64,000 nt of DNA from Caulobacter sp. Lineage in GTDB: Bacteria > Pseudomonadota > Alphaproteobacteria > Caulobacterales > Caulobacteraceae. Positions 1 to 64,000 of this stretch are shown here, piece by piece. Both the position numbers and the translations under genes were made by a program. The notes beneath the pieces are model-generated. The model saw only the letters and a list, made by a program, of their open reading frames with translations. It was not told the DNA's origin and did no database searches. The stretch is taken from assembly GCA_028291055.1 (NCBI GenBank), contig JAQGIP010000051.1:62001-126000 (forward strand). Reading direction: 5' to 3'. Positions within the stretch are counted from its first letter, which is position 1; the number at the start of each line of letters is the position of its first letter.

Positions 1-443
1 GTCGGGAAGGCCGCGTTGACCGCCGCCATCGTCGCGGGGCGGATCTTCACGTCGCGGGTGCTGTCCAACGCGAGGGCGAGCACGGCCCGTTCGGTGGCGT
101 CAAACAGCGTCGTGTTGGTCGAGGCCGCCGCCACGTCCTTCAGGGCGTCCACCTGGGCCTGGCTGCCGCCCGCGGCGATCAGCGGGCCGATGTGGTGGTG
201 GAATTCGTAGTCGGCCTCATTCATGGCCGCCACCGCGCAGATGGCCAGTTCGCGGTCGCGCGGCGTGATGCGATAGCCCTTGCGCACCCGCACCATCAGA
301 TAGGCCCAGCCCTCCGCCAGGGGCGGGCAGTAGAGCAGCATGCGGTCGAGGTTCAGCAGCCGCCCGCCGCGCCGCACGCGGACATCCGCCGCGACCCGCT
401 CGGCCTCGGCATCGAACTCGGTCCTGTAGGGAATGTTGGGCAT
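1..443 (-). CDS. Carboxymuconolactone decarboxylase-family protein, 3' end cut by the window
   Basis: The reading frame opens at ATG 443 (protein begins MPNIPYRTEFDAEAERVA) and runs off the left edge after about 147 residues without a stop. The segment LMVRVRKGYRITPRDRELAIC, followed by a Glu- and His-containing EADYEFHHHIGPLI stretch, is typical of the AhpD/CMD fold. Family members are small all-helical proteins, either gamma-carboxymuconolactone decarboxylases or thiol peroxidase-like enzymes. No CxxC peroxidatic pair is visible in the part seen, so the decarboxylase-like group is more likely. It lies 71 bases downstream of the trehalase gene on the same strand and is probably the last visible gene of the TonB receptor-esterase-trehalase operon. 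The substrate is unknown. Confidence 0.75.
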   Translation of the reverse strand, partial: MPNIPYRTEFDAEAERVAADVRVRRGGRLLNLDRMLLYCPPLAEGWAYLMVRVRKGYRITPRDRELAICAVAAMNEADYEFHHHIGPLIAAGGSQAQVDALKDVAAASTNTTLFDATERAVLALALDSTRDVKIRPATMAAVNAAFP

Positions 444-514
444 GGCGCGCTTCTCACCGTCGCTGATTTGCGCCCATTCAGTGGAAGTTCCCCGCCAACG
501 GCGCAAGCAAACGC

Positions 515-2005
515 TTAGGACGGTTGTCCAGCCAGGAACCGCGCCGTCACGCCGTTGGTCCAGCCGAACCCGTCCTGGATCGGATACTCGCCGCCCCCGC
601 CCGCGCCGAGCGTCACGACGTCGTACTTTTCCAGGAAGCGGCCGGTGCGCGCATAGACGTCGCTGACCAGCGCCGACCAGCGCCCGGCAATCTCCCCAGC
701 CAAGGCGTTATGGCCATAGGCTTCCAAACCCCGCACCGCGAGCCACTGCAGCGGCGCCCAGCCGTTGGGCGCATCCCACTGCTGGCCGGTGACCCGGTTC
801 GTCGCCAGCAGGCCGCCGGGGGCGAGAAGCTCGCGCGCGACAACCTGCGCCGTGCGCGCCGCCTGGCCGGCGTCGGCGATCGCGAAGAACAGCGGATAGA
901 CCGCCGCCGCCGTGACCGCCCCGCGCAGGCGTGCGGCCGTCCAGTCGAAGTCGTCGAACAGCCCCGTCGGCTCGTTCCACAGATGGCGGACAATCGCGGC
1001 CTTCCGCGCCGCCGCCTTGCGGCGATAGCGGGCGGCCCCGGAAGCATCGCCCGCCCGCTCCGCGCCGTCGGCGATGGCGCCTTCCAGGCCATGCAGGATG
1101 CAGTTGAGATCGATCGGCACGATGTCCGTCGTGCGGATCAACTCCAGGCTCTGGCCGTCCGCCAGCCAGCGGGACGTGAAGTCCCACCCGCTCTCGGCGC
1201 CGGCTCTCAGGTTCCGCCAGATCTCCCGCTCGGGCTGCGGCGATGCCTTGGCCAGCCGAACGTCGGCCCGGAAGGACTCGTCGCGCGGGGTATCCTTGTC
1301 GTCCCAATAGCGGTTGAGCAGCGCCCCGCCCGGCATGCGCACCACGCGGCGCACCGGCGCGCCCTGCCGCGCCTGGGTGGCGCCGCGCATCCACCAGCGG
1401 TACTCGGCGACCAGTTCGGGCAGGTAGCGGGCATAGGCCGCCGCCGGATCGCGCGGCTCAGTCAGCCCGGCCGTCAGGAAGAAGACCGGCGGCTGGGAGC
1501 GGCCCAGATAGTAGGTGCGGTTGCCGTTGGGCACATGGCCGTGGGCGCGGATCAGGTGGGCGAAGTTGTCCGCCATCTCCCGCGCGGCCTGGGGGTCGTC
1601 CAGGCCCAGCAGCGCGAAGTAGGAATCCCAATAGTAGGTCTCCGTAAACCGGCCGCCCGGCGCCAGATAGGGATGCGGCAGGGGCAGCAGCGACGAATAC
1701 CGGGGCGCGGCCGGCGCGGTGCGGGTCAGGGCCGGCCACAGCGCTTCGATCGCCCGCGCCACGCAAAGCCCGGCCGTCGAGGTGGTCTCCAGCGGCGAAG
1801 CGTCGATGCGGAAGTTGGCCGCCACGAAGGCGCGCAGGCCCGCATCGGTGACCGGCGGCGCGGCGCGGTAGGCTCGCAGGATGGCGCCCGGAGACCGCAG
1901 CGGCTCGGCGTCCGCCCAGGTCTTGCCGTCCTCGCAAAGCCCCGCCAGGGCCACGCGCTCGAACAATTCCGCGAAGGTCTCGGCGGGGGAGCGCGGTCCA
2001 GTCAC
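515..2005 (-). CDS. Alpha,alpha-trehalase, GH37 family
   Basis: This glycosidase hydrolyses trehalose to two glucose molecules. Both family signatures are present: PGGRFTETYYWDSY at about residues 116-129 and QWDAPNGWAP at about 409-418. The SGWDFTSRW segment (candidate catalytic Asp) and EKYDV near the C-terminus (candidate catalytic Glu) fit the GH37 active site. I chose GTG 2005 because it overlaps the stop of the upstream esterase in a GTGA junction, giving 496 residues. The longer ATG at 2077 lies 73 bases inside the esterase gene and adds a low-complexity leader. With the GTG start there is no signal peptide, so a cytoplasmic TreF-like enzyme is likely. Its position behind a TonB receptor and an esterase suggests that trehalose is released from an imported, perhaps acylated, compound. 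Confidence 0.93.
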   Translation of the reverse strand: MTGPRSPAETFAELFERVALAGLCEDGKTWADAEPLRSPGAILRAYRAAPPVTDAGLRAFVAANFRIDASPLETTSTAGLCVARAIEALWPALTRTAPAAPRYSSLLPLPHPYLAPGGRFTETYYWDSYFALLGLDDPQAAREMADNFAHLIRAHGHVPNGNRTYYLGRSQPPVFFLTAGLTEPRDPAAAYARYLPELVAEYRWWMRGATQARQGAPVRRVVRMPGGALLNRYWDDKDTPRDESFRADVRLAKASPQPEREIWRNLRAGAESGWDFTSRWLADGQSLELIRTTDIVPIDLNCILHGLEGAIADGAERAGDASGAARYRRKAAARKAAIVRHLWNEPTGLFDDFDWTAARLRGAVTAAAVYPLFFAIADAGQAARTAQVVARELLAPGGLLATNRVTGQQWDAPNGWAPLQWLAVRGLEAYGHNALAGEIAGRWSALVSDVYARTGRFLEKYDVVTLGAGGGGEYPIQDGFGWTNGVTARFLAGQPS

Positions 2006-2934
2006 GGCTTGATGTGGCCCTTCAGGAACTTGGCCTGCATGCCCAGCGCCGCGTTGGTCTCGGGGCATTCGAGCCAAGCCCAGAAGGCGTGGGGCAGGCC
2101 TTCGTAGACCACCAGGTCACTGACGTTGCCGGCCTCGCGCAGGGCCAGGTGCAGCATGCAGCAATGGCTGAGCAGCAGGTCGCGGGTGGAAGACATCACC
2201 ATGGTCGGCGGCAGGCCCGACAGGTCGCCGAACTGGGGCGAGATCAGCGGGTCGGTGGGATCGGCGTCGCCGATGTATTCCCTGATCACCTCATGGGTCA
2301 GCTTGCCGACCTGCAACGGCGGCAGATAGCCCTCGATGTCGCCGGCCCGCGACAGGTCGCCCGCGCCGGAGAAGATGCCGGCCGCCGCCGGTAGGGGCAG
2401 GCCCTCGGCCTTGAGCCGCACCATCAATTGCATCGTCAGCACCGCGCCGGCCGAAGTGCCGAACACCGCGATCTTGTCGGGCCCATGGATGGCCAGCGCC
2501 GCCTTGTAGGCCGCCAGCGCATCGTCCACCGCGGCCGGATACTTGTTCTCCGGCGCCAGGCGATAGAGCACGGTGGCCACCGTCATGCCCGTCAGCGCCG
2601 CGATGGGCAGGGTTTCCAGCAGCGAACCGGCGTCGATCACGAAGCCGCCGCCGTGGAAGTTGATCAGCAGGCCCTTGGCGTCATCGGCGCCCTCAGCTGG
2701 GCGCACATACTTCGCCGGCACGCCGCCCAGTTCGCCGTCTTCCACCGTGGTGGCATGCAGGGCCTGGCGCGCGAGCAGCAGGAAGCCGGTCATCTGTTCG
2801 CTGAAGGCCCGCATGTCGGCGATGGCCATGTCGGCCGGCGGCGGCGGGGCGGCCAGCATCGGGGCCAGCAGGGCGCGGGCTTCCGGGCTGACGGTGTCGG
2901 CCAGGGGCGGCTGGGGTCTGACGTCGGTCGTCAT
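2002..2934 (-). CDS. Alpha/beta hydrolase (HSL-type esterase), first of three
   Basis: This 310-residue serine esterase of the hormone-sensitive-lipase group carries the oxyanion motif HGGGF at residues 94-98, the nucleophile elbow GTSAG with Ser161, and acid and His candidates in TRDLLLSH and LPHAFW near the C-terminus. No signal peptide is seen. ATG 2934 (MTTDVRPQ) starts 10 bases after the TonB receptor stop. The upstream ATG at 2991 would overlap the receptor gene by 47 bases and is rejected. The gene is co-directional with the receptor and overlaps trehalase by four bases, so the three are very probably co-transcribed. HSL esterases cleave short to medium acyl esters. The paralogue at 5360 has its HGGGF at exactly the same residue numbers. 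Confidence 0.88.
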   Translation of the reverse strand: MTTDVRPQPPLADTVSPEARALLAPMLAAPPPPADMAIADMRAFSEQMTGFLLLARQALHATTVEDGELGGVPAKYVRPAEGADDAKGLLINFHGGGFVIDAGSLLETLPIAALTGMTVATVLYRLAPENKYPAAVDDALAAYKAALAIHGPDKIAVFGTSAGAVLTMQLMVRLKAEGLPLPAAAGIFSGAGDLSRAGDIEGYLPPLQVGKLTHEVIREYIGDADPTDPLISPQFGDLSGLPPTMVMSSTRDLLLSHCCMLHLALREAGNVSDLVVYEGLPHAFWAWLECPETNAALGMQAKFLKGHIKP

Positions 2935-2944
2935 CTGGTCCGCC

Positions 2945-5203
2945 TCAGAAGTGGTAGCGCAGCTGCACGCCATACATGCGCGGTTCGCCATAGGTGTAGG
3001 TCACCGAGCCGCTGGCGATATATTGGTCCTGGATGCCCGTGGCGTACTCACTGTCGTTCGCATTGGTCACGAAGGCCGACAGGTCGATCGGCCGGCCCAA
3101 CAGCCCATCGATGCCGGCGCGCAGGTTCAGCGTGCCGTAACCGGGCAGATATTTCACCTGGGCCTGGTTGGTCTGGGCGGTCGAGAACTTGGACTGATAG
3201 GCGTAGTTGACCGCGACATTGCCCTGTCCCAGCGCGCCCAGCGGCCAGCTGTAGCTGGCGCCCAGCGAGACCTTGTTGGCGGGGGTGTAGGGGAAGGCCG
3301 AGCCGTTCAGGATCAGGGCCGCGCTGGGCCCGTCGACCTTGGTGTATTTGCTGTCGATATAGCTGTAGCCCGCCGTCAGGGTCAGGCCGTGGACCGGCAC
3401 GATGGCGGTGTTGATCTCCACGCCCTGGATCAGCCCCTTGGCGGCGCTGCGGGTGACGTTGAGGACCACGCCGCTAACCAGTTCACCGGTGGTGCGCTGG
3501 ATGTTGGTGTAGTCGCCGCGATAGACGGCCACGCCCAGGCGCACCGGCATGCCCTGAACCTCGAACTGGCTCTTCACGCCCAGCTCGATGTCCTGCAGCT
3601 TTTCGGGCGGGAAGTCGCGGAAAGGCGAACCCACCGGCACCGGGCCGTTGACGCCGCCCGCCTTGAAGGCGTCGCGCGAGGTCGCATAGAGGTGCAGGCC
3701 GGGGCTGGGCTGGTAGTCCAGGGTGATGTTGTAGGAGGTATAGTCGAAGTCCACCTCGCCGATCACCGGGGGGGCCAGGATCGCGGTGGCGCTGTAGCTG
3801 TAGTCCCAGGTGTGGCGCAGGCCGAGGGTCAAGCTGAGGCCATGCGGAGCGCCCAGCTTCTCCAGGTCCAGCGTGCCCTGGCCGAACACCGCATAGCTAT
3901 GGGCGCGATTGTCGAGCGTGGCCGGAATCGGGCCCAGGAAGAAGGACAGCGGGAACTGGGTGAACAGCCCGCCCTGGTGCGGCGCGTTCAGCGTCTGGCG
4001 GTCATAGTAGCCGCCGACCGTGAAGCTCAGCGCGTCGCTGAAGGCGCGGCCCTGCAGCTGCAGTTCCTCGGTGAAGATGTCGGGCGCCTGGGTCGGGTCG
4101 GTGCCGGCGCTGGTCTGGCCGCCGATCGGGAAGATGGTGGCGTCGTAGTCGTAGCCATAGTGGTATTGCAGGTGGGAGTAGCTGACGATGTTCTTCAGCT
4201 TCAGGTGGTCGTTGAAGTCGACCGTGGTCTGGTTGATGAACTGCCAGTAGGTGGTCTTGGAGAACTCATCCAGGTCATAGGCCACGTGGCGATTGCCCAA
4301 CGCGGCCTGGTCGGCCACCGCCGTCGCCAGCCCCGGGAAGGCTACGAGCGCCGGGAAGACGCCGGCGCCGGCGGCGGGGTTGAACTGCTTAAGGATGGTG
4401 CCCGGCCCGTTGGAGCTGGAGCGGAAGTAGCGGGCGATCGTGTAGTTCTCGATATTGTCGGTCGGCCGCAGGATCAGGCTGGCGCGCACGCTGTCGTAGT
4501 TGACGTCGTCATAGTCCTTGCCCGCGAAGTTGGGGCCGACATCGATGGTGTAGCCGTCGCGGCGGCCGAACTCGCCGCCGACCCGCAGCAGCGCCTTGCC
4601 GTCGACCAGGGGGATGTTGAGCGCGAACTCCGCGCGCCGGTCGTTGTAGTTGCCGCCCTCGACCTGGACATAGCCCCCGAACTCATTGGTCGGACGCTGG
4701 GGCACGAACAGCACGTTGCCGCCGGTGGCGTTCTTACCGAACAGGGTGCCTTGGGGGCCCGCCACCACCTGGACGCTGGCCATGTCGAACAGGGTGCCGG
4801 CGCGGCCGTCGACGCTGATGGCGTTGGGCACTTCCGCGAAATAGGGGATCACGCCGGGCACCGAGCCGAAGGCCGGGCCCTGGCCGCGCAGGGCGAAGTA
4901 GGAGAATTCGGAGGGATATCCGCCGGTGATGGTGATCAGCGAGGGCGTGAAGTTGGCCAGGTCCGTGCGCGATTCGATGTGCTTGGCCGCCAGGTCCTTC
5001 GGCGAGAAGGCGGTCACCGCCAAGGGCACCTGCTGGAGGCTCTCCGACTGGCGCCGGGCGGTGACGACCACCTCCTCCAGCGCGGGCGGCGTATCCGCCG
5101 AGGGCGCGCCGGCGGCGGCCGCCGCCTCCGCGAAGGCCGGCGCGGCGGCCGCCAAAGCCAGAGCCAAGAATGCACAACCTGAAACGAGCGCGGTGCGCGT
5201 CAT
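2945..5203 (-). CDS. TonB-dependent outer-membrane receptor (LacI locus)
   Basis: This 752-residue protein has an N-terminal signal peptide (MTRTALVSGCAFLALALAA) followed by a mature start that contains the TonB box EEVVVTARR. A plug domain with GPQGTLFGKNATGG follows, then a long beta-barrel ending in the aromatic-terminated strand VQLRYHF. It should import a scarce, bulky nutrient across the outer membrane using TonB-ExbBD energy. ATG 5203 is preferred because GGAAGG lies five bases upstream. ATG 5218 is possible. The promoter region contains two ATCGAT-core palindromes, and esterase and trehalase genes follow directly. A saccharide or acyl-sugar ligand is inferred from these neighbours, since the sequence alone does not reveal the ligand. 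Confidence 0.93.
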   Translation of the reverse strand: MTRTALVSGCAFLALALAAAAPAFAEAAAAAGAPSADTPPALEEVVVTARRQSESLQQVPLAVTAFSPKDLAAKHIESRTDLANFTPSLITITGGYPSEFSYFALRGQGPAFGSVPGVIPYFAEVPNAISVDGRAGTLFDMASVQVVAGPQGTLFGKNATGGNVLFVPQRPTNEFGGYVQVEGGNYNDRRAEFALNIPLVDGKALLRVGGEFGRRDGYTIDVGPNFAGKDYDDVNYDSVRASLILRPTDNIENYTIARYFRSSSNGPGTILKQFNPAAGAGVFPALVAFPGLATAVADQAALGNRHVAYDLDEFSKTTYWQFINQTTVDFNDHLKLKNIVSYSHLQYHYGYDYDATIFPIGGQTSAGTDPTQAPDIFTEELQLQGRAFSDALSFTVGGYYDRQTLNAPHQGGLFTQFPLSFFLGPIPATLDNRAHSYAVFGQGTLDLEKLGAPHGLSLTLGLRHTWDYSYSATAILAPPVIGEVDFDYTSYNITLDYQPSPGLHLYATSRDAFKAGGVNGPVPVGSPFRDFPPEKLQDIELGVKSQFEVQGMPVRLGVAVYRGDYTNIQRTTGELVSGVVLNVTRSAAKGLIQGVEINTAIVPVHGLTLTAGYSYIDSKYTKVDGPSAALILNGSAFPYTPANKVSLGASYSWPLGALGQGNVAVNYAYQSKFSTAQTNQAQVKYLPGYGTLNLRAGIDGLLGRPIDLSAFVTNANDSEYATGIQDQYIASGSVTYTYGEPRMYGVQLRYHF

Positions 5204-5266
5204 GACAGCCTTCCCCATGTTTATCGCCGGAATTGCTCCGGTCATGAAGCGCTATAGACTGGGGAT

Positions 5267-5280
5267 TGATATCGATGTCA
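5267..5280. promoter_or_regulatory. Probable LacI-family operator, copy 1
   Basis: TGATATCGATGTCA is a near-perfect palindrome with a central CG, typical of LacI/GalR operators. It is the exact reverse complement of the copy at 5334-5347 and sits 64 bases upstream of the TonB receptor start. Confidence 0.6.
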
Positions 5281-5333
5281 ATGCCACTTTGAAGGGGCAG
5301 GCTTGACATTTCCCGGTCATGTTGCACAAACAC

Positions 5334-5347
5334 TGACATCGATATCA
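5334..5347. promoter_or_regulatory. Probable LacI-family operator, copy 2
   Basis: TGACATCGATATCA is the reverse complement of copy 1, 67 bases away centre to centre. A TTGACA at 5303-5308 could be the -35 element of the rightward promoter, although no good -10 is seen. The operator would then lie near that promoter's start and just before the esterase gene. Two copies facing a divergent promoter could allow looping. Confidence 0.6.
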
Positions 5348-5359
5348 GCGAGCAGCCCT

Positions 5360-6310
5360 TTGTCGCAGCCTCCCCCTCCCCCGCCGTTCGGCCCCTGGGT
5401 CAGCGACACCGCCAAGGCGATGTTCGAGGCGCATGTGCGCGGCGCGGCCGCTCCGCCGGGCGGCGTCGAGGTGCTGCGCGCCCACTATCGGCGGTTCAAC
5501 GACGAGCGCCTCGCCGTGGCCGACACCCTGTTCGATACGCGCCAGGACCACACCGCCATCGCTGGTGTCACGGTCGATATCGTGCGCCCCGCCGACGCCG
5601 CGAAAGACCGCTCGCCCCGCCCGGTGCTGATATGCCTGCATGGCGGCGGCTTCATGTGGGGCGACGGCTCCGGCGCCCTGCTCGAGGCCGTGCCCGTGGC
5701 CGCCGTCAGCGGCATCGAGGTGGTCGCCGTCGACTACCGCATGGCCCCGGAACATCGCTTTCCCGCCGCCACCGACGATGTGCTGGCCGTCTATCGCGCG
5801 CTGCGGGCCGATCCGGGCGTGAGCGCCATCGGCCTGTTCGGCTGTTCGGCCGGCGCCGTGCTGACGGCCCAGGTCACCGCGCGGCTGATCGCCGAGGGCG
5901 AACCCCTGCCCGACGCCATCTGCATGCTGCACGCCGCCGGCGTGGAGATGGCCGGCGATTCAGCGGGGACCATGGCCCTGCTCAACGGCGTGGCTCCCGC
6001 CGAGAGCCTGGGCGGCCTGGGCGGCCTGCCCTATTTCGACGGCGCCGACGCCAACGACCCCCTGGTCTTCCCCGGCAACCACCCCGACGTGCTGGCGAAA
6101 TTCCCGCCCAGCCTGTTGATCACCGGCACGCGCGACTTCGCCGCCAGCGCCGTCACCGTCATGCACCGCCGCCTGCTGGCCGCGGGGGCGCAGGCCGAGC
6201 TGGTGGTGTTCGACGGCATGTGGCACGCCCACCATGTGGCCGTGGAACTGCCGGAAAGCGCGGAGACCTTCGCGCTGATGAGCCGCTTCTTCGCCAGCCG
6301 GCTGACGTGA
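5360..6310 (+). CDS. Alpha/beta hydrolase (HSL-type esterase), second of three
   Basis: This esterase is closely similar to the one at 2002-2934. It has HGGGF at residues 94-98, a GCSAG elbow at about 161-165, MAPEHRFPAA after the oxyanion region, TRDFAAS (acid) and MWHAHH (His). The frame stays open back to TTG 5303, but that codon is the TTGACA promoter-like hexamer and would put the operator inside the gene. TTG 5360 gives 316 residues and aligns HGGGF at the same residue numbers as the paralogue, so I chose it; ATG 5420 is the next option. It is divergent from the TonB receptor and shares its operators. The likely role is removal of acyl groups from the imported substrate. Confidence 0.85.
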   Translation: MSQPPPPPPFGPWVSDTAKAMFEAHVRGAAAPPGGVEVLRAHYRRFNDERLAVADTLFDTRQDHTAIAGVTVDIVRPADAAKDRSPRPVLICLHGGGFMWGDGSGALLEAVPVAAVSGIEVVAVDYRMAPEHRFPAATDDVLAVYRALRADPGVSAIGLFGCSAGAVLTAQVTARLIAEGEPLPDAICMLHAAGVEMAGDSAGTMALLNGVAPAESLGGLGGLPYFDGADANDPLVFPGNHPDVLAKFPPSLLITGTRDFAASAVTVMHRRLLAAGAQAELVVFDGMWHAHHVAVELPESAETFALMSRFFASRLT

Positions 6311-6315
6311 ACGCC

Positions 6316-7344
6316 CTAGCGGCGAGGCCCCGCCGTCGTGCGGCGCGCCACCAGTTCGACCGGCAGCAGCTGGTCGCCGGGCCGCCTCCCCTTGCCGTCC
6401 AGCAGTTGCAGCAGGGTCTCGCCCAGCACACGCCCGGCGCGGGCCCAGTCCTGGCGGATGGAGCTGATCGGCGGGCGATGGGCCGCGGCGATGGGATTGT
6501 CGTCGAAGCCGATCACCGCCACCCGGTCGGGAATGGCGACGCCGCGCTCGGTCAGCACGTCGCAGGCGCCGGCGGCGATATAGTCGCTGACCGCGATCAC
6601 CGCGTCGAAATCCAGGCCCTCGTCGAGCGCCGCGCCCGCCGCCCTCGCCCCGGCGGCCAGGGAGAAGTCGCAAGCCGCCACCCGCACCAGCGCCGCCTCG
6701 CTGGCCGACAGCACCTCGCGCACCCCGTCCAGCCGCGCGGCCACCTCCGGGTGGGCGCTGTCGCCCAGGAAAAGGATCCGGCGCCGCCCGCCGGCGACCA
6801 TATGCTCGGCCGCGATGCGCCCGCCCTGGCGGTTGTCGCTGCCGATCACCGGAAAGTCCTGGCCGGGCAGGCTGGCGCCCCACACCACCATCGGCTGGCC
6901 GCAGGAGGCGACCTCGCGGGCGCGCCGGCCGCCCTCGCCCTGGCCGAACATGATGACGCCGTCTGCCGCGATCGCCTGGGAGCGCAGGAAGTGCTCGCTG
7001 GAGGTCAGCAGCATGGCCTGGTCGGCGGCGGTCAACACTTCCAAAAGCCCGCCGATCACCGTCAGCAGCACGGGGTCGGAGATCGGCCGGTCGCCCACCT
7101 CCAGCTGCTCGAGCACCACCGCCACCGTATGGCTGCGCCGGGTGCGCAGGTTGCGCGCGGCGACATTCATGCGATAGCCGGCCTCGTTGGCCACGGCGAC
7201 GATGCGCTCGCGCAGTTCAGGGCGCACGAGGGCCGAGCCGCCGAGCGCGCGCGAGACGGTGATCTTCGACACCCCGGCCAGCTCGGCGATGGTCGCCATG
7301 GTCGGCCGGTCGGCCTGCCTGTTCATCTGTCGCGATCCGTCCAT
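6316..7344 (-). CDS. LacI/GalR-family transcriptional regulator
   Basis: The 342-residue protein has the family helix-turn-helix and hinge near the N-terminus (MATIAELAGVSKITVSRALG, about residues 16-35), then a periplasmic-binding-protein-like sensor domain with ADGVIMFG, VIGSDNRQGG and VAVIGFDDNPIA. LacI members repress sugar-uptake operons until an effector binds. The gene directly follows the third esterase (stop at 7345-7347, ATG 7344), so the two are co-transcribed. ATG 7326 is an alternative start. The ATCGAT-core palindromes at 5267, 5334 and 8288 are its obvious candidate operators, giving negative autoregulation together with control of the receptor, esterases, trehalase and permease. 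Confidence 0.93.
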   Translation of the reverse strand: MDGSRQMNRQADRPTMATIAELAGVSKITVSRALGGSALVRPELRERIVAVANEAGYRMNVAARNLRTRRSHTVAVVLEQLEVGDRPISDPVLLTVIGGLLEVLTAADQAMLLTSSEHFLRSQAIAADGVIMFGQGEGGRRAREVASCGQPMVVWGASLPGQDFPVIGSDNRQGGRIAAEHMVAGGRRRILFLGDSAHPEVAARLDGVREVLSASEAALVRVAACDFSLAAGARAAGAALDEGLDFDAVIAVSDYIAAGACDVLTERGVAIPDRVAVIGFDDNPIAAAHRPPISSIRQDWARAGRVLGETLLQLLDGKGRRPGDQLLPVELVARRTTAGPRR

Positions 7345-8271
7345 TCAGGCAGGCTGTGCGTCCATGCGGAAGTAGCGTCGGACAAGGCCGGCGATCAAGC
7401 CATACGACGTTTCGACCGCCGTGAGCGTAATCGGCAGGAACATGAAGCCGTGCGGCAGCCCGGGCAGGCGCTGGCACAGCGTCTCCACCCCCGCCGCCGC
7501 CAGCTTGGCCGCGTAGTATTCGCCGTCGTCGCGCAGCTGATCGAGCTCGGCCGTCAGCACGATGGCGGGCGCCAGGCCGCTGTGGTCCGCCGCCAGATAG
7601 GGCGACACGCCCGGCTGGGCGTAGTCCCCGTCCGCGCCGATGTAGAGGGCGCGGCAGTCCGTCATATAGGCCTGGGTCAGCCCCGGCCCGTCGACCCCGG
7701 TGATCGACGGCAGGGCGAAGTCGAGGCTCGTGGCCGGATGCACCAGCAGCTGGAACAGCGGCTGGGCCAGCCCCTGGTCGCGCAGCCGCAGGGTGATGGC
7801 CGCCGTCAGGTTCGACCCCGCGCTCTCGCCCCCCAGCGCCACCCACGCCGGATCGCAGCCCAGCGCCGCCGCCTCGCGTCGGGCCCAACCGAACGCCCTC
7901 TCGCAGTCGTCCAATCCGGCCGGGAAGGGATGCTCCGGCGCCAATCGGTAACCGACCGCCAGGATGGCCGCGCCCGTCCTGGCGCACAGGTGGGCGCAGA
8001 CCGCGTCATGCGTCTCCAGGTCCCCCAGCATCCAGCCGCCGCCGTGCAGGAAGACCAGCAGCGGCAGGCCCGCGCCCGCGCCCTGCGGCCTATAGAGCCG
8101 CACCGGCACGCCGTCGGCGTCGAGGTCCCGCGCCGCCACCCCCTGCGGCCGGGGCAGGGCCTGGCCTGTCGCCGCCATCCCCATGCGGATCATCGGGATC
8201 AGCTCCGCCGTGATCGGCGGCAAGGGCTGTGGTTCACCCAGCAGAGCGGCGATTTCGGGGTCGAGCGGCAT
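7345..8271 (-). CDS. Alpha/beta hydrolase (HSL-type esterase), third of three
   Basis: This 308-residue esterase is more distant from the other two. It has HGGGW at residues 76-80, the GESAGS elbow with Ser150, LAPEHPFPAG after the oxyanion region, a DQLRDDG acid region and LPHGFMF with the catalytic His. ATG 8271 (MPLDPEIAALL) follows a GGAGGG ribosome site. The longer frame to 8316 would run through the palindromic operator at 8288-8301 and is rejected. It is the first gene of an operon with the LacI regulator and is divergent from the MFS permease. Three esterases of one fold in a single LacI locus point to a substrate with several different ester bonds. Confidence 0.88.
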   Translation of the reverse strand: MPLDPEIAALLGEPQPLPPITAELIPMIRMGMAATGQALPRPQGVAARDLDADGVPVRLYRPQGAGAGLPLLVFLHGGGWMLGDLETHDAVCAHLCARTGAAILAVGYRLAPEHPFPAGLDDCERAFGWARREAAALGCDPAWVALGGESAGSNLTAAITLRLRDQGLAQPLFQLLVHPATSLDFALPSITGVDGPGLTQAYMTDCRALYIGADGDYAQPGVSPYLAADHSGLAPAIVLTAELDQLRDDGEYYAAKLAAAGVETLCQRLPGLPHGFMFLPITLTAVETSYGLIAGLVRRYFRMDAQPA

Positions 8272-8287
8272 GGGCCCTCCAGGCTTT

Positions 8288-8301
8288 TGGTATCGATACC
8301 A
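8288..8301. promoter_or_regulatory. Probable LacI-family operator, copy 3
   Basis: TGGTATCGATACCA is a perfect 14-bp palindrome sharing the TATCGATA core with copies 1 and 2. It lies in the 71-base gap between the divergent esterase-lacI operon and the MFS permease and could control both. Confidence 0.6.
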
Positions 8302-8342
8302 CACGAGAGTCCGCAAGGACCAGCATCTATCGGGAAACGCTC

Positions 8343-9545
8343 ATGACCACCGCCGCCGACGCCAACATCGACACCCCCCTGCCGCGGCTGATGCCACGGG
8401 TCTCGCTGCTCTATCTCAGCCTCTACATCCACTACGGCTTCTTCGCCTTCGTGCCCCTGTGGCTGAAGTCCCGGGGCGTCTCCTCGGCCGCCATCGGCAT
8501 GCTGGTCGCCATCCCGCTGGTCCTGCGCATCCTCACCGTGGCGCCCATCGCCGGCTACGTCGGCCGCCGGGGCCAGGTGCGCAACGCCATGCTGGTCTTC
8601 ATGCTGGCCGCCGCCGCCCTGCTGGCCGCCCTGGGCATGACCTCCGGCCTGGCGGCCGTGGTCGTGGTGATGCTGCTCTTTTCCCTGGCCTGGGATCAGA
8701 TCCCGGTCCTGGCCGACGCCTATGCGGTGATGGCCGTGCGCAGCCAGGATCTCGACTTCGGCCGTATCCGCGTCTGGGGATCCATCGCCGTGGTCGCGGC
8801 CGCCGCCGCCAGCGGCTGGGTGATCAGCCAGGTCCACCTGCCGGTCCTGCCCTACCTGATCGCGGGCCTGCTGCTGCTGCCCGTCGCCGTCACCGCGTGG
8901 CTGCCCGCCGACAACCGCTTGGCCGGACCCACGGAGCCGGACGAAGCCACCGCCGACTGGCGCCACCTGCTGGCCGACCGGCCCCTGATCGCCGGCATGT
9001 TCGCCACCTCCCTGGTGATGGGCAGCCAGGGCATGTTCAACAGCTTCAGCGCCATCCAGTGGACCGCCGCCGGCATCTCCACCTCGATGGTCGGCCTGCT
9101 CAACGCCACCGCCGTGGTGTCGGAGATCGCCTTCTTCTGGTTCGGCAAGCGGCTGCTGGGAGACCGCGACCCACGCCTGATGCTGGTGATCGCCGCCATA
9201 GCGGCGGCCATCCGCTGGCTGATGATGGCCACCACACCGCACCTGCCCCTGCTGATCGTCGCCCAGCTGATGCAGGGGGCCAGCGCCACGGGCGCCATAC
9301 TGGGCATGATGCTGCTGATCGGCGCCCGCACCCCCGTGCGCCTGACCTCGGCGGCGCAGGGGCTGAACGCCGTGCTGCTGGGCGTCGTGCTGGCCGTGGT
9401 CACCGCCGCGTCGGGCCTGATCTGGGCCTGGGGCCCCGCCATCTCCTACGCCGCCATGGCCGTGGTCGCCCTGACCGCCCTGCTGCCTTTGGCCTTGATG
9501 CGGGACAGACAACCGCGCCCCGAGCCCCGACTCAACCCGGGCTAG
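8343..9545 (+). CDS. MFS permease (PPP / MFS_1-like type)
   Basis: This 400-residue integral inner-membrane protein has about 12 hydrophobic segments. The N-terminal stretch YIHYGFFAFVPLWLKSRGVS resembles the MFS_1-like (PF12832) group, which includes phenylpropionate and nucleoside or sugar permeases related to LacY. ATG 8343 is preferred over frames extending back through the operator. It probably carries the product released from the TonB receptor's ligand into the cytoplasm. It is divergent from esterase-lacI, shares their operator, and ends in a hairpin-rich gap facing the enoyl-CoA hydratase gene. The exact substrate cannot be read from sequence. Confidence 0.87.
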   Translation: MTTAADANIDTPLPRLMPRVSLLYLSLYIHYGFFAFVPLWLKSRGVSSAAIGMLVAIPLVLRILTVAPIAGYVGRRGQVRNAMLVFMLAAAALLAALGMTSGLAAVVVVMLLFSLAWDQIPVLADAYAVMAVRSQDLDFGRIRVWGSIAVVAAAAASGWVISQVHLPVLPYLIAGLLLLPVAVTAWLPADNRLAGPTEPDEATADWRHLLADRPLIAGMFATSLVMGSQGMFNSFSAIQWTAAGISTSMVGLLNATAVVSEIAFFWFGKRLLGDRDPRLMLVIAAIAAAIRWLMMATTPHLPLLIVAQLMQGASATGAILGMMLLIGARTPVRLTSAAQGLNAVLLGVVLAVVTAASGLIWAWGPAISYAAMAVVALTALLPLALMRDRQPRPEPRLNPG

Positions 9546-9643
9546 AGCGCTTTCCGGCGAAGCGGAAACCGGTTTGCCGCCGAAAAGCGCGACAAAACAA
9601 AGACCTAGAGCGCCGCTCCGATTCGATCGGAGCGGATTACGCT
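9546..9643. repeat. Intergenic palindromic repeat / bidirectional hairpin between convergent genes
   Basis: The gap starts with a short palindromic unit (AGCGCTTTCCGGCGAAGCGG, then AAACCGGTTTGCCGCCGAAAAGCGC), a type often scattered through alphaproteobacterial genomes. A perfect hairpin follows at 9613-9635, with CCGCTCCGA pairing with TCGGAGCGG. Lying between two converging genes, it probably also terminates transcription from both sides. Confidence 0.6.
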
Positions 9644-10429
9644 CTACTCCCCCTTGAAGTCCGCCTTGCGCTTCTCGCGGAAGGCGGCGAGGCCTTCCTG
9701 CAGGTCGGCGGTCAGGGTGGTCAGCAGATACTGGTCGCGGTCGGCGCCGGAGGCTTCCACGCGCCCCACCGCCTCATCGATCGCCTGCTTGATGATCCGG
9801 GCCGGCAGGGGCGGCAGAACGGCGGCCTTGGCGGCCCAGCGGCGGGCCACGGTCAGGGCCTCGCCCTTGGCGGTCAGCTCTTCCGCCGCGCCCCAGGCGA
9901 GGCAGGTCTCCGCGTCGATGGTCTCGCCGAACAGGGCCATGCGCTTGGCGCGCGGCGCGCCGATCATGGCGGCCAGCCGCGGCAGCGTGCCCCAGGGCAT
10001 GCTCATGCCCAGCGGCGCCTCGGGCAGCCGCAGCGAGGCGCCCTCCCCCATGATCCGGAAGTCGCAGACCAGGGCCAGGGCCGCGGCCCCGCCGATGCAA
10101 TAGCCCTCGATGGCGGCGATGGTCACCACCTCGATCTCTTGCCAGGCGCGGCACATGTCGGGCCCCGCCTGCTGGGCCACGCGCCGCTCCAGCAGGGTCG
10201 GCTTGGCGGCGGCGTTGGCGGCGGAGGCCTTCAGGTCCTGGCCCGCCGAGAAATAGTCCGCGCCGCCGGTCAGGATCACCGCCTTTACGTCTGTGCGGCG
10301 GCGCAGAGCGGTGGCCACATCGGTCAGTTCGCCCAGCACCTCGAAGGTGAAGGCATTGCGGGCCTGGGGCCGGTCGATCGTGACGACGACGACGCCGTCC
10401 GCCCCCTCGTCGATCCGCAAACTGCTCAT
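9644..10429 (-). CDS. Enoyl-CoA hydratase/isomerase (crotonase) family
   Basis: The 261-residue single-domain crotonase has the CoA-binding and oxyanion segments VILTGGADYFSAGQDL and CIGGAAALALVCDFRI. The second acid position appears as PEAPLG. ATG 10429 (MSSLRIDEGADG) is the natural domain start. Extending to 10480 adds only an unrelated leader. Crotonases hydrate, isomerise or cleave acyl-CoA thioesters, and the exact reaction cannot be told from the residues alone. It follows the second TonB receptor gene on the same strand, but two hairpins separate them, so it may have its own promoter or be read through at a lower level. Confidence 0.85.
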   Translation of the reverse strand: MSSLRIDEGADGVVVVTIDRPQARNAFTFEVLGELTDVATALRRRTDVKAVILTGGADYFSAGQDLKASAANAAAKPTLLERRVAQQAGPDMCRAWQEIEVVTIAAIEGYCIGGAAALALVCDFRIMGEGASLRLPEAPLGMSMPWGTLPRLAAMIGAPRAKRMALFGETIDAETCLAWGAAEELTAKGEALTVARRWAAKAAVLPPLPARIIKQAIDEAVGRVEASGADRDQYLLTTLTADLQEGLAAFREKRKADFKGE

Positions 10430-10448
10430 CGCTGGTCCTTCATGGCAA

Positions 10449-10524
10449 AGGCCGGCCCATCGCTGGACCGGCCTGAACACCCTGCCTCCGTCGGGCCCGC
10501 GCCTCCAAGTCGCGGCGCGGGCCC
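10449..10524 (-). terminator. Two consecutive hairpins after the second TonB receptor gene
   Basis: GGGCCCGCGCC (10493-10503) pairs with GGCGCGGGCCC (10514-10524), an 11-bp stem starting 12 bases beyond the receptor stop. A second, smaller stem (AGGCCGG with CCGGCCT, 10449-10474) follows. There is no T-tract, so termination or mRNA-end stabilisation may be partial. Confidence 0.5.
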
Positions 10525-10535
10525 TTCAGGGGATA

Positions 10536-12698
10536 CTAGTAGCTGTAGCTGAGCTTCACGCCGACGGTGCGCGGCTCGCCCCAGACACCGTTCTCGCCGA
10601 AGATGTTGGCGTCGGCGTCCTGCAGATAGACCGCGTCGAACAGGTTGCGGCCGTAGATCTGGACCTGCCAGTTCTCGGTGGGCTTCCAGGCGAGCGAGGC
10701 GGTCACCAGGGTGTGGGCTTCGGAGATGCGGCTGGGCTCGCCGGTGATCGGATCTTCGCGGACCGTCGCCGTGGAGAAGTCGCTGGAATAGTAGACGCTG
10801 CCGAAGAAGATGAACTCACCGACCGAAGTGGTCTTGCTGTAGTTGACGTTGAAGTTGCCGCTCCAGTCGGGGGCCCGCAGGATGCGATCGCCCGACACGT
10901 CCTGCAGCGCCGTCACCGAGTTGGGGCTGTTGGGGTCGGCCGGCACGGTCGGCAGGTTGACCGACAGGTCCTTGAAGCTGTCGTAGCGGCCGTGGGTATA
11001 GGCGCCGGCGAGCGACAGGGTCAGGTTGTCGGTGACGTTCCAGCTGGCCGAGCCTTCGAGACCATAGATCGTCGCCGCGGCGGCGTTCTGGAAGATGGTC
11101 GTGGTGCCCGTGTAGCGGCTGACCTGGATGTTGGTCCACTTGTAGTGATAGGCGGCCAGCGAGGCGGCCCAACGCGGGCGGCTGATCTTGTAGCCGACCT
11201 CGAAGGCCTGCAGCTTTTCGGGGTTCAGCGCCTGGGCGGCCAGTTGCGAGCCGGCGGTCAGGCCCACCGCGTCGGTGTTGTAGAGGCCGCTCTTGAAGCC
11301 CTTGGAGTAGGACGCATAGACGTTGCTGTTCTCGTCGAACTTGTAGCGGACCACCGCGCGCGGCGAGAAGTCGGTCCAGGTCTTGGAGTTCAGGAAGGCC
11401 ACCGTCGTCGGCGCCGCGATCGGACGCTGGTAGTGGAAGTCGCGCTGCTCGTAGCTGTAGCGGCCGCCCACGATCACCGACAGATTGTCGGTGACATTGA
11501 TGGTGGCGTCCAGATAGGGCGCGAACGACTTGGTGATCTGCTCGGCGCGCAGGTTGGCGGAGATGTACTTCTTCACGAAGTCGTTGTCGTAATAGAATAG
11601 GCCGCCCACCCATTCGACGCGCTCGCCCTTGTGCGAGATGTTGAATTCCTGACTGAAGGTCTTGTCCGTGGAGAACCACGAGGCCGAGCTGGTGGGCGCG
11701 TCGCGGGTGTCGGTATCGGCCGACAGGTGGTTGGTTTCGTTGCGGAAACCGGTCAGCGACGAGAACTTGTAATCCCCCAGCGTATATTCGGCCTTGGCGC
11801 TGCCGACACCCCAGAAGGCGCGGTTGTCGGCATTGTAGGTGGAATAGATGGTGTTGCGGGTCGAGGGCGCCGCCGGCTGCACCAGCTGGTGGTTGAAGGG
11901 GGTGCGCAGCAGGCCGGTGGTGTCGTAGGAGCCGCCGTGCTCGGCCGTCAGGGTCAGGCGGAAGCCTTCCGCCGGGGTCCACAACAGCTTGGCGCGCTCG
12001 CCATACTGCCATTGCTTGTTGAGCGGCGTGCCCACCGGCACGCCCACGGAACTGACCGGGTCATGGCCCTTGACCAGCCAGCCGTCGGATCCGCGCGCCG
12101 TCAGCGCCAGGTCCACCGCCACCGTGTCCGACAGGCCGGTGGTGCCGTAGAAGTTGCCCGAGCGGCCGTTACGCTCCTCCACGCCGCCGCTGACGCTGAA
12201 ATGCGGGTCGTGCGACGGGTCCTTGGTGGTGATCATGATCGCGCCGCCGGTGGCGTTGCGGCCGAACAGGGTGCCTTGCGGACCCTTCAGCACGTCCACG
12301 CGGGCGACGTTATTGAAGTCGGCGTCGATGGACACCTTGGAGGGGTTATAGAGGCCGTCGATATAGACGGCGACGCTGTTCTCGCCCACGCGGCTGTTGA
12401 CGCCGCGGATCGCCGGTTCCGTCCAGGCGCCGTTGTGGGTCACCGTGACGGCGGGCGTCAGGCGGAAGATATCCTTCACCGTGTGGATGGACTGCTGGTC
12501 CATCTTCTGGGCGGAGATCGAGGTGATGGTGATGGGCACGTCGACGATGCGCTCGTCGCGGCGCTGGGCGGTGACGACAACCTCTTCGACCGCGGTGTTG
12601 CCGCCACTGGCGTCGGCGTCAGCCGCATAGGCGGCGGTGAAAGGCGTAAGCGCGCTGCCGGCGAGGGCCAGCAGGATCCAGGTCTTGGCGACGGTCAT
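10536..12698 (-). CDS. TonB-dependent outer-membrane receptor (TetR regulon)
   Basis: This 720-residue receptor has a signal peptide (MTVAKTWILLALAGSALTPF), the TonB box EEVVVTAQRR, a plug with LKGPQGTLFGRNATGG and a beta-barrel ending in VKLSYSY. ATG 12698 follows a GGGGAGG ribosome site. The longer frame to 12776 runs through the promoter. It is the only outer-membrane importer in the large acyl-CoA cluster, so it probably takes up that pathway's substrate. A variant of the 18-bp palindrome found at the cluster's other promoters lies at 12733-12750, 35 bases upstream of the start, supporting co-regulation. Confidence 0.93.
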   Translation of the reverse strand: MTVAKTWILLALAGSALTPFTAAYAADADASGGNTAVEEVVVTAQRRDERIVDVPITITSISAQKMDQQSIHTVKDIFRLTPAVTVTHNGAWTEPAIRGVNSRVGENSVAVYIDGLYNPSKVSIDADFNNVARVDVLKGPQGTLFGRNATGGAIMITTKDPSHDPHFSVSGGVEERNGRSGNFYGTTGLSDTVAVDLALTARGSDGWLVKGHDPVSSVGVPVGTPLNKQWQYGERAKLLWTPAEGFRLTLTAEHGGSYDTTGLLRTPFNHQLVQPAAPSTRNTIYSTYNADNRAFWGVGSAKAEYTLGDYKFSSLTGFRNETNHLSADTDTRDAPTSSASWFSTDKTFSQEFNISHKGERVEWVGGLFYYDNDFVKKYISANLRAEQITKSFAPYLDATINVTDNLSVIVGGRYSYEQRDFHYQRPIAAPTTVAFLNSKTWTDFSPRAVVRYKFDENSNVYASYSKGFKSGLYNTDAVGLTAGSQLAAQALNPEKLQAFEVGYKISRPRWAASLAAYHYKWTNIQVSRYTGTTTIFQNAAAATIYGLEGSASWNVTDNLTLSLAGAYTHGRYDSFKDLSVNLPTVPADPNSPNSVTALQDVSGDRILRAPDWSGNFNVNYSKTTSVGEFIFFGSVYYSSDFSTATVREDPITGEPSRISEAHTLVTASLAWKPTENWQVQIYGRNLFDAVYLQDADANIFGENGVWGEPRTVGVKLSYSY

Positions 12699-12732
12699 GG
12701 GCTTAGCCCTCCCCTTAGGTTTCTTATGATAT

Positions 12733-12750
12733 ATACCGACCGCCCCGTAT
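12733..12750. promoter_or_regulatory. TetR-type 18-bp operator variant (TonB receptor promoter)
   Basis: ATACCGACCGCCCCGTAT matches the window consensus ATACCNACCGGTNGGTAT in the whole left half and less well on the right. It lies 35 bases upstream of the receptor start. The rest of the 252-base gap (12699-12950) is relatively AT-rich and shows no gene. Confidence 0.45.
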
Positions 12751-12950
12751 GTATCTTGCGTCAACGAAAAGGGCAATAGATATATTAAGGTCCAACGTGT
12801 TGTTTCGAATGATTATTTCAACGCTGTCGCGTTTTCTGCCCGAGCCCTGCGGTCCCGAACGATTTACTACCGCAGGTAGGTTATCCTATATTTGGTCACA
12901 ACCTAACAACAATTCGAACCGCCGGTATGGAACCTGACCAGATCTTGCGG

Positions 12951-15140
12951 TCAGGCCACGGTCCGGGTCCCGAGATAGTCCTCTACCTGTGCCGCCGAGT
13001 AGCCCAGGTCCCTGAGCAGCTCGCCGGTGTGTTCTCCGAAGTGGGGCGCGCGGCCGGGGCCGGGCGCGGGTGTCTTGGACAGCTGGACCAGCGCGCCCGT
13101 GGCGACGATGCGGCCATAGCGCGGATCCTGGAAGGTGCGGGTCAGGCCCGCGGCGACGGCGCCGGCGTCGCGCTCCATCGCCCCGTCCTGCAGCGAAAGG
13201 CAGGGCTCGGCCCAGACCTCCGCATCGGCCAACGCGGCCAGGGCGGCGTCCGTGTCCAGCTTGGCGAAGGCCGCCGCGATGACCTGCGTGGTCGCCTCGC
13301 GCCAACCGGCGCGCGGGCCGAGATCCAGGCCCAGGCAGGCAGCCAGGCGCGCGGCCATCTCGGGTGAGCGCGCCGCCACGGCCAGCCAGCCGTCGCGGGT
13401 GGCGTAGAGGCGTTCGGCTGGGTTCAGCCCCAGCTGTTCGGCGTCCACCGTCGGCGCACCGATGAAGGCGCCGTCCGGCGTCTGGATCAGTTCCGACATC
13501 AGGTAGAGGGATGAGTCGAGCAGGTTGACCTGGGCGTCGAGCAGCGTGCCGCTGATCGAGCGCTCATAGAGGCCCATCAGCAGCGAGATGCTGCCCAGCG
13601 AGCCGGTCGTGTAGTCGACCACCGCGGTGCGGTACCAGAGCGGCGGATTGCCGGCGCCGCCGGCGCGCACTTCCTGGCCGCTGATCGCCTGCAGGATGGG
13701 GTCGAGCCCGGCCAGCGTCGCCTTCGGTCCGGTGGCGCCATAGGCCGAGGACTCCAGCGTCAGCACGTTCGGCGCTTCGCGGCGTAGGTCCTTCGGGCCG
13801 ATGCCCAGCCGGTCGGCCACGCCAGGGCGGAAGTTGTTGTGCACGATGTCGGCGCTGGCGCACAGGCGGCGCAGGACCTCGCGGCCCTCCGGCGTCTTGA
13901 TGTCCAGCACGATGGAACGTTTGCCGGTGTTGCAGCACCACCAGGCGGAATAGACCTTGGTATTGGGATCGCCGCCGGGGCCATCCACCTTGATCACGTC
14001 CGCGCCCAGGTCGGCCAGCGCCTTGCCCACGTAAGGTCCGGCGATGAAGGTGCCCAGGCCCACGACCCGCACCCCGGCCAGCGGTCCGGCCGTCTTGTCG
14101 GCGAGCGGCGCCAGGGGCGCGGGAGCCACCTTGGCGCCGGCCTTGATCTGGATCGGCAGGGCGACGGAACGCACGCCGTCGGCGCCCGTCCGGATGATGC
14201 CGTTGATATTGGTCTGTTCGTCGTCCCAGTTCTCGCCGGGCTTGAGCACCGCGTCGGCCGGAATGCCGTTGTCCCAGAAGGCCTGCAGCAGGTCGGGACG
14301 GGTGAACTTGCGCACATAGCTGGCGAACAGGTCGAAATCGCCGAAGAAGTCGCGCGGCGGGGCGTCGGGCCGCTTGGCGCCGGTATCCAGCGGATCGACC
14401 TCGCCGGGGATGCCCAGCACGCCATAGACCCGCGCCAGCGCGCCGGGGCGCTGCATGGCGAACTGGATCCAGCCGCCGTCGGCGCATTCGAAGATCAGTT
14501 GGCGCACATCGAGCGGAATCTCGGAAAGCGAGGCGGTGTCGTCGCGCTCATAGACGATGCGGTCGGGCATGCAGACCATGGCCGCGCCGTGCTGCAGCGA
14601 GGTGCGTACGATCTGGCCCTCGCCGGTCCGCTCGCGCGCCACCAGCCCGGCCCACACCCCGACCATGCCTTGCAGGGCCATGGCGAAGGATGGCATCGGC
14701 AGCGCCCACGCCAGGGGCTTGTCGCTGAACTGTTCGAAACACATCCCCGAGCGGGCCTGGGCCAGGAGGTCGACGGCCGGGCGGGCCGCGCCCTCCCCGT
14801 CCACGCCGCCGCTCAGTTCCAGTACGATGGCGCGGCCGTTCAGGGCCGCGATCTGCTCGGCGTCGCGGGGCTGCTCCAGGCCCGGATAGTCCTCGCCGCC
14901 GGTGATGATGATGTCCGCCGCGCGGACCGCCGCGTCGAAAGCGGATTGGTCGATGGCCGCGCCGCCCGAACGCAGCACGCCATAGGCCGGATAGACGTCA
15001 TGGAAGGGGTCGCCATTGGACGGTTCGAGCCGCTGCACGGCGGCGCCGATGTCGGCGAAATGACGGCCGATCAGGGCCGCGCCCAGGCCCACGCCGAGGT
15101 CCAGCACCTTGAGCTGACTGATTGCCGGCAAGCGATCCAT
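12951..15140 (-). CDS. Double-domain CaiB/BaiF CoA-transferase
   Basis: The 729-residue protein contains two complete family III CoA-transferase domains. The first begins QLKVLDLGVGLGAALIG; the second begins at about residue 350 with PLAGVRVVGLGTFIAGPYVG. Each keeps an Asp at the position of the acyl-enzyme residue (VDLLAQARSG and GLDPILQAISG). Single-domain members are about 400 residues and act as interlocked homodimers, so a fused pair could form a pseudodimer. These enzymes move CoA between carboxylic acids, activating a substrate without ATP. The gene lies downstream of the TetR-reductase-monooxygenase operon but has its own 18-bp operator 121 bases upstream. A weak hairpin overlaps the stop codon (12933-12955). 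Confidence 0.92.
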   Translation of the reverse strand: MDRLPAISQLKVLDLGVGLGAALIGRHFADIGAAVQRLEPSNGDPFHDVYPAYGVLRSGGAAIDQSAFDAAVRAADIIITGGEDYPGLEQPRDAEQIAALNGRAIVLELSGGVDGEGAARPAVDLLAQARSGMCFEQFSDKPLAWALPMPSFAMALQGMVGVWAGLVARERTGEGQIVRTSLQHGAAMVCMPDRIVYERDDTASLSEIPLDVRQLIFECADGGWIQFAMQRPGALARVYGVLGIPGEVDPLDTGAKRPDAPPRDFFGDFDLFASYVRKFTRPDLLQAFWDNGIPADAVLKPGENWDDEQTNINGIIRTGADGVRSVALPIQIKAGAKVAPAPLAPLADKTAGPLAGVRVVGLGTFIAGPYVGKALADLGADVIKVDGPGGDPNTKVYSAWWCCNTGKRSIVLDIKTPEGREVLRRLCASADIVHNNFRPGVADRLGIGPKDLRREAPNVLTLESSAYGATGPKATLAGLDPILQAISGQEVRAGGAGNPPLWYRTAVVDYTTGSLGSISLLMGLYERSISGTLLDAQVNLLDSSLYLMSELIQTPDGAFIGAPTVDAEQLGLNPAERLYATRDGWLAVAARSPEMAARLAACLGLDLGPRAGWREATTQVIAAAFAKLDTDAALAALADAEVWAEPCLSLQDGAMERDAGAVAAGLTRTFQDPRYGRIVATGALVQLSKTPAPGPGRAPHFGEHTGELLRDLGYSAAQVEDYLGTRTVA

Positions 15141-15260
15141 GGTTCGTCTTCAGCGCCTTCTTGGCCGCCGGTCCGCCGCCGATGCGGGGGTGTCCGAGAG
15201 CCTTGTTTTCCTCCCCAGATCAAACGCTGGGAGTTCACCGCAGCCCCGCTCTCAGGCGGG

Positions 15261-15278
15261 ATACCTACCGGATGGTAT
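15261..15278. promoter_or_regulatory. TetR-type 18-bp operator (CoA-transferase promoter)
   Basis: ATACCTACCGGATGGTAT is a strong match to the window consensus, located between the TetR gene stop and the CoA-transferase start. Confidence 0.65.
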
Positions 15279-15298
15279 GGATCGTCGTCCGCACACTG

Positions 15299-15976
15299 TC
15301 AAGCGCCCGGACCGCCCTCTGCTTTGGGCCAATTGGTCGCGATTCCGACCAGCCGCAACGCGGCGTCCTCCATGTGGTCGGCGATATCTTGCGGCGTGCG
15401 GCGGCCGGACGGATTGTACCAGTTGATGGCCCAGGCGATCATGCCGTTGACCTCGTGCGCGGCCAGCGCCGGGTCGTCGATCCGGAAGGCCCCGGCCTTC
15501 ACGCCGTCGGCCATCAGCCCCGACAGCACGTCCAGAAAGGCCCGGCCGAGCGCGGTCACATCGCGCATCTGCTCGGCGTTGAGCAGCCCCTTCTCGCGCG
15601 AGATCAGCGCGATCCGCTGGCGGTCGGTCAGCACCAGCATCGCATAGGTCCGCGCGAAGGTTTTCAACTGCGCTACCGGGTCGTCCGACGAGGCGCGCGC
15701 CGCGCGCGCCACCTCCAGCGCCGAGTTCACCGAGGCCAGGTACAGCGCCAGCAGGATCTCGTCCTTGCTCTTGAAATGGTAGTAGATGAAGGGCTTGGTG
15801 ACCCCCAGCGCCGAGCACAGGTTCTCCATGCTCGCGCCATGGAAACCCTTCACGAAGAACAGCTCCGCCGCCACGTCCAGGATACGTTCGCGCTTCAGGT
15901 TGCGGGTGTGGTCGCGGGCGGAAAGGGGCGCGTTCATCGGGCCGGAATCTCTCACTGCCAGGGTGGCGCCGGTCAT
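15299..15976 (-). CDS. TetR/AcrR-family transcriptional regulator, candidate master regulator
   Basis: The 225-residue protein has an N-terminal helix-turn-helix (ENLCSALGVTKPFIYYHFKS, about residues 51-70) and an all-helical C-terminal ligand domain. It starts at ATG 15976 in a four-base ATGA overlap with the flavin reductase gene, so it is translationally coupled. Its C-terminal domain is visibly homologous to the C-terminal half of that reductase: both share a GAF-I motif, an ALAA or ALTA block, then GM, W and W at matching spacing. TetR proteins usually repress by binding palindromes until a small ligand, often a CoA thioester in catabolic loci, releases them. It is one of two candidates (with 24972-25670) for the 18-bp sites. 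Confidence 0.92.
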   Translation of the reverse strand: MTGATLAVRDSGPMNAPLSARDHTRNLKRERILDVAAELFFVKGFHGASMENLCSALGVTKPFIYYHFKSKDEILLALYLASVNSALEVARAARASSDDPVAQLKTFARTYAMLVLTDRQRIALISREKGLLNAEQMRDVTALGRAFLDVLSGLMADGVKAGAFRIDDPALAAHEVNGMIAWAINWYNPSGRRTPQDIADHMEDAALRLVGIATNWPKAEGGPGA

Positions 15977-16893
15977 GCGGCCAGCGCTCCGGCCCCAACG
16001 GTGACGTCCACCAGTTCACACAGCCGCTCGCCCAGTTCCCCGCGCGACAGGCCCGACGACTTATGCCACCGCGACACCCAGCTGGTCATGCCCGTAATGG
16101 TCTGGGCGGTCAGCGCCACGTTGGCGATGTGGAAGGCGCCGCTCGCCACCCCGCCGGTCAGCAGCCCGCGCAGCTTCTCGTCGAACCCGGCCTTGGCCGC
16201 CTTGATCCCAGCCAGCGTCTCGCGGCTCAGCAAGGGCTCCAGCCCCTGCAACGCCTCGACATCCCGGTCCAGCTCCAGGTGGAATTCCGCGAAGGCGCGC
16301 ACGAAGGCGTGCAGCTGCCTCAACGGCTCGGCATGCTCCGTCTGGGCTTCGTCGATACAGGCCACCGCCCGGCGCACCGCGCCCAGATAGCGCTCCACGT
16401 CATCCTTGGTGGCCTTGGCCAGGCCCGCCCAGCCGCCGTCCACATAGAGCAGCTGGCGATCGCTCTCGCCCAACTGCACCGCAACGACCTCGCCGACCAG
16501 CAGGATGTGGGTGTCGATCTCGTGCGTCGCCGCCAACCGGCAATCGAAGCTCACCGCCGACTTCAGCAGCACCGGCGCGCCGGTCTCCAGCGTCGTCCAC
16601 TCAGCGCCCTCAAAGCGCTGCTCACCCTTCAGCCCGCCCGCCCCGGCGAAGCGGTTACCCACCGCGTCCTGGTCATAGGCCAGAGTGTTGATCGCGAACG
16701 CCCCGGCCGCGAGCACGCTCGGCAGCGCGCTGGCCGACCTGTTCAGCGCCACCGCCAGCTGCGGCGGCTCGGCCGTCAGCGACATCACCGCCGTGGCCGT
16801 CATGCCCGCGCGCGCGCCGCCATGCTCGGCGGTGATCACCGAGACGGCGGCCGGGAACCTGCGCATCCCGGCCTTGAAGTCCTCAGGCGACAT
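15973..16893 (-). CDS. Flavin reductase fused to a TetR-type ligand-binding domain
   Basis: Residues 1 to about 160 form a flavin reductase domain of the HpaC/NADH:FMN type (MRRFPAAVSVITAEHGG, GMTATAVMSLTAEPPQLAV, FAINTLA, then HEIDTHILLVGEVV). Residues from about 165 to 306 lack any helix-turn-helix but match the C-terminal domain of the neighbouring TetR: conserved QL-F-R-A spacing, LL-E, and GAFHI, ALTA, TGM, W, W, SG in the same order. The likely job is to supply reduced FMN to the upstream luciferase-like monooxygenase, with which it overlaps by 11 bases. Known HpaC-type reductases with a fused MarR domain are switched on by substrate, and a comparable sensor role is inferred here. Confidence 0.85.
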   Translation of the reverse strand: MSPEDFKAGMRRFPAAVSVITAEHGGARAGMTATAVMSLTAEPPQLAVALNRSASALPSVLAAGAFAINTLAYDQDAVGNRFAGAGGLKGEQRFEGAEWTTLETGAPVLLKSAVSFDCRLAATHEIDTHILLVGEVVAVQLGESDRQLLYVDGGWAGLAKATKDDVERYLGAVRRAVACIDEAQTEHAEPLRQLHAFVRAFAEFHLELDRDVEALQGLEPLLSRETLAGIKAAKAGFDEKLRGLLTGGVASGAFHIANVALTAQTITGMTSWVSRWHKSSGLSRGELGERLCELVDVTVGAGALAA

Positions 16894-17995
16894 CCGCCAC
16901 CTGCAACGCCGGCTTGGGCGTGAACACCTTGTGCTGGAAGTGCGGCATCACTTCCTGCGCGAAGCGCGTCATGTTGCGGTGACGCACCTCTTTCGGCTGG
17001 CCGATCGTGCAGGTCTGGATGACGAAGTGGTTGAAGCCGAAGCCCTGCAACCTCTCCAGCCGCTCCTTGATCATCTCCGGCGTGCCGGTCAGCTGCATGT
17101 CCAGATAGGGGTCGAGGTTCTCCGGATACTGGTTCTTGGCCAGGTTGGCGAACATCCGCGCAAACGACTCGTAGCCCTTCTTCTGGCTGAAGTCGGTGGT
17201 GTCGGTCTCATAGTGCTTCACCTGCTGGCGGAAGGTCTCGGGCAGCCACCGCCGGCCCTCCTCGCGCGCCTCCTCCGCCGTGTCGCCGATGAAGCATTTG
17301 ATCTGCAGCGGGACCGAGACGTTGGTGTCCATCTTCAACTCCTCGGCGCGGACCTTCCAGTTCTTGATGATGTTCTCCAGATAGCGGTCCGGGAAGTTGG
17401 CCAGGCACAGCGGCGGCACGCCCATGTCGGCGGCCTGGGCGGCCTTTTCCGGTGAGCCGATGGCCCCGTAGAAGGTCGGCTTGCTGGCCGGGAAGGGCTT
17501 CATCGTCACCTTGCGGTTGACGTTGTAGTAGTCGCCCTTGAAGTCGAACGGCTGCGGGCCATAGCTGCGCTGCAGCAGCTTCAGGCCCTCTTCCAGCTGC
17601 TCGCGGCCGATGTCCTGGTCCATGCCGAAGGCTTCGTATTCCAGCGCCGCCGTGCCGCGTCCCAGGCCGATATGCAGCTCGCCCTGCGTCATCAGCGACA
17701 GCATGTGCAGCTCTTCCGACATCCGCATCGGCAGATACCAGGGCAGCACCAACACCGCCGTGCCCAGCGACAGCCGCGGCGCATGCGCGGCCACATGCGC
17801 CAGCATCAGCAGCGGGCTCGGGCAGGGATAGTAGTCGGAGAAGTGGTGCTCGATCATCCACACGCCGTCATAGCCGAGCGTGTCGGCCAGCATCGCGTCC
17901 TCGACCACCTCGCGGTACATGGTCCGCTCGTCGGCGGTGATATTCACAGGCGAGGCCTGCACGGAGAACTGGGTCGCTTTGGGGCTCGAAGACAT
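16883..17995 (-). CDS. LLM-class flavin-dependent monooxygenase (long form)
   Basis: The 370-residue TIM-barrel protein is of the bacterial luciferase group. VWMIEHHFSDYYPCPSPL and LHIGLGRGTAALEYEAFGMD carry the EHHF and GLGRG motifs of this subfamily. AAGGAGGAG lies directly upstream of ATG 17995. Such enzymes use FMNH2 and oxygen to hydroxylate or insert oxygen into ketones, alkanes or alicyclic substrates. They need a separate reductase, and the next gene encodes one. The operon is monooxygenase, reductase-sensor fusion, TetR, all overlapping. A full 12-base operator half plus a second palindrome lie just upstream. The related gene at 19730 has the same EHHF and GLGRG layout. Confidence 0.9.
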   Translation of the reverse strand: MSSSPKATQFSVQASPVNITADERTMYREVVEDAMLADTLGYDGVWMIEHHFSDYYPCPSPLLMLAHVAAHAPRLSLGTAVLVLPWYLPMRMSEELHMLSLMTQGELHIGLGRGTAALEYEAFGMDQDIGREQLEEGLKLLQRSYGPQPFDFKGDYYNVNRKVTMKPFPASKPTFYGAIGSPEKAAQAADMGVPPLCLANFPDRYLENIIKNWKVRAEELKMDTNVSVPLQIKCFIGDTAEEAREEGRRWLPETFRQQVKHYETDTTDFSQKKGYESFARMFANLAKNQYPENLDPYLDMQLTGTPEMIKERLERLQGFGFNHFVIQTCTIGQPKEVRHRNMTRFAQEVMPHFQHKVFTPKPALQVADVA

Positions 17996-18010
17996 GGCGC
18001 TCCTCCTTAA

Positions 18011-18048
18011 GTTCGTACCGGTTGGTATGTTTATACCACGCGGTATAA
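18011..18048. promoter_or_regulatory. TetR-type operator plus a second, tighter palindrome
   Basis: GTTCGTACCGGTTGGTAT (18011-18028) holds a perfect right-hand ACCGGTTGGTAT but a degenerate left arm. Immediately beside it TTATACCACGCGGTATAA (18031-18048) is a palindrome with the same ATACC/GGTAT arms spaced by four bases instead of eight. Both are within 55 bases of the monooxygenase start. Confidence 0.55.
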
Positions 18049-18080
18049 TTCCGGCCGCTCAGAGCGTCAAATGAAATCCG

Positions 18081-19574
18081 TCAGGTCCGCGTCCAGAGCG
18101 GAATCCCCTCGGCGTCATGGGTCACCAGCCCCCTCGCCCCCACCGGCTCCTCGCTCTCGCTGAGCAACAGCGCCAACGCCGTCTCGTCCCCCACCGCCAC
18201 CTTGGCCAGCAACCGCCCGCCCTCAGGCGTGCGCGCGATCACCACCCCATGCCGGGGCGCCCCCGCCCGGTCGAACAACACCGTGCAGGCCTCGATCACG
18301 GCCGGCCCCGCATGGCCGCTCACCGTGGGAATCCCCGATGGCCGCTCCGTCTCCGGATGCTGGTATTCCTCGGCCAACGCCCGCGCCGGCGCGCGCGCCG
18401 AAACCACCAGCGCATGGTGCTTGCTGACATAGCCGCCCTGGCCATAGAGCAGCGCCGCGCTCTCCGGCTGCGCCCTCACCCGCCGCACCATGGCGACCGC
18501 CGCATGGGCCATGTAGTTGTTCAGCGGCGCCCCGAAGAAGGTCAGCCCGCCCGTCACGCTGATCGCCGCATCAGGCCCCAGCCCCAGATGCCGCCGCGCC
18601 ATCTTCGGCACCACCGGGAAACAGCTGTAGAGCTCCACCAGGTCGAAGGCCGCCCTGCCCTCGCCCGCCAGCACCGCCGACGCGCCATCCAGCACCGCCG
18701 CCATCGCCCCGGCCCGGTCATAGCGTTCCCGCGCCAGATAATCCGCCGGCTCATTGGCCGCCGCCCCGCCCCAGGGATAGACGATCCGGTCCTCCGCGAT
18801 GCCCAGCGCCCGCGCCCGCGCCAGGCTGGTCAGCACCACCGCCGCCCCCTGGTTGACCAGCGGATTGGCCACCATCAGCTTCGGATAGGGCCAGGCGATC
18901 ATCCGGTTATCCGCCGACACCGTGGCGATCTCGTCGGCCCCGAACCGCCGCTTCTGCCAGGCCGACGGCTGCGTCGCCGCCACGGCCGACAACCCGGCCC
19001 ACAGCGCCGCCGACTCCGCCCGCGCCTCGCTGAAACTCTGCCCCCACGCCGCCCGCGTCGCCGACTCATAGAAGGGATAGACGTTGGTTGGGATCGCCAC
19101 CTCCAGCGTGCGCGCCAGCGCCGCCTGCGCATGCCCCGCGCGCGGCGGATCGTAGTCCTCGACCCGCGGCGACCAGGGCAACTCCACGCCCGCCTTCGCC
19201 GCACGCCGCACGCTGCTCTCGGCTTCAGCCCCCACCACCAGCGCCAGGGAACTGTCGCCACGCGCGATGCGCAAAGCCGCCTCATGGATGAACTGCACCG
19301 GCGACTGCCCGCCCACCGGCCCATAGCGCCCATGCCGGGGGCTCATCCCCAGCAACCCACTGACCAGCCCCACCGCATCCGGATAGGGCCACGACACCTC
19401 GTTGACGATATCCAGGCTGTCGCAGGCGCCCAGCAACGCCGCCCCCGCATCGGCCTCCGCCGCCCGCGCCGCCGCCACCATCAGCGCCGCCGGCTCAAGC
19501 CCCGGCCCCTCGGCCGCCCGGTCCACGGCCTCGCCCACGCCGACGATGACGGGAATGCGGTCTTCAGCGCTCAT
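18081..19574 (-). CDS. Thiolase-like protein (TLP1 / SCP-x type) with C-terminal extension
   Basis: The 497-residue protein has a thiolase fold. It starts MSAEDRIPVIVGVGEAVDR, with ARAAEADAGAALLGACDSLD and the block YGPVGGQSPVQFIHEAAL where biosynthetic and degradative thiolases carry the nucleophilic Cys. Here that position has no Cys. FDLVELYSCFP and GGLTFFGAPLNNY are the later thiolase motifs. From about residue 410 an extra domain follows, matching in place and size the additional C-terminal domain of mycobacterial thiolase-like protein type 1. Such proteins bind CoA but lack ordinary thiolase activity, and relatives act as retro-aldolases in steroid side-chain loss. No DUF35 partner gene is nearby. 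It follows the LLM gene at 19730 across a repeat element. Confidence 0.83.
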   Translation of the reverse strand: MSAEDRIPVIVGVGEAVDRAAEGPGLEPAALMVAAARAAEADAGAALLGACDSLDIVNEVSWPYPDAVGLVSGLLGMSPRHGRYGPVGGQSPVQFIHEAALRIARGDSSLALVVGAEAESSVRRAAKAGVELPWSPRVEDYDPPRAGHAQAALARTLEVAIPTNVYPFYESATRAAWGQSFSEARAESAALWAGLSAVAATQPSAWQKRRFGADEIATVSADNRMIAWPYPKLMVANPLVNQGAAVVLTSLARARALGIAEDRIVYPWGGAAANEPADYLARERYDRAGAMAAVLDGASAVLAGEGRAAFDLVELYSCFPVVPKMARRHLGLGPDAAISVTGGLTFFGAPLNNYMAHAAVAMVRRVRAQPESAALLYGQGGYVSKHHALVVSARAPARALAEEYQHPETERPSGIPTVSGHAGPAVIEACTVLFDRAGAPRHGVVIARTPEGGRLLAKVAVGDETALALLLSESEEPVGARGLVTHDAEGIPLWTRT

Positions 19575-19591
19575 GCGGGCAAACCCCAAAA

Positions 19592-19717
19592 CTCCGCTCA
19601 TCCCGACGAAAGTCGGGATCCATAGGGCATCAAGTGGAAACGCGCAGACGAGCGCTACCCCTCACAGCCAAACTTCGGGCGCCCCATGGATCCCGGCTTT
19701 CGCCGGGATGAGCGGAG
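19592..19717. repeat. Intergenic hairpin-ended repeat, family 1, copy 1
   Basis: Left end CTCCGCTCATCCCGACGAAA and right end TTTCGCCGGGATGAGCGGAG form long inverted ends around about 70 unrelated bases. Other copies lie at 27738, 48026 and 58028. It carries no gene. Confidence 0.8.
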
Positions 19718-19729
19718 AGTTGGAAAGCC

Positions 19730-20836
19730 TCAGGCCGCCTTCTGCCGCTTGCCCATGGCCTGGATGCCGGGCAGCACCGCCTCGGTCCACAGTTGCATGT
19801 TCCCGTTGGCCTCATCGTCGTCCATCGCGCCGTAGCTGAAGATGGCGTTGAAGTGCTCGCAGCCCAGCATGTCGCGGATGGTCTCGATCCGGCCCAGGCA
19901 CTGTTCCGGCGTGCCATAGACCTGCAGGTTGGCGAAGTTCACCGCCGCCTCGTCCTGGCCCCACTTGTTGATGTTTTTCGACATCTTGCCGTAGTACTCG
20001 TAATCCTTGGTGGTAGTCAGATGATCGCCGGCCAGCTCATAATGCTTCATCACCGTCTTGTAGTAGTTGCCGAGCTGGAACTGCCCCCGCTCCTTGGCCT
20101 TTTCCGCATCGCGGTCGACATAGACCTGGCAGGTCACGATCGGCGTCGGCGCCTCCTCGTGATTGATCTCCTGGAACAGCGTCTTGTAGCCCTCGTGCTC
20201 CTTCACCGTGGTCTCCCACGGCTTCTGCGGCGTGATCAGGATGCCGACGCCCAGCCGCGCCATGATCTCCTGGCTCTCCGGCGACACGGCGGCCGCATAC
20301 TGGCGGCCCTTGAAGCTGGCCGTCGGGCCGGGGCGCAGATAGCGCTTGGGCACCTGATAGTGCTTGCCGTCGAACTCCATGTAACCGTCGCGCAGGCCGT
20401 TCAGCATGATGGTCGCCGCCTCGATGAAGCGTTCGCGCGACTCGCCCATGGGAATATTCATCCCCTCGAACTCGATGCGGCCCAGGCCGCGCCCGATGCC
20501 GAGCACGAAGCGGCCGTCCGACAGGTTGTCGAGCAGCGCCACGGCCTCCGTCGCCCGCACCGGATTGTGCCACGGCAGGATGATGGCGCCCGAGCCGATC
20601 TGGATATGCTTGGTGCGCGAGGCGATGAAGGCCAGCACCTGGGTCACGTCCGGCACCATGGTGTAGCCGGTGAAGTGGTGCTCCACGCTCCACACCGCGT
20701 CATAGCCGAGCTCCTCGGCCCGGGACGCCTGGGCGATGTCGCGCTTGATGATCCCGCGGTCCGACACGGCGGTCGGGCCTTCGCCCTCCTCCAGATAGTT
20801 CGGATGCTGGAAGAAGAATGTCATCCCGGCTTTCAT
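19730..20836 (-). CDS. LLM-class flavin-dependent monooxygenase (long form), second
   Basis: The 368-residue luciferase-fold protein has VWSVEHHFTGYTMVPDV, IQIGSGAIILPWHNPVRATE and LGIGRGLGRIEFEGMNIP, the same EHHF and GRG arrangement as the enzyme at 16883. ATG 20836 (MKAGMTFFFQHPNY) follows GAGGAGA, and extension to 20917 would cross the operator. It is presumably an FMNH2-dependent oxygenase fed by the reductase at 15973. An 18-bp operator lies 48 bases upstream of the start. The two LLM enzymes probably act on successive or related intermediates of one pathway rather than being isozymes, since their sequences differ considerably outside the core motifs. Confidence 0.9.
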   Translation of the reverse strand: MKAGMTFFFQHPNYLEEGEGPTAVSDRGIIKRDIAQASRAEELGYDAVWSVEHHFTGYTMVPDVTQVLAFIASRTKHIQIGSGAIILPWHNPVRATEAVALLDNLSDGRFVLGIGRGLGRIEFEGMNIPMGESRERFIEAATIMLNGLRDGYMEFDGKHYQVPKRYLRPGPTASFKGRQYAAAVSPESQEIMARLGVGILITPQKPWETTVKEHEGYKTLFQEINHEEAPTPIVTCQVYVDRDAEKAKERGQFQLGNYYKTVMKHYELAGDHLTTTKDYEYYGKMSKNINKWGQDEAAVNFANLQVYGTPEQCLGRIETIRDMLGCEHFNAIFSYGAMDDDEANGNMQLWTEAVLPGIQAMGKRQKAA

Positions 20837-20883
20837 TGGCCCGTCTCCTCTATGGGGCGCCGCTCCGCGGAGGCGCCAATTAC

Positions 20884-20901
20884 AAACCGACCGGTAGGTA
20901 T
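20884..20901. promoter_or_regulatory. TetR-type 18-bp operator (LLM / thiolase-like operon)
   Basis: AAACCGACCGGTAGGTAT matches the consensus at all but one specified position and centres on a perfect ACCGGT. Confidence 0.65.
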
Positions 20902-21040
20902 TATGTCGGGGCAACACGCAAAGTCAACGCGGCTCCCCAAATTTTCCCCGACGCCAGGTCAACCCCGCCCCCGCGCAGCGGCCTCAATACCTTCGCGCCC
21001 CGATGGCCCGGGCGCCGGTAGGCCTGTGCACCTTCCACGT

Positions 21041-21124
21041 CTTGGCGTCCTTGGTGGTTCATCTCCTTTGCGCCGCCGAGCCCGGCATCCATTGCCCGAA
21101 GGTTCGACCACCAAGGACGCCAGG
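21041..21124. repeat. Intergenic inverted repeat, third repeat type
   Basis: CTTGGCGTCCTTGGTGG (21041-21057) faces CCACCAAGGACGCCAGG (21108-21124), differing by one base, around about 50 bases. Similar ACCACCAAGGACGCCAAG units recur in some alphaproteobacterial genomes. Only one copy is in this window. Confidence 0.6.
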
Positions 21125-21201
21125 AAGTGAAAGGCGCCGAGCCGAGGGCGCCTGGGCCACATGGCGTCGGGATCGAATGAATGATCCGCTGCGCGGGCGC
21201 C

Positions 21202-22236
21202 TCAGCCCGCCGCCGCGAGCGCCTCGCTCCAGCCCTCGAGCGGTTCGAACAGCGCGGCCACGTCCGCCTCGCCCACGTCCTCGATGGACCCCGGCGACCA
21301 GGCCGGCGGCGCGGTCTTGTCCAGCAGCGCGGCCTTGCTCCAGCCGGCGAAATCATGCGCCGATATCAGCCGTCCGTTCAGCCGGTATTCCAGCTCCAGC
21401 GCCATCTGCGCCGAGGCCACCCCCGCCCCGCGCTTCAGCAGCTCAAACGCCGCCGCCACGGCCAGCGGCGAGCTCTTGCGGATCGCCTCCAGACTCTTGG
21501 CCGCCAACGCCCCGCCGTCCGCCTCCAGCGCCGCGATCAGCGCGCCCAGGCTGGGCTGCACGAACAGCCGGTCGATCTGCGCCTGGTCGGTGGGCGCCGC
21601 CACGGCTTGAGCAAACCCGTCCAGCAGCGCCCTGTAGTCCGCCGGCCGCGCCACCAGCGCAGCCTTCAGTTCCTCCAGCCGCCCACTCTCCACCAGCACG
21701 TCGGCCAACCCGCGCGCCACCACCTCGCCGCCCTTCAGCCGCGTCCCGCTCAGCGTCAGCCACAGCCCCGTGCCGCCCTTCAGCCGGGGCAAGGCCCAGG
21801 CCCCGCCCACATCCGGGATGAAGCCGACGCTCGTCTCCATGAAGGCCACCATCGTCCGCTCGGTCGCCACGGTGACGGCGGCCGCCAGCGCCAGCCCCAG
21901 GCCACCCCCGAGCGTCGCCCCGTCGGCCACGGTCACGATCGGCTTGGGATAGGCGGCCATCACCGCCACCATCGCCTGCTGCTCGGCGAAATAGGCCCGC
22001 CCCCAGACCCCGTCGCCATTGCCGCTGGTCGCCAACCCCACCGCGTCGCCGCCCGCCACGAATCCGCGCTCGCCCACATGATCGATCAGCACCAGGCTCA
22101 CCGCCGGGTCGCTGCGCCACCCCACGAGGGCCGACGTAACGGCCCCGATAATCTCCAGGTCCAGCGCGGCTTTCGCAAGGCCGATACGACCCACCGCACC
22201 TTCGACACGGGCAACCACATGCGGCGAGCTGGTCAT
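21202..22236 (-). CDS. Crotonase, 3-hydroxyisobutyryl-CoA hydrolase-like
   Basis: The 344-residue crotonase is longer than ordinary hydratases. It resembles the ECH_2/HIBCH group in GERGFVAGGDAVGL (oxyanion region), ATLGGGLGLALAAAV and METSVGFIPDVGGAWALPRL, where the Glu and the PDVGG motif are characteristic. HIBCH members hydrolyse beta-hydroxyacyl-CoA thioesters, while others in the group are hydratases. It lies 21 bases after the OYE-type gene and at the end of the operon that starts with the MFS carrier at 24812. Release or shortening of a branched acyl-CoA is a reasonable role. The gene precedes an intergenic repeat that may mark the operon end. Confidence 0.83.
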   Translation of the reverse strand: MTSSPHVVARVEGAVGRIGLAKAALDLEIIGAVTSALVGWRSDPAVSLVLIDHVGERGFVAGGDAVGLATSGNGDGVWGRAYFAEQQAMVAVMAAYPKPIVTVADGATLGGGLGLALAAAVTVATERTMVAFMETSVGFIPDVGGAWALPRLKGGTGLWLTLSGTRLKGGEVVARGLADVLVESGRLEELKAALVARPADYRALLDGFAQAVAAPTDQAQIDRLFVQPSLGALIAALEADGGALAAKSLEAIRKSSPLAVAAAFELLKRGAGVASAQMALELEYRLNGRLISAHDFAGWSKAALLDKTAPPAWSPGSIEDVGEADVAALFEPLEGWSEALAAAG

Positions 22237-22257
22237 GGCAATCTCCGCCCCGCGCCC

Positions 22258-23397
22258 TCAGACGAGGACGTCGTAGGCCTCTGCATTGAAGGGAATGAAG
22301 GCCTCGCCGGTGCGGGCCTTGCGCGCGAACTGCGGGTCGCTCAGCAGGGCGCGCCCCACCGCGATCAGGTCGAACTCGCCAGCCTCGAAGCGCGCCAGCA
22401 CCCGGTCGAGGTTGTCCACCGTGAAGATCTGGCCGTCGCGCGCCACGCCGACCCCGCCCACCGCCATGGTGGTCACGCCGGTCAGCTTCCTGGTCCAGCC
22501 CGCCTGGCTCAGCTCCGAGCCCTCGAACGCCGGCCGGTCGAAGTTGCGCGTGGAGACGTCGAACACATCCACGCCCGCCTCCACCAGCGGCTCCAGGAAG
22601 GCCGCCAGGTCGTCCGGCGTCTCGCCCAGCCGCGCCAGGTAATCGTGCTGCTTCCACTGCGAATAGCGGAAGATCACCGGCCTGTCCGGCCCCACTTCGC
22701 GCCTCAGCCCCTTGATGATCTGCACCGCGAACTCGGCGCGCCGGGCCATGTCCCCGCCCCAGCGGTCGTCGCGCTGGTTGGTCTCTGCCCAGAAGAAGGT
22801 GTCGATCAGATAGCCGTGCGCCCCATGCACCGCGATGCCGTCGAAGCCGACGCTCATCGCCGCCGCCGTGCTCCTCACATAGCCGTCGACCAGGTCCTGC
22901 ACCGTCTCGTCGGTGGGCGCCGGCAGCGGCTCGCTGACCTTGGCGATGAACGCCGCCGGCGTGGAGGTATGACGCCCCACCGGCCCCCAGAACCCCGACG
23001 GCCGGATCGACATCGCCTCCGGATACGGCCCCGTGCCCTGCAACCGGAACCCGCCCATGTGCCACAGCTGCGGAATGATCAGCCCGCCCGCCCCGCGCAC
23101 CGCCTCGACCACGCGCCGCCAGCCGGCCAGCGCGGCTTCGCCATACATGAAGGGGATGTCGGCCTGGCGCTTGCCCATGCCCGCCTCGCCCAGGGCCGAG
23201 GGATGATCCACCCCCACGCCCTCGGTGATGATCAGCCCCACCTCGGCCTCGGCCCGGCGTTTGTAATAGGCCGCCACATCCTCGCCCGGCACGCCGTCCG
23301 TCGAGAAGTTGCGCGTCATCGGCGACATCACGATGCGGTTGGGCAGGCTCAGCCCCCGCACGCTCAGCGGCTCAAACAGCGGCGACGTGTCGGCCAT
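22258..23397 (-). CDS. NADH:flavin oxidoreductase, old yellow enzyme family
   Basis: The 379-residue FMN-binding TIM barrel starts MADTSPLFEPLSVRGLSLPN and contains RIVMSPMTRN, IIPQLWHMGG, DGIAVHGAHGYLIDTFFW, DRPVIFRYSQWKQ and VGVARDGQIFT. It is single-domain; the iron-sulfur and Rossmann extension of the larger 2,4-dienoyl-CoA reductase type is missing. Old yellow enzymes reduce activated C=C bonds with NAD(P)H. ATG 23397 is five bases after the MFS stop, so the genes are co-transcribed. The role is probably saturation of an enone or unsaturated acyl intermediate. It needs FMN, in keeping with the riboflavin kinase in the same regulon. Confidence 0.9.
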   Translation of the reverse strand: MADTSPLFEPLSVRGLSLPNRIVMSPMTRNFSTDGVPGEDVAAYYKRRAEAEVGLIITEGVGVDHPSALGEAGMGKRQADIPFMYGEAALAGWRRVVEAVRGAGGLIIPQLWHMGGFRLQGTGPYPEAMSIRPSGFWGPVGRHTSTPAAFIAKVSEPLPAPTDETVQDLVDGYVRSTAAAMSVGFDGIAVHGAHGYLIDTFFWAETNQRDDRWGGDMARRAEFAVQIIKGLRREVGPDRPVIFRYSQWKQHDYLARLGETPDDLAAFLEPLVEAGVDVFDVSTRNFDRPAFEGSELSQAGWTRKLTGVTTMAVGGVGVARDGQIFTVDNLDRVLARFEAGEFDLIAVGRALLSDPQFARKARTGEAFIPFNAEAYDVLV

Positions 23398-23402
23398 GAA
23401 CC

Positions 23403-24812
23403 CTAGCCCGCCGCCAGCGGATCGAGCGGCGCGGCGCCCAGCTCCACCGTGCGCGGCGCGGTGTGGCGCAGCGCCAGCACATAGATCAGCGAGGCCAGCA
23501 CATAGAAGCCGACCATCACCGCCAGCGCGACCTGAAGCCCGTGGAAGGAGGAGGTCTTGCACGCCGCCTGCAAGGCCGCGTCCGCCGTCTTGGCCGCATG
23601 CCCGCCGGGGCACTGCGCCAGGAAGGACCCGCCGCCCGTGAAGGTGCGCCCGGCATACAGGTCGGAGAACACCCCCGTCAGCGTCGGCCCGATGCCCAAC
23701 CCCACCAGTGTCGAGGCCAGCAGCATCACCGCCGAGGCCGAGGCCCGCATCCGCGCGCTGACCCGGTTCAGCACCACCGCCAGGCAGGGCGCCAGCGCGA
23801 TATTGACCAGCACCGAGCCCAGCACGAACATCAGGATGAACATCCGGTAGTCCGGCTGGAACAGCGCCCCGGCCAGCAGCAGCCCGCCGCCCATGTAGCC
23901 GATCGCCGGAACCCCCGCGTACCATCGCGTATCCCGCGTCCCCAGCCAGTCGGTGATGGTCCCGCCCACCGAGGCGCCCAGCACCCCGGAGATGCCGTAG
24001 GACAGGCCGAACAGGCTGGCGGCCGCAAACAGCTTCAGGTCATAGGCCCGGATCAGGAAGGGCACCGTGAAGGTCGAGATCGAATAGAGGCCCACCGCCG
24101 CGCAGGCCATGCCGAACATCACATGCACGAACAGACGATCGCCCATGAACACCTTGAGCGCCGTGAAGAAGGGCGGCGGCTTCACCTCGGCGGCCACCAC
24201 ATCGTGCTGGCCCCGCACCGGCTCGCGCGTCGTCAGCACGAACACCAGCGCCAGGATCAGCCCCGGCAGACCCACCGCGAACATCCCCGCGCGCCAGCCC
24301 AGCTCCTGGCCGATCCAGCCGCCACCGAAGGTGCCGGCGATGATCCCCAGCGGGGGTCCCACCGCGTAGACCCCGAAGGCCATGGAGCGCTTGCGCGGCG
24401 GAAACAGATCCGACAGCAGCGAGTGGGCCGTGGGCGTACAGCCCGCCTCGCCGACGCCGACGCCCATGCGCGCGATCATCAGCTGCGTGAAGTTGGCCGC
24501 CACCCCCGACACCGCCGTCATCAGCGACCACAGCGTCAGGCACGACGCCAGAACCCACTTCCTGTTGAACCGGTCGGCCAGGCGCCCGATCGGCACTCCC
24601 AGCACGCCATAGAAGATCACGAAGGTGATGCCCGTCAGCAGCCCCAGGTCGGTGTCGCTGATCTTCAGATCGGTCTTGATCGCCTCGCCGAGCACGCCGA
24701 CGACAACCCGGTCCACATAGTTGGACATGTAGACCAGCACCAGCAGCGCCAGCACATAGTAGGGCCTGTCCTTCACCACCTTCATCGGCGCGATCACTCC
24801 CAACTCCGGCAT
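23403..24812 (-). CDS. MFS transporter, spinster-like
   Basis: The membrane protein of about 469 residues has 12 predicted segments and the spinster-type hallmarks NYVDRVVVGVLGEAIKTD, GLLTGITFVIFYGVLGVPIGRLADR and RMGVGVGEAGCTPTAHSL. Bacterial spinster-like carriers are common in aromatic and steroid catabolic loci and probably move acids across the inner membrane. ATG 24812 is preferred over TTG 24821; ATG 24785 is possible. A perfect consensus operator lies 12 bases upstream (24824-24841). It heads an operon with the OYE and HIBCH-like genes. A second carrier of the same type is at 45171. Confidence 0.9.
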   Translation of the reverse strand: MPELGVIAPMKVVKDRPYYVLALLVLVYMSNYVDRVVVGVLGEAIKTDLKISDTDLGLLTGITFVIFYGVLGVPIGRLADRFNRKWVLASCLTLWSLMTAVSGVAANFTQLMIARMGVGVGEAGCTPTAHSLLSDLFPPRKRSMAFGVYAVGPPLGIIAGTFGGGWIGQELGWRAGMFAVGLPGLILALVFVLTTREPVRGQHDVVAAEVKPPPFFTALKVFMGDRLFVHVMFGMACAAVGLYSISTFTVPFLIRAYDLKLFAAASLFGLSYGISGVLGASVGGTITDWLGTRDTRWYAGVPAIGYMGGGLLLAGALFQPDYRMFILMFVLGSVLVNIALAPCLAVVLNRVSARMRASASAVMLLASTLVGLGIGPTLTGVFSDLYAGRTFTGGGSFLAQCPGGHAAKTADAALQAACKTSSFHGLQVALAVMVGFYVLASLIYVLALRHTAPRTVELGAAPLDPLAAG

Positions 24813-24823
24813 GAATAACAATT

Positions 24824-24841
24824 ATACCCACCGGTTGGTAT
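24824..24841. promoter_or_regulatory. TetR-type 18-bp operator, best consensus copy
   Basis: ATACCCACCGGTTGGTAT matches all specified positions of the consensus and lies directly before the MFS gene start. Confidence 0.7.
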
Positions 24842-24971
24842 CTGACTAGCACGCGTCCGTGGCGGGGAAAAGGTGGCGCGAGAGCCAGCGCCCGGATGCG
24901 AATGCGGGCTGTGCCCCCGACCCTACCCGCCCATCCCCCAGCAGGCGGGGAAGAGCCGGCCTCGAAATCCC

Positions 24972-25670
24972 CTAAGCCCCCCGCCGCGCCCCCGGCGTTT
25001 CCAGCCCCAGCAGGATCATGTCCGCGAAGAACTTCCCCACCTCGGCGGGCGTCATCTTGCCGCCCGGCTGGTACCAGTGGTGGGTGAACTGGCACATGCC
25101 CAACAGGGTCATGGCCGCCACCGTCGGGCTTTCCATATGCACCAGCTCGCCGCGCTCCATGCCCCGGTTCATCAGCTTGACGATGAACCTGAACAGCTCG
25201 CCGCGCCGCTCGCGGTTGTTGGGGATCAGCTCGGGCGGCAGCCGGCGGTATTCTTCCCAGAACAGCGCCACCTCGACGCGATAGTCGATCACCACCTTGA
25301 CCATCTCCTCCACGAAGGCGGCGATGGCCAGATGGCTGGGCATGTCGTCGGTGATGGTCGTGCTGGTGACCTTGAACAGCCGCTCCAGGCTGCGCTCGTA
25401 CATCACCCGCAGCAGGTCCTCCTTGGCGCCGAAGTAGTGGTAGAAGGCGCCCTTGGTCAGCTTGGCGCCTTCGACGATCTCCTGCACGGAGGTGTCGGCG
25501 AAGCCCTTGTCCCAGAACAGCAGCCGCGCCGACTCATAGAGGTCGCGCTTCGACTGCGGCCACTCCTCGACGGTGTAGTTGTCGGGCTCGTTCAAGCCAT
25601 AGGACCGCGGCGCCGGCGGGCGCTTGGCGGCGGCCACGGTCTTCGGCGCGCGCTTGGTCGACTGTTTCAT
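24972..25670 (-). CDS. TetR/AcrR-family transcriptional regulator, second in the regulon
   Basis: This 232-residue regulator has a basic N-terminal tail (MKQSTKRAPKTVAAAKRP) before the helix-turn-helix (SVQEIVEGAKLTKGAFYHYF) and a helical sensor domain. ATG 25670 is preferred to 25715, which would begin close to the operator. A weaker copy of the 18-bp palindrome lies 55 bases upstream, suggesting autoregulation. It sits between the MFS operon and a crotonase gene. Its C-terminus is not obviously like that of the regulator at 15299, so it may sense a different ligand even if it binds related sites. Confidence 0.9.
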   Translation of the reverse strand: MKQSTKRAPKTVAAAKRPPAPRSYGLNEPDNYTVEEWPQSKRDLYESARLLFWDKGFADTSVQEIVEGAKLTKGAFYHYFGAKEDLLRVMYERSLERLFKVTSTTITDDMPSHLAIAAFVEEMVKVVIDYRVEVALFWEEYRRLPPELIPNNRERRGELFRFIVKLMNRGMERGELVHMESPTVAAMTLLGMCQFTHHWYQPGGKMTPAEVGKFFADMILLGLETPGARRGA

Positions 25671-25724
25671 ACGTCTGCTTCTCTCGGCCCGATCGGACCT
25701 GGCCCCCGGAATCAAGGTCCATCA

Positions 25725-25742
25725 AAGCCTACCACAAGGTAT
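25725..25742. promoter_or_regulatory. TetR-type 18-bp operator variant (tetR promoter)
   Basis: AAGCCTACCACAAGGTAT keeps CC, ACC and GGTAT at the right spacing but lacks the central CGG. It lies upstream of the TetR gene. Confidence 0.45.
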
Positions 25743-25787
25743 GCCGCACGACGGTAGCCGACCTGAGCGGCGAAACTTCAGCGTTTT

Positions 25788-26690
25788 CTATGCCTGGTCC
25801 TTGTTCAGCGCCTTCATGCTGGCCGGCGTCTGGCCGCCGATGATGGTGCCCGTGGTCATGGCGTTGTGGGCATGGGCCAGGTGGTGCATGGCGAACACCC
25901 CGTCCATGGCCGAGCGCTTGCCGCGCAGGTCCTCCACGAAGTTCAGCGCCTGTTTGGCCAGCGCCATCGCGAACCGCGGCCGGGTGGCCAGCTTCTCGGC
26001 GATGGCGATCGCATCCTCATCCAGCGCTTCGCGGGTCGTGACCCGGTTGACCATGCCCACGTCGAAGGCCCGCTGCGCATTCATCTTCTCGCCCAGCATC
26101 AGGAATTCGCGCGCGATCCGCGGCGACATCTCGAACGCGTGCGCGAAATACTCGACCCCCGGCACGCCCATATGCAGCGCCGGCTCCATGAAATAGGCGT
26201 CGTCGGAGGCCAGGATGAAGTCGCTGATCCAGGCGATCATCAGCCCGCCGGCGATGCAGGCGCCATGCACCGCCGCCACCATCGGCTTGGGGATCTCGCG
26301 CCACCGGCGGCACATGCCGAGATAGATCTCCTGCTCACGCACATACAGCTGCTCGGCGCCCGGCTTGTCGGTGGAATTGTACCAGGGCGAGCGACGCGCC
26401 TCGATCGGCACATGGGCGTCGCGCCCCGGCGTGCCCATGTCATGGCCGGCCGAGAAGTTCTTGCCCTCGCCCTTGATGACGATGGCCTGGATGGCGTCGT
26501 CGTGGGCCGCGCGCATGAAGGCCGCATCTAATGCGTAGGTCATCTGGTTGTTCTGGGCGTTGCCGAACTTCGGCCGGTTCATGCTGACGATGGCGACCGC
26601 GCCGCGCACCTCATAGAGCACCGGCTCGTCGGTCTCATACTGCGGCGGCGCGATAGGGGTCGGGGCGATGGGAGTGGCGTCGTCGGCCAT
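25788..26690 (-). CDS. Enoyl-CoA hydratase (long crotonase)
   Basis: The 300-residue crotonase has a proline-rich N-terminal tail and an insertion. VSMNRPKFGNAQNNQMTYAL is the CoA-binding start, IKGEGKNFSAGHDM forms the first oxyanion loop and ACIAGGLMIAWISDFILAS the second. EPALHMGVPG occupies the catalytic region. AAGGGA precedes the start. Compared with usual 260-residue hydratases the extra residues after SAGHDM (about residues 85-105) are distinctive and may shape a pocket for a bulky acyl-CoA. No 18-bp operator is seen directly upstream. It may be read through from the dienelactone hydrolase-like gene across the repeat at 26785, or have an unrecognised promoter. Confidence 0.87.
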   Translation of the reverse strand: MADDATPIAPTPIAPPQYETDEPVLYEVRGAVAIVSMNRPKFGNAQNNQMTYALDAAFMRAAHDDAIQAIVIKGEGKNFSAGHDMGTPGRDAHVPIEARRSPWYNSTDKPGAEQLYVREQEIYLGMCRRWREIPKPMVAAVHGACIAGGLMIAWISDFILASDDAYFMEPALHMGVPGVEYFAHAFEMSPRIAREFLMLGEKMNAQRAFDVGMVNRVTTREALDEDAIAIAEKLATRPRFAMALAKQALNFVEDLRGKRSAMDGVFAMHHLAHAHNAMTTGTIIGGQTPASMKALNKDQA

Positions 26691-26784
26691 GGCGGGGTCC
26701 CTTTTTGGGTGCGGGTCTAGGTGTGAGATTTGGGGTGGGTGAAGCGTGTGGAGATCGAAGGGCGCTGCCTCTCATCTCCCACTT

Positions 26785-26926
26785 CCGTCATCCTCGGACT
26801 TGTTCCGAGGACCCCTCGATCGGCCACCCCCGAAAAGCCGGGAATAACGCGGCGGCGCCGAAGCAACCCCCCGCCCACCGATGACGGCGCAGGCAGGGGT
26901 CCTCGGAACAAGTCCGAGGATGACGG
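26785..26926. repeat. Intergenic hairpin-ended repeat, family 2
   Basis: CCGTCATCCTCGGACTTGTT at the left end is the reverse complement of the right end (AACAAGTCCGAGGATGACGG), with CCGAGGACCC continuing the match. About 80 unrelated bases lie between. It is structurally like family 1 but differs in sequence. No gene. Confidence 0.75.
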
Positions 26927-26950
26927 TTGAGAGAGGTAAAGCGCTCCCAC

Positions 26951-27679
26951 CTACTCCACCATTTCCGCCAGCAAACCCAACGCGCGCCTTTGATGCCGCG
27001 CCGCGGCCTGCGCATCGAACGCCAGCGTATCGCGCACCGCGAACCCATGATGCGCCCCGCGATAGGTCTCGATGATGTGGTCGACATTGGCCTCGCGCAG
27101 CGCGCCCGCCAGCCGGCCCTCTTCCTCGCCCGTGAAATACGGGTCGACCTCGGCCACGCCCACATAGACCCGCGCCGTCATCGCCCCGGCCAGCAGATGG
27201 GGGCTGGTGTCGCGCGTGGTGGCCAGCTCGCCGCCATGGAACGACATGGCCAAGGCGACCCGGTCCCCGGCCAGCCCGGCCACGGTCAGTGCGCAGCGCC
27301 CGCCCATGCAGTAGCCCATCACCGCGATCCTGCCGCCGCCGGCCAGCTCCGCGAGATAGTCCACATACTTCGGCGCATCCTCCGCGAACACGCCGCTCAG
27401 CGCCTTGTTCAGCCGCCCCACCACCTTCAGGGCCTCCATGTCGCTGAACACCAACGCCGGATCGAACGGCCCATAGGGCGCCGAACGCCAGAACAGATCG
27501 GGGATCAAAACCAGCCAGCCCTCGGCGGCAAACGCCTCGCCCATCTCGCGCAAGGTGGAGCGGAAACCCAGCGCATCCATGCACATCAGCACCGCGCCCT
27601 TGGGCGTACCGGCCGGCTCGCAGACATAGGCCCGGGCCGAACCCTCACCCATGGCGATCTCGACGTCTCGACTGGTCAT
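26951..27679 (-). CDS. Dienelactone hydrolase-family protein
   Basis: The 242-residue alpha/beta hydrolase has a Cys nucleophile in VMGYCMGGRCA (Cys124), the acid in VAEVDPYFT and the His in GAHHGFAVRD, the classical dienelactone hydrolase triad. ATG 27679 (MTSRDVEIAMGEGS) has GAGG upstream. The longer frame runs through the family 1 repeat and is rejected. In this cluster it may open a lactone made by a Baeyer-Villiger step, for example by the monooxygenase at 40455, which is inference. The nearest operator (27933) is about 250 bases upstream with a repeat element in between. Confidence 0.85.
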   Translation of the reverse strand: MTSRDVEIAMGEGSARAYVCEPAGTPKGAVLMCMDALGFRSTLREMGEAFAAEGWLVLIPDLFWRSAPYGPFDPALVFSDMEALKVVGRLNKALSGVFAEDAPKYVDYLAELAGGGRIAVMGYCMGGRCALTVAGLAGDRVALAMSFHGGELATTRDTSPHLLAGAMTARVYVGVAEVDPYFTGEEEGRLAGALREANVDHIIETYRGAHHGFAVRDTLAFDAQAAARHQRRALGLLAEMVE

Positions 27680-27737
27680 CGGCCTCGGTCCCTGCTTCTC
27701 GCCGAGGTCGGCACACGGATCGCGACCTACCCCTCCC

Positions 27738-27829
27738 CTCCGCTCATCCCGACGAAAGTCCCGCCACCGGCCCGCGGGGCCAGTCATTCCAAGCCCAATG
27801 GATCCCGACTTTCGTCGGGATGAGCGGAG
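27738..27829. repeat. Intergenic hairpin-ended repeat, family 1, copy 2 (shortest)
   Basis: Ends CTCCGCTCATCCCGACGAAA and TTTCGTCGGGATGAGCGGAG surround a short core. The left arm is truncated after GAAAGTC relative to other copies. It lies in the leader region of the dienelactone hydrolase-like gene. Confidence 0.75.
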
Positions 27830-27932
27830 TGTGGGGGAAAGGTGGTCGCTCTTCCCTGTGCCTCCCAAGGCGCGCTCAACGGCGCTTTCATTGTTTTCGT
27901 ATCAGCCGCCGGTCAGCATGCCAATCAACAGC

Positions 27933-27950
27933 ATGCCAACCGGTGGGTAT
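27933..27950. promoter_or_regulatory. TetR-type 18-bp operator (dienelactone hydrolase-like gene)
   Basis: ATGCCAACCGGTGGGTAT has one mismatch to the consensus. It lies just beyond the riboflavin kinase stop and about 250 bases upstream of the next minus-strand gene. Confidence 0.6.
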
Positions 27951-27955
27951 CCAAC

Positions 27956-28363
27956 TCAGGCCGCACAAACCTCGGGCGAAGACCAGGCCTCCGCCAACAA
28001 GCTCCGCGCCACCGCGCAGTCCTTCTGGATCTGGTCCTTCAACTCGCTCAACGAGGCGAACTTGCGGTCGCCCCGCACCCGCGCCACCAGGATGGTCTCC
28101 AGGTGCCGGTCATAGAGATCGCCGTTGAAGTCGAGGATGAAGACCTCCAGCTCGCGGTCCTGGCCATCCACCGTCGGGCGCCGTCCGACATAGCTGACGC
28201 TGCGCACCAGCGGCCCGCCGTCCACCCGCGAGAACGACGCATAGATGCCGTCCTCCGGCAGCACCGCCGGGTCGGCGCCGACATTGGCGGTGGGGAACCC
28301 GATGGTCCGCCCGATCTGCTGGCCGTGGCGCACCGCGCCCGCAATCCTAAGTCCGTTCGCCAT
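27956..28363 (-). CDS. Stand-alone riboflavin kinase domain protein
   Basis: This 135-residue protein corresponds to only the kinase half of bacterial RibF; the FAD-synthetase half is absent. GRTIGFPTANV at residues 18-28 carries the PTAN motif that binds ATP and metal. GRRPTVDG and ELEVFILDFNGDLYDRHL match the flavin-side motif and catalytic Glu region. It should phosphorylate riboflavin to FMN without making FAD. ATG 28363 has AGGAAG upstream. It is the last gene of an operon with the MaoC-type hydratase and CoA-transferase. FMN supply for the two LLM oxygenases, the reductase and the OYE enzyme is the obvious role. Confidence 0.9.
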   Translation of the reverse strand: MANGLRIAGAVRHGQQIGRTIGFPTANVGADPAVLPEDGIYASFSRVDGGPLVRSVSYVGRRPTVDGQDRELEVFILDFNGDLYDRHLETILVARVRGDRKFASLSELKDQIQKDCAVARSLLAEAWSSPEVCAA

Positions 28364-28372
28364 GGCCGCTTC

Positions 28373-29590
28373 CTAGCCTTTCGATCCGGCGCGGCCATCG
28401 ACCGCCGCGCCCTGTTGAACCCAGTCCTCAATCGCGCCCGCCGCCACGCCGCACTCGGCCAGCACGCCCCTGGTCTCCCAGCCGATAGCCTGGGCGGGCT
28501 CCCCGAGCGGCGCATAGCCGCCGTCCATGACAATGGTAGGCCGAAGCCCCCTCACCGCCCCTTCGGTCGGATGCGCCTCGCGTACGATCAGCCCCGCCGC
28601 CGTCAGGTGCGGGTCCTCCTGCAAGCTCTCCAGCGTGTGACAGGGCATGGCCGGCACATCGACCGCCACGAACAGGTCCAGCCACTCGGCCGTCGGCCGC
28701 GCCGCCAGCGCCGCGTCGCGGATCGCGAACCAGGCCTTCATATTGGCCACCCGGTCCTTCACCGTGGCGAAGCGCGGATCACTGATCAGCTCCGCCTTGC
28801 CCACCGCATGCAGGAAGGCGTGAACCTGGGCGTTGGTGTTGACCGTCAGGCTGATCCAGCCGTCCGCCGTCTTCAACGGCGCCGCGCCCGGGTCCAGCAT
28901 GCGGGTGTCGCCGCTCGGTCCCACCGCCGGCTCGAAGCTGGCCTGGGCCATATGTTCCTGCAGCACGAAGGCCGCCATGGTCTCGAACATCGGAACTTCC
29001 AGCACCGAACCGACCCCCGTGCGCGCCCGCTCGGCGATGGCCGCCGCGATGGCCCCCGCCGCGATCTCGCCCGTCACATGGTCGCACAGCAGCAACGGCG
29101 CATAGGACGGCTTGCCGTCTCGCCGCAGTCCCAGCCCCGCCACCCCCGAAGCGCCCTGCACCACGCTGTCGTAGGCCGGCCGGTCGCGATAGGGCCCGCC
29201 CGGCCCATAGCCGGTGATGGTGCAATGGATCAGCTCGGGCCGCGTGCGCCGCACGCTGTCGGGGTCCAGCCCCAGCCGCGCCAGCGCCGCCGGGCGCATG
29301 TTCGACACCAGCACGTCGCAAGTGGCCAATATCGCCATCAGCCCCTCGCGCCCCGCCGCCGACTTCAGGTCCAGGCAGACCGCCCGCTTGTTGCGATTGA
29401 AATGCAGATAGGCCCCGGAGTGCTTGCCCGTCGGCGAAGGCCCGCCCAGGCTGCGCATCAGGTCGCCGTCGGGCGACTCCACCTTGATCACCTCGGCCCC
29501 GTATTGTGCGAGCCGCAGCGTGCACACCGGCCCCACCACCACCGTGGTCAGGTCCAGGACCCGCACGCCCTTCAGCGGCGTCGCGCTCAT
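28373..29590 (-). CDS. CaiB/BaiF CoA-transferase
   Basis: The single-domain family III CoA-transferase of 405 residues starts PLKGVRVLDLTTVVVGPVC, with AEVIKVESPDGD, NRNKRAVCLDL and the Asp-containing AYDSVVQGASG, where the Asp forms the mixed anhydride with the acyl group. It transfers CoA from a donor acyl-CoA to a carboxylic acid. It overlaps the MaoC-type gene by four bases and is followed by the riboflavin kinase after nine bases. The pairing with a hydratase recalls mesaconyl/citramalyl-CoA type modules, but the substrate cannot be named. Confidence 0.92.
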   Translation of the reverse strand: MSATPLKGVRVLDLTTVVVGPVCTLRLAQYGAEVIKVESPDGDLMRSLGGPSPTGKHSGAYLHFNRNKRAVCLDLKSAAGREGLMAILATCDVLVSNMRPAALARLGLDPDSVRRTRPELIHCTITGYGPGGPYRDRPAYDSVVQGASGVAGLGLRRDGKPSYAPLLLCDHVTGEIAAGAIAAAIAERARTGVGSVLEVPMFETMAAFVLQEHMAQASFEPAVGPSGDTRMLDPGAAPLKTADGWISLTVNTNAQVHAFLHAVGKAELISDPRFATVKDRVANMKAWFAIRDAALAARPTAEWLDLFVAVDVPAMPCHTLESLQEDPHLTAAGLIVREAHPTEGAVRGLRPTIVMDGGYAPLGEPAQAIGWETRGVLAECGVAAGAIEDWVQQGAAVDGRAGSKG

Positions 29591-30423
29591 CGGATCTCCA
29601 GCTCCGCCACCGTGTGGCCCGTCCCGTCCGCCGCCCAGGCCGACCAGCCGTCGTCGTTGCGTTTCAAATTCAGCGTCGCGGTATCGCCCACGAACAGCGG
29701 CCGCACGTTGCGCGCCGCGATCTCATTGGCTTCCCGTCCACTCTCTCGGCGGAACAGCTCCAGCAGCATCAGCGACGTCAGCCCGCCGTTGACCACCAGC
29801 CCCGGATAGCCCTCGACGTCGCGCGCATAGGCCAGGTCATAATGGATGCGGTGGGCGTTGAAGGTCACCGCCGAATAGCGGAACAGCATCACTTCGGTCG
29901 GCGTGAAGCCCGCCGTCGCATCCGCCGCGCGCGCTTCCGGCGGCCCAGCCACCGGCGCGGCCGGCTTGGCCCCCGCGTCCTCGACGACCTCGCGATAGAT
30001 CATGTCCTCGATCTCGGTCACCGCCGGCGCCGAGGCGTCCGCCGCGAAGATCTCATGGCGCCGCCTGACCACCACGAGGCGCCCCGAACGCCCCTCCTTC
30101 GGCGTCGTCGACACTATGGTCCGCTCGCGCCGTACCGGCGCCCCGATCGGGATATCCCCGTCGAACGTCATACGCCGCCCGCCCAGCATCACCTTCCACG
30201 CGCCCTGCGCCGTGAATGCCTCCCGGATCGCCGGAAACCCGTCCGGGCTGAGCTCGCCCTGCCTGTCCAGCGGCCCGAACAGAATGAAGTGCCACCCCCT
30301 CGGCAGCGCCTGCCCCGTACGGATCAGGCCCATGTCCATGTCCAGCAAAGCTCCCACCCGCCGCACCAACGGCAAGGCGCAGACATCGTCGGCCGCCTGA
30401 TCAGCGGGCCCGGAAGCGGTCAT
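29587..30423 (-). CDS. MaoC/FAS1-type acyl-CoA dehydratase (mesaconyl-C4-CoA hydratase-like)
   Basis: The 278-residue protein has two hot-dog folds. The N-terminal one includes GWHFILFGPLDRQGELSPDG and RRMTFDGDIPIG; the C-terminal one has the active-site block RYSAVTFNAHRIHYD, followed by EGYPGLVVNGGLTSLMLLEL. This layout is shared by mesaconyl-C4-CoA hydratase and fungal HTD2-like dehydratases. The enzyme probably adds or removes water on an acyl-CoA. ATG 30423 (MTASGPADQAAD) lies 19 bases from an 18-bp operator. The CoA-transferase start overlaps its stop. Confidence 0.87.
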   Translation of the reverse strand: MTASGPADQAADDVCALPLVRRVGALLDMDMGLIRTGQALPRGWHFILFGPLDRQGELSPDGFPAIREAFTAQGAWKVMLGGRRMTFDGDIPIGAPVRRERTIVSTTPKEGRSGRLVVVRRRHEIFAADASAPAVTEIEDMIYREVVEDAGAKPAAPVAGPPEARAADATAGFTPTEVMLFRYSAVTFNAHRIHYDLAYARDVEGYPGLVVNGGLTSLMLLELFRRESGREANEIAARNVRPLFVGDTATLNLKRNDDGWSAWAADGTGHTVAELEIR

Positions 30424-30442
30424 GGATGGGGCTGGACGATAC

Positions 30443-30460
30443 ATACCCATTGGTAGGTAT
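30443..30460. promoter_or_regulatory. TetR-type 18-bp operator (leftward hydratase operon)
   Basis: ATACCCATTGGTAGGTAT fits the consensus except at the central CG. It lies 19 bases upstream of the hydratase start. The divergent gap to the cupin gene (277 bases) has a second site at 30625 and no gene. Confidence 0.62.
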
Positions 30461-30624
30461 CTTCTTTGAGACGCTCCGTCAACGCTGGTTTGCCCACCGC
30501 ACGGCTACCCAAAAAAATCCTGGGCGCAGACAGTGCCGCGCCCAGGAAGGAACTCCGGGAGGAGATGGGATCAGTCCTGGCCGCCGCCTCGCATCCACTC
30601 TCAGCGAGCGCGGCGACCATTGAC

Positions 30625-30642
30625 ATACCATCTGGTAGGTAT
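30625..30642. promoter_or_regulatory. TetR-type 18-bp operator (rightward cupin operon)
   Basis: ATACCATCTGGTAGGTAT keeps both perfect ATACC and GGTAT arms. It lies 58 bases upstream of the cupin start. Confidence 0.62.
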
Positions 30643-30700
30643 CTATCTTTTCGAGCCGCGTCAACAGGCCCCCAGACCTGATCCGCCAGGGACGAAACCC

Positions 30701-31111
30701 ATGCAAAATAAACCCGCAAATCAACCCGCCGCCAAGCGCCAGGACCGCGTCATCGCCATCGACGTCGACGCCCTGCCCTGGATCAAGCCCGCCCGCCCGA
30801 CCGACCCGCCCGACCCCACCATCCGCTACCGCACCATCTTCGAGGGCGGCGAGGGCCTGCCCCAGACCCACCTGTCCCACTACAGCCCCGGCCACACCGA
30901 GGCCCGCCACCGCCACCCCGAGGACGAGGTGCTGATGCTGTTCGAGGGCGAGCTGAACATTGAAGGCGCCCTGCACCGCGCCCCCTCCGTCCTCTACATA
31001 TCCAGGGGAACCCTGTACGGCCCTCTGACCGCCGGCCCCGAGGGCGCCAAGTTCTTCCGCGTCGCCTGGCTGAAGGACATGCTGTTCCCCGCCGAAGCGT
31101 CCGCCGCCTGA
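30701..31111 (+). CDS. Small cupin-domain protein
   Basis: The 136-residue single-domain cupin has two motif regions: TEARHRHPEDEVLMLFEGEL with metal-binding His/Glu residues, and ISRGTLYGPLTAGPEGAKFF, where the usual second His is replaced. ATG 30701 (MQNKPANQPAAKRQ) is chosen because upstream extension enters the operator. It begins the operon cupin, crotonase, acyl-CoA dehydrogenase, acyl-CoA ligase, with overlaps at every junction. A sensor, isomerase or ring-modifying role is possible, but no enzyme family is clear. Confidence 0.8.
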   Translation: MQNKPANQPAAKRQDRVIAIDVDALPWIKPARPTDPPDPTIRYRTIFEGGEGLPQTHLSHYSPGHTEARHRHPEDEVLMLFEGELNIEGALHRAPSVLYISRGTLYGPLTAGPEGAKFFRVAWLKDMLFPAEASAA

Positions 31112-31869
31112 TGCCCATCCTGGTCGACCGGGCCGCGCCGCATGTGACGCGCCTGACCCTCTCCAACCCCGGCCGCCGCAACGCCCTGACCCAGGACATG
31201 TACCGCGAACTCGGCGCCCTGTGGCCCCGGCTGGCGGCCGACCGCGCCTGCCGGGTGGTGCTCGTGCGCGGCGAAGGCAGCGAGGCCTTCTGCACCGGCT
31301 CCGACCTCAGCGGCGGGCCGTTCACCTATCCCGACGCCCACGACATGGTCGACGCCGCGCTGCTGAAGACCGGCTACTTCCCCAAACCCATCGTCGCGGC
31401 GGTCGAGGGCGACTGCGTCGGCGGCGGCCTTGAGCTGCTGCTGTCCACCGACGTACGCATCGCGGCGCCCACCAGCCGGTTCGGCCTGCCCGAGGTGCGC
31501 TGGGGCCTGATGCCCTGGGGCGGGGCGGCCATGAAGCTGGCCGACCAGGTCGGCCAGGGACCGGCCATGGACCTGCTGCTCACCGGCCGCCTGATCGACG
31601 CGCGGGAGGCCAAGGCCCTCGGCCTGATCTCCGCGCTCAGTGACGATGTCCAGGCCCTCGCCCTTGAGCGCGCGGCCAGGATCGCCGAGGCCAGCCCCGC
31701 CGCCGTCCAGGCCACCAAGGCCGCGGCCCTACAGCACCGCCAAGCCGGCTATGCCGCGCGCGAACCCACTGAGCGCGACCTCGTCACCGCCCTTCGCGCC
31801 ACCGGCCAGTCGAAGATCGGCATCGCCGCCTTCCTCGCCAAGACCACGCCTGAGTACCCCGATGAGTGA
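31111..31869 (+). CDS. Enoyl-CoA hydratase/isomerase
   Basis: The 252-residue crotonase has TLSNPGRRNALTQDMYREL, VRGEGSEAFCTGSDLSGG (first oxyanion loop), GDCVGGGLELLLSTDVRIA (second) and LPEVRWGLMPWGGAA. The start ATG shares one base with the cupin stop (TGATG), so the genes are translationally coupled. Its stop overlaps the acyl-CoA dehydrogenase start by eight bases. A standard hydration step of beta-oxidation is likely, acting on the product of the dehydrogenase next door. Confidence 0.9.
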   Translation: MPILVDRAAPHVTRLTLSNPGRRNALTQDMYRELGALWPRLAADRACRVVLVRGEGSEAFCTGSDLSGGPFTYPDAHDMVDAALLKTGYFPKPIVAAVEGDCVGGGLELLLSTDVRIAAPTSRFGLPEVRWGLMPWGGAAMKLADQVGQGPAMDLLLTGRLIDAREAKALGLISALSDDVQALALERAARIAEASPAAVQATKAAALQHRQAGYAAREPTERDLVTALRATGQSKIGIAAFLAKTTPEYPDE

Positions 31870-33058
31870 CCACGCCGCGTTCCGCCAAACCATCCAAGCC
31901 TTCCTGGTCGACAAACTGACCCCCGAGCTGAAGGCCGCCAACAGCCGCCAGGCCGGCGTCTTCGCCGACGCCGAGCTCAGCCGCCGCTGGCACAGCATCC
32001 TCTACGACCAGGGCTGGATCGCGCCCAACTGGCCGGTCGAGCATGGCGGCCCGGGCTGGGACCCGGTCGAGCGCTTCATCTTCCAGGACGAGAGCGCACG
32101 CGCCGGCGCCCCCTACATCCCGGTGATCGGGACCCAGATGTGCGGCCCCGTGATCATGCGCTACGGCACGGACGCCCAGAAGGCGCGCTTCCTGCCGGCC
32201 ATGCTGTCGGGCGAACACTATTGGTGCCAGGGCTACAGCGAGCCCGGCGCGGGGTCTGACCTGGCGGCGCTGAAGACCCGCGCCGACCTGTCGCAGGACG
32301 GGACCCACTACGTCGTCAACGGCTCCAAGATCTGGACCACCCACGCCCACAAGGCCAACTGGATGTTCATGCTGGTGCGCACCAGCCAAGAGGCCAAGCC
32401 CCAGGCCGGCATCAGCTTTCTGCTGACTCCCATGGATGCGCCGGGCATCACCGTGCAGCCGATCATCAGCATCTCCGGCGAGCACGAACTGAACGCCGTC
32501 TTCTTCGACAACGTCCGCGTGCCCGTCGAGAACCGGGTGGGCGAGGAGAACGCCGGCTGGGGCGTGGCCAAATACCTGCTGGAGTTCGAGCGCGGCGCGG
32601 GCGCGGCGGCCGGCCGCATCCGCCGCTTCATCGACCAGGCCCGCATCATGGCCCAGGCCGAGGGCGGCGGCGGGGGCGCGAGCTTCTGGGACGAAAACCC
32701 CGACTTCCGCGCCCGCCTCGCCCAGCTGGAGATCGAGGTCTTGGGGCTGGAATTCTCCGAACGCGAGGTGGCCGCCAAGCTGGCCGCCGGCCAGCCGATC
32801 GGCGCGACCTCCTCGCTGCTGAAACTGGGCGCCAGCACCCTGCTGCAGCGGGCCACCGAGCTGAACGTCGAGGCCCTGGGCGTCTACGCCATGCCCGACC
32901 AGCGCGCGGCCCTTGGCTTCGCCGCCAACACCCCGCCGGTCGGTCCCGACTATGCGGCCACCCCGATGGCCAAGTATCTCAACACCCGGGCCGCCACCAT
33001 CTACGGCGGCTCCTACGAAGTGCAGCACAACATCCTGGCGAGAGTGATCGGTCTATGA
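31862..33058 (+). CDS. Acyl-CoA dehydrogenase
   Basis: The 398-residue FAD flavoprotein has the family core YWCQGYSEPGAGSDLAALKT (flavin and substrate loop), VVNGSKIWTTHAH, and the C-terminal ATIYGGSYEVQHNILARVIG, with Glu at the position conserved in GGTxEIQ. ATG 31862 lies within the last codons of the crotonase gene, and the stop overlaps the ligase in ATGA. It introduces a trans-2 double bond into an acyl-CoA, passing electrons to ETF. The FadE types found in steroid catabolism have similar length and C-terminal motif, but no subunit partner is beside it. Confidence 0.92.
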   Translation: MSDHAAFRQTIQAFLVDKLTPELKAANSRQAGVFADAELSRRWHSILYDQGWIAPNWPVEHGGPGWDPVERFIFQDESARAGAPYIPVIGTQMCGPVIMRYGTDAQKARFLPAMLSGEHYWCQGYSEPGAGSDLAALKTRADLSQDGTHYVVNGSKIWTTHAHKANWMFMLVRTSQEAKPQAGISFLLTPMDAPGITVQPIISISGEHELNAVFFDNVRVPVENRVGEENAGWGVAKYLLEFERGAGAAAGRIRRFIDQARIMAQAEGGGGGASFWDENPDFRARLAQLEIEVLGLEFSEREVAAKLAAGQPIGATSSLLKLGASTLLQRATELNVEALGVYAMPDQRAALGFAANTPPVGPDYAATPMAKYLNTRAATIYGGSYEVQHNILARVIGL

Positions 33059-34683
33059 CGCCATCCCCGTTCGACGTCCTTCCCCAGTCGGGCGCCAACC
33101 ACGCGGCCCTATCGCCCGTGGGTTTCCTGGCCCACGCGGCCGAGGTCTTCCCGGCCAAGACCGCGATCCTCACCGAGGGCCGCAGCTTCACCTACGCCCA
33201 GTTCCACGCCCGCGCCGTGCGGTTGGCCGGCGCTCTGGCGGCGCAAGGCATCGGCCGCGGCGACGTCGTCGCGGCCTTCCTGCCCAACGGCCCGGAGATG
33301 CTGGAGATGCACTTCGCCGTGCCGATGACCGGCGCCGTGCTGTGCTCGATCAACAGCCGCCTCGACGCGCCCGCCGTCGCCTTCATCCTCGCCCACTCGG
33401 AGGCGAAGATCCTGGTCGCCGACCTGGAGTATGGCCCGGTGGTCAAGGCCGCCCTGGCCGACACCGCCAATCCGCCGATGCTGGTCGAGGTGGACGACAA
33501 GGCGGCCGGCGATTTCGAGAGCCTGGGCGGGACCACCTACGAGGCCTTCCTGGCCGGGGCCGAGCCCTATGCCGGGTCCGGCGCGCCCGCCGATGAGTGG
33601 GACGCCATCGCGCTCAACTACACCTCCGGCACCACCGGCGATCCAAAGGGGGTGGTGCTGCATCACCGGGGCGCGGCCTTGAACGCCTACGGCAACATCA
33701 TGAGCCTGGGGTTCAGCCAGACCAGCGTCTACCTGTGGACCCTGCCCATGTTCCACTGCAACGGCTGGACCCACACCTGGGCCCTGACCCTGGCGGGCGC
33801 CACCCACGTCTGTCACCGCAAGGTCGACCCCGCCGCCATCTTCGCCGCTATCGCCGAGCACGGCGTCACCCACCTGAGCGGCGCGCCGGTGGTGCTGGGC
33901 ATGATCGCCAATGCGCCCGACAGCATCAAACGCCGGTCGGCCCAGACGGTGCGGGTCGCCACGGGCGGCGCGGCGCCACCCACCGCCATCCTGGAGAAGA
34001 TGGAGGCCATGGGCTTCGCCGTCACCCACCTCTACGGCATGACCGAATGCTATGGCCCGGCCGCCGTCTGCACGCCCCAGCCCGGCATCGAAGACTGGTC
34101 GCTGAGCGACCGCGCCGCCTTCACCGCGCGCCAGGGCGTGAGTCACGCCACGGTGGGCGCCGTCGACGTGCTGGATCCCGAGACCGGCCTGCCCGCCCCG
34201 CGCGACGGCAAGACGCTGGGCGAACTGGTGGTGCGCGGCAACACGGTGATGAAGGGCTATTTCAAGAACCCCAAGGCCACCGCCGCCGCGCTGAAGGACG
34301 GCTGGCTATGGACCGGCGACCTCGCCGTCATCCACCCCGACGCCTACATCGAGATCAAGGACCGCTCCAAGGACGTGATCATCTCCGGCGGCGAGAACAT
34401 CTCCTCCCTTGAGGTCGAGGAAGCCCTCTACCGCCACCCGGCCGTGCTGGAAGCCGCCGTCGTAGCCCAGCCGGACGAGAAGTGGGGCGAGACGCCCCAT
34501 GCCTTCGTAGCCCTGCGCGACGACGCGGACGCGGTCAGCGAGGCCGATATCGTCGCCTGGTGCCGGTCCCACCTGGCCGGCTACAAGATCCCGCGCCGCG
34601 TCACCTTCGGACCACTGCCCAAGACGGCGACGGGCAAGATCCAGAAGCATGTGCTGCGCGGACGGGTGAGCGAGAAGGCCTAG
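33055..34683 (+). CDS. AMP-dependent acyl-CoA ligase
   Basis: The 542-residue adenylate-forming enzyme has the P-loop YTSGTTGDPKG at about residues 189-199, GGAAPPTAILEK, YGMTECYGPAA, WTGDLAV, IKDRSKDVIISGGENISS and the catalytic Lys in PKTATGKIQKH near residue 527. It activates a carboxylic acid with ATP and CoA, probably the first committed step after oxidation of the substrate. It is the last gene of the cupin operon, overlapping the dehydrogenase. It resembles medium-chain fatty-acid ligases, so an alicyclic or branched short acid is a reasonable guess. Confidence 0.93.
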   Translation: MTPSPFDVLPQSGANHAALSPVGFLAHAAEVFPAKTAILTEGRSFTYAQFHARAVRLAGALAAQGIGRGDVVAAFLPNGPEMLEMHFAVPMTGAVLCSINSRLDAPAVAFILAHSEAKILVADLEYGPVVKAALADTANPPMLVEVDDKAAGDFESLGGTTYEAFLAGAEPYAGSGAPADEWDAIALNYTSGTTGDPKGVVLHHRGAALNAYGNIMSLGFSQTSVYLWTLPMFHCNGWTHTWALTLAGATHVCHRKVDPAAIFAAIAEHGVTHLSGAPVVLGMIANAPDSIKRRSAQTVRVATGGAAPPTAILEKMEAMGFAVTHLYGMTECYGPAAVCTPQPGIEDWSLSDRAAFTARQGVSHATVGAVDVLDPETGLPAPRDGKTLGELVVRGNTVMKGYFKNPKATAAALKDGWLWTGDLAVIHPDAYIEIKDRSKDVIISGGENISSLEVEEALYRHPAVLEAAVVAQPDEKWGETPHAFVALRDDADAVSEADIVAWCRSHLAGYKIPRRVTFGPLPKTATGKIQKHVLRGRVSEKA

Positions 34684-34716
34684 CGTTGACAGGCCGGGCT
34701 TGAGGCACAAGACTGG

Positions 34717-34730
34717 ATTACGAACGTAAT
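34717..34730. promoter_or_regulatory. Short inverted repeat upstream of the small secreted protein
   Basis: ATTACGAACGTAAT is palindromic apart from the central AA and lies 24 bases before the gene at 34754. TTGACA at 34686-34691 may be a -35 element. No regulator can be assigned. Confidence 0.3.
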
Positions 34731-34753
34731 TCAACCGTGCCAAGGCCTCCAGC

Positions 34754-35086
34754 ATGAACGCCAAACCGCTTCTCCTCATCGCCGCGATCGGACTCATGGC
34801 GGCGGGCGACCCCAAGGCGGCGATCATGGACAGCATCGAACGCCAGGCCCGCCTGCCGGACGGCGCCCTGGCGGTGGAGAAGTATGAGCGGCACTATGCC
34901 TACATGGGCGACGGCACGGTGATCGGCATCTACGTGTCGCTGGATGGCGATGACGTCCCGGGCCGCACCTGGGGCTCGACGAAGCAACTGCCGCAGATTT
35001 CCGACGGCGGCTGCGGCGTGGTGACCGTCTTCTACGATCCCAAGACGAAGAAGGTGACCGACACCCGCTGCAACTTCACGGAGTAG
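34754..35086 (+). CDS. Small predicted secreted protein, function unknown
   Basis: The 110-residue protein starts with a short hydrophobic N-terminus (MNAKPLLLIAAIGLMAAG), probably a signal peptide or anchor, followed by a charged segment and a region ending in DGGCGVVTVFYDPKTKK and TRCNFTE. Two cysteines late in the mature protein could form a disulfide in the periplasm. I do not recognise the family. It overlaps the convergent MFS gene by 11 bases and has no 18-bp operator nearby, so it may be unrelated to the pathway. Confidence 0.6.
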   Translation: MNAKPLLLIAAIGLMAAGDPKAAIMDSIERQARLPDGALAVEKYERHYAYMGDGTVIGIYVSLDGDDVPGRTWGSTKQLPQISDGGCGVVTVFYDPKTKKVTDTRCNFTE

Positions 35087-36347
35087 GCGGCTCGGCTGGC
35101 GCCGCGAAGCTCGGATAGGCGCCCATCAGCGCGATCAGCGTGGCGCTGAGCAGCAGCAGCGGGATCAGCGCCCAGAGCGCCGGGCCATAACCGCCGGTGC
35201 GGTCGAACACCACGCCGGCCAGGAAGGGCCCCATGCCGACGCCCAGGCTCAGCAGGCCGACCATGGTCCCGAAGATGGTCCCATAAGCGCGCAGGCCGAA
35301 GTAGCGGGCCGAGAGGTAGGAGATGATGTCGACCTCGCCGCCCACCGACAGGCCGACCACGATGGCGATGGCCGTGGCCTGGACCGGCGAGCCATGGAAG
35401 TTGAGCAGCAGCACGCACCCCGCCACCGGCAGGGCGAAGACGACGGCCCCCACGGCGCGGGCGTCGAAGCGGTCGATCAGGAAGCCGCAGGCCAGGCGCG
35501 CGATCAGCGACGACAGGCCGATCAGACCGGCGATGCCGACCGCGGCCTTGCGCGAGACGCCGCCCGCCGAGAGGATGGGCACGAAGTGGACCACCATGGC
35601 GTAGAGGGCCGCCGTGGTCAGCAGGCCGGCCAGCGCCAGGCGGAAGAAGCGCCAGGTCGCCATACCCTCCCGCGCCGTCAGGCCGGGCGGGACGGGGGCC
35701 CCGCCGCGCGTCTTGATCGCGCCGGACTGCACGGCTTTGTCGCGCGCGTCATGGAAGGCGGTGATGGCCAGCGGCAGGCTAATGGCCAGCCCGATAGCGC
35801 CCAGGCCGAAGTAGGCCCCGCGCCAGCCGTAGGCGGTGATCAGACGGTCGGTGATCATCGGGGTGAGCGCCGAGCCCACGCCCGTGCCGCAAAGGGTGGC
35901 GGCCAGGGCCACACCCCGTCCTCTTTCGAAATGGCTGACCACGCCGGCGGTCCACACCGTCGGCTTGATCGACACCGACCCCACGGCCACGAACACCCAC
36001 AGCGCCCACCAGGTCCAGATCGAGGGACCGGCCAGGCCAAGCCCCGCCACCGCGCCGCAATAGAGCACCAAGCCCGGCAGCCCCACGCGCCGGGGCCCGA
36101 AGCGGTCGATCATCATTCCGAAGAAGGGCGCCAGGACCACCGACACCACGCTGACCACCAGCAGGCCGGCGGTGATGTCGCCCCGCGTCCAGTGGAAGGC
36201 ATGCTGTATCGGCGCCATGAAGACGCCGACCGCATAGCTGTGGGTCACTCCCACGGCGCAGGCCATGCTGGCGGCGAACACCACCAGCCAATGGTGGCGC
36301 CATTCCGAAAGCGCGGTGGCGGGGCGGACTTGCGCGGCGTCGGTCAT
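35076..36347 (-). CDS. MFS transporter (monocarboxylate/OFA-like)
   Basis: The 423-residue inner-membrane protein has about 12 hydrophobic segments: WLVVFAASMACAVGVTHSYAVGVFMAPI at the start, then FFGMMIDRFGPRRVGLPGLV with the MFS loop motif, and FGLRAYGTIFGTMVGLLSLG in the second half. These features resemble monocarboxylate and oxalate/formate-type carriers. ATG 36347 overlaps the SDR stop by four bases, so it is the second gene of an operon driven from the operator at 37203. It would import or export a pathway acid. Confidence 0.87.
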   Translation of the reverse strand: MTDAAQVRPATALSEWRHHWLVVFAASMACAVGVTHSYAVGVFMAPIQHAFHWTRGDITAGLLVVSVVSVVLAPFFGMMIDRFGPRRVGLPGLVLYCGAVAGLGLAGPSIWTWWALWVFVAVGSVSIKPTVWTAGVVSHFERGRGVALAATLCGTGVGSALTPMITDRLITAYGWRGAYFGLGAIGLAISLPLAITAFHDARDKAVQSGAIKTRGGAPVPPGLTAREGMATWRFFRLALAGLLTTAALYAMVVHFVPILSAGGVSRKAAVGIAGLIGLSSLIARLACGFLIDRFDARAVGAVVFALPVAGCVLLLNFHGSPVQATAIAIVVGLSVGGEVDIISYLSARYFGLRAYGTIFGTMVGLLSLGVGMGPFLAGVVFDRTGGYGPALWALIPLLLLSATLIALMGAYPSFAAPAEPPTP

Positions 36348-37132
36348 CCCGCGCCGTGCCCGCCTTCGCAGGGAATGACGGCGCCGGTGGTCCAGCGGGA
36401 TTCGTCCGACAGCAGGAACAACGCCGCGCGCGCCACGTCCTGGGGGTGGGCCACGTAGTTCATCGGATAGGCCGCCGCGATGGCTTCCTTGGCCGCCTCG
36501 TCGGGCAGGCCGTCGAACATTTCCGAATGGGTCGGCCCCGGCGCGATGGCGTTCACCCGGATGCCGCGCTGGGCATAGTCCAGCGCCGCGCACTTGGTCA
36601 TGCCGATCAGGCCCCACTTGCTGGCCGCATAGATGGCGTTGCCCGGCGCGCCCTTGATGCCCCAGACCGAGGAGGTGTTGACGATCGAGCCCCCTCCCCC
36701 GGCCAGCATGGCGGCGGCCTCGTGCTTGATGCAAAGGAAGGCCCCGCGCAGGTTGGTGGCCATGACCTCGTCGAAGTGGGCCACCGGCGCCTGATCGATG
36801 GTCACGCGGCCCCGCGTGATGCCGGCGTTGTTGAAGGCGCCGTCGAGGCGGCCATAGCGCGAGACGGCGAAGGCCACGGCGGCCTCCACCGAGGCCTCGT
36901 CCTGCACGTCGCAGGTGACTGCGGAGGCTTCCAGACCCTTGGCCTTGAGCGCCGCGATCACCGCTTCCAGCTTGTCGGTGCGGCGCGCGGCGGCGACGAC
37001 GCTGGCGCCCTCGGCGGCGAACAGGCCCACGGCCGCCTCCCCGATGCCGCTGGTGGCGCCGGTGACCAGGACCACGCGGCCGGCCAATCGGTGAGAGGTG
37101 AAATCGAGCGGCGGCGGGCTGTTATAGGCCAT
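36344..37132 (-). CDS. Short-chain dehydrogenase/reductase
   Basis: The 262-residue classical SDR has the NAD(P) motif TGATSGIGEAAVG, CDVQDEASV, NNAGITRG, the Ser in NTSSVWG, the YAASK catalytic pair and IAPGPTHSEMFDG. ATG 37132 (MAYNSPPPLDF) is preferred; extension to 37204 reaches into the operator. The C-terminus is intact, unlike the degenerate SDR at 41987. It oxidises or reduces an alcohol/ketone, likely in concert with the Baeyer-Villiger-type monooxygenase. It is divergent from the amidohydrolase operon with a shared 18-bp site. Confidence 0.92.
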   Translation of the reverse strand: MAYNSPPPLDFTSHRLAGRVVLVTGATSGIGEAAVGLFAAEGASVVAAARRTDKLEAVIAALKAKGLEASAVTCDVQDEASVEAAVAFAVSRYGRLDGAFNNAGITRGRVTIDQAPVAHFDEVMATNLRGAFLCIKHEAAAMLAGGGGSIVNTSSVWGIKGAPGNAIYAASKWGLIGMTKCAALDYAQRGIRVNAIAPGPTHSEMFDGLPDEAAKEAIAAAYPMNYVAHPQDVARAALFLLSDESRWTTGAVIPCEGGHGAG

Positions 37133-37202
37133 GGGCGAACGGACCCTGCACGGCTTCAAAAACACCCATCCCCGGTTCCTTTTATTGGCCGGGATGCGAG
37201 AC

Positions 37203-37220
37203 AAACCGACCGGTTTGTAT
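37203..37220. promoter_or_regulatory. TetR-type 18-bp operator (SDR and amidohydrolase promoters)
   Basis: AAACCGACCGGTTTGTAT has a perfect ACCGGT centre and near-perfect arms. It sits in the 150-base divergent gap and could serve both operons. Confidence 0.65.
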
Positions 37221-37282
37221 TATTCCTGGCGACCTGAGCTGTCAACGAGACCGGGCCAACCGGCCACCGTCGGAGGAACGCC

Positions 37283-39007
37283 ATGAGCACACCCCAATTC
37301 GACCTGGTCATCCGTGGCGGCAGCGTGCTCGACGGGCTGGGCAATCCGGCCTTTGAGGCCGACGTGGCGGTCAAGGATGGGATCATCGCCGAGATCGGCG
37401 CGGTAGCCGGATCGGGGGCGGAGGAGATCGACGCCACGGGCTGCTTGGTCACGCCGGGCTTCGTGGACGTGCACACCCATTATGACGGCCAGGCCACCTG
37501 GGAAAACCACATGGCGCCCTCTTCCAATCACGGGGTCAGCACCGTGGTCGGCGGCAATTGCGGCGTGGGCTTCGCGCCCTGCCGCCCCGGCGACCGCGAG
37601 ACGCTGATCGCGGTGATGGAGGGGGTGGAGGACATCCCCGGCGTGGTGATGGCGCAGGGGGTGCCGTGGAACTGGGAGACCTTCCCCGAATATATGGACG
37701 CCCTGGCTGAGCGCGCGCTCGACGTGGATATGGCGGTCCAGTTCCCCCACGCCCCGTTGCGCGTCTATGTGATGGGCCGCCGCGGCGCCGAGCGCGAGCC
37801 CTCCAACGAAGACGACCGCGCGCAGATGCGGGCCCTGACCACCGAGGCGATCCAGGCCGGAGCGCTGGGCGTCACCACCTCGCGCAGCTTCAGCCACCGG
37901 CGGCGCGACGGAGAGCTCGCGCCCACCATCAACAGCGAGCTGGAGGAGCTGAAGGCTCTGGCCGGCGGGCTGCGCGACGCGGGCGCGGGCGTCTTCCAGC
38001 TGCTGCCCGACCTGGCCGCCGCCGACTTCGCCGACGAACTGGACGTGATCGAGGCCCTGGCGCGCGAGGCCGGGCGGCCGCTGTCCTTCACCCTGGCCGT
38101 CTCCCATTCGAAGCCGGACCTGGCCGACAGGGCGCTGGCCCGACTGGCGAGCTTGAACGCCGAAGGGCTGAAGATCACCGCCCAGGTCTATCCCCGCCCC
38201 ATCGGCGTGCTGTTCGGCCTGGACCTGTCGCTGCATCCGTTCGCGCTGAAGCCCGGCTTCCGCGCGCTGGAGCCCCTGCCCCTGGTCGACAAAGTCGAGG
38301 CAATGCGCGATCCGGTGCTGCGCGCGCGGCTGCTGAGCGAAACCTCCGACGATCCCAACCCGCTGCTGCTGACCCTGTGCGAAAGCTGGGACGACCTCTA
38401 TGCGCTGGGCAATCCGCCCGACTATTCGCCGGGGCCGGAGAAGCGGCTGGGCGCCATCGCCGCACGCGAGGGCCGCACGGTCGAGGAGGTCACCTATGAC
38501 GCCCTGCTGGAGGACGAGGGCCGCGCCATCCTCTATCGCCCCGGCACCAACTTCATCGACGGCAAGCTGGACGCGGCGCGCAAGCTGGTCGCCCATCCGG
38601 CCAGCATCATCGGCCTGGGCGACGGCGGCGCCCACTACGGCATGATCTGCGATGCGGCCTATACGACCTATATGCTGACCCGCTGGACGCGCGACGCGCC
38701 GCCGGACGAGGCCTTCGATCTGCCCTGGGTGATCCAGGCGATGACCAGCCGTCCCGCCGACCTGGTGGGCCTGGGCGACCGGGGCCGCTTGGCGGTGGGC
38801 TTCAAGGCCGACATCAACGTCATCGATTTCGAAGGGCTGACGCTTGAGGCGCCACGCATGCAGCGCGACCTGCCCGCCGGCGGCAAGCGCCTGACCCAGC
38901 GGGCCCAGGGCTACCGCGCCGCCATCGTCTCCGGACAGGTGACGGCCCGCAACGGCGTGGCGACGGGGGCCCTGCCCGGCCGGCTGGTGCGCGGAGCGCG
39001 CGGATGA
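37283..39007 (+). CDS. N-acyl-D-amino-acid deacylase-type amidohydrolase
   Basis: The 574-residue metal-dependent hydrolase has the beta-barrel start DLVIRGGSVLDGLGNPAFEA, PGFVDVHTHYDGQATW (HTH at residues 64-66), GNCGVGFAPCRPGD, VMAQGVPWNWETFPEYMDAL and the late GLGDGGAHYGMICDA with Asp and His. These match the D-aminoacylase group, which cleaves amide bonds of N-acylated amino acids. Many relatives in catabolic gene clusters have unknown substrates, so an amide, lactam or strained-ring hydrolysis is possible. GGAGGA precedes ATG. The EthD gene overlaps its end in ATGA. Confidence 0.88.
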   Translation: MSTPQFDLVIRGGSVLDGLGNPAFEADVAVKDGIIAEIGAVAGSGAEEIDATGCLVTPGFVDVHTHYDGQATWENHMAPSSNHGVSTVVGGNCGVGFAPCRPGDRETLIAVMEGVEDIPGVVMAQGVPWNWETFPEYMDALAERALDVDMAVQFPHAPLRVYVMGRRGAEREPSNEDDRAQMRALTTEAIQAGALGVTTSRSFSHRRRDGELAPTINSELEELKALAGGLRDAGAGVFQLLPDLAAADFADELDVIEALAREAGRPLSFTLAVSHSKPDLADRALARLASLNAEGLKITAQVYPRPIGVLFGLDLSLHPFALKPGFRALEPLPLVDKVEAMRDPVLRARLLSETSDDPNPLLLTLCESWDDLYALGNPPDYSPGPEKRLGAIAAREGRTVEEVTYDALLEDEGRAILYRPGTNFIDGKLDAARKLVAHPASIIGLGDGGAHYGMICDAAYTTYMLTRWTRDAPPDEAFDLPWVIQAMTSRPADLVGLGDRGRLAVGFKADINVIDFEGLTLEAPRMQRDLPAGGKRLTQRAQGYRAAIVSGQVTARNGVATGALPGRLVRGARG

Positions 39008-39363
39008 TCAAGACCATGGGGTTCAGCAAGGCCAAGGACGGCGTCTCGCTGGCGGCGTTCAAGGTCTACTACGAGGGCGTGCACGCGCCGATGGCCGTGG
39101 CCATGCTGCCGATGATCCACCGCTATGTGCGCAACTATGTGCAGGTCGAAGGCGCGCGGATGCCGGAGGGGGCCAATGCGTCCGAGTTTGGCTGGGCCTG
39201 CATTACCGAGATGTGGTTCGCGACGGCAGCCGACTACGACGCCTTCCATGAGGCGCTGAGCCGCCCGGAGATCCGCGATCCGCTGGTCGGCGACGAGGAC
39301 GAATTCGTGATGCCGAACTCGGTCTGGAAGGTGGTGGTGGACGAGGTGGCGTCGGCGCTCTAG
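39004..39363 (+). CDS. EthD-domain protein
   Basis: The 119-residue protein has the dimeric alpha/beta-barrel pattern: IKTMGFSKAKDGVSLAAFKV, YYEGVHAPMA with the conserved His, MIHRYVRNYV and ITEMWFATAADYDAFHEALS. EthD proteins accompany ether- or ring-cleaving oxygenases and may act as small-molecule isomerases or chaperones; the exact role is unsettled. It overlaps the amidohydrolase by four bases, so the two are made together. The amidohydrolase-EthD coupling suggests that they act on the same intermediate. Confidence 0.85.
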   Translation: MIKTMGFSKAKDGVSLAAFKVYYEGVHAPMAVAMLPMIHRYVRNYVQVEGARMPEGANASEFGWACITEMWFATAADYDAFHEALSRPEIRDPLVGDEDEFVMPNSVWKVVVDEVASAL

Positions 39364-39440
39364 GCGGCCAGAGGGCTGGCTCAAACCACGCGGGTCCTCC
39401 CCAACCGGTTCGCTGCGGGCCAGCAGGGCGGGATCATCAC

Positions 39441-40298
39441 TCATCGGGCGCTGCCCTTTGGGCGCGGCTTGCCGGCCACATAGTCGAAGTCGTTGCGGCC
39501 CTTGAGCGCGGTCAGGGCGCGCACGAAGTCGCCGGTGGCCATGGCCTTGAGTTCCTCGCGGTGCTCCACCGCCTCGCCCTCCTGCCAGGAGCCTTCCCAC
39601 ACGGCGCGCAGGCACTGCTTGGTCCCGCGCAGGGAGCCGGGCGCGCACAGGCGCAGGCGATCCAGCACGTGGGCGACGTGGCGATCGAGGGCCTCCACGT
39701 CGGCGAACGAACGGGTCACCAGCCCACTTTCCTCGGCGTCGCGACCGCTCATGGTTTCGCCCAGCAGCAGGAACTCCTGGGCCTTGCGATAGGTCATCTG
39801 GCGCCCCGCCCACTGGGCGCCGCCCCAGGCCGCCACGAAGCCGAAGTTGACCTCCGGCAGTTTGAAGCGCGAGGCGTGCGTGCAGTAGAGCAGGTCGCTG
39901 CGCAGCAGCAGCTCCAGGCCGCCGCCCAGGGCCCCGCTGCGCACCACCCCGATCACCGGCATGGGCAGGGCCGCGATCAGGCCGCCCAGGCGGTGGCCGG
40001 CGGCGGCGATGGTCTCGAAATCCTGGGGCGTCAGGTCGGCCAGGTTGGGCTTGATCTCGGTGACCATGACGGCGGCGTTGTGGAAGCCGCTGCCCTCGGC
40101 GTCGACGACCACCGCGCGGATCGAGGCGTCGTCGCAGGCGGCGCTCAGCACCTCGGTCAGAGCGTCCGCCATGGCGAGGCTGATGCCATTGTTGGTCTTG
40201 GGATCGGATTTGATCAGCCACAGCACGCCGTCTCGGCGCTCGACCTTCAGCACGCCGCCGCCCCCGGTTTCAGCATCGTCCAAGCGCGATCCTCCCAT
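39441..40298 (-). CDS. Enoyl-CoA hydratase/isomerase-like (divergent oxyanion loop)
   Basis: The 285-residue crotonase has VDAEGSGFHNAAVMVTEIKP in place of the usual SAGxDL loop, GALGGGLELLLRSDLLYCTHA as second oxyanion segment, and LPEVNFGFVAAWGG. The first loop lacks the typical Ala-Gly-x-Asp, so substrate binding may differ from a normal hydratase. ATG 40298 is immediately preceded by GGAGG; TTG 40283 has better spacing after a second GGAGG and may be the true start. It is divergent from the Baeyer-Villiger-type gene with an operator between them. Confidence 0.85.
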   Translation of the reverse strand: MGGSRLDDAETGGGGVLKVERRDGVLWLIKSDPKTNNGISLAMADALTEVLSAACDDASIRAVVVDAEGSGFHNAAVMVTEIKPNLADLTPQDFETIAAAGHRLGGLIAALPMPVIGVVRSGALGGGLELLLRSDLLYCTHASRFKLPEVNFGFVAAWGGAQWAGRQMTYRKAQEFLLLGETMSGRDAEESGLVTRSFADVEALDRHVAHVLDRLRLCAPGSLRGTKQCLRAVWEGSWQEGEAVEHREELKAMATGDFVRALTALKGRNDFDYVAGKPRPKGSAR

Positions 40299-40378
40299 CC
40301 TCCGGCGCCCGCGCGATCCAACGCCGCACGGTGCGATCCAGCCCTTGCGCGCCCACGCAAAACCGCGCTAGGACCACA

Positions 40379-40396
40379 ATACCGACCAGAAGGTAT
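40379..40396. promoter_or_regulatory. TetR-type 18-bp operator (crotonase and BVMO promoters)
   Basis: ATACCGACCAGAAGGTAT keeps the full left half and the GGTAT arm. It lies in the 156-base divergent gap, 58 bases upstream of the monooxygenase start. Confidence 0.6.
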
Positions 40397-40454
40397 GCTA
40401 TTGTCGGGACGGTGGGCAAGGCGTCGCGGACGCTGCCGCAAGGGAAATTTGGAG

Positions 40455-41981
40455 ATGGATTTGCGCGACCCCGACCAACCGGCCCATGCGGAGGGCGTGA
40501 GCGTGGACGACACCGCCGGCCGCCAGATCCGGCGGGTGAAGGTGGCCGTGCTGGGGGCGGGCGTGGCCGGCATCTGCGCGGGCGTGCAGCTGAAGCAGCA
40601 CACCGATTTCGACTTCGTCATCCTGGAGAAGGAGGACGAAATCGGCGGCACCTGGCGCGACAACACCTATCCGGGCGTGGAGTGCGACGTGCCCTCCCAC
40701 CTCTATTCCTACTCCTTCGAACTGAAGCCCGACTGGACGCGGGAATACCCCTCCGGCGGCGAGATCTTCGGCTACCTGCGCGACGTGGTCGACAAATACG
40801 GCCTGCGCCCGCATGTGATGACGGGCGCCCATGTGCTGGAGGCCGCCTACGAAGGCGGCTCATGGCTGCTGACCATGGCCTCCGGCGAACAGCTGCGCGC
40901 CGATGCCATCATCTCCGCGCTGGGCATATTGCATGTGCCGAAGATGCCGAGCTGGCCGGGGCTGGAGAGCTTCAAGGGCCCGGCCTTCCATTCGGCGCGG
41001 TGGCGCCACGACCTGGACCTGACCGGCAAGCGCGTCGGCATCGTCGGCACCGGCGCCACCACCGTGCAACTGGGCCCCAAGACCGCCGAGATCGCCGAGC
41101 GGCTGTTCGTCTTTCAGCGCTCGCCGGTGTGGGTGGCGCCCAAGAACAACATGCCGATCGCCGAGGATGAGCGCGAGCATCTGCGGCTCGACCACACGGC
41201 GCTGCGCCGCAAGCGCTGGGACCTGTGGAAGAGTTGGGAATCCACGGCGCTGGAGATGGTGACGCCGGGCAGCCGGCTGAACACCCGGGCCCAGGAGGCG
41301 GCTTTGCGTCACCTGCAGACCCAGGTCCACGACCCCGCGCTGGCGGCGCGGTTGACGCCGGACTTCAACTACAGCTGCAAGCGGCCGACCTTCTCGGACG
41401 ACTATTTCCCGATGTTCAACCGCGACAACGTCGAGCTGGTGACCGATGGCATCGACCATGTCACCGAGACGGGCATCGTCACCCACGACGGCACGGCGAT
41501 CGATCTCGACGTGCTGGTCTTCGCCACCGGCTTCAAGTCCTGCGACATCACCGCGGAGCTGGATTTCCGGGGCGAGGACGGGGTAGCGCTGCGCGATGTG
41601 TGGGCCGAACGGATCACCTCCTACCGCACGGTGATGGCGCCGAAGATGCCCAACCTCTTCATCCTGTTCGGACCCAATTCGGCCGGGCTGACCTCGGCCT
41701 ATCAGATGATCGAGGCGGGGTGCGTCTTCGCGATCAAGGCGTTGAAATACCTGAACGATAACGGCCTTGCCGCGATGACGCCGAAGATGGGCGAGGTGGT
41801 CGCCTTCTGCGAGGACGTCCAGAAGAAGTTCAAGCGCACCACCCTGAACCGGGGTTGTACCTCCTGGTACACGGACGGCAGCGGCTATACCCACGCCAAC
41901 TGGCCCTCCTCCAGCCTCGAATACCGCATGCTGATGAACCAGCTGGCGCCCGAGCATTTCGACTTCAGTCAGGCGGGTTGA
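40455..41981 (+). CDS. Baeyer-Villiger-type flavin monooxygenase
   Basis: The 508-residue class B flavoprotein has FAD motif VLGAGVAGICAG (residues 32-43), DEIGGTWRDNTYPGVECD, the BVMO fingerprint FxGxxxHxxxW as FKGPAFHSARW at 173-183, the NADPH motif GIVGTGATTVQLGP near 194-207 and VFATGFKSCD near 355-364. Such enzymes insert oxygen beside a ketone to form an ester or lactone. ATG 40455 has an unusually close GGAG; GTG starts slightly downstream are possible. The operator at 40379 is upstream, and a degenerate SDR follows. A lactone product would be the logical substrate for the dienelactone hydrolase-like enzyme in the same regulon, which is inference. Confidence 0.9.
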   Translation: MDLRDPDQPAHAEGVSVDDTAGRQIRRVKVAVLGAGVAGICAGVQLKQHTDFDFVILEKEDEIGGTWRDNTYPGVECDVPSHLYSYSFELKPDWTREYPSGGEIFGYLRDVVDKYGLRPHVMTGAHVLEAAYEGGSWLLTMASGEQLRADAIISALGILHVPKMPSWPGLESFKGPAFHSARWRHDLDLTGKRVGIVGTGATTVQLGPKTAEIAERLFVFQRSPVWVAPKNNMPIAEDEREHLRLDHTALRRKRWDLWKSWESTALEMVTPGSRLNTRAQEAALRHLQTQVHDPALAARLTPDFNYSCKRPTFSDDYFPMFNRDNVELVTDGIDHVTETGIVTHDGTAIDLDVLVFATGFKSCDITAELDFRGEDGVALRDVWAERITSYRTVMAPKMPNLFILFGPNSAGLTSAYQMIEAGCVFAIKALKYLNDNGLAAMTPKMGEVVAFCEDVQKKFKRTTLNRGCTSWYTDGSGYTHANWPSSSLEYRMLMNQLAPEHFDFSQAG

Positions 41982-41986
41982 GTTTC

Positions 41987-42784
41987 ATGCCGCTGGATTT
42001 TACCGGACGCACCGCCGTCGTCTTCGGCGCCGAGGGCGACCTCGGCCGCGCCGTGGCGCGCCATCTGGAGGCGGGGGGCGCCGCCGTCTACGCCGACGGG
42101 CCGCAAACCCCGCTGAGCGAGCCGGCGACGCGCGACCTGGTCGAGCGGGCCATGGCCGAGCGCGGGGCGATCGACATCCTGGTCCATGCGCGGGAATCGG
42201 CGCCCGCCGGGGGCCTGGCGGCGACCTCCGACGCGGCTTTCGGCGAGGCGCTGCGCCGGCATGCGCACAGCGCGCTCTGGGCGTTGCAGGCGGCGCTGCC
42301 GCATATGCGCGAGGCCAACTACGGGCGCATCCTGGCCCTCGTTTCGGGCATCGGCGTCTATGGGGCGGAGCAGGACGTGGCCCATGCGGCGGCCCATGCC
42401 GGGGTCGCGGCCCTGACCCGCAGCGTGGCGCAAGGCAACCTCGACCGCCGCATCCGGGCCAACGTCCTGGCCCCGGTGGCGCTGACCACGGCGACCGCGG
42501 CCTTCTTCGACGAGCAGGCGCAGCTCGACCGCGCCCTGTTCGGCATCGGCGATGTGCTGGCCGCCGTGGGCCATCTCTGCCACGCCGACTGCGCGGCCAA
42601 CGGCGAGACCTTCAGCGCCGGCGGCGGGCGTTTCGCGCAGCTGTTCACCGGCGCGACCCTGGGAATATTCGACCCGACACTGACGGACGGCGGCTTCGGC
42701 GCGGCGTTGGAGAAAATCCGGGACGCCCGCGCTCACATCGCCCCTCGCGGCGTCGCCGACGAACTGGTCACGGTCGCCGTCTAG
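41987..42784 (+). CDS. SDR-fold protein lacking the catalytic Tyr and Lys
   Basis: The 265-residue Rossmann protein aligns with classical SDRs: FGAEGDLGRAVARHL (altered glycine motif), then RILALVSGIGVYG with Ser120. However, the segment where YxxxK should be reads VAHAAAHAG, placing His133 and His137 at the Tyr and Lys positions. The nucleotide site is also atypical (EGDLG instead of SGIG). A standard dehydrogenase reaction is therefore unlikely. It may be a structural or regulatory partner, or use His-based chemistry. It follows the BVMO gene by five bases and its stop overlaps that of the CoA-transferase in a shared CTAG. Confidence 0.8.
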   Translation: MPLDFTGRTAVVFGAEGDLGRAVARHLEAGGAAVYADGPQTPLSEPATRDLVERAMAERGAIDILVHARESAPAGGLAATSDAAFGEALRRHAHSALWALQAALPHMREANYGRILALVSGIGVYGAEQDVAHAAAHAGVAALTRSVAQGNLDRRIRANVLAPVALTTATAAFFDEQAQLDRALFGIGDVLAAVGHLCHADCAANGETFSAGGGRFAQLFTGATLGIFDPTLTDGGFGAALEKIRDARAHIAPRGVADELVTVAV

Positions 42785-45030
42785 GCCGAAGGAGGTCGGT
42801 GGGCGGCGCCGCTGCGGCTCGCGGCGTCCAGTTCAGCCAACACCTCGGCGGTGTGTTGGTCCAGGGCGGGCGGCGGGCGGTCCAGCCGCGCCTGCAGGTC
42901 GCCGAAATCCCAGAAACGGCCCGGCTGCTCCAGGGCGCCATAGACCGGATGGTCGTAGCAGGCCCTCAGGCCGATGGCCCGGTTCTCGGCGGAGTCGAAG
43001 AAGGCGTCGCGCTGGCGTTCGCGGACGGGCGCGCAGGCCACCTGTGCGGCTGACAGCCGTTGCAGGGCTTCGGCCTGCGACAGGTCCCGGATCACGGCTT
43101 CGCAGGCGCCGGCGTCTCCCACGCCAAGCGCGGCGATCATCGCCGTCTGCCGCGCGGGGTCCGGCTCCGAGACGGCGATCCAGCCGTCGGCCGCCTGGTA
43201 GATCCGTTCGAAGGGCCCAAGGCCCAACTGCAGGGAGTCGATTTCCGCCACCGGCGTCAGTGCGCCGCCGGGGAGGACGATGGCCTCGCTGACGGTGAGG
43301 ATTGTGGCGCCCAGCAGCGAGGCGGTGACCCTCTGCCCCTCTCCCGTCTGGTCGCGGCGGCGCAAGGCCAGCAGGGTCGCCTCGACCGAGGCCAGGGCGC
43401 AGAGGTGGTCGGTGAAGCCGAAGCGATGCCAGATCGGCGGGTTGTCGCGGCCCGCGCCGGCCAGCTCCCAGCCGCTCGACGACTGGAACATCTGGTCCAT
43501 GCCGGGCCAGTCTCGGCGCGGCCCCTCAGGCCCATAGGAGCTGACGTGGCAGTAGACGATGTTCGGATTGATCCGGCGCAGGGTCTCGTAGTCGATGCCC
43601 AGCTTCACGGCGGCGGGCATGCGCAGGTTGTGGTGCACGACGTCGGCCCATTCCACCAGCCGCGCCAGGGTCTGGCGCGAGGCCGGGTCCTTCAGCTGTA
43701 GCGACATCGCCCGCTTGCCGCGCTGGCAGCCGACGAAGTTGCCTTCGAGGATGCGCATCATCTCGCCTTCCGGCGGCTCGACCTTGATCACCTCGGCCCC
43801 CAGGTCGGCCAGCAGCATGGTCGCCAGCGGCCCCGCCAGAGCCGCGCCCAGGTCCAGCACCTTCACGCCGGCCAACGGCGCGCCGCCCACGGACTTGGCG
43901 GCCGGGGGCGCCTTGGCCGCCCAGGTCTCGCCCAGCACCGCCCGGGTGTCCGCGCCCAGCGGCCGGCAGCCGACCGGCGCGCGCGGCGGCGGGCTCACCG
44001 AGAAGGGCATGCCGGGTTGCAGCGTGGCGCCGAACAGGGGGTCATCGACCTGCGCCACATAGCCGTTCGCCCGCGCCTGTTCGTCCCCATAGAGGGCCCC
44101 GAAACGGAGCACCGGCTGCACCGGCACATCATGCGCCTGCAGGTGCTCGACCCAGGCGTCGCGGGAGCGGGTCTTCATCAGTTCGCGCACGGCCCCGAAG
44201 TGGGAGAAGGGGATGCGGAAGGCGTCGCCGGCCGCCGCATCCGCCGCCTTCACCCAGACCTCGCCGCGCCGCGCGAATTCCTCCTGAATCCACGGCGCCT
44301 TGTCGCAGCCCATCATCACATGCAGCCATTCGCCGTCGGCGCACTGGAAGATGCTGACCTCCATGGCCTTGGGCAGGCCGCGCGCCAGCATCGCTGTCGG
44401 CCGTTCCGCGCGGTGCCAGTACATGGCCATGGGGACGAGCGCGCCCTGAAAGAGGCTGGTGTGGGCCGGGCCTGGACGGCCGCCCCGGTCGCGGTGGATC
44501 AGCCGGGCCAGCACGCCGATCGCGGCCAGGCTGGCGGCGTTCCAGCTGCCCAGCGGCAGGCGCAGATAGACGGGGCCGTCGCGGCGCACGGCGGCCTGTT
44601 CGTCGAGGATGCCGGCCTCGGCCAGCACGAGACTGTCGCGGGCGGGCGTCGCCTGGGCCGCGTGGCCGGTCGGAACGCCGGTGACCCCGCAGGCGATCAG
44701 ATGCGGATGGCGCTCGGCGAGGGCGACGTCGTCGAGGCCCAGGGCCAGAGCTTCGGCCTGGGTATGGCTGTGGAACAGCACATCGGCGCCGGCCAGCAGG
44801 CGGTGCAGGGCCTCGGCGTCGGTGGGCAGGTCGAGCGTGATGCTGCGCTTGCTGCGGTTCCAGACATGGAAGCCGGGCTGGCCGCGCTGGGGGTCGCCGG
44901 CGGGCGGTTCGACCTTGACCACCTCGGCGCCCATCTCGGCCAGAACCATGGCCGCCACGGGGCCCGCGATGCCCTGGGCCATGTCGATGATCCGCAGATC
45001 GGAAAGCACTTGGTCGCGCACGCCGCACAT
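42781..45030 (-). CDS. Double-domain CaiB/BaiF CoA-transferase, second
   Basis: The 749-residue protein has two CoA-transferase domains: the first from LSDLRIIDMAQGIAGPVAAM, the second from about residue 380 with PLAGVKVLDLGAALAGPLAT. Candidate acyl-enzyme Asp residues remain in both (ARDSLVLAEAG and GMDQMFQSSSG). ATG 45030 is preceded by GGAGG with no spacer, so GTG 45021 may be the real start. It is distinct in sequence from the enzyme at 12951 but has the same duplicated plan. It is divergent from the MFS-TetR operon, with an operator-like palindrome between them that differs from the 18-bp consensus. Confidence 0.92.
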   Translation of the reverse strand: MCGVRDQVLSDLRIIDMAQGIAGPVAAMVLAEMGAEVVKVEPPAGDPQRGQPGFHVWNRSKRSITLDLPTDAEALHRLLAGADVLFHSHTQAEALALGLDDVALAERHPHLIACGVTGVPTGHAAQATPARDSLVLAEAGILDEQAAVRRDGPVYLRLPLGSWNAASLAAIGVLARLIHRDRGGRPGPAHTSLFQGALVPMAMYWHRAERPTAMLARGLPKAMEVSIFQCADGEWLHVMMGCDKAPWIQEEFARRGEVWVKAADAAAGDAFRIPFSHFGAVRELMKTRSRDAWVEHLQAHDVPVQPVLRFGALYGDEQARANGYVAQVDDPLFGATLQPGMPFSVSPPPRAPVGCRPLGADTRAVLGETWAAKAPPAAKSVGGAPLAGVKVLDLGAALAGPLATMLLADLGAEVIKVEPPEGEMMRILEGNFVGCQRGKRAMSLQLKDPASRQTLARLVEWADVVHHNLRMPAAVKLGIDYETLRRINPNIVYCHVSSYGPEGPRRDWPGMDQMFQSSSGWELAGAGRDNPPIWHRFGFTDHLCALASVEATLLALRRRDQTGEGQRVTASLLGATILTVSEAIVLPGGALTPVAEIDSLQLGLGPFERIYQAADGWIAVSEPDPARQTAMIAALGVGDAGACEAVIRDLSQAEALQRLSAAQVACAPVRERQRDAFFDSAENRAIGLRACYDHPVYGALEQPGRFWDFGDLQARLDRPPPALDQHTAEVLAELDAASRSGAAHRPPSA

Positions 45031-45111
45031 CCTCCACACGCCCGCGTCTTGAGGCGCGGGTCTCCTTCGATGACCCACTATCGATCACACAAGCGGCTTG
45101 CGCATCAACAA

Positions 45112-45129
45112 ACTTACCGTTCAGTATGT
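45112..45129. promoter_or_regulatory. TetR-type palindrome of a different class
   Basis: ACTTACCGTTCAGTATGT has inverted TTACCG/CAGTAT-like arms, a common alphaproteobacterial TetR operator shape. It lies between the divergent CoA-transferase and the MFS-TetR operon and is the natural target of the regulator at 46507. Confidence 0.45.
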
Positions 45130-45170
45130 GAACGGGACGAGGGGCGGATCAGCCTCCAGGAAACGCGCCG

Positions 45171-46484
45171 ATGCAGATGCAGCAAACCAAATGGTCACGG
45201 CTGAGGGGGTCGGCGGCGACCGCCCTGATCGTTGTCTCGGCCGCCAACCTGCTCAACTATTTCGACCGCTCGATCTTCAACCTGGTGCTGGAGCCGATCC
45301 GCCGGGAGTTCCACCTGACCAATACGCAGGTGGGCTTCCTGGCCGGCGGGTTCGCCCTGCTCTTCGCTATCGGCAGCCTGCCGATGGCCTGGGCGGCGGA
45401 CCGCTGGCGGCGGCTGAACGTCGTGGGTCTTTCGGTGGTGGTCTGGAGCCTGGCCACGGCGGCCTCGGGCCTGGCCGTCAGCTTCGCCTGGCTGTTCGTG
45501 GCCCGCGTCGGCGTCGGCGTCGGCGAGGCGGGCTGTCTTCCGGCCGGCACCTCCCTGATCGGCGACCACTATCCTCCGGCCAAGCGGGCCGGCGCCATGG
45601 CGGTCTACCAGGGGTCGGGCCTGCTGGGCTCGATGCTGGGCCTGATGATCGTCGGCGTGCTGGCCGAACGCCTGGGTTGGCGCATGGCGCTGATCACGGC
45701 CAGCCTGGCCGGCCTGCTGCTGGCCCCCTTCGCCCTGCTGCTGCGTGAGCCGGCCCGAGGCCGTTTCGACACCAAACAGGCCGGCGAGCAGCCCTGGCTC
45801 AGCGCGCTCGGCGTGCTCCTGCGCTCGCCCGTCTATCTGCTGCTGGTGGTGGCCATCACCTGGGTGTCGCTGGGCTTCACCAGCATCGGCGCCTGGGGCC
45901 CCAGCTTCTTCGTGCGCTCATTCCACCTGTCGCTGTCGACGGTCGGCCTGCTGTTCGGCCTGTCCTTCGGCCTCAGCGCGGCGGCGGGCACCTTCATCGG
46001 CGGCTATGCGACGTCCCGGCTGGCCGCGCGCAACCGCCGCTGGGAGTTCTGGGTCCCGGCCGGCGCCTACGCCCTGGCCGTGCCGCTCTATGAACTGGCC
46101 CTGCACGCGCCCACGCCCACCATCGCCTTCAGCTTCGTGGCCCTGGCCTCCTTCGCCGCCTTCCTGGGCTATGGCCCGACCATGTCGCTCTATCACGTGG
46201 TGGCGCCGCCCGCCGTTCGCGCCACCGCCGTCGCCATCGGCGCCTGCACCGCGGGCCTGATCGGCGCCTTCGGCGGGCCGGTGGCGATCGGCATGCTCAC
46301 CGACGCGCTCACGCCCAGCCTCGGCCCCAACGCTTTGCGGGGCGCGTTGAGCGTGCTTATGCTGGGCTTCCTCATTCCCGCCGTGCTCTACGCCCTGGCC
46401 GGGCGGATGGCGTTCGGCGGCATGAAGGCCGGGCGGCCGGACGACCTCGAACCGGCGGCCGTCAAGCCGGCGCCGCTTGCCTGA
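45171..46484 (+). CDS. MFS transporter, spinster-like, second
   Basis: The 437-residue carrier shares hallmarks with the one at 23403: NLLNYFDRSIFNLVLEPIRR, GFLAGGFALLFAIGSLPMAW and ARVGVGVGEAGCLPAGTSL. About 12 membrane segments are visible. AGGAAA lies upstream of ATG 45171. It heads an operon with the TetR regulator at 46507 and is divergent from the double CoA-transferase. It probably imports the acid that the CoA-transferase activates. Confidence 0.9.
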   Translation: MQMQQTKWSRLRGSAATALIVVSAANLLNYFDRSIFNLVLEPIRREFHLTNTQVGFLAGGFALLFAIGSLPMAWAADRWRRLNVVGLSVVVWSLATAASGLAVSFAWLFVARVGVGVGEAGCLPAGTSLIGDHYPPAKRAGAMAVYQGSGLLGSMLGLMIVGVLAERLGWRMALITASLAGLLLAPFALLLREPARGRFDTKQAGEQPWLSALGVLLRSPVYLLLVVAITWVSLGFTSIGAWGPSFFVRSFHLSLSTVGLLFGLSFGLSAAAGTFIGGYATSRLAARNRRWEFWVPAGAYALAVPLYELALHAPTPTIAFSFVALASFAAFLGYGPTMSLYHVVAPPAVRATAVAIGACTAGLIGAFGGPVAIGMLTDALTPSLGPNALRGALSVLMLGFLIPAVLYALAGRMAFGGMKAGRPDDLEPAAVKPAPLA

Positions 46485-46506
46485 GCCCGCCAGACCAAGG
46501 GAAGAC

Positions 46507-47151
46507 GTGACCGCCCTGCCCGACCGCCCGACCACCAAGAAGCAGCAGCGTCAGGCCAGCGTCCGGCGCATCCTCGACGCGGCGCTGAACGGCATTCTCG
46601 GGCGCGGCTATCGCTCCACGACCGTGGAGGACATCGCCGCCGAAGCGGGGCTGACCAAGGGCGCCATCTACTTCTATTTCGAGAACAAGACGGCGGTGTT
46701 CCTGGCCCTGCTGGACGAGATCGAGACCCTGATCATGGGCAGCCTGGAGGCGCGGCTGGCGGCGGCCGGCGGCTCGCCGCTCAGCCAGCTGGTGGCGGTG
46801 ATCCACAATCAGGGGGCCCTGGCGGAAAACCACTCACGCGAACTGATCGTCTTCACCATCGCCATGGCGGAGTTCGCCGGGGTCGACGACCCGATCGAGC
46901 GGCGGCTGCAGCAGATCTATGGCCGCCTGTGCGACACCATCGAGGGGATCATGGTCCGGGGCCAGGCGTCGGGCGATTTCCACGCCCATGTCGGCGCGCG
47001 GGAGTTCGCCTCCATCATCATGGCGCTGGAGCACGGCACGCTGTTGGAGTGGTATTTCCGCGGCCGAAGCCTGGATGGCCCGGAGCTGGTGCGCGCGGCG
47101 CGCACCCTTCTGCTGGACGGCGTGATGCGCCGCCCCGCCCCGACGGATTGA
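46507..47151 (+). CDS. TetR/AcrR-family transcriptional regulator, third
   Basis: The 214-residue regulator has a helix-turn-helix VEDIAAEAGLTKGAIYFYF followed by a helical sensor domain (MAEFAGVDDPIERRLQQIYG). GTG 46507 is chosen because AAGGGA lies five bases upstream; TTG 46477 would overlap the MFS stop and lacks a site. It forms an operon with the spinster-like carrier and likely controls its own promoter and the divergent CoA-transferase through the palindrome at 45112. Confidence 0.9.
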   Translation: MTALPDRPTTKKQQRQASVRRILDAALNGILGRGYRSTTVEDIAAEAGLTKGAIYFYFENKTAVFLALLDEIETLIMGSLEARLAAAGGSPLSQLVAVIHNQGALAENHSRELIVFTIAMAEFAGVDDPIERRLQQIYGRLCDTIEGIMVRGQASGDFHAHVGAREFASIIMALEHGTLLEWYFRGRSLDGPELVRAARTLLLDGVMRRPAPTD

Positions 47152-47251
47152 TCGGTCCCCCGGACGGCCGATGCGGCGTGTCATGAGAGGCCGCTGCTGC
47201 TATAGCCGTGCAACGCGGCGCGCGGCGCCGACGGGATTGAAGAGGTAGGCG

Positions 47252-47986
47252 TTGCTTCAGGTCAGGCGAAGAAGACCGCGTAGAGTCCTGAAGATGAGCG
47301 AGAGCGTGGCGCTGGAAATCCTGCGCGACATCGTCTCCTCCGGCAAGAAGGCCGGCGACCGTCTGCCTCTGGAATCGGAGATGCTGGTCCATTACGGCGT
47401 CAGCCGTCCGTCGCTGCGCGAGGCGCTGCGGCTGCTGGAGTTCCAGGGCCTGATCGCCATTCGCCCGGGCCCGGGATCGAGCACCATCGTCGGGCAGGCC
47501 ACCGCTCCAAACCTGGCCCGCATGCTGGTGCTCTATCTGCACCTGGCCAACGCCAGCTATGACGAACTGCTGTCCACCTGGCAGATGACCGAGCCGTTGC
47601 TGGCCCGGCTGGCCGCGCAGAACCCGGACCGCGAGGCGGTGCGCAAGGCCATGGCGCCCTTCCTGGCCGGGGTAAAGGCGTCGAGCGCCGAAAAGGACCG
47701 CAGCCAGGCCCTGCATTTCCACGACGTCGTGGCCGATCTGGCCAACAACAAGGTCCTGGCCCTGGTCTGCCATGGTGTCGGCTCCATCGCCGACGAGCAT
47801 CTGGTCGAAGAGGGCCACGTCCAGGTGCCGGCCGAGCTGATCAAGGACCACGCGCGCCTGGCCCAGGCCATCCATGACGGCAAGGCGGATGAGGCGGCCG
47901 AATATATGGCCGATCACATGGGCCGCGTCGTCGCCGCCTTCCGCAAGCGCTGGCCCGACAGGGTCGGCGAGAAGAGCTGGATCTGA
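47252..47986 (+). CDS. GntR-family regulator, FCD type
   Basis: The 244-residue protein has a winged helix-turn-helix (GDRLPLESEMLVHYGVSRPS, then LREALRLLEFQGLIAIRPG) and an FCD all-helical sensor with metal-binding His candidates (SQALHFHDVVADLANN and MADHMGRVV). TTG 47252 is chosen since GAGG sits six bases upstream and the N-terminal RRRRPRRVLK segment matches the extended start of relatives; ATG 47294 is the alternative. It precedes the amidohydrolase gene, with a repeat between. The TAGATNATCTA-like palindromes at 48246, 56607 and 60670 are candidate targets. Confidence 0.9.
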   Translation: MLQVRRRRPRRVLKMSESVALEILRDIVSSGKKAGDRLPLESEMLVHYGVSRPSLREALRLLEFQGLIAIRPGPGSSTIVGQATAPNLARMLVLYLHLANASYDELLSTWQMTEPLLARLAAQNPDREAVRKAMAPFLAGVKASSAEKDRSQALHFHDVVADLANNKVLALVCHGVGSIADEHLVEEGHVQVPAELIKDHARLAQAIHDGKADEAAEYMADHMGRVVAAFRKRWPDRVGEKSWI

Positions 47987-48025
47987 CGGTCTGGGAACCG
48001 GGCTGCTCCAGCGGCCCCTCCCCCC

Positions 48026-48181
48026 CTCCGCTCATCCCGACGAAAGTCGGGACCCATGCGACCCATCCGGACGGGCCGCGGTGCTTGATGCAGTTCCCGG
48101 CGGCGCGATGGCGGCGACTTGGCCATCACGGACCTACCTGAAGCTCATTCTGGGTCCCGACTTTCGTCGGGATGAGCGGAG
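48026..48181. repeat. Intergenic hairpin-ended repeat, family 1, copy 3 (longest)
   Basis: It has the same CTCCGCTCATCCCGACGAAA and TTTCGTCGGGATGAGCGGAG ends, with about 100 bases between. Near-perfect internal pairing of GTCGGGACCCA with TGGGTCCCGAC extends each arm. Confidence 0.8.
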
Positions 48182-48244
48182 TCTATTTGAGCGCGGATGA
48201 TCACTCCCACCACCCAAAACCGCGTTGACCGCGCCGCTTAATCG

Positions 48245-48256
48245 TTAGATCATCTA
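48245..48256. promoter_or_regulatory. Candidate GntR operator, copy 1
   Basis: TTAGATCATCTA contains the perfect palindrome TAGATCATCTA (48246-48256), 44 bases upstream of the amidohydrolase start. Similar sequences occur at 56607 and 60670. Confidence 0.4.
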
Positions 48257-48300
48257 CAGGAAGTGGCCGGATAAGCCGCACCCACCTGGAGGAAATCGCG

Positions 48301-49479
48301 ATGACCGCCGCCCTGGCCCAGAAGTACAAGGTGATCGACACCGACACCCACATCATCGAGCCCTACGACCTGTGGACGTCGCGGATTTCGGTGAAGAAGT
48401 GGGGCGATCGGGTGCCCAACGTGAAGTGGGATCCGGTGGCGAAGGAAGACGCCTGGTACTTCAACAACAACCGCCTGGGCACCGCCGCCGGCGCCGCGAT
48501 GGCCGGCTGGCATGAGTTTCCGCCCAAGCATCCCCGCGAGTGGAAGGATGTGGCGGCCAGCGCCTGGAACGCCGAAGCCCGCCTGAAGAAGATGGACGAG
48601 TACGGCATCTACGCCCAGATCTTCTACCCCAACGTCGCCGGCTTCGGCGCGGGCCAGTATCTGGGCCTCGAGGACCCCGAGCTGATGATGCTCTGCGTCC
48701 AGGCCTACAACGACTGGGCCGTCGACTGGTCCAGCGCCGACAAGAAGCGCCTGATCCCCCAGGCCGCCATGCCCTTCTGGGACATGGACCTGTGCATCAA
48801 GGAAATGGAGCGCGCCGCCAAGATCGGCCACAAGGGCCTGATCCTGACCAGCGAGCCGCAGCACTTCGGCCAGCCCAAGCTCACCGACCCGCACTGGGAC
48901 CGCTTCTGGGCCGCCGCCCAGGACATGCAGCTGCCGATCAACTTCCACATCGGCTCGGGCGACATGTCCGACTACACCCTGATCCATGAGCGCAACGGCC
49001 AGCACGCGGCCTTCGCCTCCCTGCCGGTGCTGTTCACCCTGCAGAACTCCCGCGTCATCGCCCAGCTGGTCATGGGCGGCATCTGCCACATGTTCCCCAA
49101 GCTCAACTTCGTGTCTGTCGAGAGTGGTGTGGGCTGGCTGCCCTTCGCGCTCGATATGATGGACTGGATGTGGGTCAACGGCGGCGTGCGCCAGGAAAAC
49201 CCGGCCCTCGACCTGCTGCCCAGCGAGTATTTCAAGCGCCAGATCTACGGCTGCTTCTGGTTCGAACGCCGCACCCTGAAGTCGGCCATCGACCAGCTGG
49301 GCGCGGACAACATCCTCTATGAGTCCGACTTCCCCCACCCCACCAGCATGAGCCCGGGTCCGGCCTCGTCCGCCGTGGAGCCGAAGCAATACATCCAGGA
49401 AGTGCTGGCCGACTACCCGGCCGATGTCGTCGAGAAGATCCTCTACAGCAACGCTGCCAAGATCTACCATATCGACTAG
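48301..49479 (+). CDS. Amidohydrolase-2 (ACMSD-type) family protein
   Basis: The 392-residue metal hydrolase has KVIDTDTHIIEPYDLW with a TxH in place of HxH, NFHIGSGDMSD, a His in ICHMFPKLNFVSVESG and Asp in ILYESDFPHPTSM. The family includes decarboxylases and hydrolases of ring-derived acids such as ACMSD and resorcylate decarboxylase; many long members of this type sit in terpenoid or steroid clusters with no known substrate. GGAGGA lies at the right distance before ATG. It is followed by the DUF2889 gene. Confidence 0.87.
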   Translation: MTAALAQKYKVIDTDTHIIEPYDLWTSRISVKKWGDRVPNVKWDPVAKEDAWYFNNNRLGTAAGAAMAGWHEFPPKHPREWKDVAASAWNAEARLKKMDEYGIYAQIFYPNVAGFGAGQYLGLEDPELMMLCVQAYNDWAVDWSSADKKRLIPQAAMPFWDMDLCIKEMERAAKIGHKGLILTSEPQHFGQPKLTDPHWDRFWAAAQDMQLPINFHIGSGDMSDYTLIHERNGQHAAFASLPVLFTLQNSRVIAQLVMGGICHMFPKLNFVSVESGVGWLPFALDMMDWMWVNGGVRQENPALDLLPSEYFKRQIYGCFWFERRTLKSAIDQLGADNILYESDFPHPTSMSPGPASSAVEPKQYIQEVLADYPADVVEKILYSNAAKIYHID

Positions 49480-49546
49480 ACCGCCGGGTCAGGGTCCAGG
49501 CGCTCCCTCGCCTGGACCCGCACTCCCCCAAACCCGAGGCCACACG

Positions 49547-50326
49547 ATGACGATATTCCGGCGAAGCGTTCGCATCGCGGGCGCCCCCGGCGCCATCAGC
49601 GCCGACATGGAGGACGACTTCCACCGCTTCGGGGTCGACATGACCCATGACGGCGAGACCATCACCGCCGTCCAGGGCCGCGCGATCCGCACCCCCTGGA
49701 ATACCTGCAAGTTCGCGCCGGACGCGCTGCAAAATCTGGTGGGCCTGCCGCTCAGGGCCTGCGCCAGCGACTTCATCCGCCAGTCCAATCCCCGCGCCCA
49801 ATGCACCCACATGTATGAGCTGGCGGCGCTCGCCGGAGCCCACGCCCTGCGTGGTCAGCTCCAGGCCGACTATGCCGCCGAGGTCCCCATCGCCCTCGGC
49901 GACGACCCCACCCGCGTGACCCTGCATCGTAACGGCGAGATCCTGTTCGACTGGCAGGTCCGCCGTCCGTCCCAGCCCCACGGCGATGTGCATTCGCCGG
50001 AAAGGCTGGTCGGCGGCGACATCATCGTCTCGCCCGAGCCGTTCGCGGGCCGAGCCTTGCGCGACCTGATGGTCTGGGCGCGCGACGCGCTGACGCCCGA
50101 CCTGTTCGACGCCGTCTACATCTTCCGCCGTTCGATCGGCATCTCCGCCGGCCGACTCATGGACCTCGACGCCCCGGATGTGGACATCGCGGCGCTGCTT
50201 TTCAGCCGCAAGAGCGGCGACTGCTTCACCTTCCAGCCGGAAAAATTGGCGACCACGACGCGCACGCGCGGGTCGACCCTGGACTTCACCGCCCGGCCCG
50301 GGGCCCTGCTCCAGGACATCTCCTAG
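49547..50326 (+). CDS. DUF2889-domain protein
   Basis: The 259-residue protein starts MTIFRRSVRIAGAPGAISAD and continues with DDFHRFGVDMTHDGETI, RTPWNTCKFAPDALQNLVGL and QCTHMYELAALAGAHA. The last two match the DUF2889 pattern of a small beta domain with a CTHxxEL motif. No catalytic function is known. It lies 67 bases after the amidohydrolase and faces the SDR at 50350. Such proteins are often found beside catabolic clusters with ACMSD-type hydrolases and P450s. Confidence 0.75.
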   Translation: MTIFRRSVRIAGAPGAISADMEDDFHRFGVDMTHDGETITAVQGRAIRTPWNTCKFAPDALQNLVGLPLRACASDFIRQSNPRAQCTHMYELAALAGAHALRGQLQADYAAEVPIALGDDPTRVTLHRNGEILFDWQVRRPSQPHGDVHSPERLVGGDIIVSPEPFAGRALRDLMVWARDALTPDLFDAVYIFRRSIGISAGRLMDLDAPDVDIAALLFSRKSGDCFTFQPEKLATTTRTRGSTLDFTARPGALLQDIS

Positions 50327-50349
50327 CGCCCATGCGCCCGCACCCGGCC

Positions 50350-51165
50350 TCAGGCGTAGCTGGTGCGCCCACCCGCCACCATGCCGCCATCGACCACCAG
50401 ATCGTGGCAGTTGACGAAGGCGCCCTCGTCGCTGGCCAGGAAGACGGCCGCCGCCGCGATGTCGCGCGGCGCCCCGGCGCGGTGCAGCGGGGTGATGCCG
50501 GCCAGGTTACGCGCCAGCTTCTCCAGCTTCGCCTCCCGGTGCGCGGGCTCCAGCCCCGCATTGGCCGCCGAGCCTCCGAAGAACAGCGGCGTGACGATGC
50601 CGCCCGGCGAGATCGAGTTGACCGTGATCCCGTGCCTGCCCAGCTCCATGCCGGCCATCCGCGTCGCGTGTGTCACCCCGGCCTTGGCGATGGAATAGAG
50701 GTAGGTGCCCATGTCGGTGCGCAGGGCGCCGACGCTGGTGGTGTTGATGATGGCGCCCCGGCCCTGGCGCTTCATGACCGGCGCGGCGTGCTTCATCCCA
50801 TAGAGGACGCTGCCCAGCAGCAGGCTCATGGCGTCCTCGAAGTCCGCCGCGGTGAAGGTCTCCAGCTCACCGGTCGTGGGCCCGCCCGCGTTGCTGAAGA
50901 GCACGTCCAGCGCGCCGAATGCGCTGACCGCCGTCTCGATGGCCTCGGCGATGTCCTCCTCGCGCCGCACGTCGCCGCGCACGAAGCGGGCATTGGCGCC
51001 CAGCCGCTCGGCCAGCGCCCCGCCGGCCTCGGCGTTGCGGCCGGTGAACACCACCTTGGCGCCCTCTTCGATGAAGCGCTCCACCGTGCCCTCGCCGATG
51101 CCGCTGGTGCCGCCGGTGATCACCGCCACCCGTCCGTTCAACCGACCCACGCCCGTCTCCCTCAT
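50350..51165 (-). CDS. Short-chain dehydrogenase/reductase
   Basis: The 271-residue classical SDR has ITGGTSGIGEGTVERF, SNAGGPTTGELE, the Ser in INTTSVGALR, the YSIAK pair, and SPGGIVTPLFFGG. ATG 51165 (MRETGVGRLNGR) matches the usual domain beginning; extension to 51207 overlaps the divergent gene. The start region is divergent from the SnoaL-like gene 35 bases away. It probably oxidises a hydroxyl of the pathway intermediate. Confidence 0.92.
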   Translation of the reverse strand: MRETGVGRLNGRVAVITGGTSGIGEGTVERFIEEGAKVVFTGRNAEAGGALAERLGANARFVRGDVRREEDIAEAIETAVSAFGALDVLFSNAGGPTTGELETFTAADFEDAMSLLLGSVLYGMKHAAPVMKRQGRGAIINTTSVGALRTDMGTYLYSIAKAGVTHATRMAGMELGRHGITVNSISPGGIVTPLFFGGSAANAGLEPAHREAKLEKLARNLAGITPLHRAGAPRDIAAAAVFLASDEGAFVNCHDLVVDGGMVAGGRTSYA

Positions 51166-51200
51166 TTCCGATGACCCCAACGCCACGCGCGGAGCCTTCA

Positions 51201-51746
51201 ATGCCAAACCCGGCCGACACGCCGTCCACCACCGTGGACGACCTCATCGCCAAGGACGAAATCCTGGGCGTCCTGCATCGCTACTGTCACAGCTGCGACC
51301 GCTCGGACGCGCAGACGCTGGCGACCTGCTTTCATCCGGACTCGATCACCGACCACGCCGGGGTGACGATCAAGTCCTTGGAGTGGATCCCCCACGCCCT
51401 GGCCTGGCTGGCCGACCGCGTGGCCGTCACCCACATGATCGCCAATCCGATGATCCAGGTGGCCGGCGACCGGGCCATCTCCGACTGCCATTTCGTGGCC
51501 TACAACCGCTCGCCCAAGGCCGGCGGCGACGGTTGGGAGGAGACCCTGGTCAAGGGCCGCTACCTGGACCGTTTCGAACGCCGGGACGGCGTCTGGAAGA
51601 TCGTCCACCGCACGGGCATCCACGACCTGGAACGGGTGAACGACGCCCCCGCCAACGCCAACGACGTGGCCGGCGAGCACCGCAGCGGCAAGGCGCCGAA
51701 CGACCCCTTCTACGCCCTGCTGGCCGACTTCCAGGCCGGGCGCTAG
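51201..51746 (+). CDS. SnoaL/NTF2-like protein
   Basis: The 181-residue protein has the NTF2-like cone fold pattern: LIAKDEILGVLHRYCHSCDR, ATCFHPDSITDHAGV, VTHMIANPMIQVAGDRAIS and KGRYLDRFERRDGVWKIVHR. Members of the group are dehydratases, ketosteroid isomerase-like or ring-hydroxylating dioxygenase beta-like. GGAG lies six bases before ATG 51201. It is divergent from an SDR and convergent with another. It may isomerise or dehydrate the product of one of these. Confidence 0.85.
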   Translation: MPNPADTPSTTVDDLIAKDEILGVLHRYCHSCDRSDAQTLATCFHPDSITDHAGVTIKSLEWIPHALAWLADRVAVTHMIANPMIQVAGDRAISDCHFVAYNRSPKAGGDGWEETLVKGRYLDRFERRDGVWKIVHRTGIHDLERVNDAPANANDVAGEHRSGKAPNDPFYALLADFQAGR

Positions 51747-51751
51747 AGGGT

Positions 51752-52576
51752 TCAAGCCCCCGGCGTCCGCAGCGGCGGGCCGATGAAGCCGGCCTCCGCC
51801 GTGTTGAAGAAGGGGATTTCCGGCGACATGGTCAGGCCCGCGTCCACCACCAGCACCTGGCCCGTCACCTGGCGCGCGCCGTCGCTGGCCAGGTAGGCGA
51901 AGGCCTCGGCCGTCTCGTCCGGATACATGGCCAGCTTCATGGGCGAGGCCTCCGCCGCCATCCGATCCATGGCCTCCACATCGCCGCCCACCAGGGCCAG
52001 CGACAACGGGCTGATCACATTGCCGGGCGCCACGGCGTTGACCCTGATGCGGTGCGGCGCCAGTTCGGCGGCGGCCGAGCGGGTGAGCCCGATCACCGCA
52101 TGTTTCGCCGTCGTATAGGCATGCGCCCCGAACCCGCCGCGCAGGCCGGCCACGCTGGTGGTGGTCAGGATCGAGCCCCCCTGCCCCTGTTCCACCAGCA
52201 CCCGCGCGGCGTGCTTGACCCCGAAGAACACCCCGTCCAGCAGCGCCGCCATGGTGGCGCGCCAGGCCTCCGCCTCGATGACGCGGATCGAGCCGATGGC
52301 GCCGATGAAGCCGGCGTTGTTGATCATGCAGTCCAGCCGCCCGAACCGCCTCACCGCATGGTCGACGGCGGCCGCGACGGCCTGCTCGGAGGTGATGTCC
52401 ACATGCACGAAACTGGCCTGGCCCAGTTCGGCCGCCAGCGCCTCGCCGGCCTCCGCCTGCACGTCGGCGATCACCACGCTGGCGCCCTCGGCCACGAACA
52501 GCCGCGCCGTGGCCTCGCCGATGCCGCTGGCCCCGCCGGTGACCACGGCCACCTTGCCCTTCAGACGATCGCCCAT
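51752..52576 (-). CDS. Short-chain dehydrogenase/reductase
   Basis: The 274-residue classical SDR has TGGASGIGEATARLF, NNAGFIGAIGSIRV, Ser in TTTSVAGLRG, YTTAK, and VNAVAPGNVISPL. It begins four bases after the P450 stop and closes the operon that starts with the phosphotransferase at 56580. A C-terminal tail (EIPFFNTAEAGFIGPPLR) is longer than usual. It probably oxidises the alcohol made by the P450. Confidence 0.92.
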   Translation of the reverse strand: MGDRLKGKVAVVTGGASGIGEATARLFVAEGASVVIADVQAEAGEALAAELGQASFVHVDITSEQAVAAAVDHAVRRFGRLDCMINNAGFIGAIGSIRVIEAEAWRATMAALLDGVFFGVKHAARVLVEQGQGGSILTTTSVAGLRGGFGAHAYTTAKHAVIGLTRSAAAELAPHRIRVNAVAPGNVISPLSLALVGGDVEAMDRMAAEASPMKLAMYPDETAEAFAYLASDGARQVTGQVLVVDAGLTMSPEIPFFNTAEAGFIGPPLRTPGA

Positions 52577-52580
52577 GACC

Positions 52581-53831
52581 TCAGCCGATCCTGTCGAAGC
52601 GGATGTGAAGCTCGCGCATCGGCCGCAGCATCATGTGCGGCACATGCACCGGGTCGGGCAGCGGCCGGGCCAGCCCGATATTGCCCATCCGCGCCAGCAC
52701 CGCCCCGAACACGGCGATCATCTCGCGCCTGGCCAGCACACGGCCGACGCAGAGGTGCGGCCCCGCGCCGAAGGCCATGTGGTGCTTGTCCTTGCGGTCG
52801 ATATCCATCTTGTGGGGGCATTCGAACTTGGCCGCGTCGTGGTTGGCCGCCGCATAGCGGGGCATGACCAGCGAGCCCTTGGGAATGGCCACGCCGGCGA
52901 TCTCGGTGTCCCGCGTGGCGATCCGCGCCAGGCCCGGAACCGGCGTCTCGAAGCGCAGCGCCTCCTCCACGAAATCCTTCACCCGCGAGGGGTCGGCGCG
53001 CAGCTTCTCCATCTGGTCGGGAAAGCGCGTCAGCAGCCACAGGCCGTGGCAGATGGCGCTGACCAGGGACTCATAGGTGCCCGACAGGAACTGGCGCATC
53101 AGGCTCTGCATCTCGGCCATGTCGAGGGGCTCGACGTCGGCGTCGCTTTCCTGCACCACCGCCGAGATCAGGTCGTTGCGGGGGTCCTTGCGGCGTGCCT
53201 CAAGCTGGCCCGCCACATAGTGCTGCATCTCCAGGATGGTCTCGGCGTTCTCGCGGATCTCATCGGGCGTCAGGATGCGCGCGCCCGGCAGCATGATGGC
53301 GTCGCCCCAGCGCTTGTAGATGTCCATCTTCGAGGGATCGAGGCCCAGCTGCTCGGAGATCACCGTGCCCACCAGCGGGAAGGCGAACTCGCTGACCACC
53401 TCGCATTCGCCGCGGTCGATGAAGCGGTCGATGATCTCAGCCACGATCTCGGTGATCCGGGGCGCGATGGCCTCGATGCGCCGCGCGTTGAAGATCTTGT
53501 CGGCGATGCGGCGATAGCGAGTATGGGCCGGCGGATCGGCGAAATTGAGGGTGTAGACCTCCGGCCAGCCCTTCTCCGCGATGATGTCTTCGTAAATCTG
53601 CCAGTTGTCGCCCTGAAGGACCTTCACCTCGATGCGGTTGGAGAAGGTCGCCGTATCCATCAGCATCTCGCGCAGGTCGTCATAGCGCGAGACCATATAC
53701 ATGCCCGTTTCCGGCATCTGGTAGACCGGCGCCTGGGCATGCAGGGCGCGGTAGAAGTCAAACGGGTCGTCCTGGACCTTGGGGTCGAGGAAGCTGAACT
53801 CGCTGATCGGCCGGGTCGAAGCATCCGCCAT
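52581..53831 (-). CDS. Cytochrome P450
   Basis: The 416-residue soluble P450 has heme-binding FGAGPHLCVGRV with Cys at about residue 361, the ExxR helix in EEALRFETPV, and an I-helix SGTYES in place of the usual AGxxT, with Glu and Ser where the oxygen-activating acid and Thr are normally found. It looks like the CYP families used for alicyclic or steroid hydroxylation. ATG 53831 follows GGAG; ATG 53843 is possible. It needs ferredoxin partners not encoded nearby. It sits between an LLM-type oxidoreductase and an SDR in one operon. Confidence 0.92.
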   Translation of the reverse strand: MADASTRPISEFSFLDPKVQDDPFDFYRALHAQAPVYQMPETGMYMVSRYDDLREMLMDTATFSNRIEVKVLQGDNWQIYEDIIAEKGWPEVYTLNFADPPAHTRYRRIADKIFNARRIEAIAPRITEIVAEIIDRFIDRGECEVVSEFAFPLVGTVISEQLGLDPSKMDIYKRWGDAIMLPGARILTPDEIRENAETILEMQHYVAGQLEARRKDPRNDLISAVVQESDADVEPLDMAEMQSLMRQFLSGTYESLVSAICHGLWLLTRFPDQMEKLRADPSRVKDFVEEALRFETPVPGLARIATRDTEIAGVAIPKGSLVMPRYAAANHDAAKFECPHKMDIDRKDKHHMAFGAGPHLCVGRVLARREMIAVFGAVLARMGNIGLARPLPDPVHVPHMMLRPMRELHIRFDRIG

Positions 53832-53845
53832 TGTCGTCTCCATGT

Positions 53846-54766
53846 CTAAGCCGCCGACGCGGGCGCGAGCGCATACTCGCGCTGGACCTGGCCGACCTCC
53901 TCGATGAAGCCCATCAGCTCGGCCAGGGAGCCGGGGTTGGGGGGCGACGCGATGGTCAGGATGGTGCCGCCCGCGGCGGCGTATTCGGGAATAACCGCCA
54001 GGCTGGCGCGCACATCGACCCTGCCGTCGGCGTGCGTCACGTGCGGGATGCCGACGCGGATGTGCTGGTCGGAAAGGTCACGCCCCACCTCGGCCAGCGC
54101 CTCGCCCAACCGGTCCACGCCCTCGCGGATCTGCGCGGGGTTCAGCCCCACCGGGCACCAGCCGTCGGCCAGCTCGGCCATGCGCCGGGCGTTCTTGCCG
54201 GTCATGTTGAGGCCCAGCAGCAGCGGCACGCGGCCCTGCAGCGGGCGCGGCAGGGCCCAGCTGTTGGTCACGTGCACATTCTCGGATGTGAAGTTGACCG
54301 GCTGCTCGCCCCAGATGGCGCGGCAGGCGCGCACCGACTCTTCCAGCCGGGCGTAGCGCTCCTCGAAAGGAATGCCGACCGCGTCGTATTCCTCCTTCTG
54401 CCAGCCGACGCCCAGCGCCAGCTGGGTGCGCCCGCCGGAGATGACGTCGAGGGTGGCGATGGTCTTGGCCAGCAGCACCGGATGGCGCAGGGGCGCGATC
54501 AGGATGCCGGTGGCGAGCTTGAGGTTCTTGGTCACCGCCGCCATGGCCGCCAGGGTGGTCAGCGGCTCCATCCAGGCCGACTCCGCCGGATGCAGGAAGG
54601 CCCCGTAGGGATAGGCCGCCAGGTTCTCGCCCAACAGCAGGTGGTCGCCGAAGATCACCGAGTGGATGCCCGCCTCGTCCATGGCGCGGGCCACCTCGAG
54701 ACAGACGCCGAGATCGCCGCCGGGCGACTGGTAGGGCCGGAAGAAGATCGAGAGCTGGACGCTCAT
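53846..54766 (-). CDS. LLM-class flavin/F420-dependent oxidoreductase (short form)
   Basis: The 306-residue luciferase-fold protein of the F420-type group has ARAMDEAGIHSVIFGDHLLL, LATGILIAPLRHPVLLAKT and LALGVGWQKEEYDAVGIPFE. It differs from the two long LLM enzymes in length and motif (no EHHF). These proteins use F420 or FMN; in a Gram-negative organism FMN is more likely but unproven. It is 31 bases after the SDR stop and 14 bases before the P450. Its role may be reduction or oxygenation of a ketone intermediate. Confidence 0.88.
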   Translation of the reverse strand: MSVQLSIFFRPYQSPGGDLGVCLEVARAMDEAGIHSVIFGDHLLLGENLAAYPYGAFLHPAESAWMEPLTTLAAMAAVTKNLKLATGILIAPLRHPVLLAKTIATLDVISGGRTQLALGVGWQKEEYDAVGIPFEERYARLEESVRACRAIWGEQPVNFTSENVHVTNSWALPRPLQGRVPLLLGLNMTGKNARRMAELADGWCPVGLNPAQIREGVDRLGEALAEVGRDLSDQHIRVGIPHVTHADGRVDVRASLAVIPEYAAAGGTILTIASPPNPGSLAELMGFIEEVGQVQREYALAPASAA

Positions 54767-54797
54767 GCCATGCCTTTCGAAAGCTCGCGGGGCGGGT

Positions 54798-55532
54798 TCA
54801 CAGCGTCGCTCCGCCGTCGACGATCAGGGTCTGGCCGCAGACGTAGGCGGCCCAGGGCGAGGCCAGGAACAGGGCCGCGCCCGCCATGTCGTCGGGCGTG
54901 CCCATCCGGCCGATGGGGATGGAGGCCAGGGCGCCCTTCAGCCGGTCCGGGTTGTCGGTGGTGACCTTGGTCAGCTTGGTGTCGACGAGGCCGGGCGCCA
55001 GGCCGTTCACGCGGATGCCGTCGGGCGCCCACGCCTGGCCCGGGGTGCGGGTCAGGCTGACCGCGCCGGACTTCGACGCCGCATAGGCCGGATTGCCTTT
55101 GTTGGCCCGGTAGGCCGAGATCGAACTGACGATGACGACCGCGCCCTGGCTCGCCTTCAACGCCGGATGGAAGCGCCGCGAGACGTGCATCAGGCTGTCG
55201 AGATTGACGGCCATCACCCGGTCCCAGCCGGCCTGTTCGAACTCGCCGCGCCGATAGACTACCGCGCCCTGGCAAAGGACCAGCACATCCAGGGTCTCGA
55301 ACGGCTCGGCCGCCGCGGCGATCTCGTCCGGAACGCCCACGTCCACGCAGCTGTAGCCCAGCCCGGCGAGGTCGGAGCCGTCGACCCCGTCATAGGCCGA
55401 CGCGTCGGCTCGGGTGCCCCAGACATGCACCCGCGCGCCCCGCGCCAGGAAGGCGCGGGCGATGCCGTTGCCGATGCCGCTGGAGCCGCCGACCACCAGC
55501 ACGGCCTTGCCGGCGAAATCCGGATCATTCAT
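54798..55532 (-). CDS. Short-chain dehydrogenase/reductase
   Basis: The 244-residue classical SDR has VGGSSGIGNGIARAF, DVLVLCQGAVVYRR (Cys-Gln replacing the NNAG motif), SSISAYR with Ser, YAASK, and GLAPGLVDTKLTK. The substituted NNAG region is unusual but the catalytic residues remain. It starts 19 bases after the phosphotransferase stop and is in the same operon. Confidence 0.92.
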   Translation of the reverse strand: MNDPDFAGKAVLVVGGSSGIGNGIARAFLARGARVHVWGTRADASAYDGVDGSDLAGLGYSCVDVGVPDEIAAAAEPFETLDVLVLCQGAVVYRRGEFEQAGWDRVMAVNLDSLMHVSRRFHPALKASQGAVVIVSSISAYRANKGNPAYAASKSGAVSLTRTPGQAWAPDGIRVNGLAPGLVDTKLTKVTTDNPDRLKGALASIPIGRMGTPDDMAGAALFLASPWAAYVCGQTLIVDGGATL

Positions 55533-55551
55533 CGCACACGCTCACTCAGAT

Positions 55552-56580
55552 TCATCCGATCCACCGCAGGGCCCGCTCGAAAAGGGCCACGGTCTGGGCG
55601 TGGAGCCGGTCGCCGATGTCCTTGGGGGCCCGCCCGGCGCAGGCGCGCGCGTGGCTGCCTTCCAGGATGATGCCCAGCTTGTAGCAGGCCAGCACGCCGT
55701 ACCAGGTGACGGCCGACAGATCGCGCCCGCTATGCGCGCCATAGTGGGCGACCAATTCCTCGGCTGTGGGGAACCCCAGCCAGGGCGTGACCTGGGTCTT
55801 TTCCGGCGGCGGGTCGGCCTCCTCCGGCCAGGTGGCCAGCAGCCAGCCCAGGTCGATCAGCGGGTCGCCGATGGTGGTCAGCTCCCAGTCGACGATGGCC
55901 GCCAGCTCCGGCCCGTCATGACGGTACATGACATTGGCCAGATGGTAGTCGCCGTGCAGGATGCCGGGCTCGAAGGCCGCGGGGCGGTTGGCGGCCAGCC
56001 AGGCGGCCACCTTGTCGAGGCCCGGGATACCGCCCTCGCCGTCCCAGCCGGCATGCTCGCGGTAGCTTTCCAGCTGGCCCCGCCAACGCGCGACCTGGCG
56101 TTCCAGATAGTTCTCCGGGCGGCCGAAATCCGAGAGGCCGATGGCCCGATAGTCCAGCTGTCCCAGCACCGCGATCGCCTCGACCATGGCCAGCCCCATC
56201 CGATGGCGCAGCACCGCCGACTCCGCATGCAGCGGCGGCAGGCCGGTCGATGGATTGAAGCCGTCCACCGGCTCCATCAGGTAGAAGGCCGCGCCCAGCA
56301 CCGCTTCATCTTCACACGCCGCGATCAGCGGCGGATGCGGCACGGCGCTGCCCTTGAGCGCGCCCAGCATCCGCGCCTCGCGGCGCATGGTTTCGTTGGA
56401 ATTGGCGCGGGGATGGGCCGGCGGCCGGCGCAGCACATAGGCGCGCTCGTCGCGGCGGAATTGGACCAGCAGATTCTGGGTGCCGCCCGCGAGCAGCGAC
56501 GGCTCCTCGATGGGGCCCCGCCCCAGGCCCTCGCGGTCCATCCAGACGGACAAGGATGCAAGGTCGACACCTGGCAACAA
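55552..56580 (-). CDS. Phosphotransferase of the APH/ACAD10-11 type
   Basis: The 342-residue protein has an aminoglycoside-phosphotransferase fold: SLLAGGTQNLLVQFRR, VLRRPPAHPRANSNETMRRE, HGDYHLANVMYR with the catalytic Asp, and IVDWELTTIGDPLIDLGWLL with metal-binding Asp. Members fused to acyl-CoA dehydrogenases in mammals phosphorylate 4-hydroxyacyl-CoA before dehydration, and stand-alone bacterial copies are common in catabolic clusters. TTG 56580 follows GGAAG. It heads the operon ending at 51752. Activation of a hydroxyl group for elimination is a reasonable role. Confidence 0.88.
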   Translation of the reverse strand: MLPGVDLASLSVWMDREGLGRGPIEEPSLLAGGTQNLLVQFRRDERAYVLRRPPAHPRANSNETMRREARMLGALKGSAVPHPPLIAACEDEAVLGAAFYLMEPVDGFNPSTGLPPLHAESAVLRHRMGLAMVEAIAVLGQLDYRAIGLSDFGRPENYLERQVARWRGQLESYREHAGWDGEGGIPGLDKVAAWLAANRPAAFEPGILHGDYHLANVMYRHDGPELAAIVDWELTTIGDPLIDLGWLLATWPEEADPPPEKTQVTPWLGFPTAEELVAHYGAHSGRDLSAVTWYGVLACYKLGIILEGSHARACAGRAPKDIGDRLHAQTVALFERALRWIG

Positions 56581-56606
56581 CGCTTCTTCCCTCGACGTTT
56601 TTTATA

Positions 56607-56617
56607 TAGATGATCTT
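56607..56617. promoter_or_regulatory. Candidate GntR operator, copy 2
   Basis: TAGATGATCTT differs from the palindrome TAGATNATCTA by one base. It lies in the 138-base divergent gap between phosphotransferase and CoA-transferase; TTTATCTAGG follows closely. Confidence 0.4.
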
Positions 56618-56718
56618 ATTTATCTAGGCTGTCCCTAGGGACCCTTGTCAACCTCCGAAGCCTCTCGATCGGCCCCGTTTCACGGGCCGTTTTTCATCCC
56701 TGGGAAAGTGCTCACCAC

Positions 56719-57936
56719 ATGACGAAATTGCTGGAAGGAATCCGCGTCCTGGAAGTGGCGATCTACGCCTTCGTACCCTCGGCCGCCGCCGTGCTGGCCG
56801 ACTGGGGCGCGGACGTGATCAAGGTCGAGGATCCCGACGTCGGCGACCCGGTGCGGGGCCTGACCGCCTATGGTTTCGGACCCGGGGACGGCGGTGTCTC
56901 AGCCCTCTGGGAGCTGTTCAACCGCGGCAAGCGCAGCGTCGGCATCAATATCAGGAAGCCCGAGGGGCTTGAGATCCTGATGTCGCTGGTCGACCAGTCC
57001 GACGTCTTCCTGACCAACTTCATGCAGCCGGCCCGCGCCAAGCTTGGCATCGACGTCGACCAGATCCTGGCCCGCAACCCGCGCATCATCTACGGCCGGG
57101 GCACCGGCCACGGCCCGGTCGGGCCGGACGCCAACAAGGGCGGCTTCGACGCCCTGTCCTACTGGGGCCGGCCCGGCGCGGGCTCCGCGGCCATCGCGCC
57201 GGGCGACACCATGCCCGTGCTGATGCCCGGCCCCGCCTTCGGCGACATGCAGTGCGGCATGCATCTGGCCGGCGGCATCCTGGGCGGCCTCTATCGCCGT
57301 GAGAAGACCGGCAAGGGCGGCGTCGTCGACGTGTCGCTGCTGGGCTCCGGCCTGTGGGCCATGGCCGCCTCGACGGCCGGCGCCCATGTGCTGAAGTCCG
57401 ACAACATCGTCCAGCTCGACCGCCGCCGCGCGCCCAACCCGATCGCCAACATCTACGCCACTGGCGACGGCCGGGGCTTCTACCTCGGCATGCTGGAGTC
57501 GGACCGTTACTGGCCCGGCCTCTGCGAGGCGCTCGGCCTGTCGGGCCTGACGCAGGACGCCCGGTTCACCACCTCCCCACTCAGGGCCGCCAATTCCGAA
57601 GCCCTGATCGTCATCTTCGACGAGCTGTTCGGGCGCCTCACGCTGGTGGAGATCGGCGAAAGGCTGAACAGCCAGGAGGGCCCCTGGGCCGTGGTCGGCC
57701 GCCCGGCCGACGTCGTGACCGACGAACAGGCGCTGCTGAACGGCTATGTGCAGATGGTCGACTGCGGCGAAGACGCCCAACTGCCGATGATCACCGCCCC
57801 GGTGCAATACGACCAGGACGCCCCCACCCTGTCCCGCGCCCCAGGCCACGGCGAACACACCGACGACGTGATGGGCTCGCTCGGCATCGACACCGACAAC
57901 CTGATCCGCCTGAAGGTGGCCGGCGTCATCAACTAG
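56719..57936 (+). CDS. CaiB/BaiF CoA-transferase
   Basis: The single-domain family III enzyme of 405 residues starts LEGIRVLEVAIYAFVPSAAA, with ADVIKVEDPDVGDPVRGL, NRGKRSVGINIRK and GGFDALSYWGRPGAGS, whose Asp is the candidate acyl-enzyme residue. It is divergent from the phosphotransferase operon. CoA activation of an acid produced by the P450/SDR branch would connect the two operons. The likely shared operator is at 56607. The region after its stop (57937-58258) is a repeat and terminator. Confidence 0.92.
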   Translation: MTKLLEGIRVLEVAIYAFVPSAAAVLADWGADVIKVEDPDVGDPVRGLTAYGFGPGDGGVSALWELFNRGKRSVGINIRKPEGLEILMSLVDQSDVFLTNFMQPARAKLGIDVDQILARNPRIIYGRGTGHGPVGPDANKGGFDALSYWGRPGAGSAAIAPGDTMPVLMPGPAFGDMQCGMHLAGGILGGLYRREKTGKGGVVDVSLLGSGLWAMAASTAGAHVLKSDNIVQLDRRRAPNPIANIYATGDGRGFYLGMLESDRYWPGLCEALGLSGLTQDARFTTSPLRAANSEALIVIFDELFGRLTLVEIGERLNSQEGPWAVVGRPADVVTDEQALLNGYVQMVDCGEDAQLPMITAPVQYDQDAPTLSRAPGHGEHTDDVMGSLGIDTDNLIRLKVAGVIN

Positions 57937-58027
57937 CGGCGACCGCGCCGGCCAGGGACATGTACCACCGGGTACGTGTCCCCCTGCGATGTGCCGGCCT
58001 ATGCGATGCAGGTGTCTTCTCCAAGAT

Positions 58028-58169
58028 CTCCGCTCATCCCGACGAAAGTCGGGACCCATACTGACTCGCCGGAAGGGCCGGGCCCCATGGGACACCCGCG
58101 CCCGTCATCGGCTCGAAGGTCAGTTCTGACGGGCCCTATGGGTCCCGACTTTCGTCGGGATGAGCGGAG
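58028..58169. repeat. Intergenic hairpin-ended repeat, family 1, copy 4
   Basis: Ends match copies 1-3, with CTCCGCTCATCCCGACGAAA at the left and TTTCGTCGGGATGAGCGGAG at the right. The core of about 80 bases differs from other copies. Confidence 0.8.
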
Positions 58170-58203
58170 GGTTTGGGGGAAGCGGACCCACCCCACAACG
58201 CGA

Positions 58204-58232
58204 TGCGGCCGCGCTCGATGAGCGCGGCCGCA
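58204..58232. terminator. Strong 12-bp hairpin after the third TonB receptor gene
   Basis: TGCGGCCGCGCT pairs with AGCGCGGCCGCA around a CGATG loop, 27 bases beyond the receptor stop. No T-tract follows on the minus strand. Confidence 0.55.
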
Positions 58233-58258
58233 CCTTGGATCGTTGATCGTCTGAGAGG

Positions 58259-60472
58259 CTAGAACTTGTAGCCCAACGCCACGCCGAACGTGCGGGGCTT
58301 GGCGAAGGAGGCGAAGTCGCCCACCGCGGCTTCACGCACATAGAGCTCGGTGTGTTCGTCCGTCAGGTTGGCCCCGAAGACGGAGACCTTCCACGCGTCG
58401 GACGGCGAGTACCAGGTCAGGTTGGCGTTCACGATGGTGAAGGCCGGCTGCTTCAGGCGGTTGTCGACGTGCCAGAAGTAGGAGCCGCTGTAGGAGGCCG
58501 TCACCGTGGATTCGATATGGCCGACCGGCACGTCGTGCTGGAAGGTCAGCGAGGCGAAACCGGCGAACTCGGGCGTGCGGATCAGCTTGTTGCCGGAGTC
58601 GTCCTTCACGACCTGGGTGTTGCCGTTCGGCAGGCCGCCCGGCGTGAAGATCGGAACCCAGTTCTGGCCTTGGAGGAAGCTGGTGTAGCGGCCGTGGGTA
58701 TAGGCGCCGCCCACGTGGATCGAGAAGTTGTCGTTCAGGCGCGCCGAGAAGTCCGCATCCAAGCCGTAGATCTCGCCGGCGGCGGCGTTGTAAAGCACCT
58801 GTTGGTTGAGGGTGTTCAGCGCGTTGATCTGGATGTTTTCGTACTGGCTGTAGAAGACCGAGGTCGAGAAGACGGTCGCGCCGACGTTGTACTTGTAGCC
58901 GATTTCGTAGGCCTTCACCTTTTCGGGCTGGACCGGAACGCCGGCCGAGGGGCAGGCGGGGTTGGGACGCGGCGCCGCCGTGGTGCAGGCGCCGGTGGCG
59001 CCGCCGTCGAACAGGCCGCTCTTGAAGCCTTCGCTGTAGCTGGCGTAGGCGCTGGACTTCTCGGTGACGTCGTAACGCAGGGCGACACGCGGGGTGAACG
59101 CCGACCAGGTGTGCGATGCGTCGAGCATGATGGCGCCGTTCGGGCCGCCGTCGTTGTTGGTGGCGTGCTTCTTTTCGCTGCTGTAGCGGCCGCCGACGGT
59201 CAGGTGCAGGCTGTCGGTGAGGTCGAACTTCACTTCGGCGTAGGCCGCGTAGGCCGTGGCGTCGACGTGGACGTAGGGACGGAGCGACGGGAAGGGCAGG
59301 AAGGCGCCGCCCACCGCCACGCGCGCCTGGGTGATGGATTCATCGTGATAGTAGTAGAGGCCGCCCAACCACGACACGCGCCCCATGACCGGAGAGGTGT
59401 AGATCAACTCCTGGGTCTCGGTTTCCTGCGTCTGGGGGTCGGCATAGAAGGTCTGAACCGGAACCTCGGTGCCGTCCAGATCGGTGCCAAAGGGATACTT
59501 GGTCTTGGCCCAGCTGCTGATCGAGGTCAGCTTGCCCCAGGAATGGTCCCAGTCGAGGTTCAGCGTCACCGCCCTGTAGTCCAGGCGGTTATAGGGGTCG
59601 TTGTTCAGCGAGATGTGCTCGTAATCGTCGTTCGGAATATGGGCCGCGACGCTGCCCTGCTGCGGCGTGTTGCCGTTGAGCGGACGATAGGAATAGGCCG
59701 CATTGTCCGACTGCTTGATGTAGGCGCCGGTCAGGATCGCGCGGAAGTCGTCGGTCGGCTGGAAGAGCAGGCGGGCTCGGATACCCTGGGAGTCGGTGAT
59801 CGACGAGTGCTTGCCGCCGAGCGCCAGGTTGCGGGTATAGCCGTCGTTCTTGCGGCTGTAGGCGGCCACGTTGACGGCGAACATGTCGCCGAGCGGCAGG
59901 TTGCCGTAGACCGACAGCCCGACCTCGTCGAAGCTGCCGTAGCTGGCGTCGATGCTGGCGCTGGTCTTGGTCAGCGAGGGAACCTTGGTCGTCACGACGA
60001 TGGCGCCGCCGGTGGCGTTACGGCCGTAGAGCGAACCCTGCGGGCCCTTCAGCACTTCGATCTGGTCGACGTTGTTGAAGTCGAACAGGCCCGAGCCCTG
60101 GCTGGAGATATAGACGCCGTCCACATAGATGGCGACGTTGGGATCGGCGCCCGTGCCGGTCACGGTCGTGCCAACGCCGCGGATGGTCGGCTGCACATAG
60201 GTGCCTTGCGAGGTGATGTTGAGGCCGGGCGTCAGCAGGCGCAGGTCGCGCGAATCCGAGACGCCGGAATTCTTGAGCTCGGTCGAGGTGACCACGGAGA
60301 CCGAGGCGGGAACGTCGACCAGACGTTCCGAGCGGCGCTGCGCGGTGACGACCACTTCGGCGACGACGCCGGGTTCGGTCGGTTGCGGGTCCGCCTGGCT
60401 CTGGGCGAACGCGATGGTCGGGAGCAAGGAGGCTCCCGCGAATAGAACGGAAATCAGCTGTGAACGTCGCAT
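58259..60472 (-). CDS. TonB-dependent outer-membrane receptor, third
   Basis: The 737-residue receptor has signal peptide MRRSQLISVLFAGASLLPT, TonB box EVVVTAQRR, plug motif VLKGPQGSLYGRNATGG and a terminal strand GVALGYKF. ATG 60472 follows GGGGAGG, and the longer frame to 60529 begins in leader sequence. It is similar in plan to the receptor at 10536 but not closely alike in the barrel, so it probably has a different ligand. It serves the P450/amidohydrolase region by position. A candidate GntR-type site lies 198 bases upstream. Confidence 0.93.
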   Translation of the reverse strand: MRRSQLISVLFAGASLLPTIAFAQSQADPQPTEPGVVAEVVVTAQRRSERLVDVPASVSVVTSTELKNSGVSDSRDLRLLTPGLNITSQGTYVQPTIRGVGTTVTGTGADPNVAIYVDGVYISSQGSGLFDFNNVDQIEVLKGPQGSLYGRNATGGAIVVTTKVPSLTKTSASIDASYGSFDEVGLSVYGNLPLGDMFAVNVAAYSRKNDGYTRNLALGGKHSSITDSQGIRARLLFQPTDDFRAILTGAYIKQSDNAAYSYRPLNGNTPQQGSVAAHIPNDDYEHISLNNDPYNRLDYRAVTLNLDWDHSWGKLTSISSWAKTKYPFGTDLDGTEVPVQTFYADPQTQETETQELIYTSPVMGRVSWLGGLYYYHDESITQARVAVGGAFLPFPSLRPYVHVDATAYAAYAEVKFDLTDSLHLTVGGRYSSEKKHATNNDGGPNGAIMLDASHTWSAFTPRVALRYDVTEKSSAYASYSEGFKSGLFDGGATGACTTAAPRPNPACPSAGVPVQPEKVKAYEIGYKYNVGATVFSTSVFYSQYENIQINALNTLNQQVLYNAAAGEIYGLDADFSARLNDNFSIHVGGAYTHGRYTSFLQGQNWVPIFTPGGLPNGNTQVVKDDSGNKLIRTPEFAGFASLTFQHDVPVGHIESTVTASYSGSYFWHVDNRLKQPAFTIVNANLTWYSPSDAWKVSVFGANLTDEHTELYVREAAVGDFASFAKPRTFGVALGYKF

Positions 60473-60845
60473 CGATTGATCCTCCCCAAGGTTCGCCCGC
60501 CTTTTTTGTGCGGGGCGTTTTCCGACCACTGCGAGACATCTAGGAGGTCGGCTGAGCGACTATATGTCGGCCTCACTGAATTACCATCCATAAAATATAA
60601 CGCGTTGCAGAAACTGCGGTGCACAAGATTTCTAAGTGAACATTGATATTATTGTTTTTTCAGGGTTTTTAGATTTTCTAGTTAGATAAATGACCAAAAT
60701 AAGCTGCATCCCGTTCTAGGAAGTTGGAGTAGATTTACACGCTTCGGATGCTCAAACTTCAGGGCTCTCCCCTCCTGCGTGTGAGTCCCAGGCCACCGGG
60801 AGGCCCTCGGGGTCGCCCCATCCGCGCTTGCCCCGACTCGCACCT
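60473..60845. other. 373-base AT-rich promoter region, no gene
   Basis: The stretch 60560-60720 is clearly AT-richer than the rest of the window and includes a T-run and a TAGATTTTCTA palindrome (60670-60680). I see no open frame with a ribosome site. It probably holds the receptor's promoter and leader. Confidence 0.55.
60670..60680. promoter_or_regulatory. Candidate GntR operator, copy 3
   Basis: TAGATTTTCTA differs from TAGATNATCTA at one base and is followed by GTTAGATAAAT. It lies far upstream of the receptor start, so assignment is weak. Confidence 0.3.
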
Positions 60846-61640
60846 TCATGGGCGATAGCGGGGCGCGGGCTGCGATCGGGACATGTTCGGGGCAAGCGCC
60901 TCGCGCGCGGCCTTGAAGGCGGCCCAGTCGGCGATGTCGGGGAGCGATGGGATCGTCACCCGCTCGCCCAGTTCCAGACCCGCCAGCGCCGCCTCGACCA
61001 TCGCCTCGGCGTCCATCAGCCGGTCGCCCGCGATCGCCTCGATGTCGATCTCCGCCTTCCCCCAGATTTCCGTCCGGGTCATGCCCGGCAACACCGCCTG
61101 CACCCGTACGCCCGCACGGCCGAGTTCGCTCTGCAGCCCCTCGCTCAGGGCCAGCAGATAGGCCTTGCTCGCGGTATAGCCGGCGCTGATGCCCGGCCGG
61201 TCGGCGTTGAGGCCCACCACCGAGCCGACATTGATGATGTCTCCGCGCCCGCGCGCCACGAACCCGGGCGCCACCGCCCTCGCAAGCCGGGTCGAGGCCA
61301 CCACATTCAGCAGCAGCATGGCCTCAAGCGCGTCGGGCGACATGTCGACCATGCGGCCGGGCACGGCGATCCCGGCATTGTTCACCAGCACCGAGATGTC
61401 GTCATGGCGCAGCCTGTCCTCGACGCGCCGCAGGTCGGAGGGGTGCGAAAGATCGGCCGCCAGCACCTCCACGGCCACGCCCGCCGCGTCACGCAGCGCG
61501 GCGGCCGACCGCTCGAGCCGGGACCGGTCGCGCGCGACCAGGGCGAGATCGTATCCCCGCGCGGCGAGGCTCGTCGCATAGGCGGCGCCGATGCCCGCCG
61601 ACGCCCCGGTGACCAGGGCAACCCCCTTCAACTCCGCCAA
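60846..61640 (-). CDS. SDR oxidoreductase (DltE/YdfG-like)
   Basis: The 264-residue SDR has VTGASAGIGAAYATSLAARG, NNAGIAVPGRMVDMS, NVGSVVGLNADR with Ser, and YTASK. The C-terminal part (VTIPSLPDIADWAAFKAARE) fits the fatty-acyl or sterol-reducing SDR subgroup with a carboxyl-side extension. TTG 61640 is chosen because GGGAGG lies five bases upstream; the frame remains open far beyond it without a better site. It is divergent from the SDR at 61831. Confidence 0.88.
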   Translation of the reverse strand: MAELKGVALVTGASAGIGAAYATSLAARGYDLALVARDRSRLERSAAALRDAAGVAVEVLAADLSHPSDLRRVEDRLRHDDISVLVNNAGIAVPGRMVDMSPDALEAMLLLNVVASTRLARAVAPGFVARGRGDIINVGSVVGLNADRPGISAGYTASKAYLLALSEGLQSELGRAGVRVQAVLPGMTRTEIWGKAEIDIEAIAGDRLMDAEAMVEAALAGLELGERVTIPSLPDIADWAAFKAAREALAPNMSRSQPAPRYRP

Positions 61641-61830
61641 CGCAACCTCCCTTGGGTGGGACGCACTGGCCCTCACCTCATTATTGATATCAGTTCCAGT
61701 TTTCACTAGCTCTGTCACCTGCCGATCTGCGCATCCTGCGCGCGCGCTCACCTGCGCATAGGGCGAACCGGTCTCGGAGCCGCGCGGACGGAGCCCGCAA
61801 AGACACTTCCAGTTGAAAATGGAGACCATG

Positions 61831-62631
61831 ATGATTTCTGGCGCACGCTTCGACGGCAAGACCGTCCTCGTCACCGGCGGCGCGGGGGGTATCGGGCTGG
61901 CCATCGCGACGCGGTTCGCGGGCGAAGGCGCACGCGTGGTCGTCGCCGACCTGAATGGCGCGCAGGCCGAGGCGGCCGCCGCCGGGATCAACGAAACGGG
62001 CGGGCGGGCCATGGGCGTCGCCGTGGACGTCAGCGACGCGTCCCAGGTCCAGGCCATGGTCGACGGCGCGGCCCGACACTTCGGCGGCGTCGACGTCGCG
62101 GTCTGCGCGGCCGGACGCATGAGCCCCAACGTCGACTTCCTCGATCTTGAGGAAGCCGAGTGGAAGAGCGTGCTCGACGTCAACCTCACCGGCGCCTTCC
62201 TGGTCGGCAAGGCCGTGGCGCGCCGCATGCTGGCCGACCGCCGGGGCGAGGCCATCATCCACATCTCCTCAGTCGGCGGCGTGCTGGGGGTGCCCACCCA
62301 GGCGCCCTACTGCGTGAGCAAGGCCGGGCTCGGCATGCTGACCAAGGTCATGGCCCTGTCGCTGGCGCCGCACGGGATCCGGGTGAACGCCGTGGGGCCG
62401 GGCCCCATCAGGACGGCGATGACCAGCGCCCTGGAAGACGACCCCGCCATGCTCCAGCTGATGATGTCGCGAACCCCGATCGGCCGGTTGGGCGAGCCCG
62501 ACGAGATCGCCTCCATCGTCCTGTTCCTGGCAAGCGCCGAGGCCGCCTATATCGCCGGCCAGACCCTTTACGCCGACGGCGGCCGTCTCGCCCTGAACTA
62601 TGTGATGGCGCCCAAACCGCCGGCCGCCTGA
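61831..62631 (+). CDS. Short-chain dehydrogenase/reductase
   Basis: The 266-residue classical SDR has VTGGAGGIGLAIATRF, DVSDASQVQAMV, CAAGRMSPNVDFLDL in place of NNAG, ISSVGGVLGV with Ser, YCVSK, and VGPGPIRTAMTSA. ATG 61831 has GGAG six bases upstream. The divergent gap to the gene at 61640 (190 bases) is AT-rich near 61685 (TATTGATATCAG). Its stop lies three bases from that of the convergent SDR at 62635. Confidence 0.92.
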   Translation: MISGARFDGKTVLVTGGAGGIGLAIATRFAGEGARVVVADLNGAQAEAAAAGINETGGRAMGVAVDVSDASQVQAMVDGAARHFGGVDVAVCAAGRMSPNVDFLDLEEAEWKSVLDVNLTGAFLVGKAVARRMLADRRGEAIIHISSVGGVLGVPTQAPYCVSKAGLGMLTKVMALSLAPHGIRVNAVGPGPIRTAMTSALEDDPAMLQLMMSRTPIGRLGEPDEIASIVLFLASAEAAYIAGQTLYADGGRLALNYVMAPKPPAA

Positions 62632-62634
62632 GCG

Positions 62635-63384
62635 TCAGACTTGGGCGTGACCGCCGTCGACGAACATCTCCGTGCCGGCCACGAACCTCGACGCGTCCGA
62701 GGCCAGGAACAGCGCCGCCTCGCCGATATCGTCGGGCTCCCCCACCCTGCCCAACGGGATCATGCGGGCGAGGTTTTCCAGGAAAACCGCCTCCTGCCCG
62801 GGCGGCGCCATGCTCATCAGGCTGTCGGTCACTACCGGCCCGGGGCTCAGCACATTGACCCGGATGCGCCGGCGCTTCAGCTCCACCGTCCAGCTGCGCG
62901 CCAGGCTGCGTAGCGCGGCCTTCGAGGCCCCATAGAGACTCTGCGACGGCAAGGCCTTCACCGAGCCGCTTGAGCCGATCAGGATGACCGACGCCCCTTC
63001 GCTCAGCAGCGGCAGCGCCGCCTGCACGGTGAACACCACGCCCTTCACATTGAGCGCGAAGGTCTCGTCGAAATTCTGCTCGGTGATGTCGCCCAGCCGC
63101 GCGACCTCCCCGCCTCCGGCGTTGGCCACCAGCACGTCGATACGTCCGGCCTCGGCCCTCACCGCCTCCATCAGCCGCTCGAGATCGCCGGTTACCGCCG
63201 CGTCGGCGACGACGGTCCTGGCCTGGGGGCCGATCAGGGCGGCGGCCTCGTCCAACGACGCGGCGTTGCGCGCGGAGACAAACACCAGCGCGCCTTCCTG
63301 CGCAAAGCGCCTGGCGATCGCCAGGCCGATGCCCCGGCTGCCGCCAGTGACGACGCAGACCCTGCCTTCCAGCGCCTTGGTCAT
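62635..63384 (-). CDS. Short-chain dehydrogenase/reductase
   Basis: The 249-residue SDR has VTGGSRGIGLAIARRF, VANAGGGEVARLGDI, Ser in GSSGSVKALP, YGASK and LSPGPVVTDSLMS. It overlaps the MerR gene by four bases (ATGA) and therefore belongs to the operon acyl-CoA dehydrogenase, MerR, SDR. A 3-hydroxyacyl or ring alcohol dehydrogenase role is likely. Confidence 0.92.
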   Translation of the reverse strand: MTKALEGRVCVVTGGSRGIGLAIARRFAQEGALVFVSARNAASLDEAAALIGPQARTVVADAAVTGDLERLMEAVRAEAGRIDVLVANAGGGEVARLGDITEQNFDETFALNVKGVVFTVQAALPLLSEGASVILIGSSGSVKALPSQSLYGASKAALRSLARSWTVELKRRRIRVNVLSPGPVVTDSLMSMAPPGQEAVFLENLARMIPLGRVGEPDDIGEAALFLASDASRFVAGTEMFVDGGHAQV

Positions 63385-63839
63385 CGCGCGCCGGCCGACG
63401 CCGGCTCACCCGGGCGCCGGCGAGGGGCCGCCGCATCCACCTCGGCGGGCGCATGCCGAAGCTGCTCTTCGAGCGCCTCACAGGACTGCTGCAGAACCTC
63501 CACCGCCTCGTCGAGGTCCTCCCGCTGGCGCGCGAGCACATTCAGCTGACGGCGGAAGATGTCGAGGGCCGCCCGGCTCTGGATGGCGTTGCCATCGCCC
63601 TCGTCGCGCAGCGCGAAGATGTCGGCGATATCGCGGATCGACAGCCGCATGCGCTTGCCCGCCAGGATCAGCCTCAAGCGCGCCCGCTCACGGTTGCCGA
63701 ACAGCCGCACCGTGCCCTGCCGACGCGGCTCCAGCAGGCCCATCTCCTCGTAGAACCGCACGGCGCGCGAGGTCACCGCATACTCCCGGCAGATTTCGCC
63801 GATCGCCTGGATGCGCTCCGGCTGTCTGAGGTTCGCCAT
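63381..63839 (-). CDS. MerR-family transcriptional regulator
   Basis: The 152-residue protein has a MerR helix-turn-helix (ICREYAVTSRAVRFYEEMGL, then VRLFGNRERARLRLILAG) and a coiled-coil-rich C-terminus (about residues 95-130) without the metal-binding cysteines of MerR proper. This form resembles LiuR-type regulators of acyl-CoA catabolism. AAGGAA lies before ATG 63839. It begins 13 bases after the stop of the acyl-CoA dehydrogenase and overlaps the SDR. Effectors are probably acyl-CoA compounds. Confidence 0.92.
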   Translation of the reverse strand: MANLRQPERIQAIGEICREYAVTSRAVRFYEEMGLLEPRRQGTVRLFGNRERARLRLILAGKRMRLSIRDIADIFALRDEGDGNAIQSRAALDIFRRQLNVLARQREDLDEAVEVLQQSCEALEEQLRHAPAEVDAAAPRRRPGEPASAGAR

Positions 63840-63852
63840 CGCGGGCTTCCTT

Positions 63853-64000
63853 TTACTGGGTTTCGATCTGCAGCCGCTCGTAGCGGTCCAGGTGATAGTC
63901 GCTCGACCCGAACTGCTGCTCGATCATCAGGGCGCGCCGGAAGTAGTGGCTGACCGGCGTCTCGTCGGCGATGCCGATACCCCCATGCAGCTGCACCGCC
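63853..64000 (-). CDS. Acyl-CoA dehydrogenase, C-terminal fragment at the window edge
   Basis: Reading into the window from the right edge, the last 48 residues contain AVQLHGGIGIADETPVSHYF, the characteristic QLHGGIG(x)DE motif of acyl-CoA dehydrogenases, and end in RLQIETQ at the TAA 63855-63853. The rest of the gene is outside. It lies directly upstream of the MerR gene on the same strand. The VSHYFRR tail is usual for FadE-type enzymes that take bulky substrates. Confidence 0.88.
   Translation of the reverse strand, partial: AVQLHGGIGIADETPVSHYFRRALMIEQQFGSSDYHLDRYERLQIETQ

What the first reader, a model, noticed from the sequence alone, without database searches (positions are those of the whole stretch)
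15973..16893. Flavin reductase fused to a TetR ligand-binding domain, beside the TetR it resembles
The reductase half (about 1-160) continues into about 140 residues that align over their whole length with the C-terminal domain of the next gene, a normal TetR regulator. Shared positions include GAF-I, AL-A, GM, W, W and SG. There is no helix-turn-helix. This looks like a regulator's sensor domain copied onto an enzyme. Known precedent: the HpaH-system reductase C1 of Acinetobacter carries a MarR-like C-terminal domain that makes NADH oxidation respond to substrate. Here an analogous TetR-type sensor could switch FMNH2 supply on only when substrate is present, or the protein could pair with the TetR and modulate it. 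I know of no described TetR-type version, but I could not search.
Basis: partly seen in the sequence, partly recalled or inferred. Interest (0 to 1): 0.82.

Follow-up and report, generated by a model that had tools for sequence, protein, structure and literature searches.

The report
Flavin reductase with TetR sensor domain
A bacterial enzyme that makes reduced flavin for oxygen-using enzymes carries, as a tail, the small-molecule-sensing half of a gene regulator, so the pathway's own chemicals may switch the enzyme on; the same design is found in unrelated bacteria and appears to have arisen at least twice.

Summary
Window 15973-16893 (-) is one 306 aa frame: a flavin reductase (Pfam 1e-37) joined to a TetR ligand-binding domain (TetR_C_24, 2.7e-16) without HTH. 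AlphaFold2 gives a split barrel plus six helices (pLDDT 91.9); the tail alone matches PfmR best. It is no artefact: two more fusions with the same joint occur in a Burkholderiales and an Ectothiorhodospiraceae MAG, and an apparently independent one on an Arthrobacter plasmid. Two unfused relatives keep LLM monooxygenase, reductase and TetR in the window's order. The window operon lies in a catabolic cluster with PfmR-like operator words (8 of 9 genome-wide sites) and a lone riboflavin kinase. Best explanation: an FMN reductase gated by a pathway ligand, probably a CoA thioester, working like Acinetobacter C1 (MarR tail) with an unrelated sensor. Gating is inferred, not shown. The tail groups with the other fusions, not the neighbour TetR, so copying from the neighbour is unsupported, though not excluded.

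The parts
16423..16893 (-). flavin reductase domain of the fusion, residues 1-157 (RutF/HpaC-like split barrel)
   Evidence: Pfam Flavin_Reduct 1e-37; keeps 34 of 39 positions that are >=90% conserved in 27 standalone reductases; AF2 strands between 18 and 157
15976..16422 (-). joint and TetR-type ligand-binding domain of the fusion, residues 158-306 (helices 163-186, 190-216, 224-250, 259-271, 273-280, 284-299); no HTH. Stop codon at 15973-15975
   Evidence: TetR_C_24 2.7e-16; Foldseek of the tail alone is headed by PfmR 3vpr
15973..16893 (-). whole fusion gene, 306 aa
   Evidence: full-length relatives L084 and L085
15299..15976 (-). TetR regulator (TetR_N + TetR_C_24); this start overlaps the fusion's stop by 4 nt (ATGA); a later start at 15937 is possible
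16883..17995 (-). luciferase-like (LLM) monooxygenase 1, overlaps the fusion's start by 11 nt
   Evidence: Bac_luciferase 9e-49
19730..20836 (-). LLM monooxygenase 2 (the ORF could start at 20917; the operator-like site at 20884 favours 20836); 38% identical over 97 aa to the LLM piece just upstream of the L084 fusion
   Evidence: Bac_luciferase 3.8e-57 (longer frame)
18011..18028 (.). imperfect operator-like site in the LLM1 promoter
   Evidence: pattern ATACCNACCGGTNGGTAT with 3 mismatches
18031..18048 (.). perfect palindrome TTATACCACGCGGTATAA beside it; the only other match of TTATACCNNNNGGTATAA in the window has 3 mismatches
15261..15278 (.). operator-like palindrome between the TetR and the CaiB gene
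   Evidence: 1 mismatch
20884..20901 (.). operator-like palindrome upstream of LLM2
   Evidence: 1 mismatch
24824..24841 (.). operator-like palindrome upstream of the MFS gene
   Evidence: 0 mismatches
27956..28363 (-). stand-alone riboflavin kinase (FMN supply) in the same cluster
   Evidence: Flavokinase 5.6e-37; operator-like site at 27933-27950
24972..25670 (-). second TetR with TetR_C_24
   Evidence: 9e-25

Best explanation
The gene encodes an NAD(P)H:FMN reductase that delivers reduced FMN to the LLM monooxygenases of its cluster (LLM1 directly upstream, probably also LLM2). Its C-terminal TetR ligand-binding domain senses a pathway compound, most likely a CoA thioester, and adjusts the reductase so that NADH is spent and FMNH2 released only when the pathway runs. 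The reductase takes the place of the HTH: it is joined directly to helix alpha4, the helix through which TetR proteins pass ligand binding to their DNA-binding domain (recalled). The TetR next door probably senses the same or a related compound and controls transcription, so that one ligand class would set both gene expression and enzyme activity. Shown: domain make-up, predicted fold, gene order, recurrence, operator-like sites. Inferred: reductase activity and FMN use, ligand class, gating, shared ligand.
For: Domains and fold. Reductase residues kept, 34 of 39. Full-length fusions in three proteobacterial genomes (the window's included) with no alignment gap at the joint. An apparently independent fusion of the same TetR_C_24 type to another reductase (30% identical), on an Arthrobacter plasmid with an LLM gene 2.2 kb away; one clade of all four tails is rejected, p-AU 0.0245. 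Unfused LLM-reductase-TetR order in L088 and L089, and a reductase beside a P0002-type TetR in L073-L075 and L092. An LLM gene end sits just upstream of the L084 fusion. Structures near the tail include AibR + isovaleryl-CoA (5k7h), FasR + C20-CoA (6o6n) and MbdR; MbdR answers 3-methylbenzoyl-CoA (PMC4424350, passages). The cluster holds CoA-transferase, enoyl-CoA hydratase, acyl-CoA dehydrogenase and AMP-ligase genes and a riboflavin kinase. Mechanistic precedent: C1, whose MarR tail is self-inhibitory and is relieved by its substrate (PMC10816480, passages).
Against: No ligand, activity or gating has been measured. The window tail is diverged (31-33% to the other fusion tails) and keeps 17 of 29 positions invariant in four TetR tails, against 18 in L084 and 21 in L085 (two of the 29 lie before the joint). 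The tail's structural neighbours are not all CoA binders: DarR with c-di-AMP is in the list, and no ligand of PfmR, the nearest, was seen. L085 has no LLM neighbour, and its genome, which may be incomplete, shows no match to LLM1 at E<=1e-10, so LLM coupling is not universal. The fusions are rare: none but the window gene in the genus, family, order, class and phylum samples. The operator word is absent from the unfused operons L088, L089 and L092 and from L084-L085, so nothing yet ties it to the neighbour TetR.
Confidence: 0.55

Rival explanations
1. The tail is a structural module only: TetR-type helix-bundle dimerisation that stabilises the reductase dimer or docks it to a partner, with no ligand sensing.
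For: Residues invariant in the three fusions include G268, M269, W272 and W276 of the late helices, which form the dimer interface in TetR proteins (recalled).
Against: BorF, a reductase of this fold, is already a homodimer as a single domain (abstract start, listing); two apparently independent fusions took the same TetR_C_24 subtype, and several unfused reductases sit beside that TetR type, which points to sensing.
Confidence: 0.22
2. The fusion pairs with the neighbouring TetR through the shared dimerisation helices and acts as an anti-repressor or flavin/redox co-sensor for the regulon.
For: Same operon, overlapping genes, related domains (34% over 123 columns). The L085 contig also carries a TetR with TetR_C_24 (3846-4703, other strand, 1.7 kb from the fusion).
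Against: Tail and neighbour are only 29% identical over the whole domain. The L085 TetR is not adjacent and is distant from the window TetR (40 bits); no TetR was found on the short L084 contig (4,452 bases). Heterodimers were not modelled (single-chain tool).
Confidence: 0.12
3. The tail is a decaying leftover of a TetR gene that was joined to the reductase by chance and has no function.
For: Long branch of the window tail (1.71 changes per column); rarity of the fusion.
Against: Confident fold, same joint in three distant genomes, coding signature throughout, and a second apparently independent case.
Confidence: 0.08
4. Assembly error or frameshift joining two genes.
For: None found; the window genome is a 154-contig draft.
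Against: Single frame, even GC3, relatives with the same joint in other genomes.
Confidence: 0.01

Closest known systems
C1 / AbHpaC, reductase of p-hydroxyphenylacetate 3-hydroxylase, Acinetobacter baumannii (PDB 5ZC2, 5ZYR)
   Same: Reductase of the same fold with a C-terminal domain of a transcription-regulator family; serves an FMNH2-using monooxygenase; appears in the Foldseek list of the whole model.
   Different: C1 carries a MarR domain, which answers its substrate (PMC10816480, passages); here the tail is a TetR ligand-binding domain, another fold, without HTH, and the neighbour is an LLM monooxygenase. The NCBIfam model of C1 scores 59.3 of the required 340 bits and matches only the first half.
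PfmR (TTHB023) of Thermus thermophilus, PDB 3VPR
   Same: Best structural match of the tail (TM 0.78 by query length); a relative of the window TetR (82 bits) beside acyl-CoA genes; similar operator word.
   Different: PfmR is a complete DNA-binding repressor with no enzyme domain.
Unfused LLM-reductase-TetR operons (L088 Rhodocyclaceae MAG, L089 Betaproteobacteria MAG)
   Same: Same gene order and related proteins.
   Different: The reductase ends at its natural C-terminus; the TetR is separate and complete.
Flavin reductase WP_338423138.1, Arthrobacter sulfonylureivorans plasmid p1
   Same: Flavin_Reduct + TetR_C_24 in one protein of 370 aa, with LLM and CoA genes nearby.
   Different: Another reductase branch (30%), a longer linker, and a tail that is not of the same fusion clade. 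Its record calls it only 'flavin reductase'.

Membership tests
Short-chain flavin reductase (Pfam Flavin_Reduct) | Flavin_Reduct domain over nearly its full length | tested here: met
   1e-37, profile 1-150 of 153
Short-chain flavin reductase (Pfam Flavin_Reduct) | conserved positions of the close subfamily kept | tested here: met
   34 of 39
Short-chain flavin reductase (Pfam Flavin_Reduct) | NAD(P)H:flavin reductase activity | not testable with these tools
   needs purified protein
RutF / HpaC / HsaB equivalogs (NCBIfam) | score above the curated cut-off | tested here: not met
   RutF 128.8 of 254.75 bits, HpaC TIGR02296 83.9 of 205.95, HsaB 76.9 of 230
TetR ligand-binding domain (TetR_C_24) | sequence profile above gathering score | tested here: met
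   60.3 bits, cut-off 26.4; L084 107.1, L085 109.1
TetR ligand-binding domain (TetR_C_24) | all-helical TetR fold | tested here: met
   AF2 pLDDT 91.2, Foldseek headed by PfmR; the alignment for the model contained TetR rows
TetR/AcrR transcription regulator | N-terminal HTH (TetR_N) | tested here: not met
   no TetR_N hit at E<=1; a profile of TetR proteins aligns only from position 62 of 199
C1 (p-hydroxyphenylacetate hydroxylase reductase, NCBIfam NF045919) | score above the curated cut-off | tested here: not met
   59.3 of 340 bits, profile 7-156 of 309 only
C1-type sensor-fused reductase | reductase domain plus C-terminal regulator-type domain | tested here: met
C1-type sensor-fused reductase | the C-terminal domain is of MarR type | tested here: not met
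   TetR_C_24 instead
C1-type sensor-fused reductase | self-inhibition relieved by substrate | not testable with these tools
   needs kinetics

The most novel reading that the evidence does not exclude
A second class of ligand-gated flavin reductases, built at least twice from a TetR sensor in place of the MarR sensor of C1: the same ligand family would open the operator (through the TetR) and the FMNH2 tap (through the fusion), and the two proteins might even exchange subunits, so that transcription also reads flavin supply.
Probability: 0.4. Interest if true: 0.82.

Novelty: new variant of a known kind. Interest (0 to 1): 0.66.

Why it matters
TetR ligand-binding domains are known to act through an attached HTH (recalled). 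Here one is attached to a metabolic enzyme with the HTH replaced by the catalytic domain, and the architecture appears to have arisen at least twice (Proteobacteria, Actinomycetota). If the tail gates the enzyme, sensor domains of regulators are interchangeable allosteric modules for flavin reductases (MarR in C1, TetR here, IclR in L190), which would bear on how cells avoid wasting NADH and making peroxide from free FMNH2 when substrate is absent. It is directly testable with one purified protein.

Tried and rejected
Sinorhizobium fredii NGR234 (85% coverage) looked like a fusion but is a reductase frame that stops before the tail. The S. meliloti hits (7 records, 90-97% coverage) are likewise matches past a stop: a 200 aa reductase frame in the two records read. 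L086 has a 320 aa frame, but Pfam sees only the reductase and the tails find nothing in it beyond chance in any frame (E>=0.19). I read residues ~176-214 of the Arthrobacter protein by eye as a worn HTH; Pfam and a TetR profile do not support that, so it is dropped. Six other long reductases from plasmids (L221-L226) carry tails without a Pfam family above its cut-off; none is TetR_C at E<=5. The first genome-contig scan, with the single protein, found nothing; the second used one pattern, GLTATAV[CM]S, which the window protein itself (GMTATAVMS) would not match, so fusions may have been missed. A viral-contig scan found none. No Rfam match at gathering score in 9500-27000. In-situ copying from the neighbour TetR was tested and is neither supported nor rejected. 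One versus more fusion events among the three proteobacterial fusions is open: the tails form a clade (97/90), the reductase halves do not in the best tree, but one clade is not rejected (p-AU 0.149; 0.311 with L086 added).

Literature (open PubMed Central papers only). Seven searches on this subject, listings seen: 20 of 2,566 listed; 20 of 668; 20 of 182; 2 of 2; 15 of 28; 0; 12 of 53; one search was on PfmR. None of the listed titles or abstract starts describes a flavin reductase with a TetR domain; unlisted and subscription papers were not seen. Passages were read in PMC10816480, PMC4424350, PMC7022988 and PMC6165268.

Full report
OBSERVATION. Window 15973-16893 on the minus strand is a single frame of 306 aa. 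Pfam gives Flavin_Reduct 1e-37 (res 10-156) and TetR_C_24 2.7e-16 (res 189-294); TetR_N is not among the matches at E<=1. NCBIfam places the first half nearest RutF (128.8 bits), below every listed equivalog cut-off, that of C1 included (59.3 of 340). The tail aligns to the next gene, a complete TetR, with 34% identity (42 of 123 columns) from TetR residue 70 on (E 5e-16). A profile of TetR proteins aligns to the window protein only from profile position 62, after the HTH. The coding signature (GC3 0.85-0.97) is continuous across the joint.

STRUCTURE. AlphaFold2 with a 36-row alignment of window and the search for related loci sequences (A4) gave mean pLDDT 91.9 and pTM 0.64, with a split-barrel reductase up to residue 157 and six helices from 163 to 299. 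Foldseek of the whole model lists reductases, among them C1 (5zyr, 5zc2) and SMa0793 (3rh7). The tail alone (pLDDT 91.2, pTM 0.86) has PfmR 3vpr first (E 1.7e-05, TM 0.78 by query length); of 573 matches 12 reach E<=0.001, and among the 50 listed are AibR with isovaleryl-CoA, FasR with C20-CoA, MbdR, KstR2, FadR and also DarR with c-di-AMP. Three of the 50 rows carry the title 'superantigen PfiT' (4mxm, 4mo7); the sequence search calls that molecule Transcriptional regulator I2. The alignments held TetR rows, so the fold is not independent of the sequence evidence. A profile of the tails finds the same group in the PDB by sequence (29 distinct sequences at E<=0.001).

RECURRENCE. A scan of genome contigs with a reductase alignment (455 stretches, 429 relatives, best 80 kept) put two full-length fusions on top: L084 (Burkholderiales MAG, 314 aa) and L085 (Ectothiorhodospiraceae MAG, frame of 327 aa). 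Pfam confirms both halves, TetR_C_24 at 107.1 and 109.1 bits. The three align without a gap at the joint. tblastn of the L084 and L085 proteins on 72,556 plasmid records brought up a fourth: WP_338423138.1 of Arthrobacter sulfonylureivorans plasmid p1, Flavin_Reduct 1.6e-43 and TetR_C_24 6.3e-20. Holding all four tails as one clade is rejected (p-AU 0.0245; the Arthrobacter row is a very long branch, so this is good but not final), and its reductase half is only 30% identical. So at least two origins are likely. The fusion is rare. With the window protein no other fusion showed in 75 genus, 299 family, 398 order and 385 class genomes (window genome counted; E limits 1e-20, 1e-20, 1e-26, 1e-24; at most 5 to 7 candidates per genome were scored in the last three), nor with the three-fusion profile in 349 phylum genomes (E limit 1e-35). 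This rests on the coverage column (no other row passes residue 221, and the rows beyond about 168 run through stops) and, for the rows fetched as loci, on a search of their frames with the tails. In the order of L085 (54 genomes) and the family of L084 (74 genomes) only their own genes covered both halves. The samples overlap.

UNFUSED RELATIVES. In the reductase tree (123 hits of at least 105 bits, thinned to 47 rows) the three fusions fall in a 10-row clade (100/97) with L074, L086, L087, L088, L089, L092 and L162. Four of these seven unfused rows sit directly beside a TetR of the P0002 group: L088 and L089 in the order LLM, reductase, TetR, as in the window; L092 as TetR, reductase; L074 (with its near copies L073, L075) divergently. 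Of the other three, L086 has an LLM gene directly upstream, L162 an LLM-like frame and L087 a gene that I read as HpaB-like (recalled). The contig edge just upstream of the L084 fusion is the end of an LLM gene, 38% identical to window LLM2 and 27% to LLM1 over 97 aa. L085 has an SDR-like gene upstream, and its genome shows no match to LLM1 at 1e-10.

ORIGIN OF THE TAIL. In the tail tree (30 rows) the three fusion tails form a clade (97/90) and the neighbour TetR lies elsewhere. Pairwise bits agree: window tail to L084 and L085 tails 63-66, to the neighbour TetR 50, to the L088 TetR 57. Forcing window tail + neighbour together costs 4.2 log units and is not rejected (p-AU 0.149). A reductase-TetR pair in the L088/L089 order, with the stretch from the reductase stop to the HTH lost, would give the fusion; the intact TetR downstream in the window is then a second TetR (inference). 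The reductase halves of the three fusions do not form a clade in the best tree (L086 lies inside), but one clade is not rejected (p-AU 0.149).

CONTEXT. The window cluster (about 9.6-47 kb) holds two LLM monooxygenases, an OYE-type oxidoreductase, CoA transferases, enoyl-CoA hydratases, a thiolase-like protein, acyl-CoA dehydrogenase, AMP-ligase, TonB receptor (10536-12698, by sequence reading), MFS transporters, a flavin-binding monooxygenase and a stand-alone riboflavin kinase. A palindrome ATACCNACCGGTNGGTAT occurs 10 times with up to 3 mismatches in the window against 0.09 expected. The pattern was drawn from these gaps, so this count is biased; the better checks are: 8 of the 9 sites with up to 2 mismatches in the 5 Mb genome lie in this cluster, with 1 site for the reversed control pattern; 1 site in 953,603 bases of loci L090-L163 without L092; and the PfmR consensus TACCGACCGNTNGGTN of Agari et al., as quoted in PMC7022988 (passages), is nearly the same word, with two sites (3 mismatches each) upstream of the Thermus gene. 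By position sites lie upstream of LLM2, MFS and CaiB, and weaker ones (3 mismatches) upstream of LLM1 and the TonB receptor. Which TetR binds is not known: the word is absent from L084-L089, L092 and L073-L075, which carry relatives of the neighbour TetR or of the fusion. The LLM1 promoter also has a separate perfect palindrome at 18031-18048. The window genome is alphaproteobacterial: G790 ('same class') contig C12 has the length of QOCQ01000002.1, Rhodospirillaceae bacterium SYSU D60007 (inference).

HOW IT MOST LIKELY WORKS. LLM monooxygenases need reduced flavin, usually FMNH2 (established for the family, recalled). The fusion would supply it; the riboflavin kinase would keep FMN up. The reductase replaces the HTH at the start of helix alpha4, so ligand-driven movement of that helix would act on the reductase C-terminus. 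In C1, the MarR tail inhibits the reductase until the substrate binds, and 4-HPA raises flavin reduction at least 30-fold (PMC10816480, passages). By analogy the tail here would be a brake released by a pathway ligand. Ligand class: several structural relatives of known ligand bind acyl- or aryl-CoA (titles; PMC4424350), though DarR binds c-di-AMP, and the cluster's genes are those of CoA-thioester metabolism. This step is inference. Rivals and their tests are given in their own section.

VERDICT. Real, recurrent and, in the listings of the open-literature searches made, not described. If the reading holds it works like C1; it is not a member of the C1 family and its sensor is of another fold. 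New variant of a known kind.

Noticed in passing
L190:167-1291 (-), Burkholderiales genome that also holds L084: A 374 aa protein with Flavin_Reduct (5.8e-40) and an IclR_C sensor domain (2.8e-13), on a locus fetched for an LLM match: another kind of regulator sensor fused to a flavin reductase.
   Followed up: partly
window 27956-28363 (-): Stand-alone riboflavin kinase of 135 aa, 9 bases downstream of a CoA transferase gene on the same strand; riboflavin kinase is usually part of the bifunctional RibF (recalled).
   Followed up: no
window 12733-40396, sites: Ten PfmR-like operator palindromes; 8 of 9 genome-wide sites (<=2 mismatches) lie in this cluster, which suggests a dedicated local regulon.
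   Followed up: partly
window 12951-15140 (-) and 42781-45030 (-): CoA transferases of 729 and 749 aa; the best CoA_transf_3 stretch covers the second half and a second stretch is matched in each: they look like doubled CaiB-type enzymes.
   Followed up: no
L221-L226 (plasmid records): Six flavin reductases of 310-393 aa with C-terminal parts of about 147-232 aa that no Pfam family claims above cut-off, two beside an LLM gene (L223, L224) and two beside a dodecin gene (L225, L226).
   Followed up: partly
window 46507-47151 (+): TetR_N protein of 214 aa without any Pfam TetR_C match at 1e-5.
   Followed up: no
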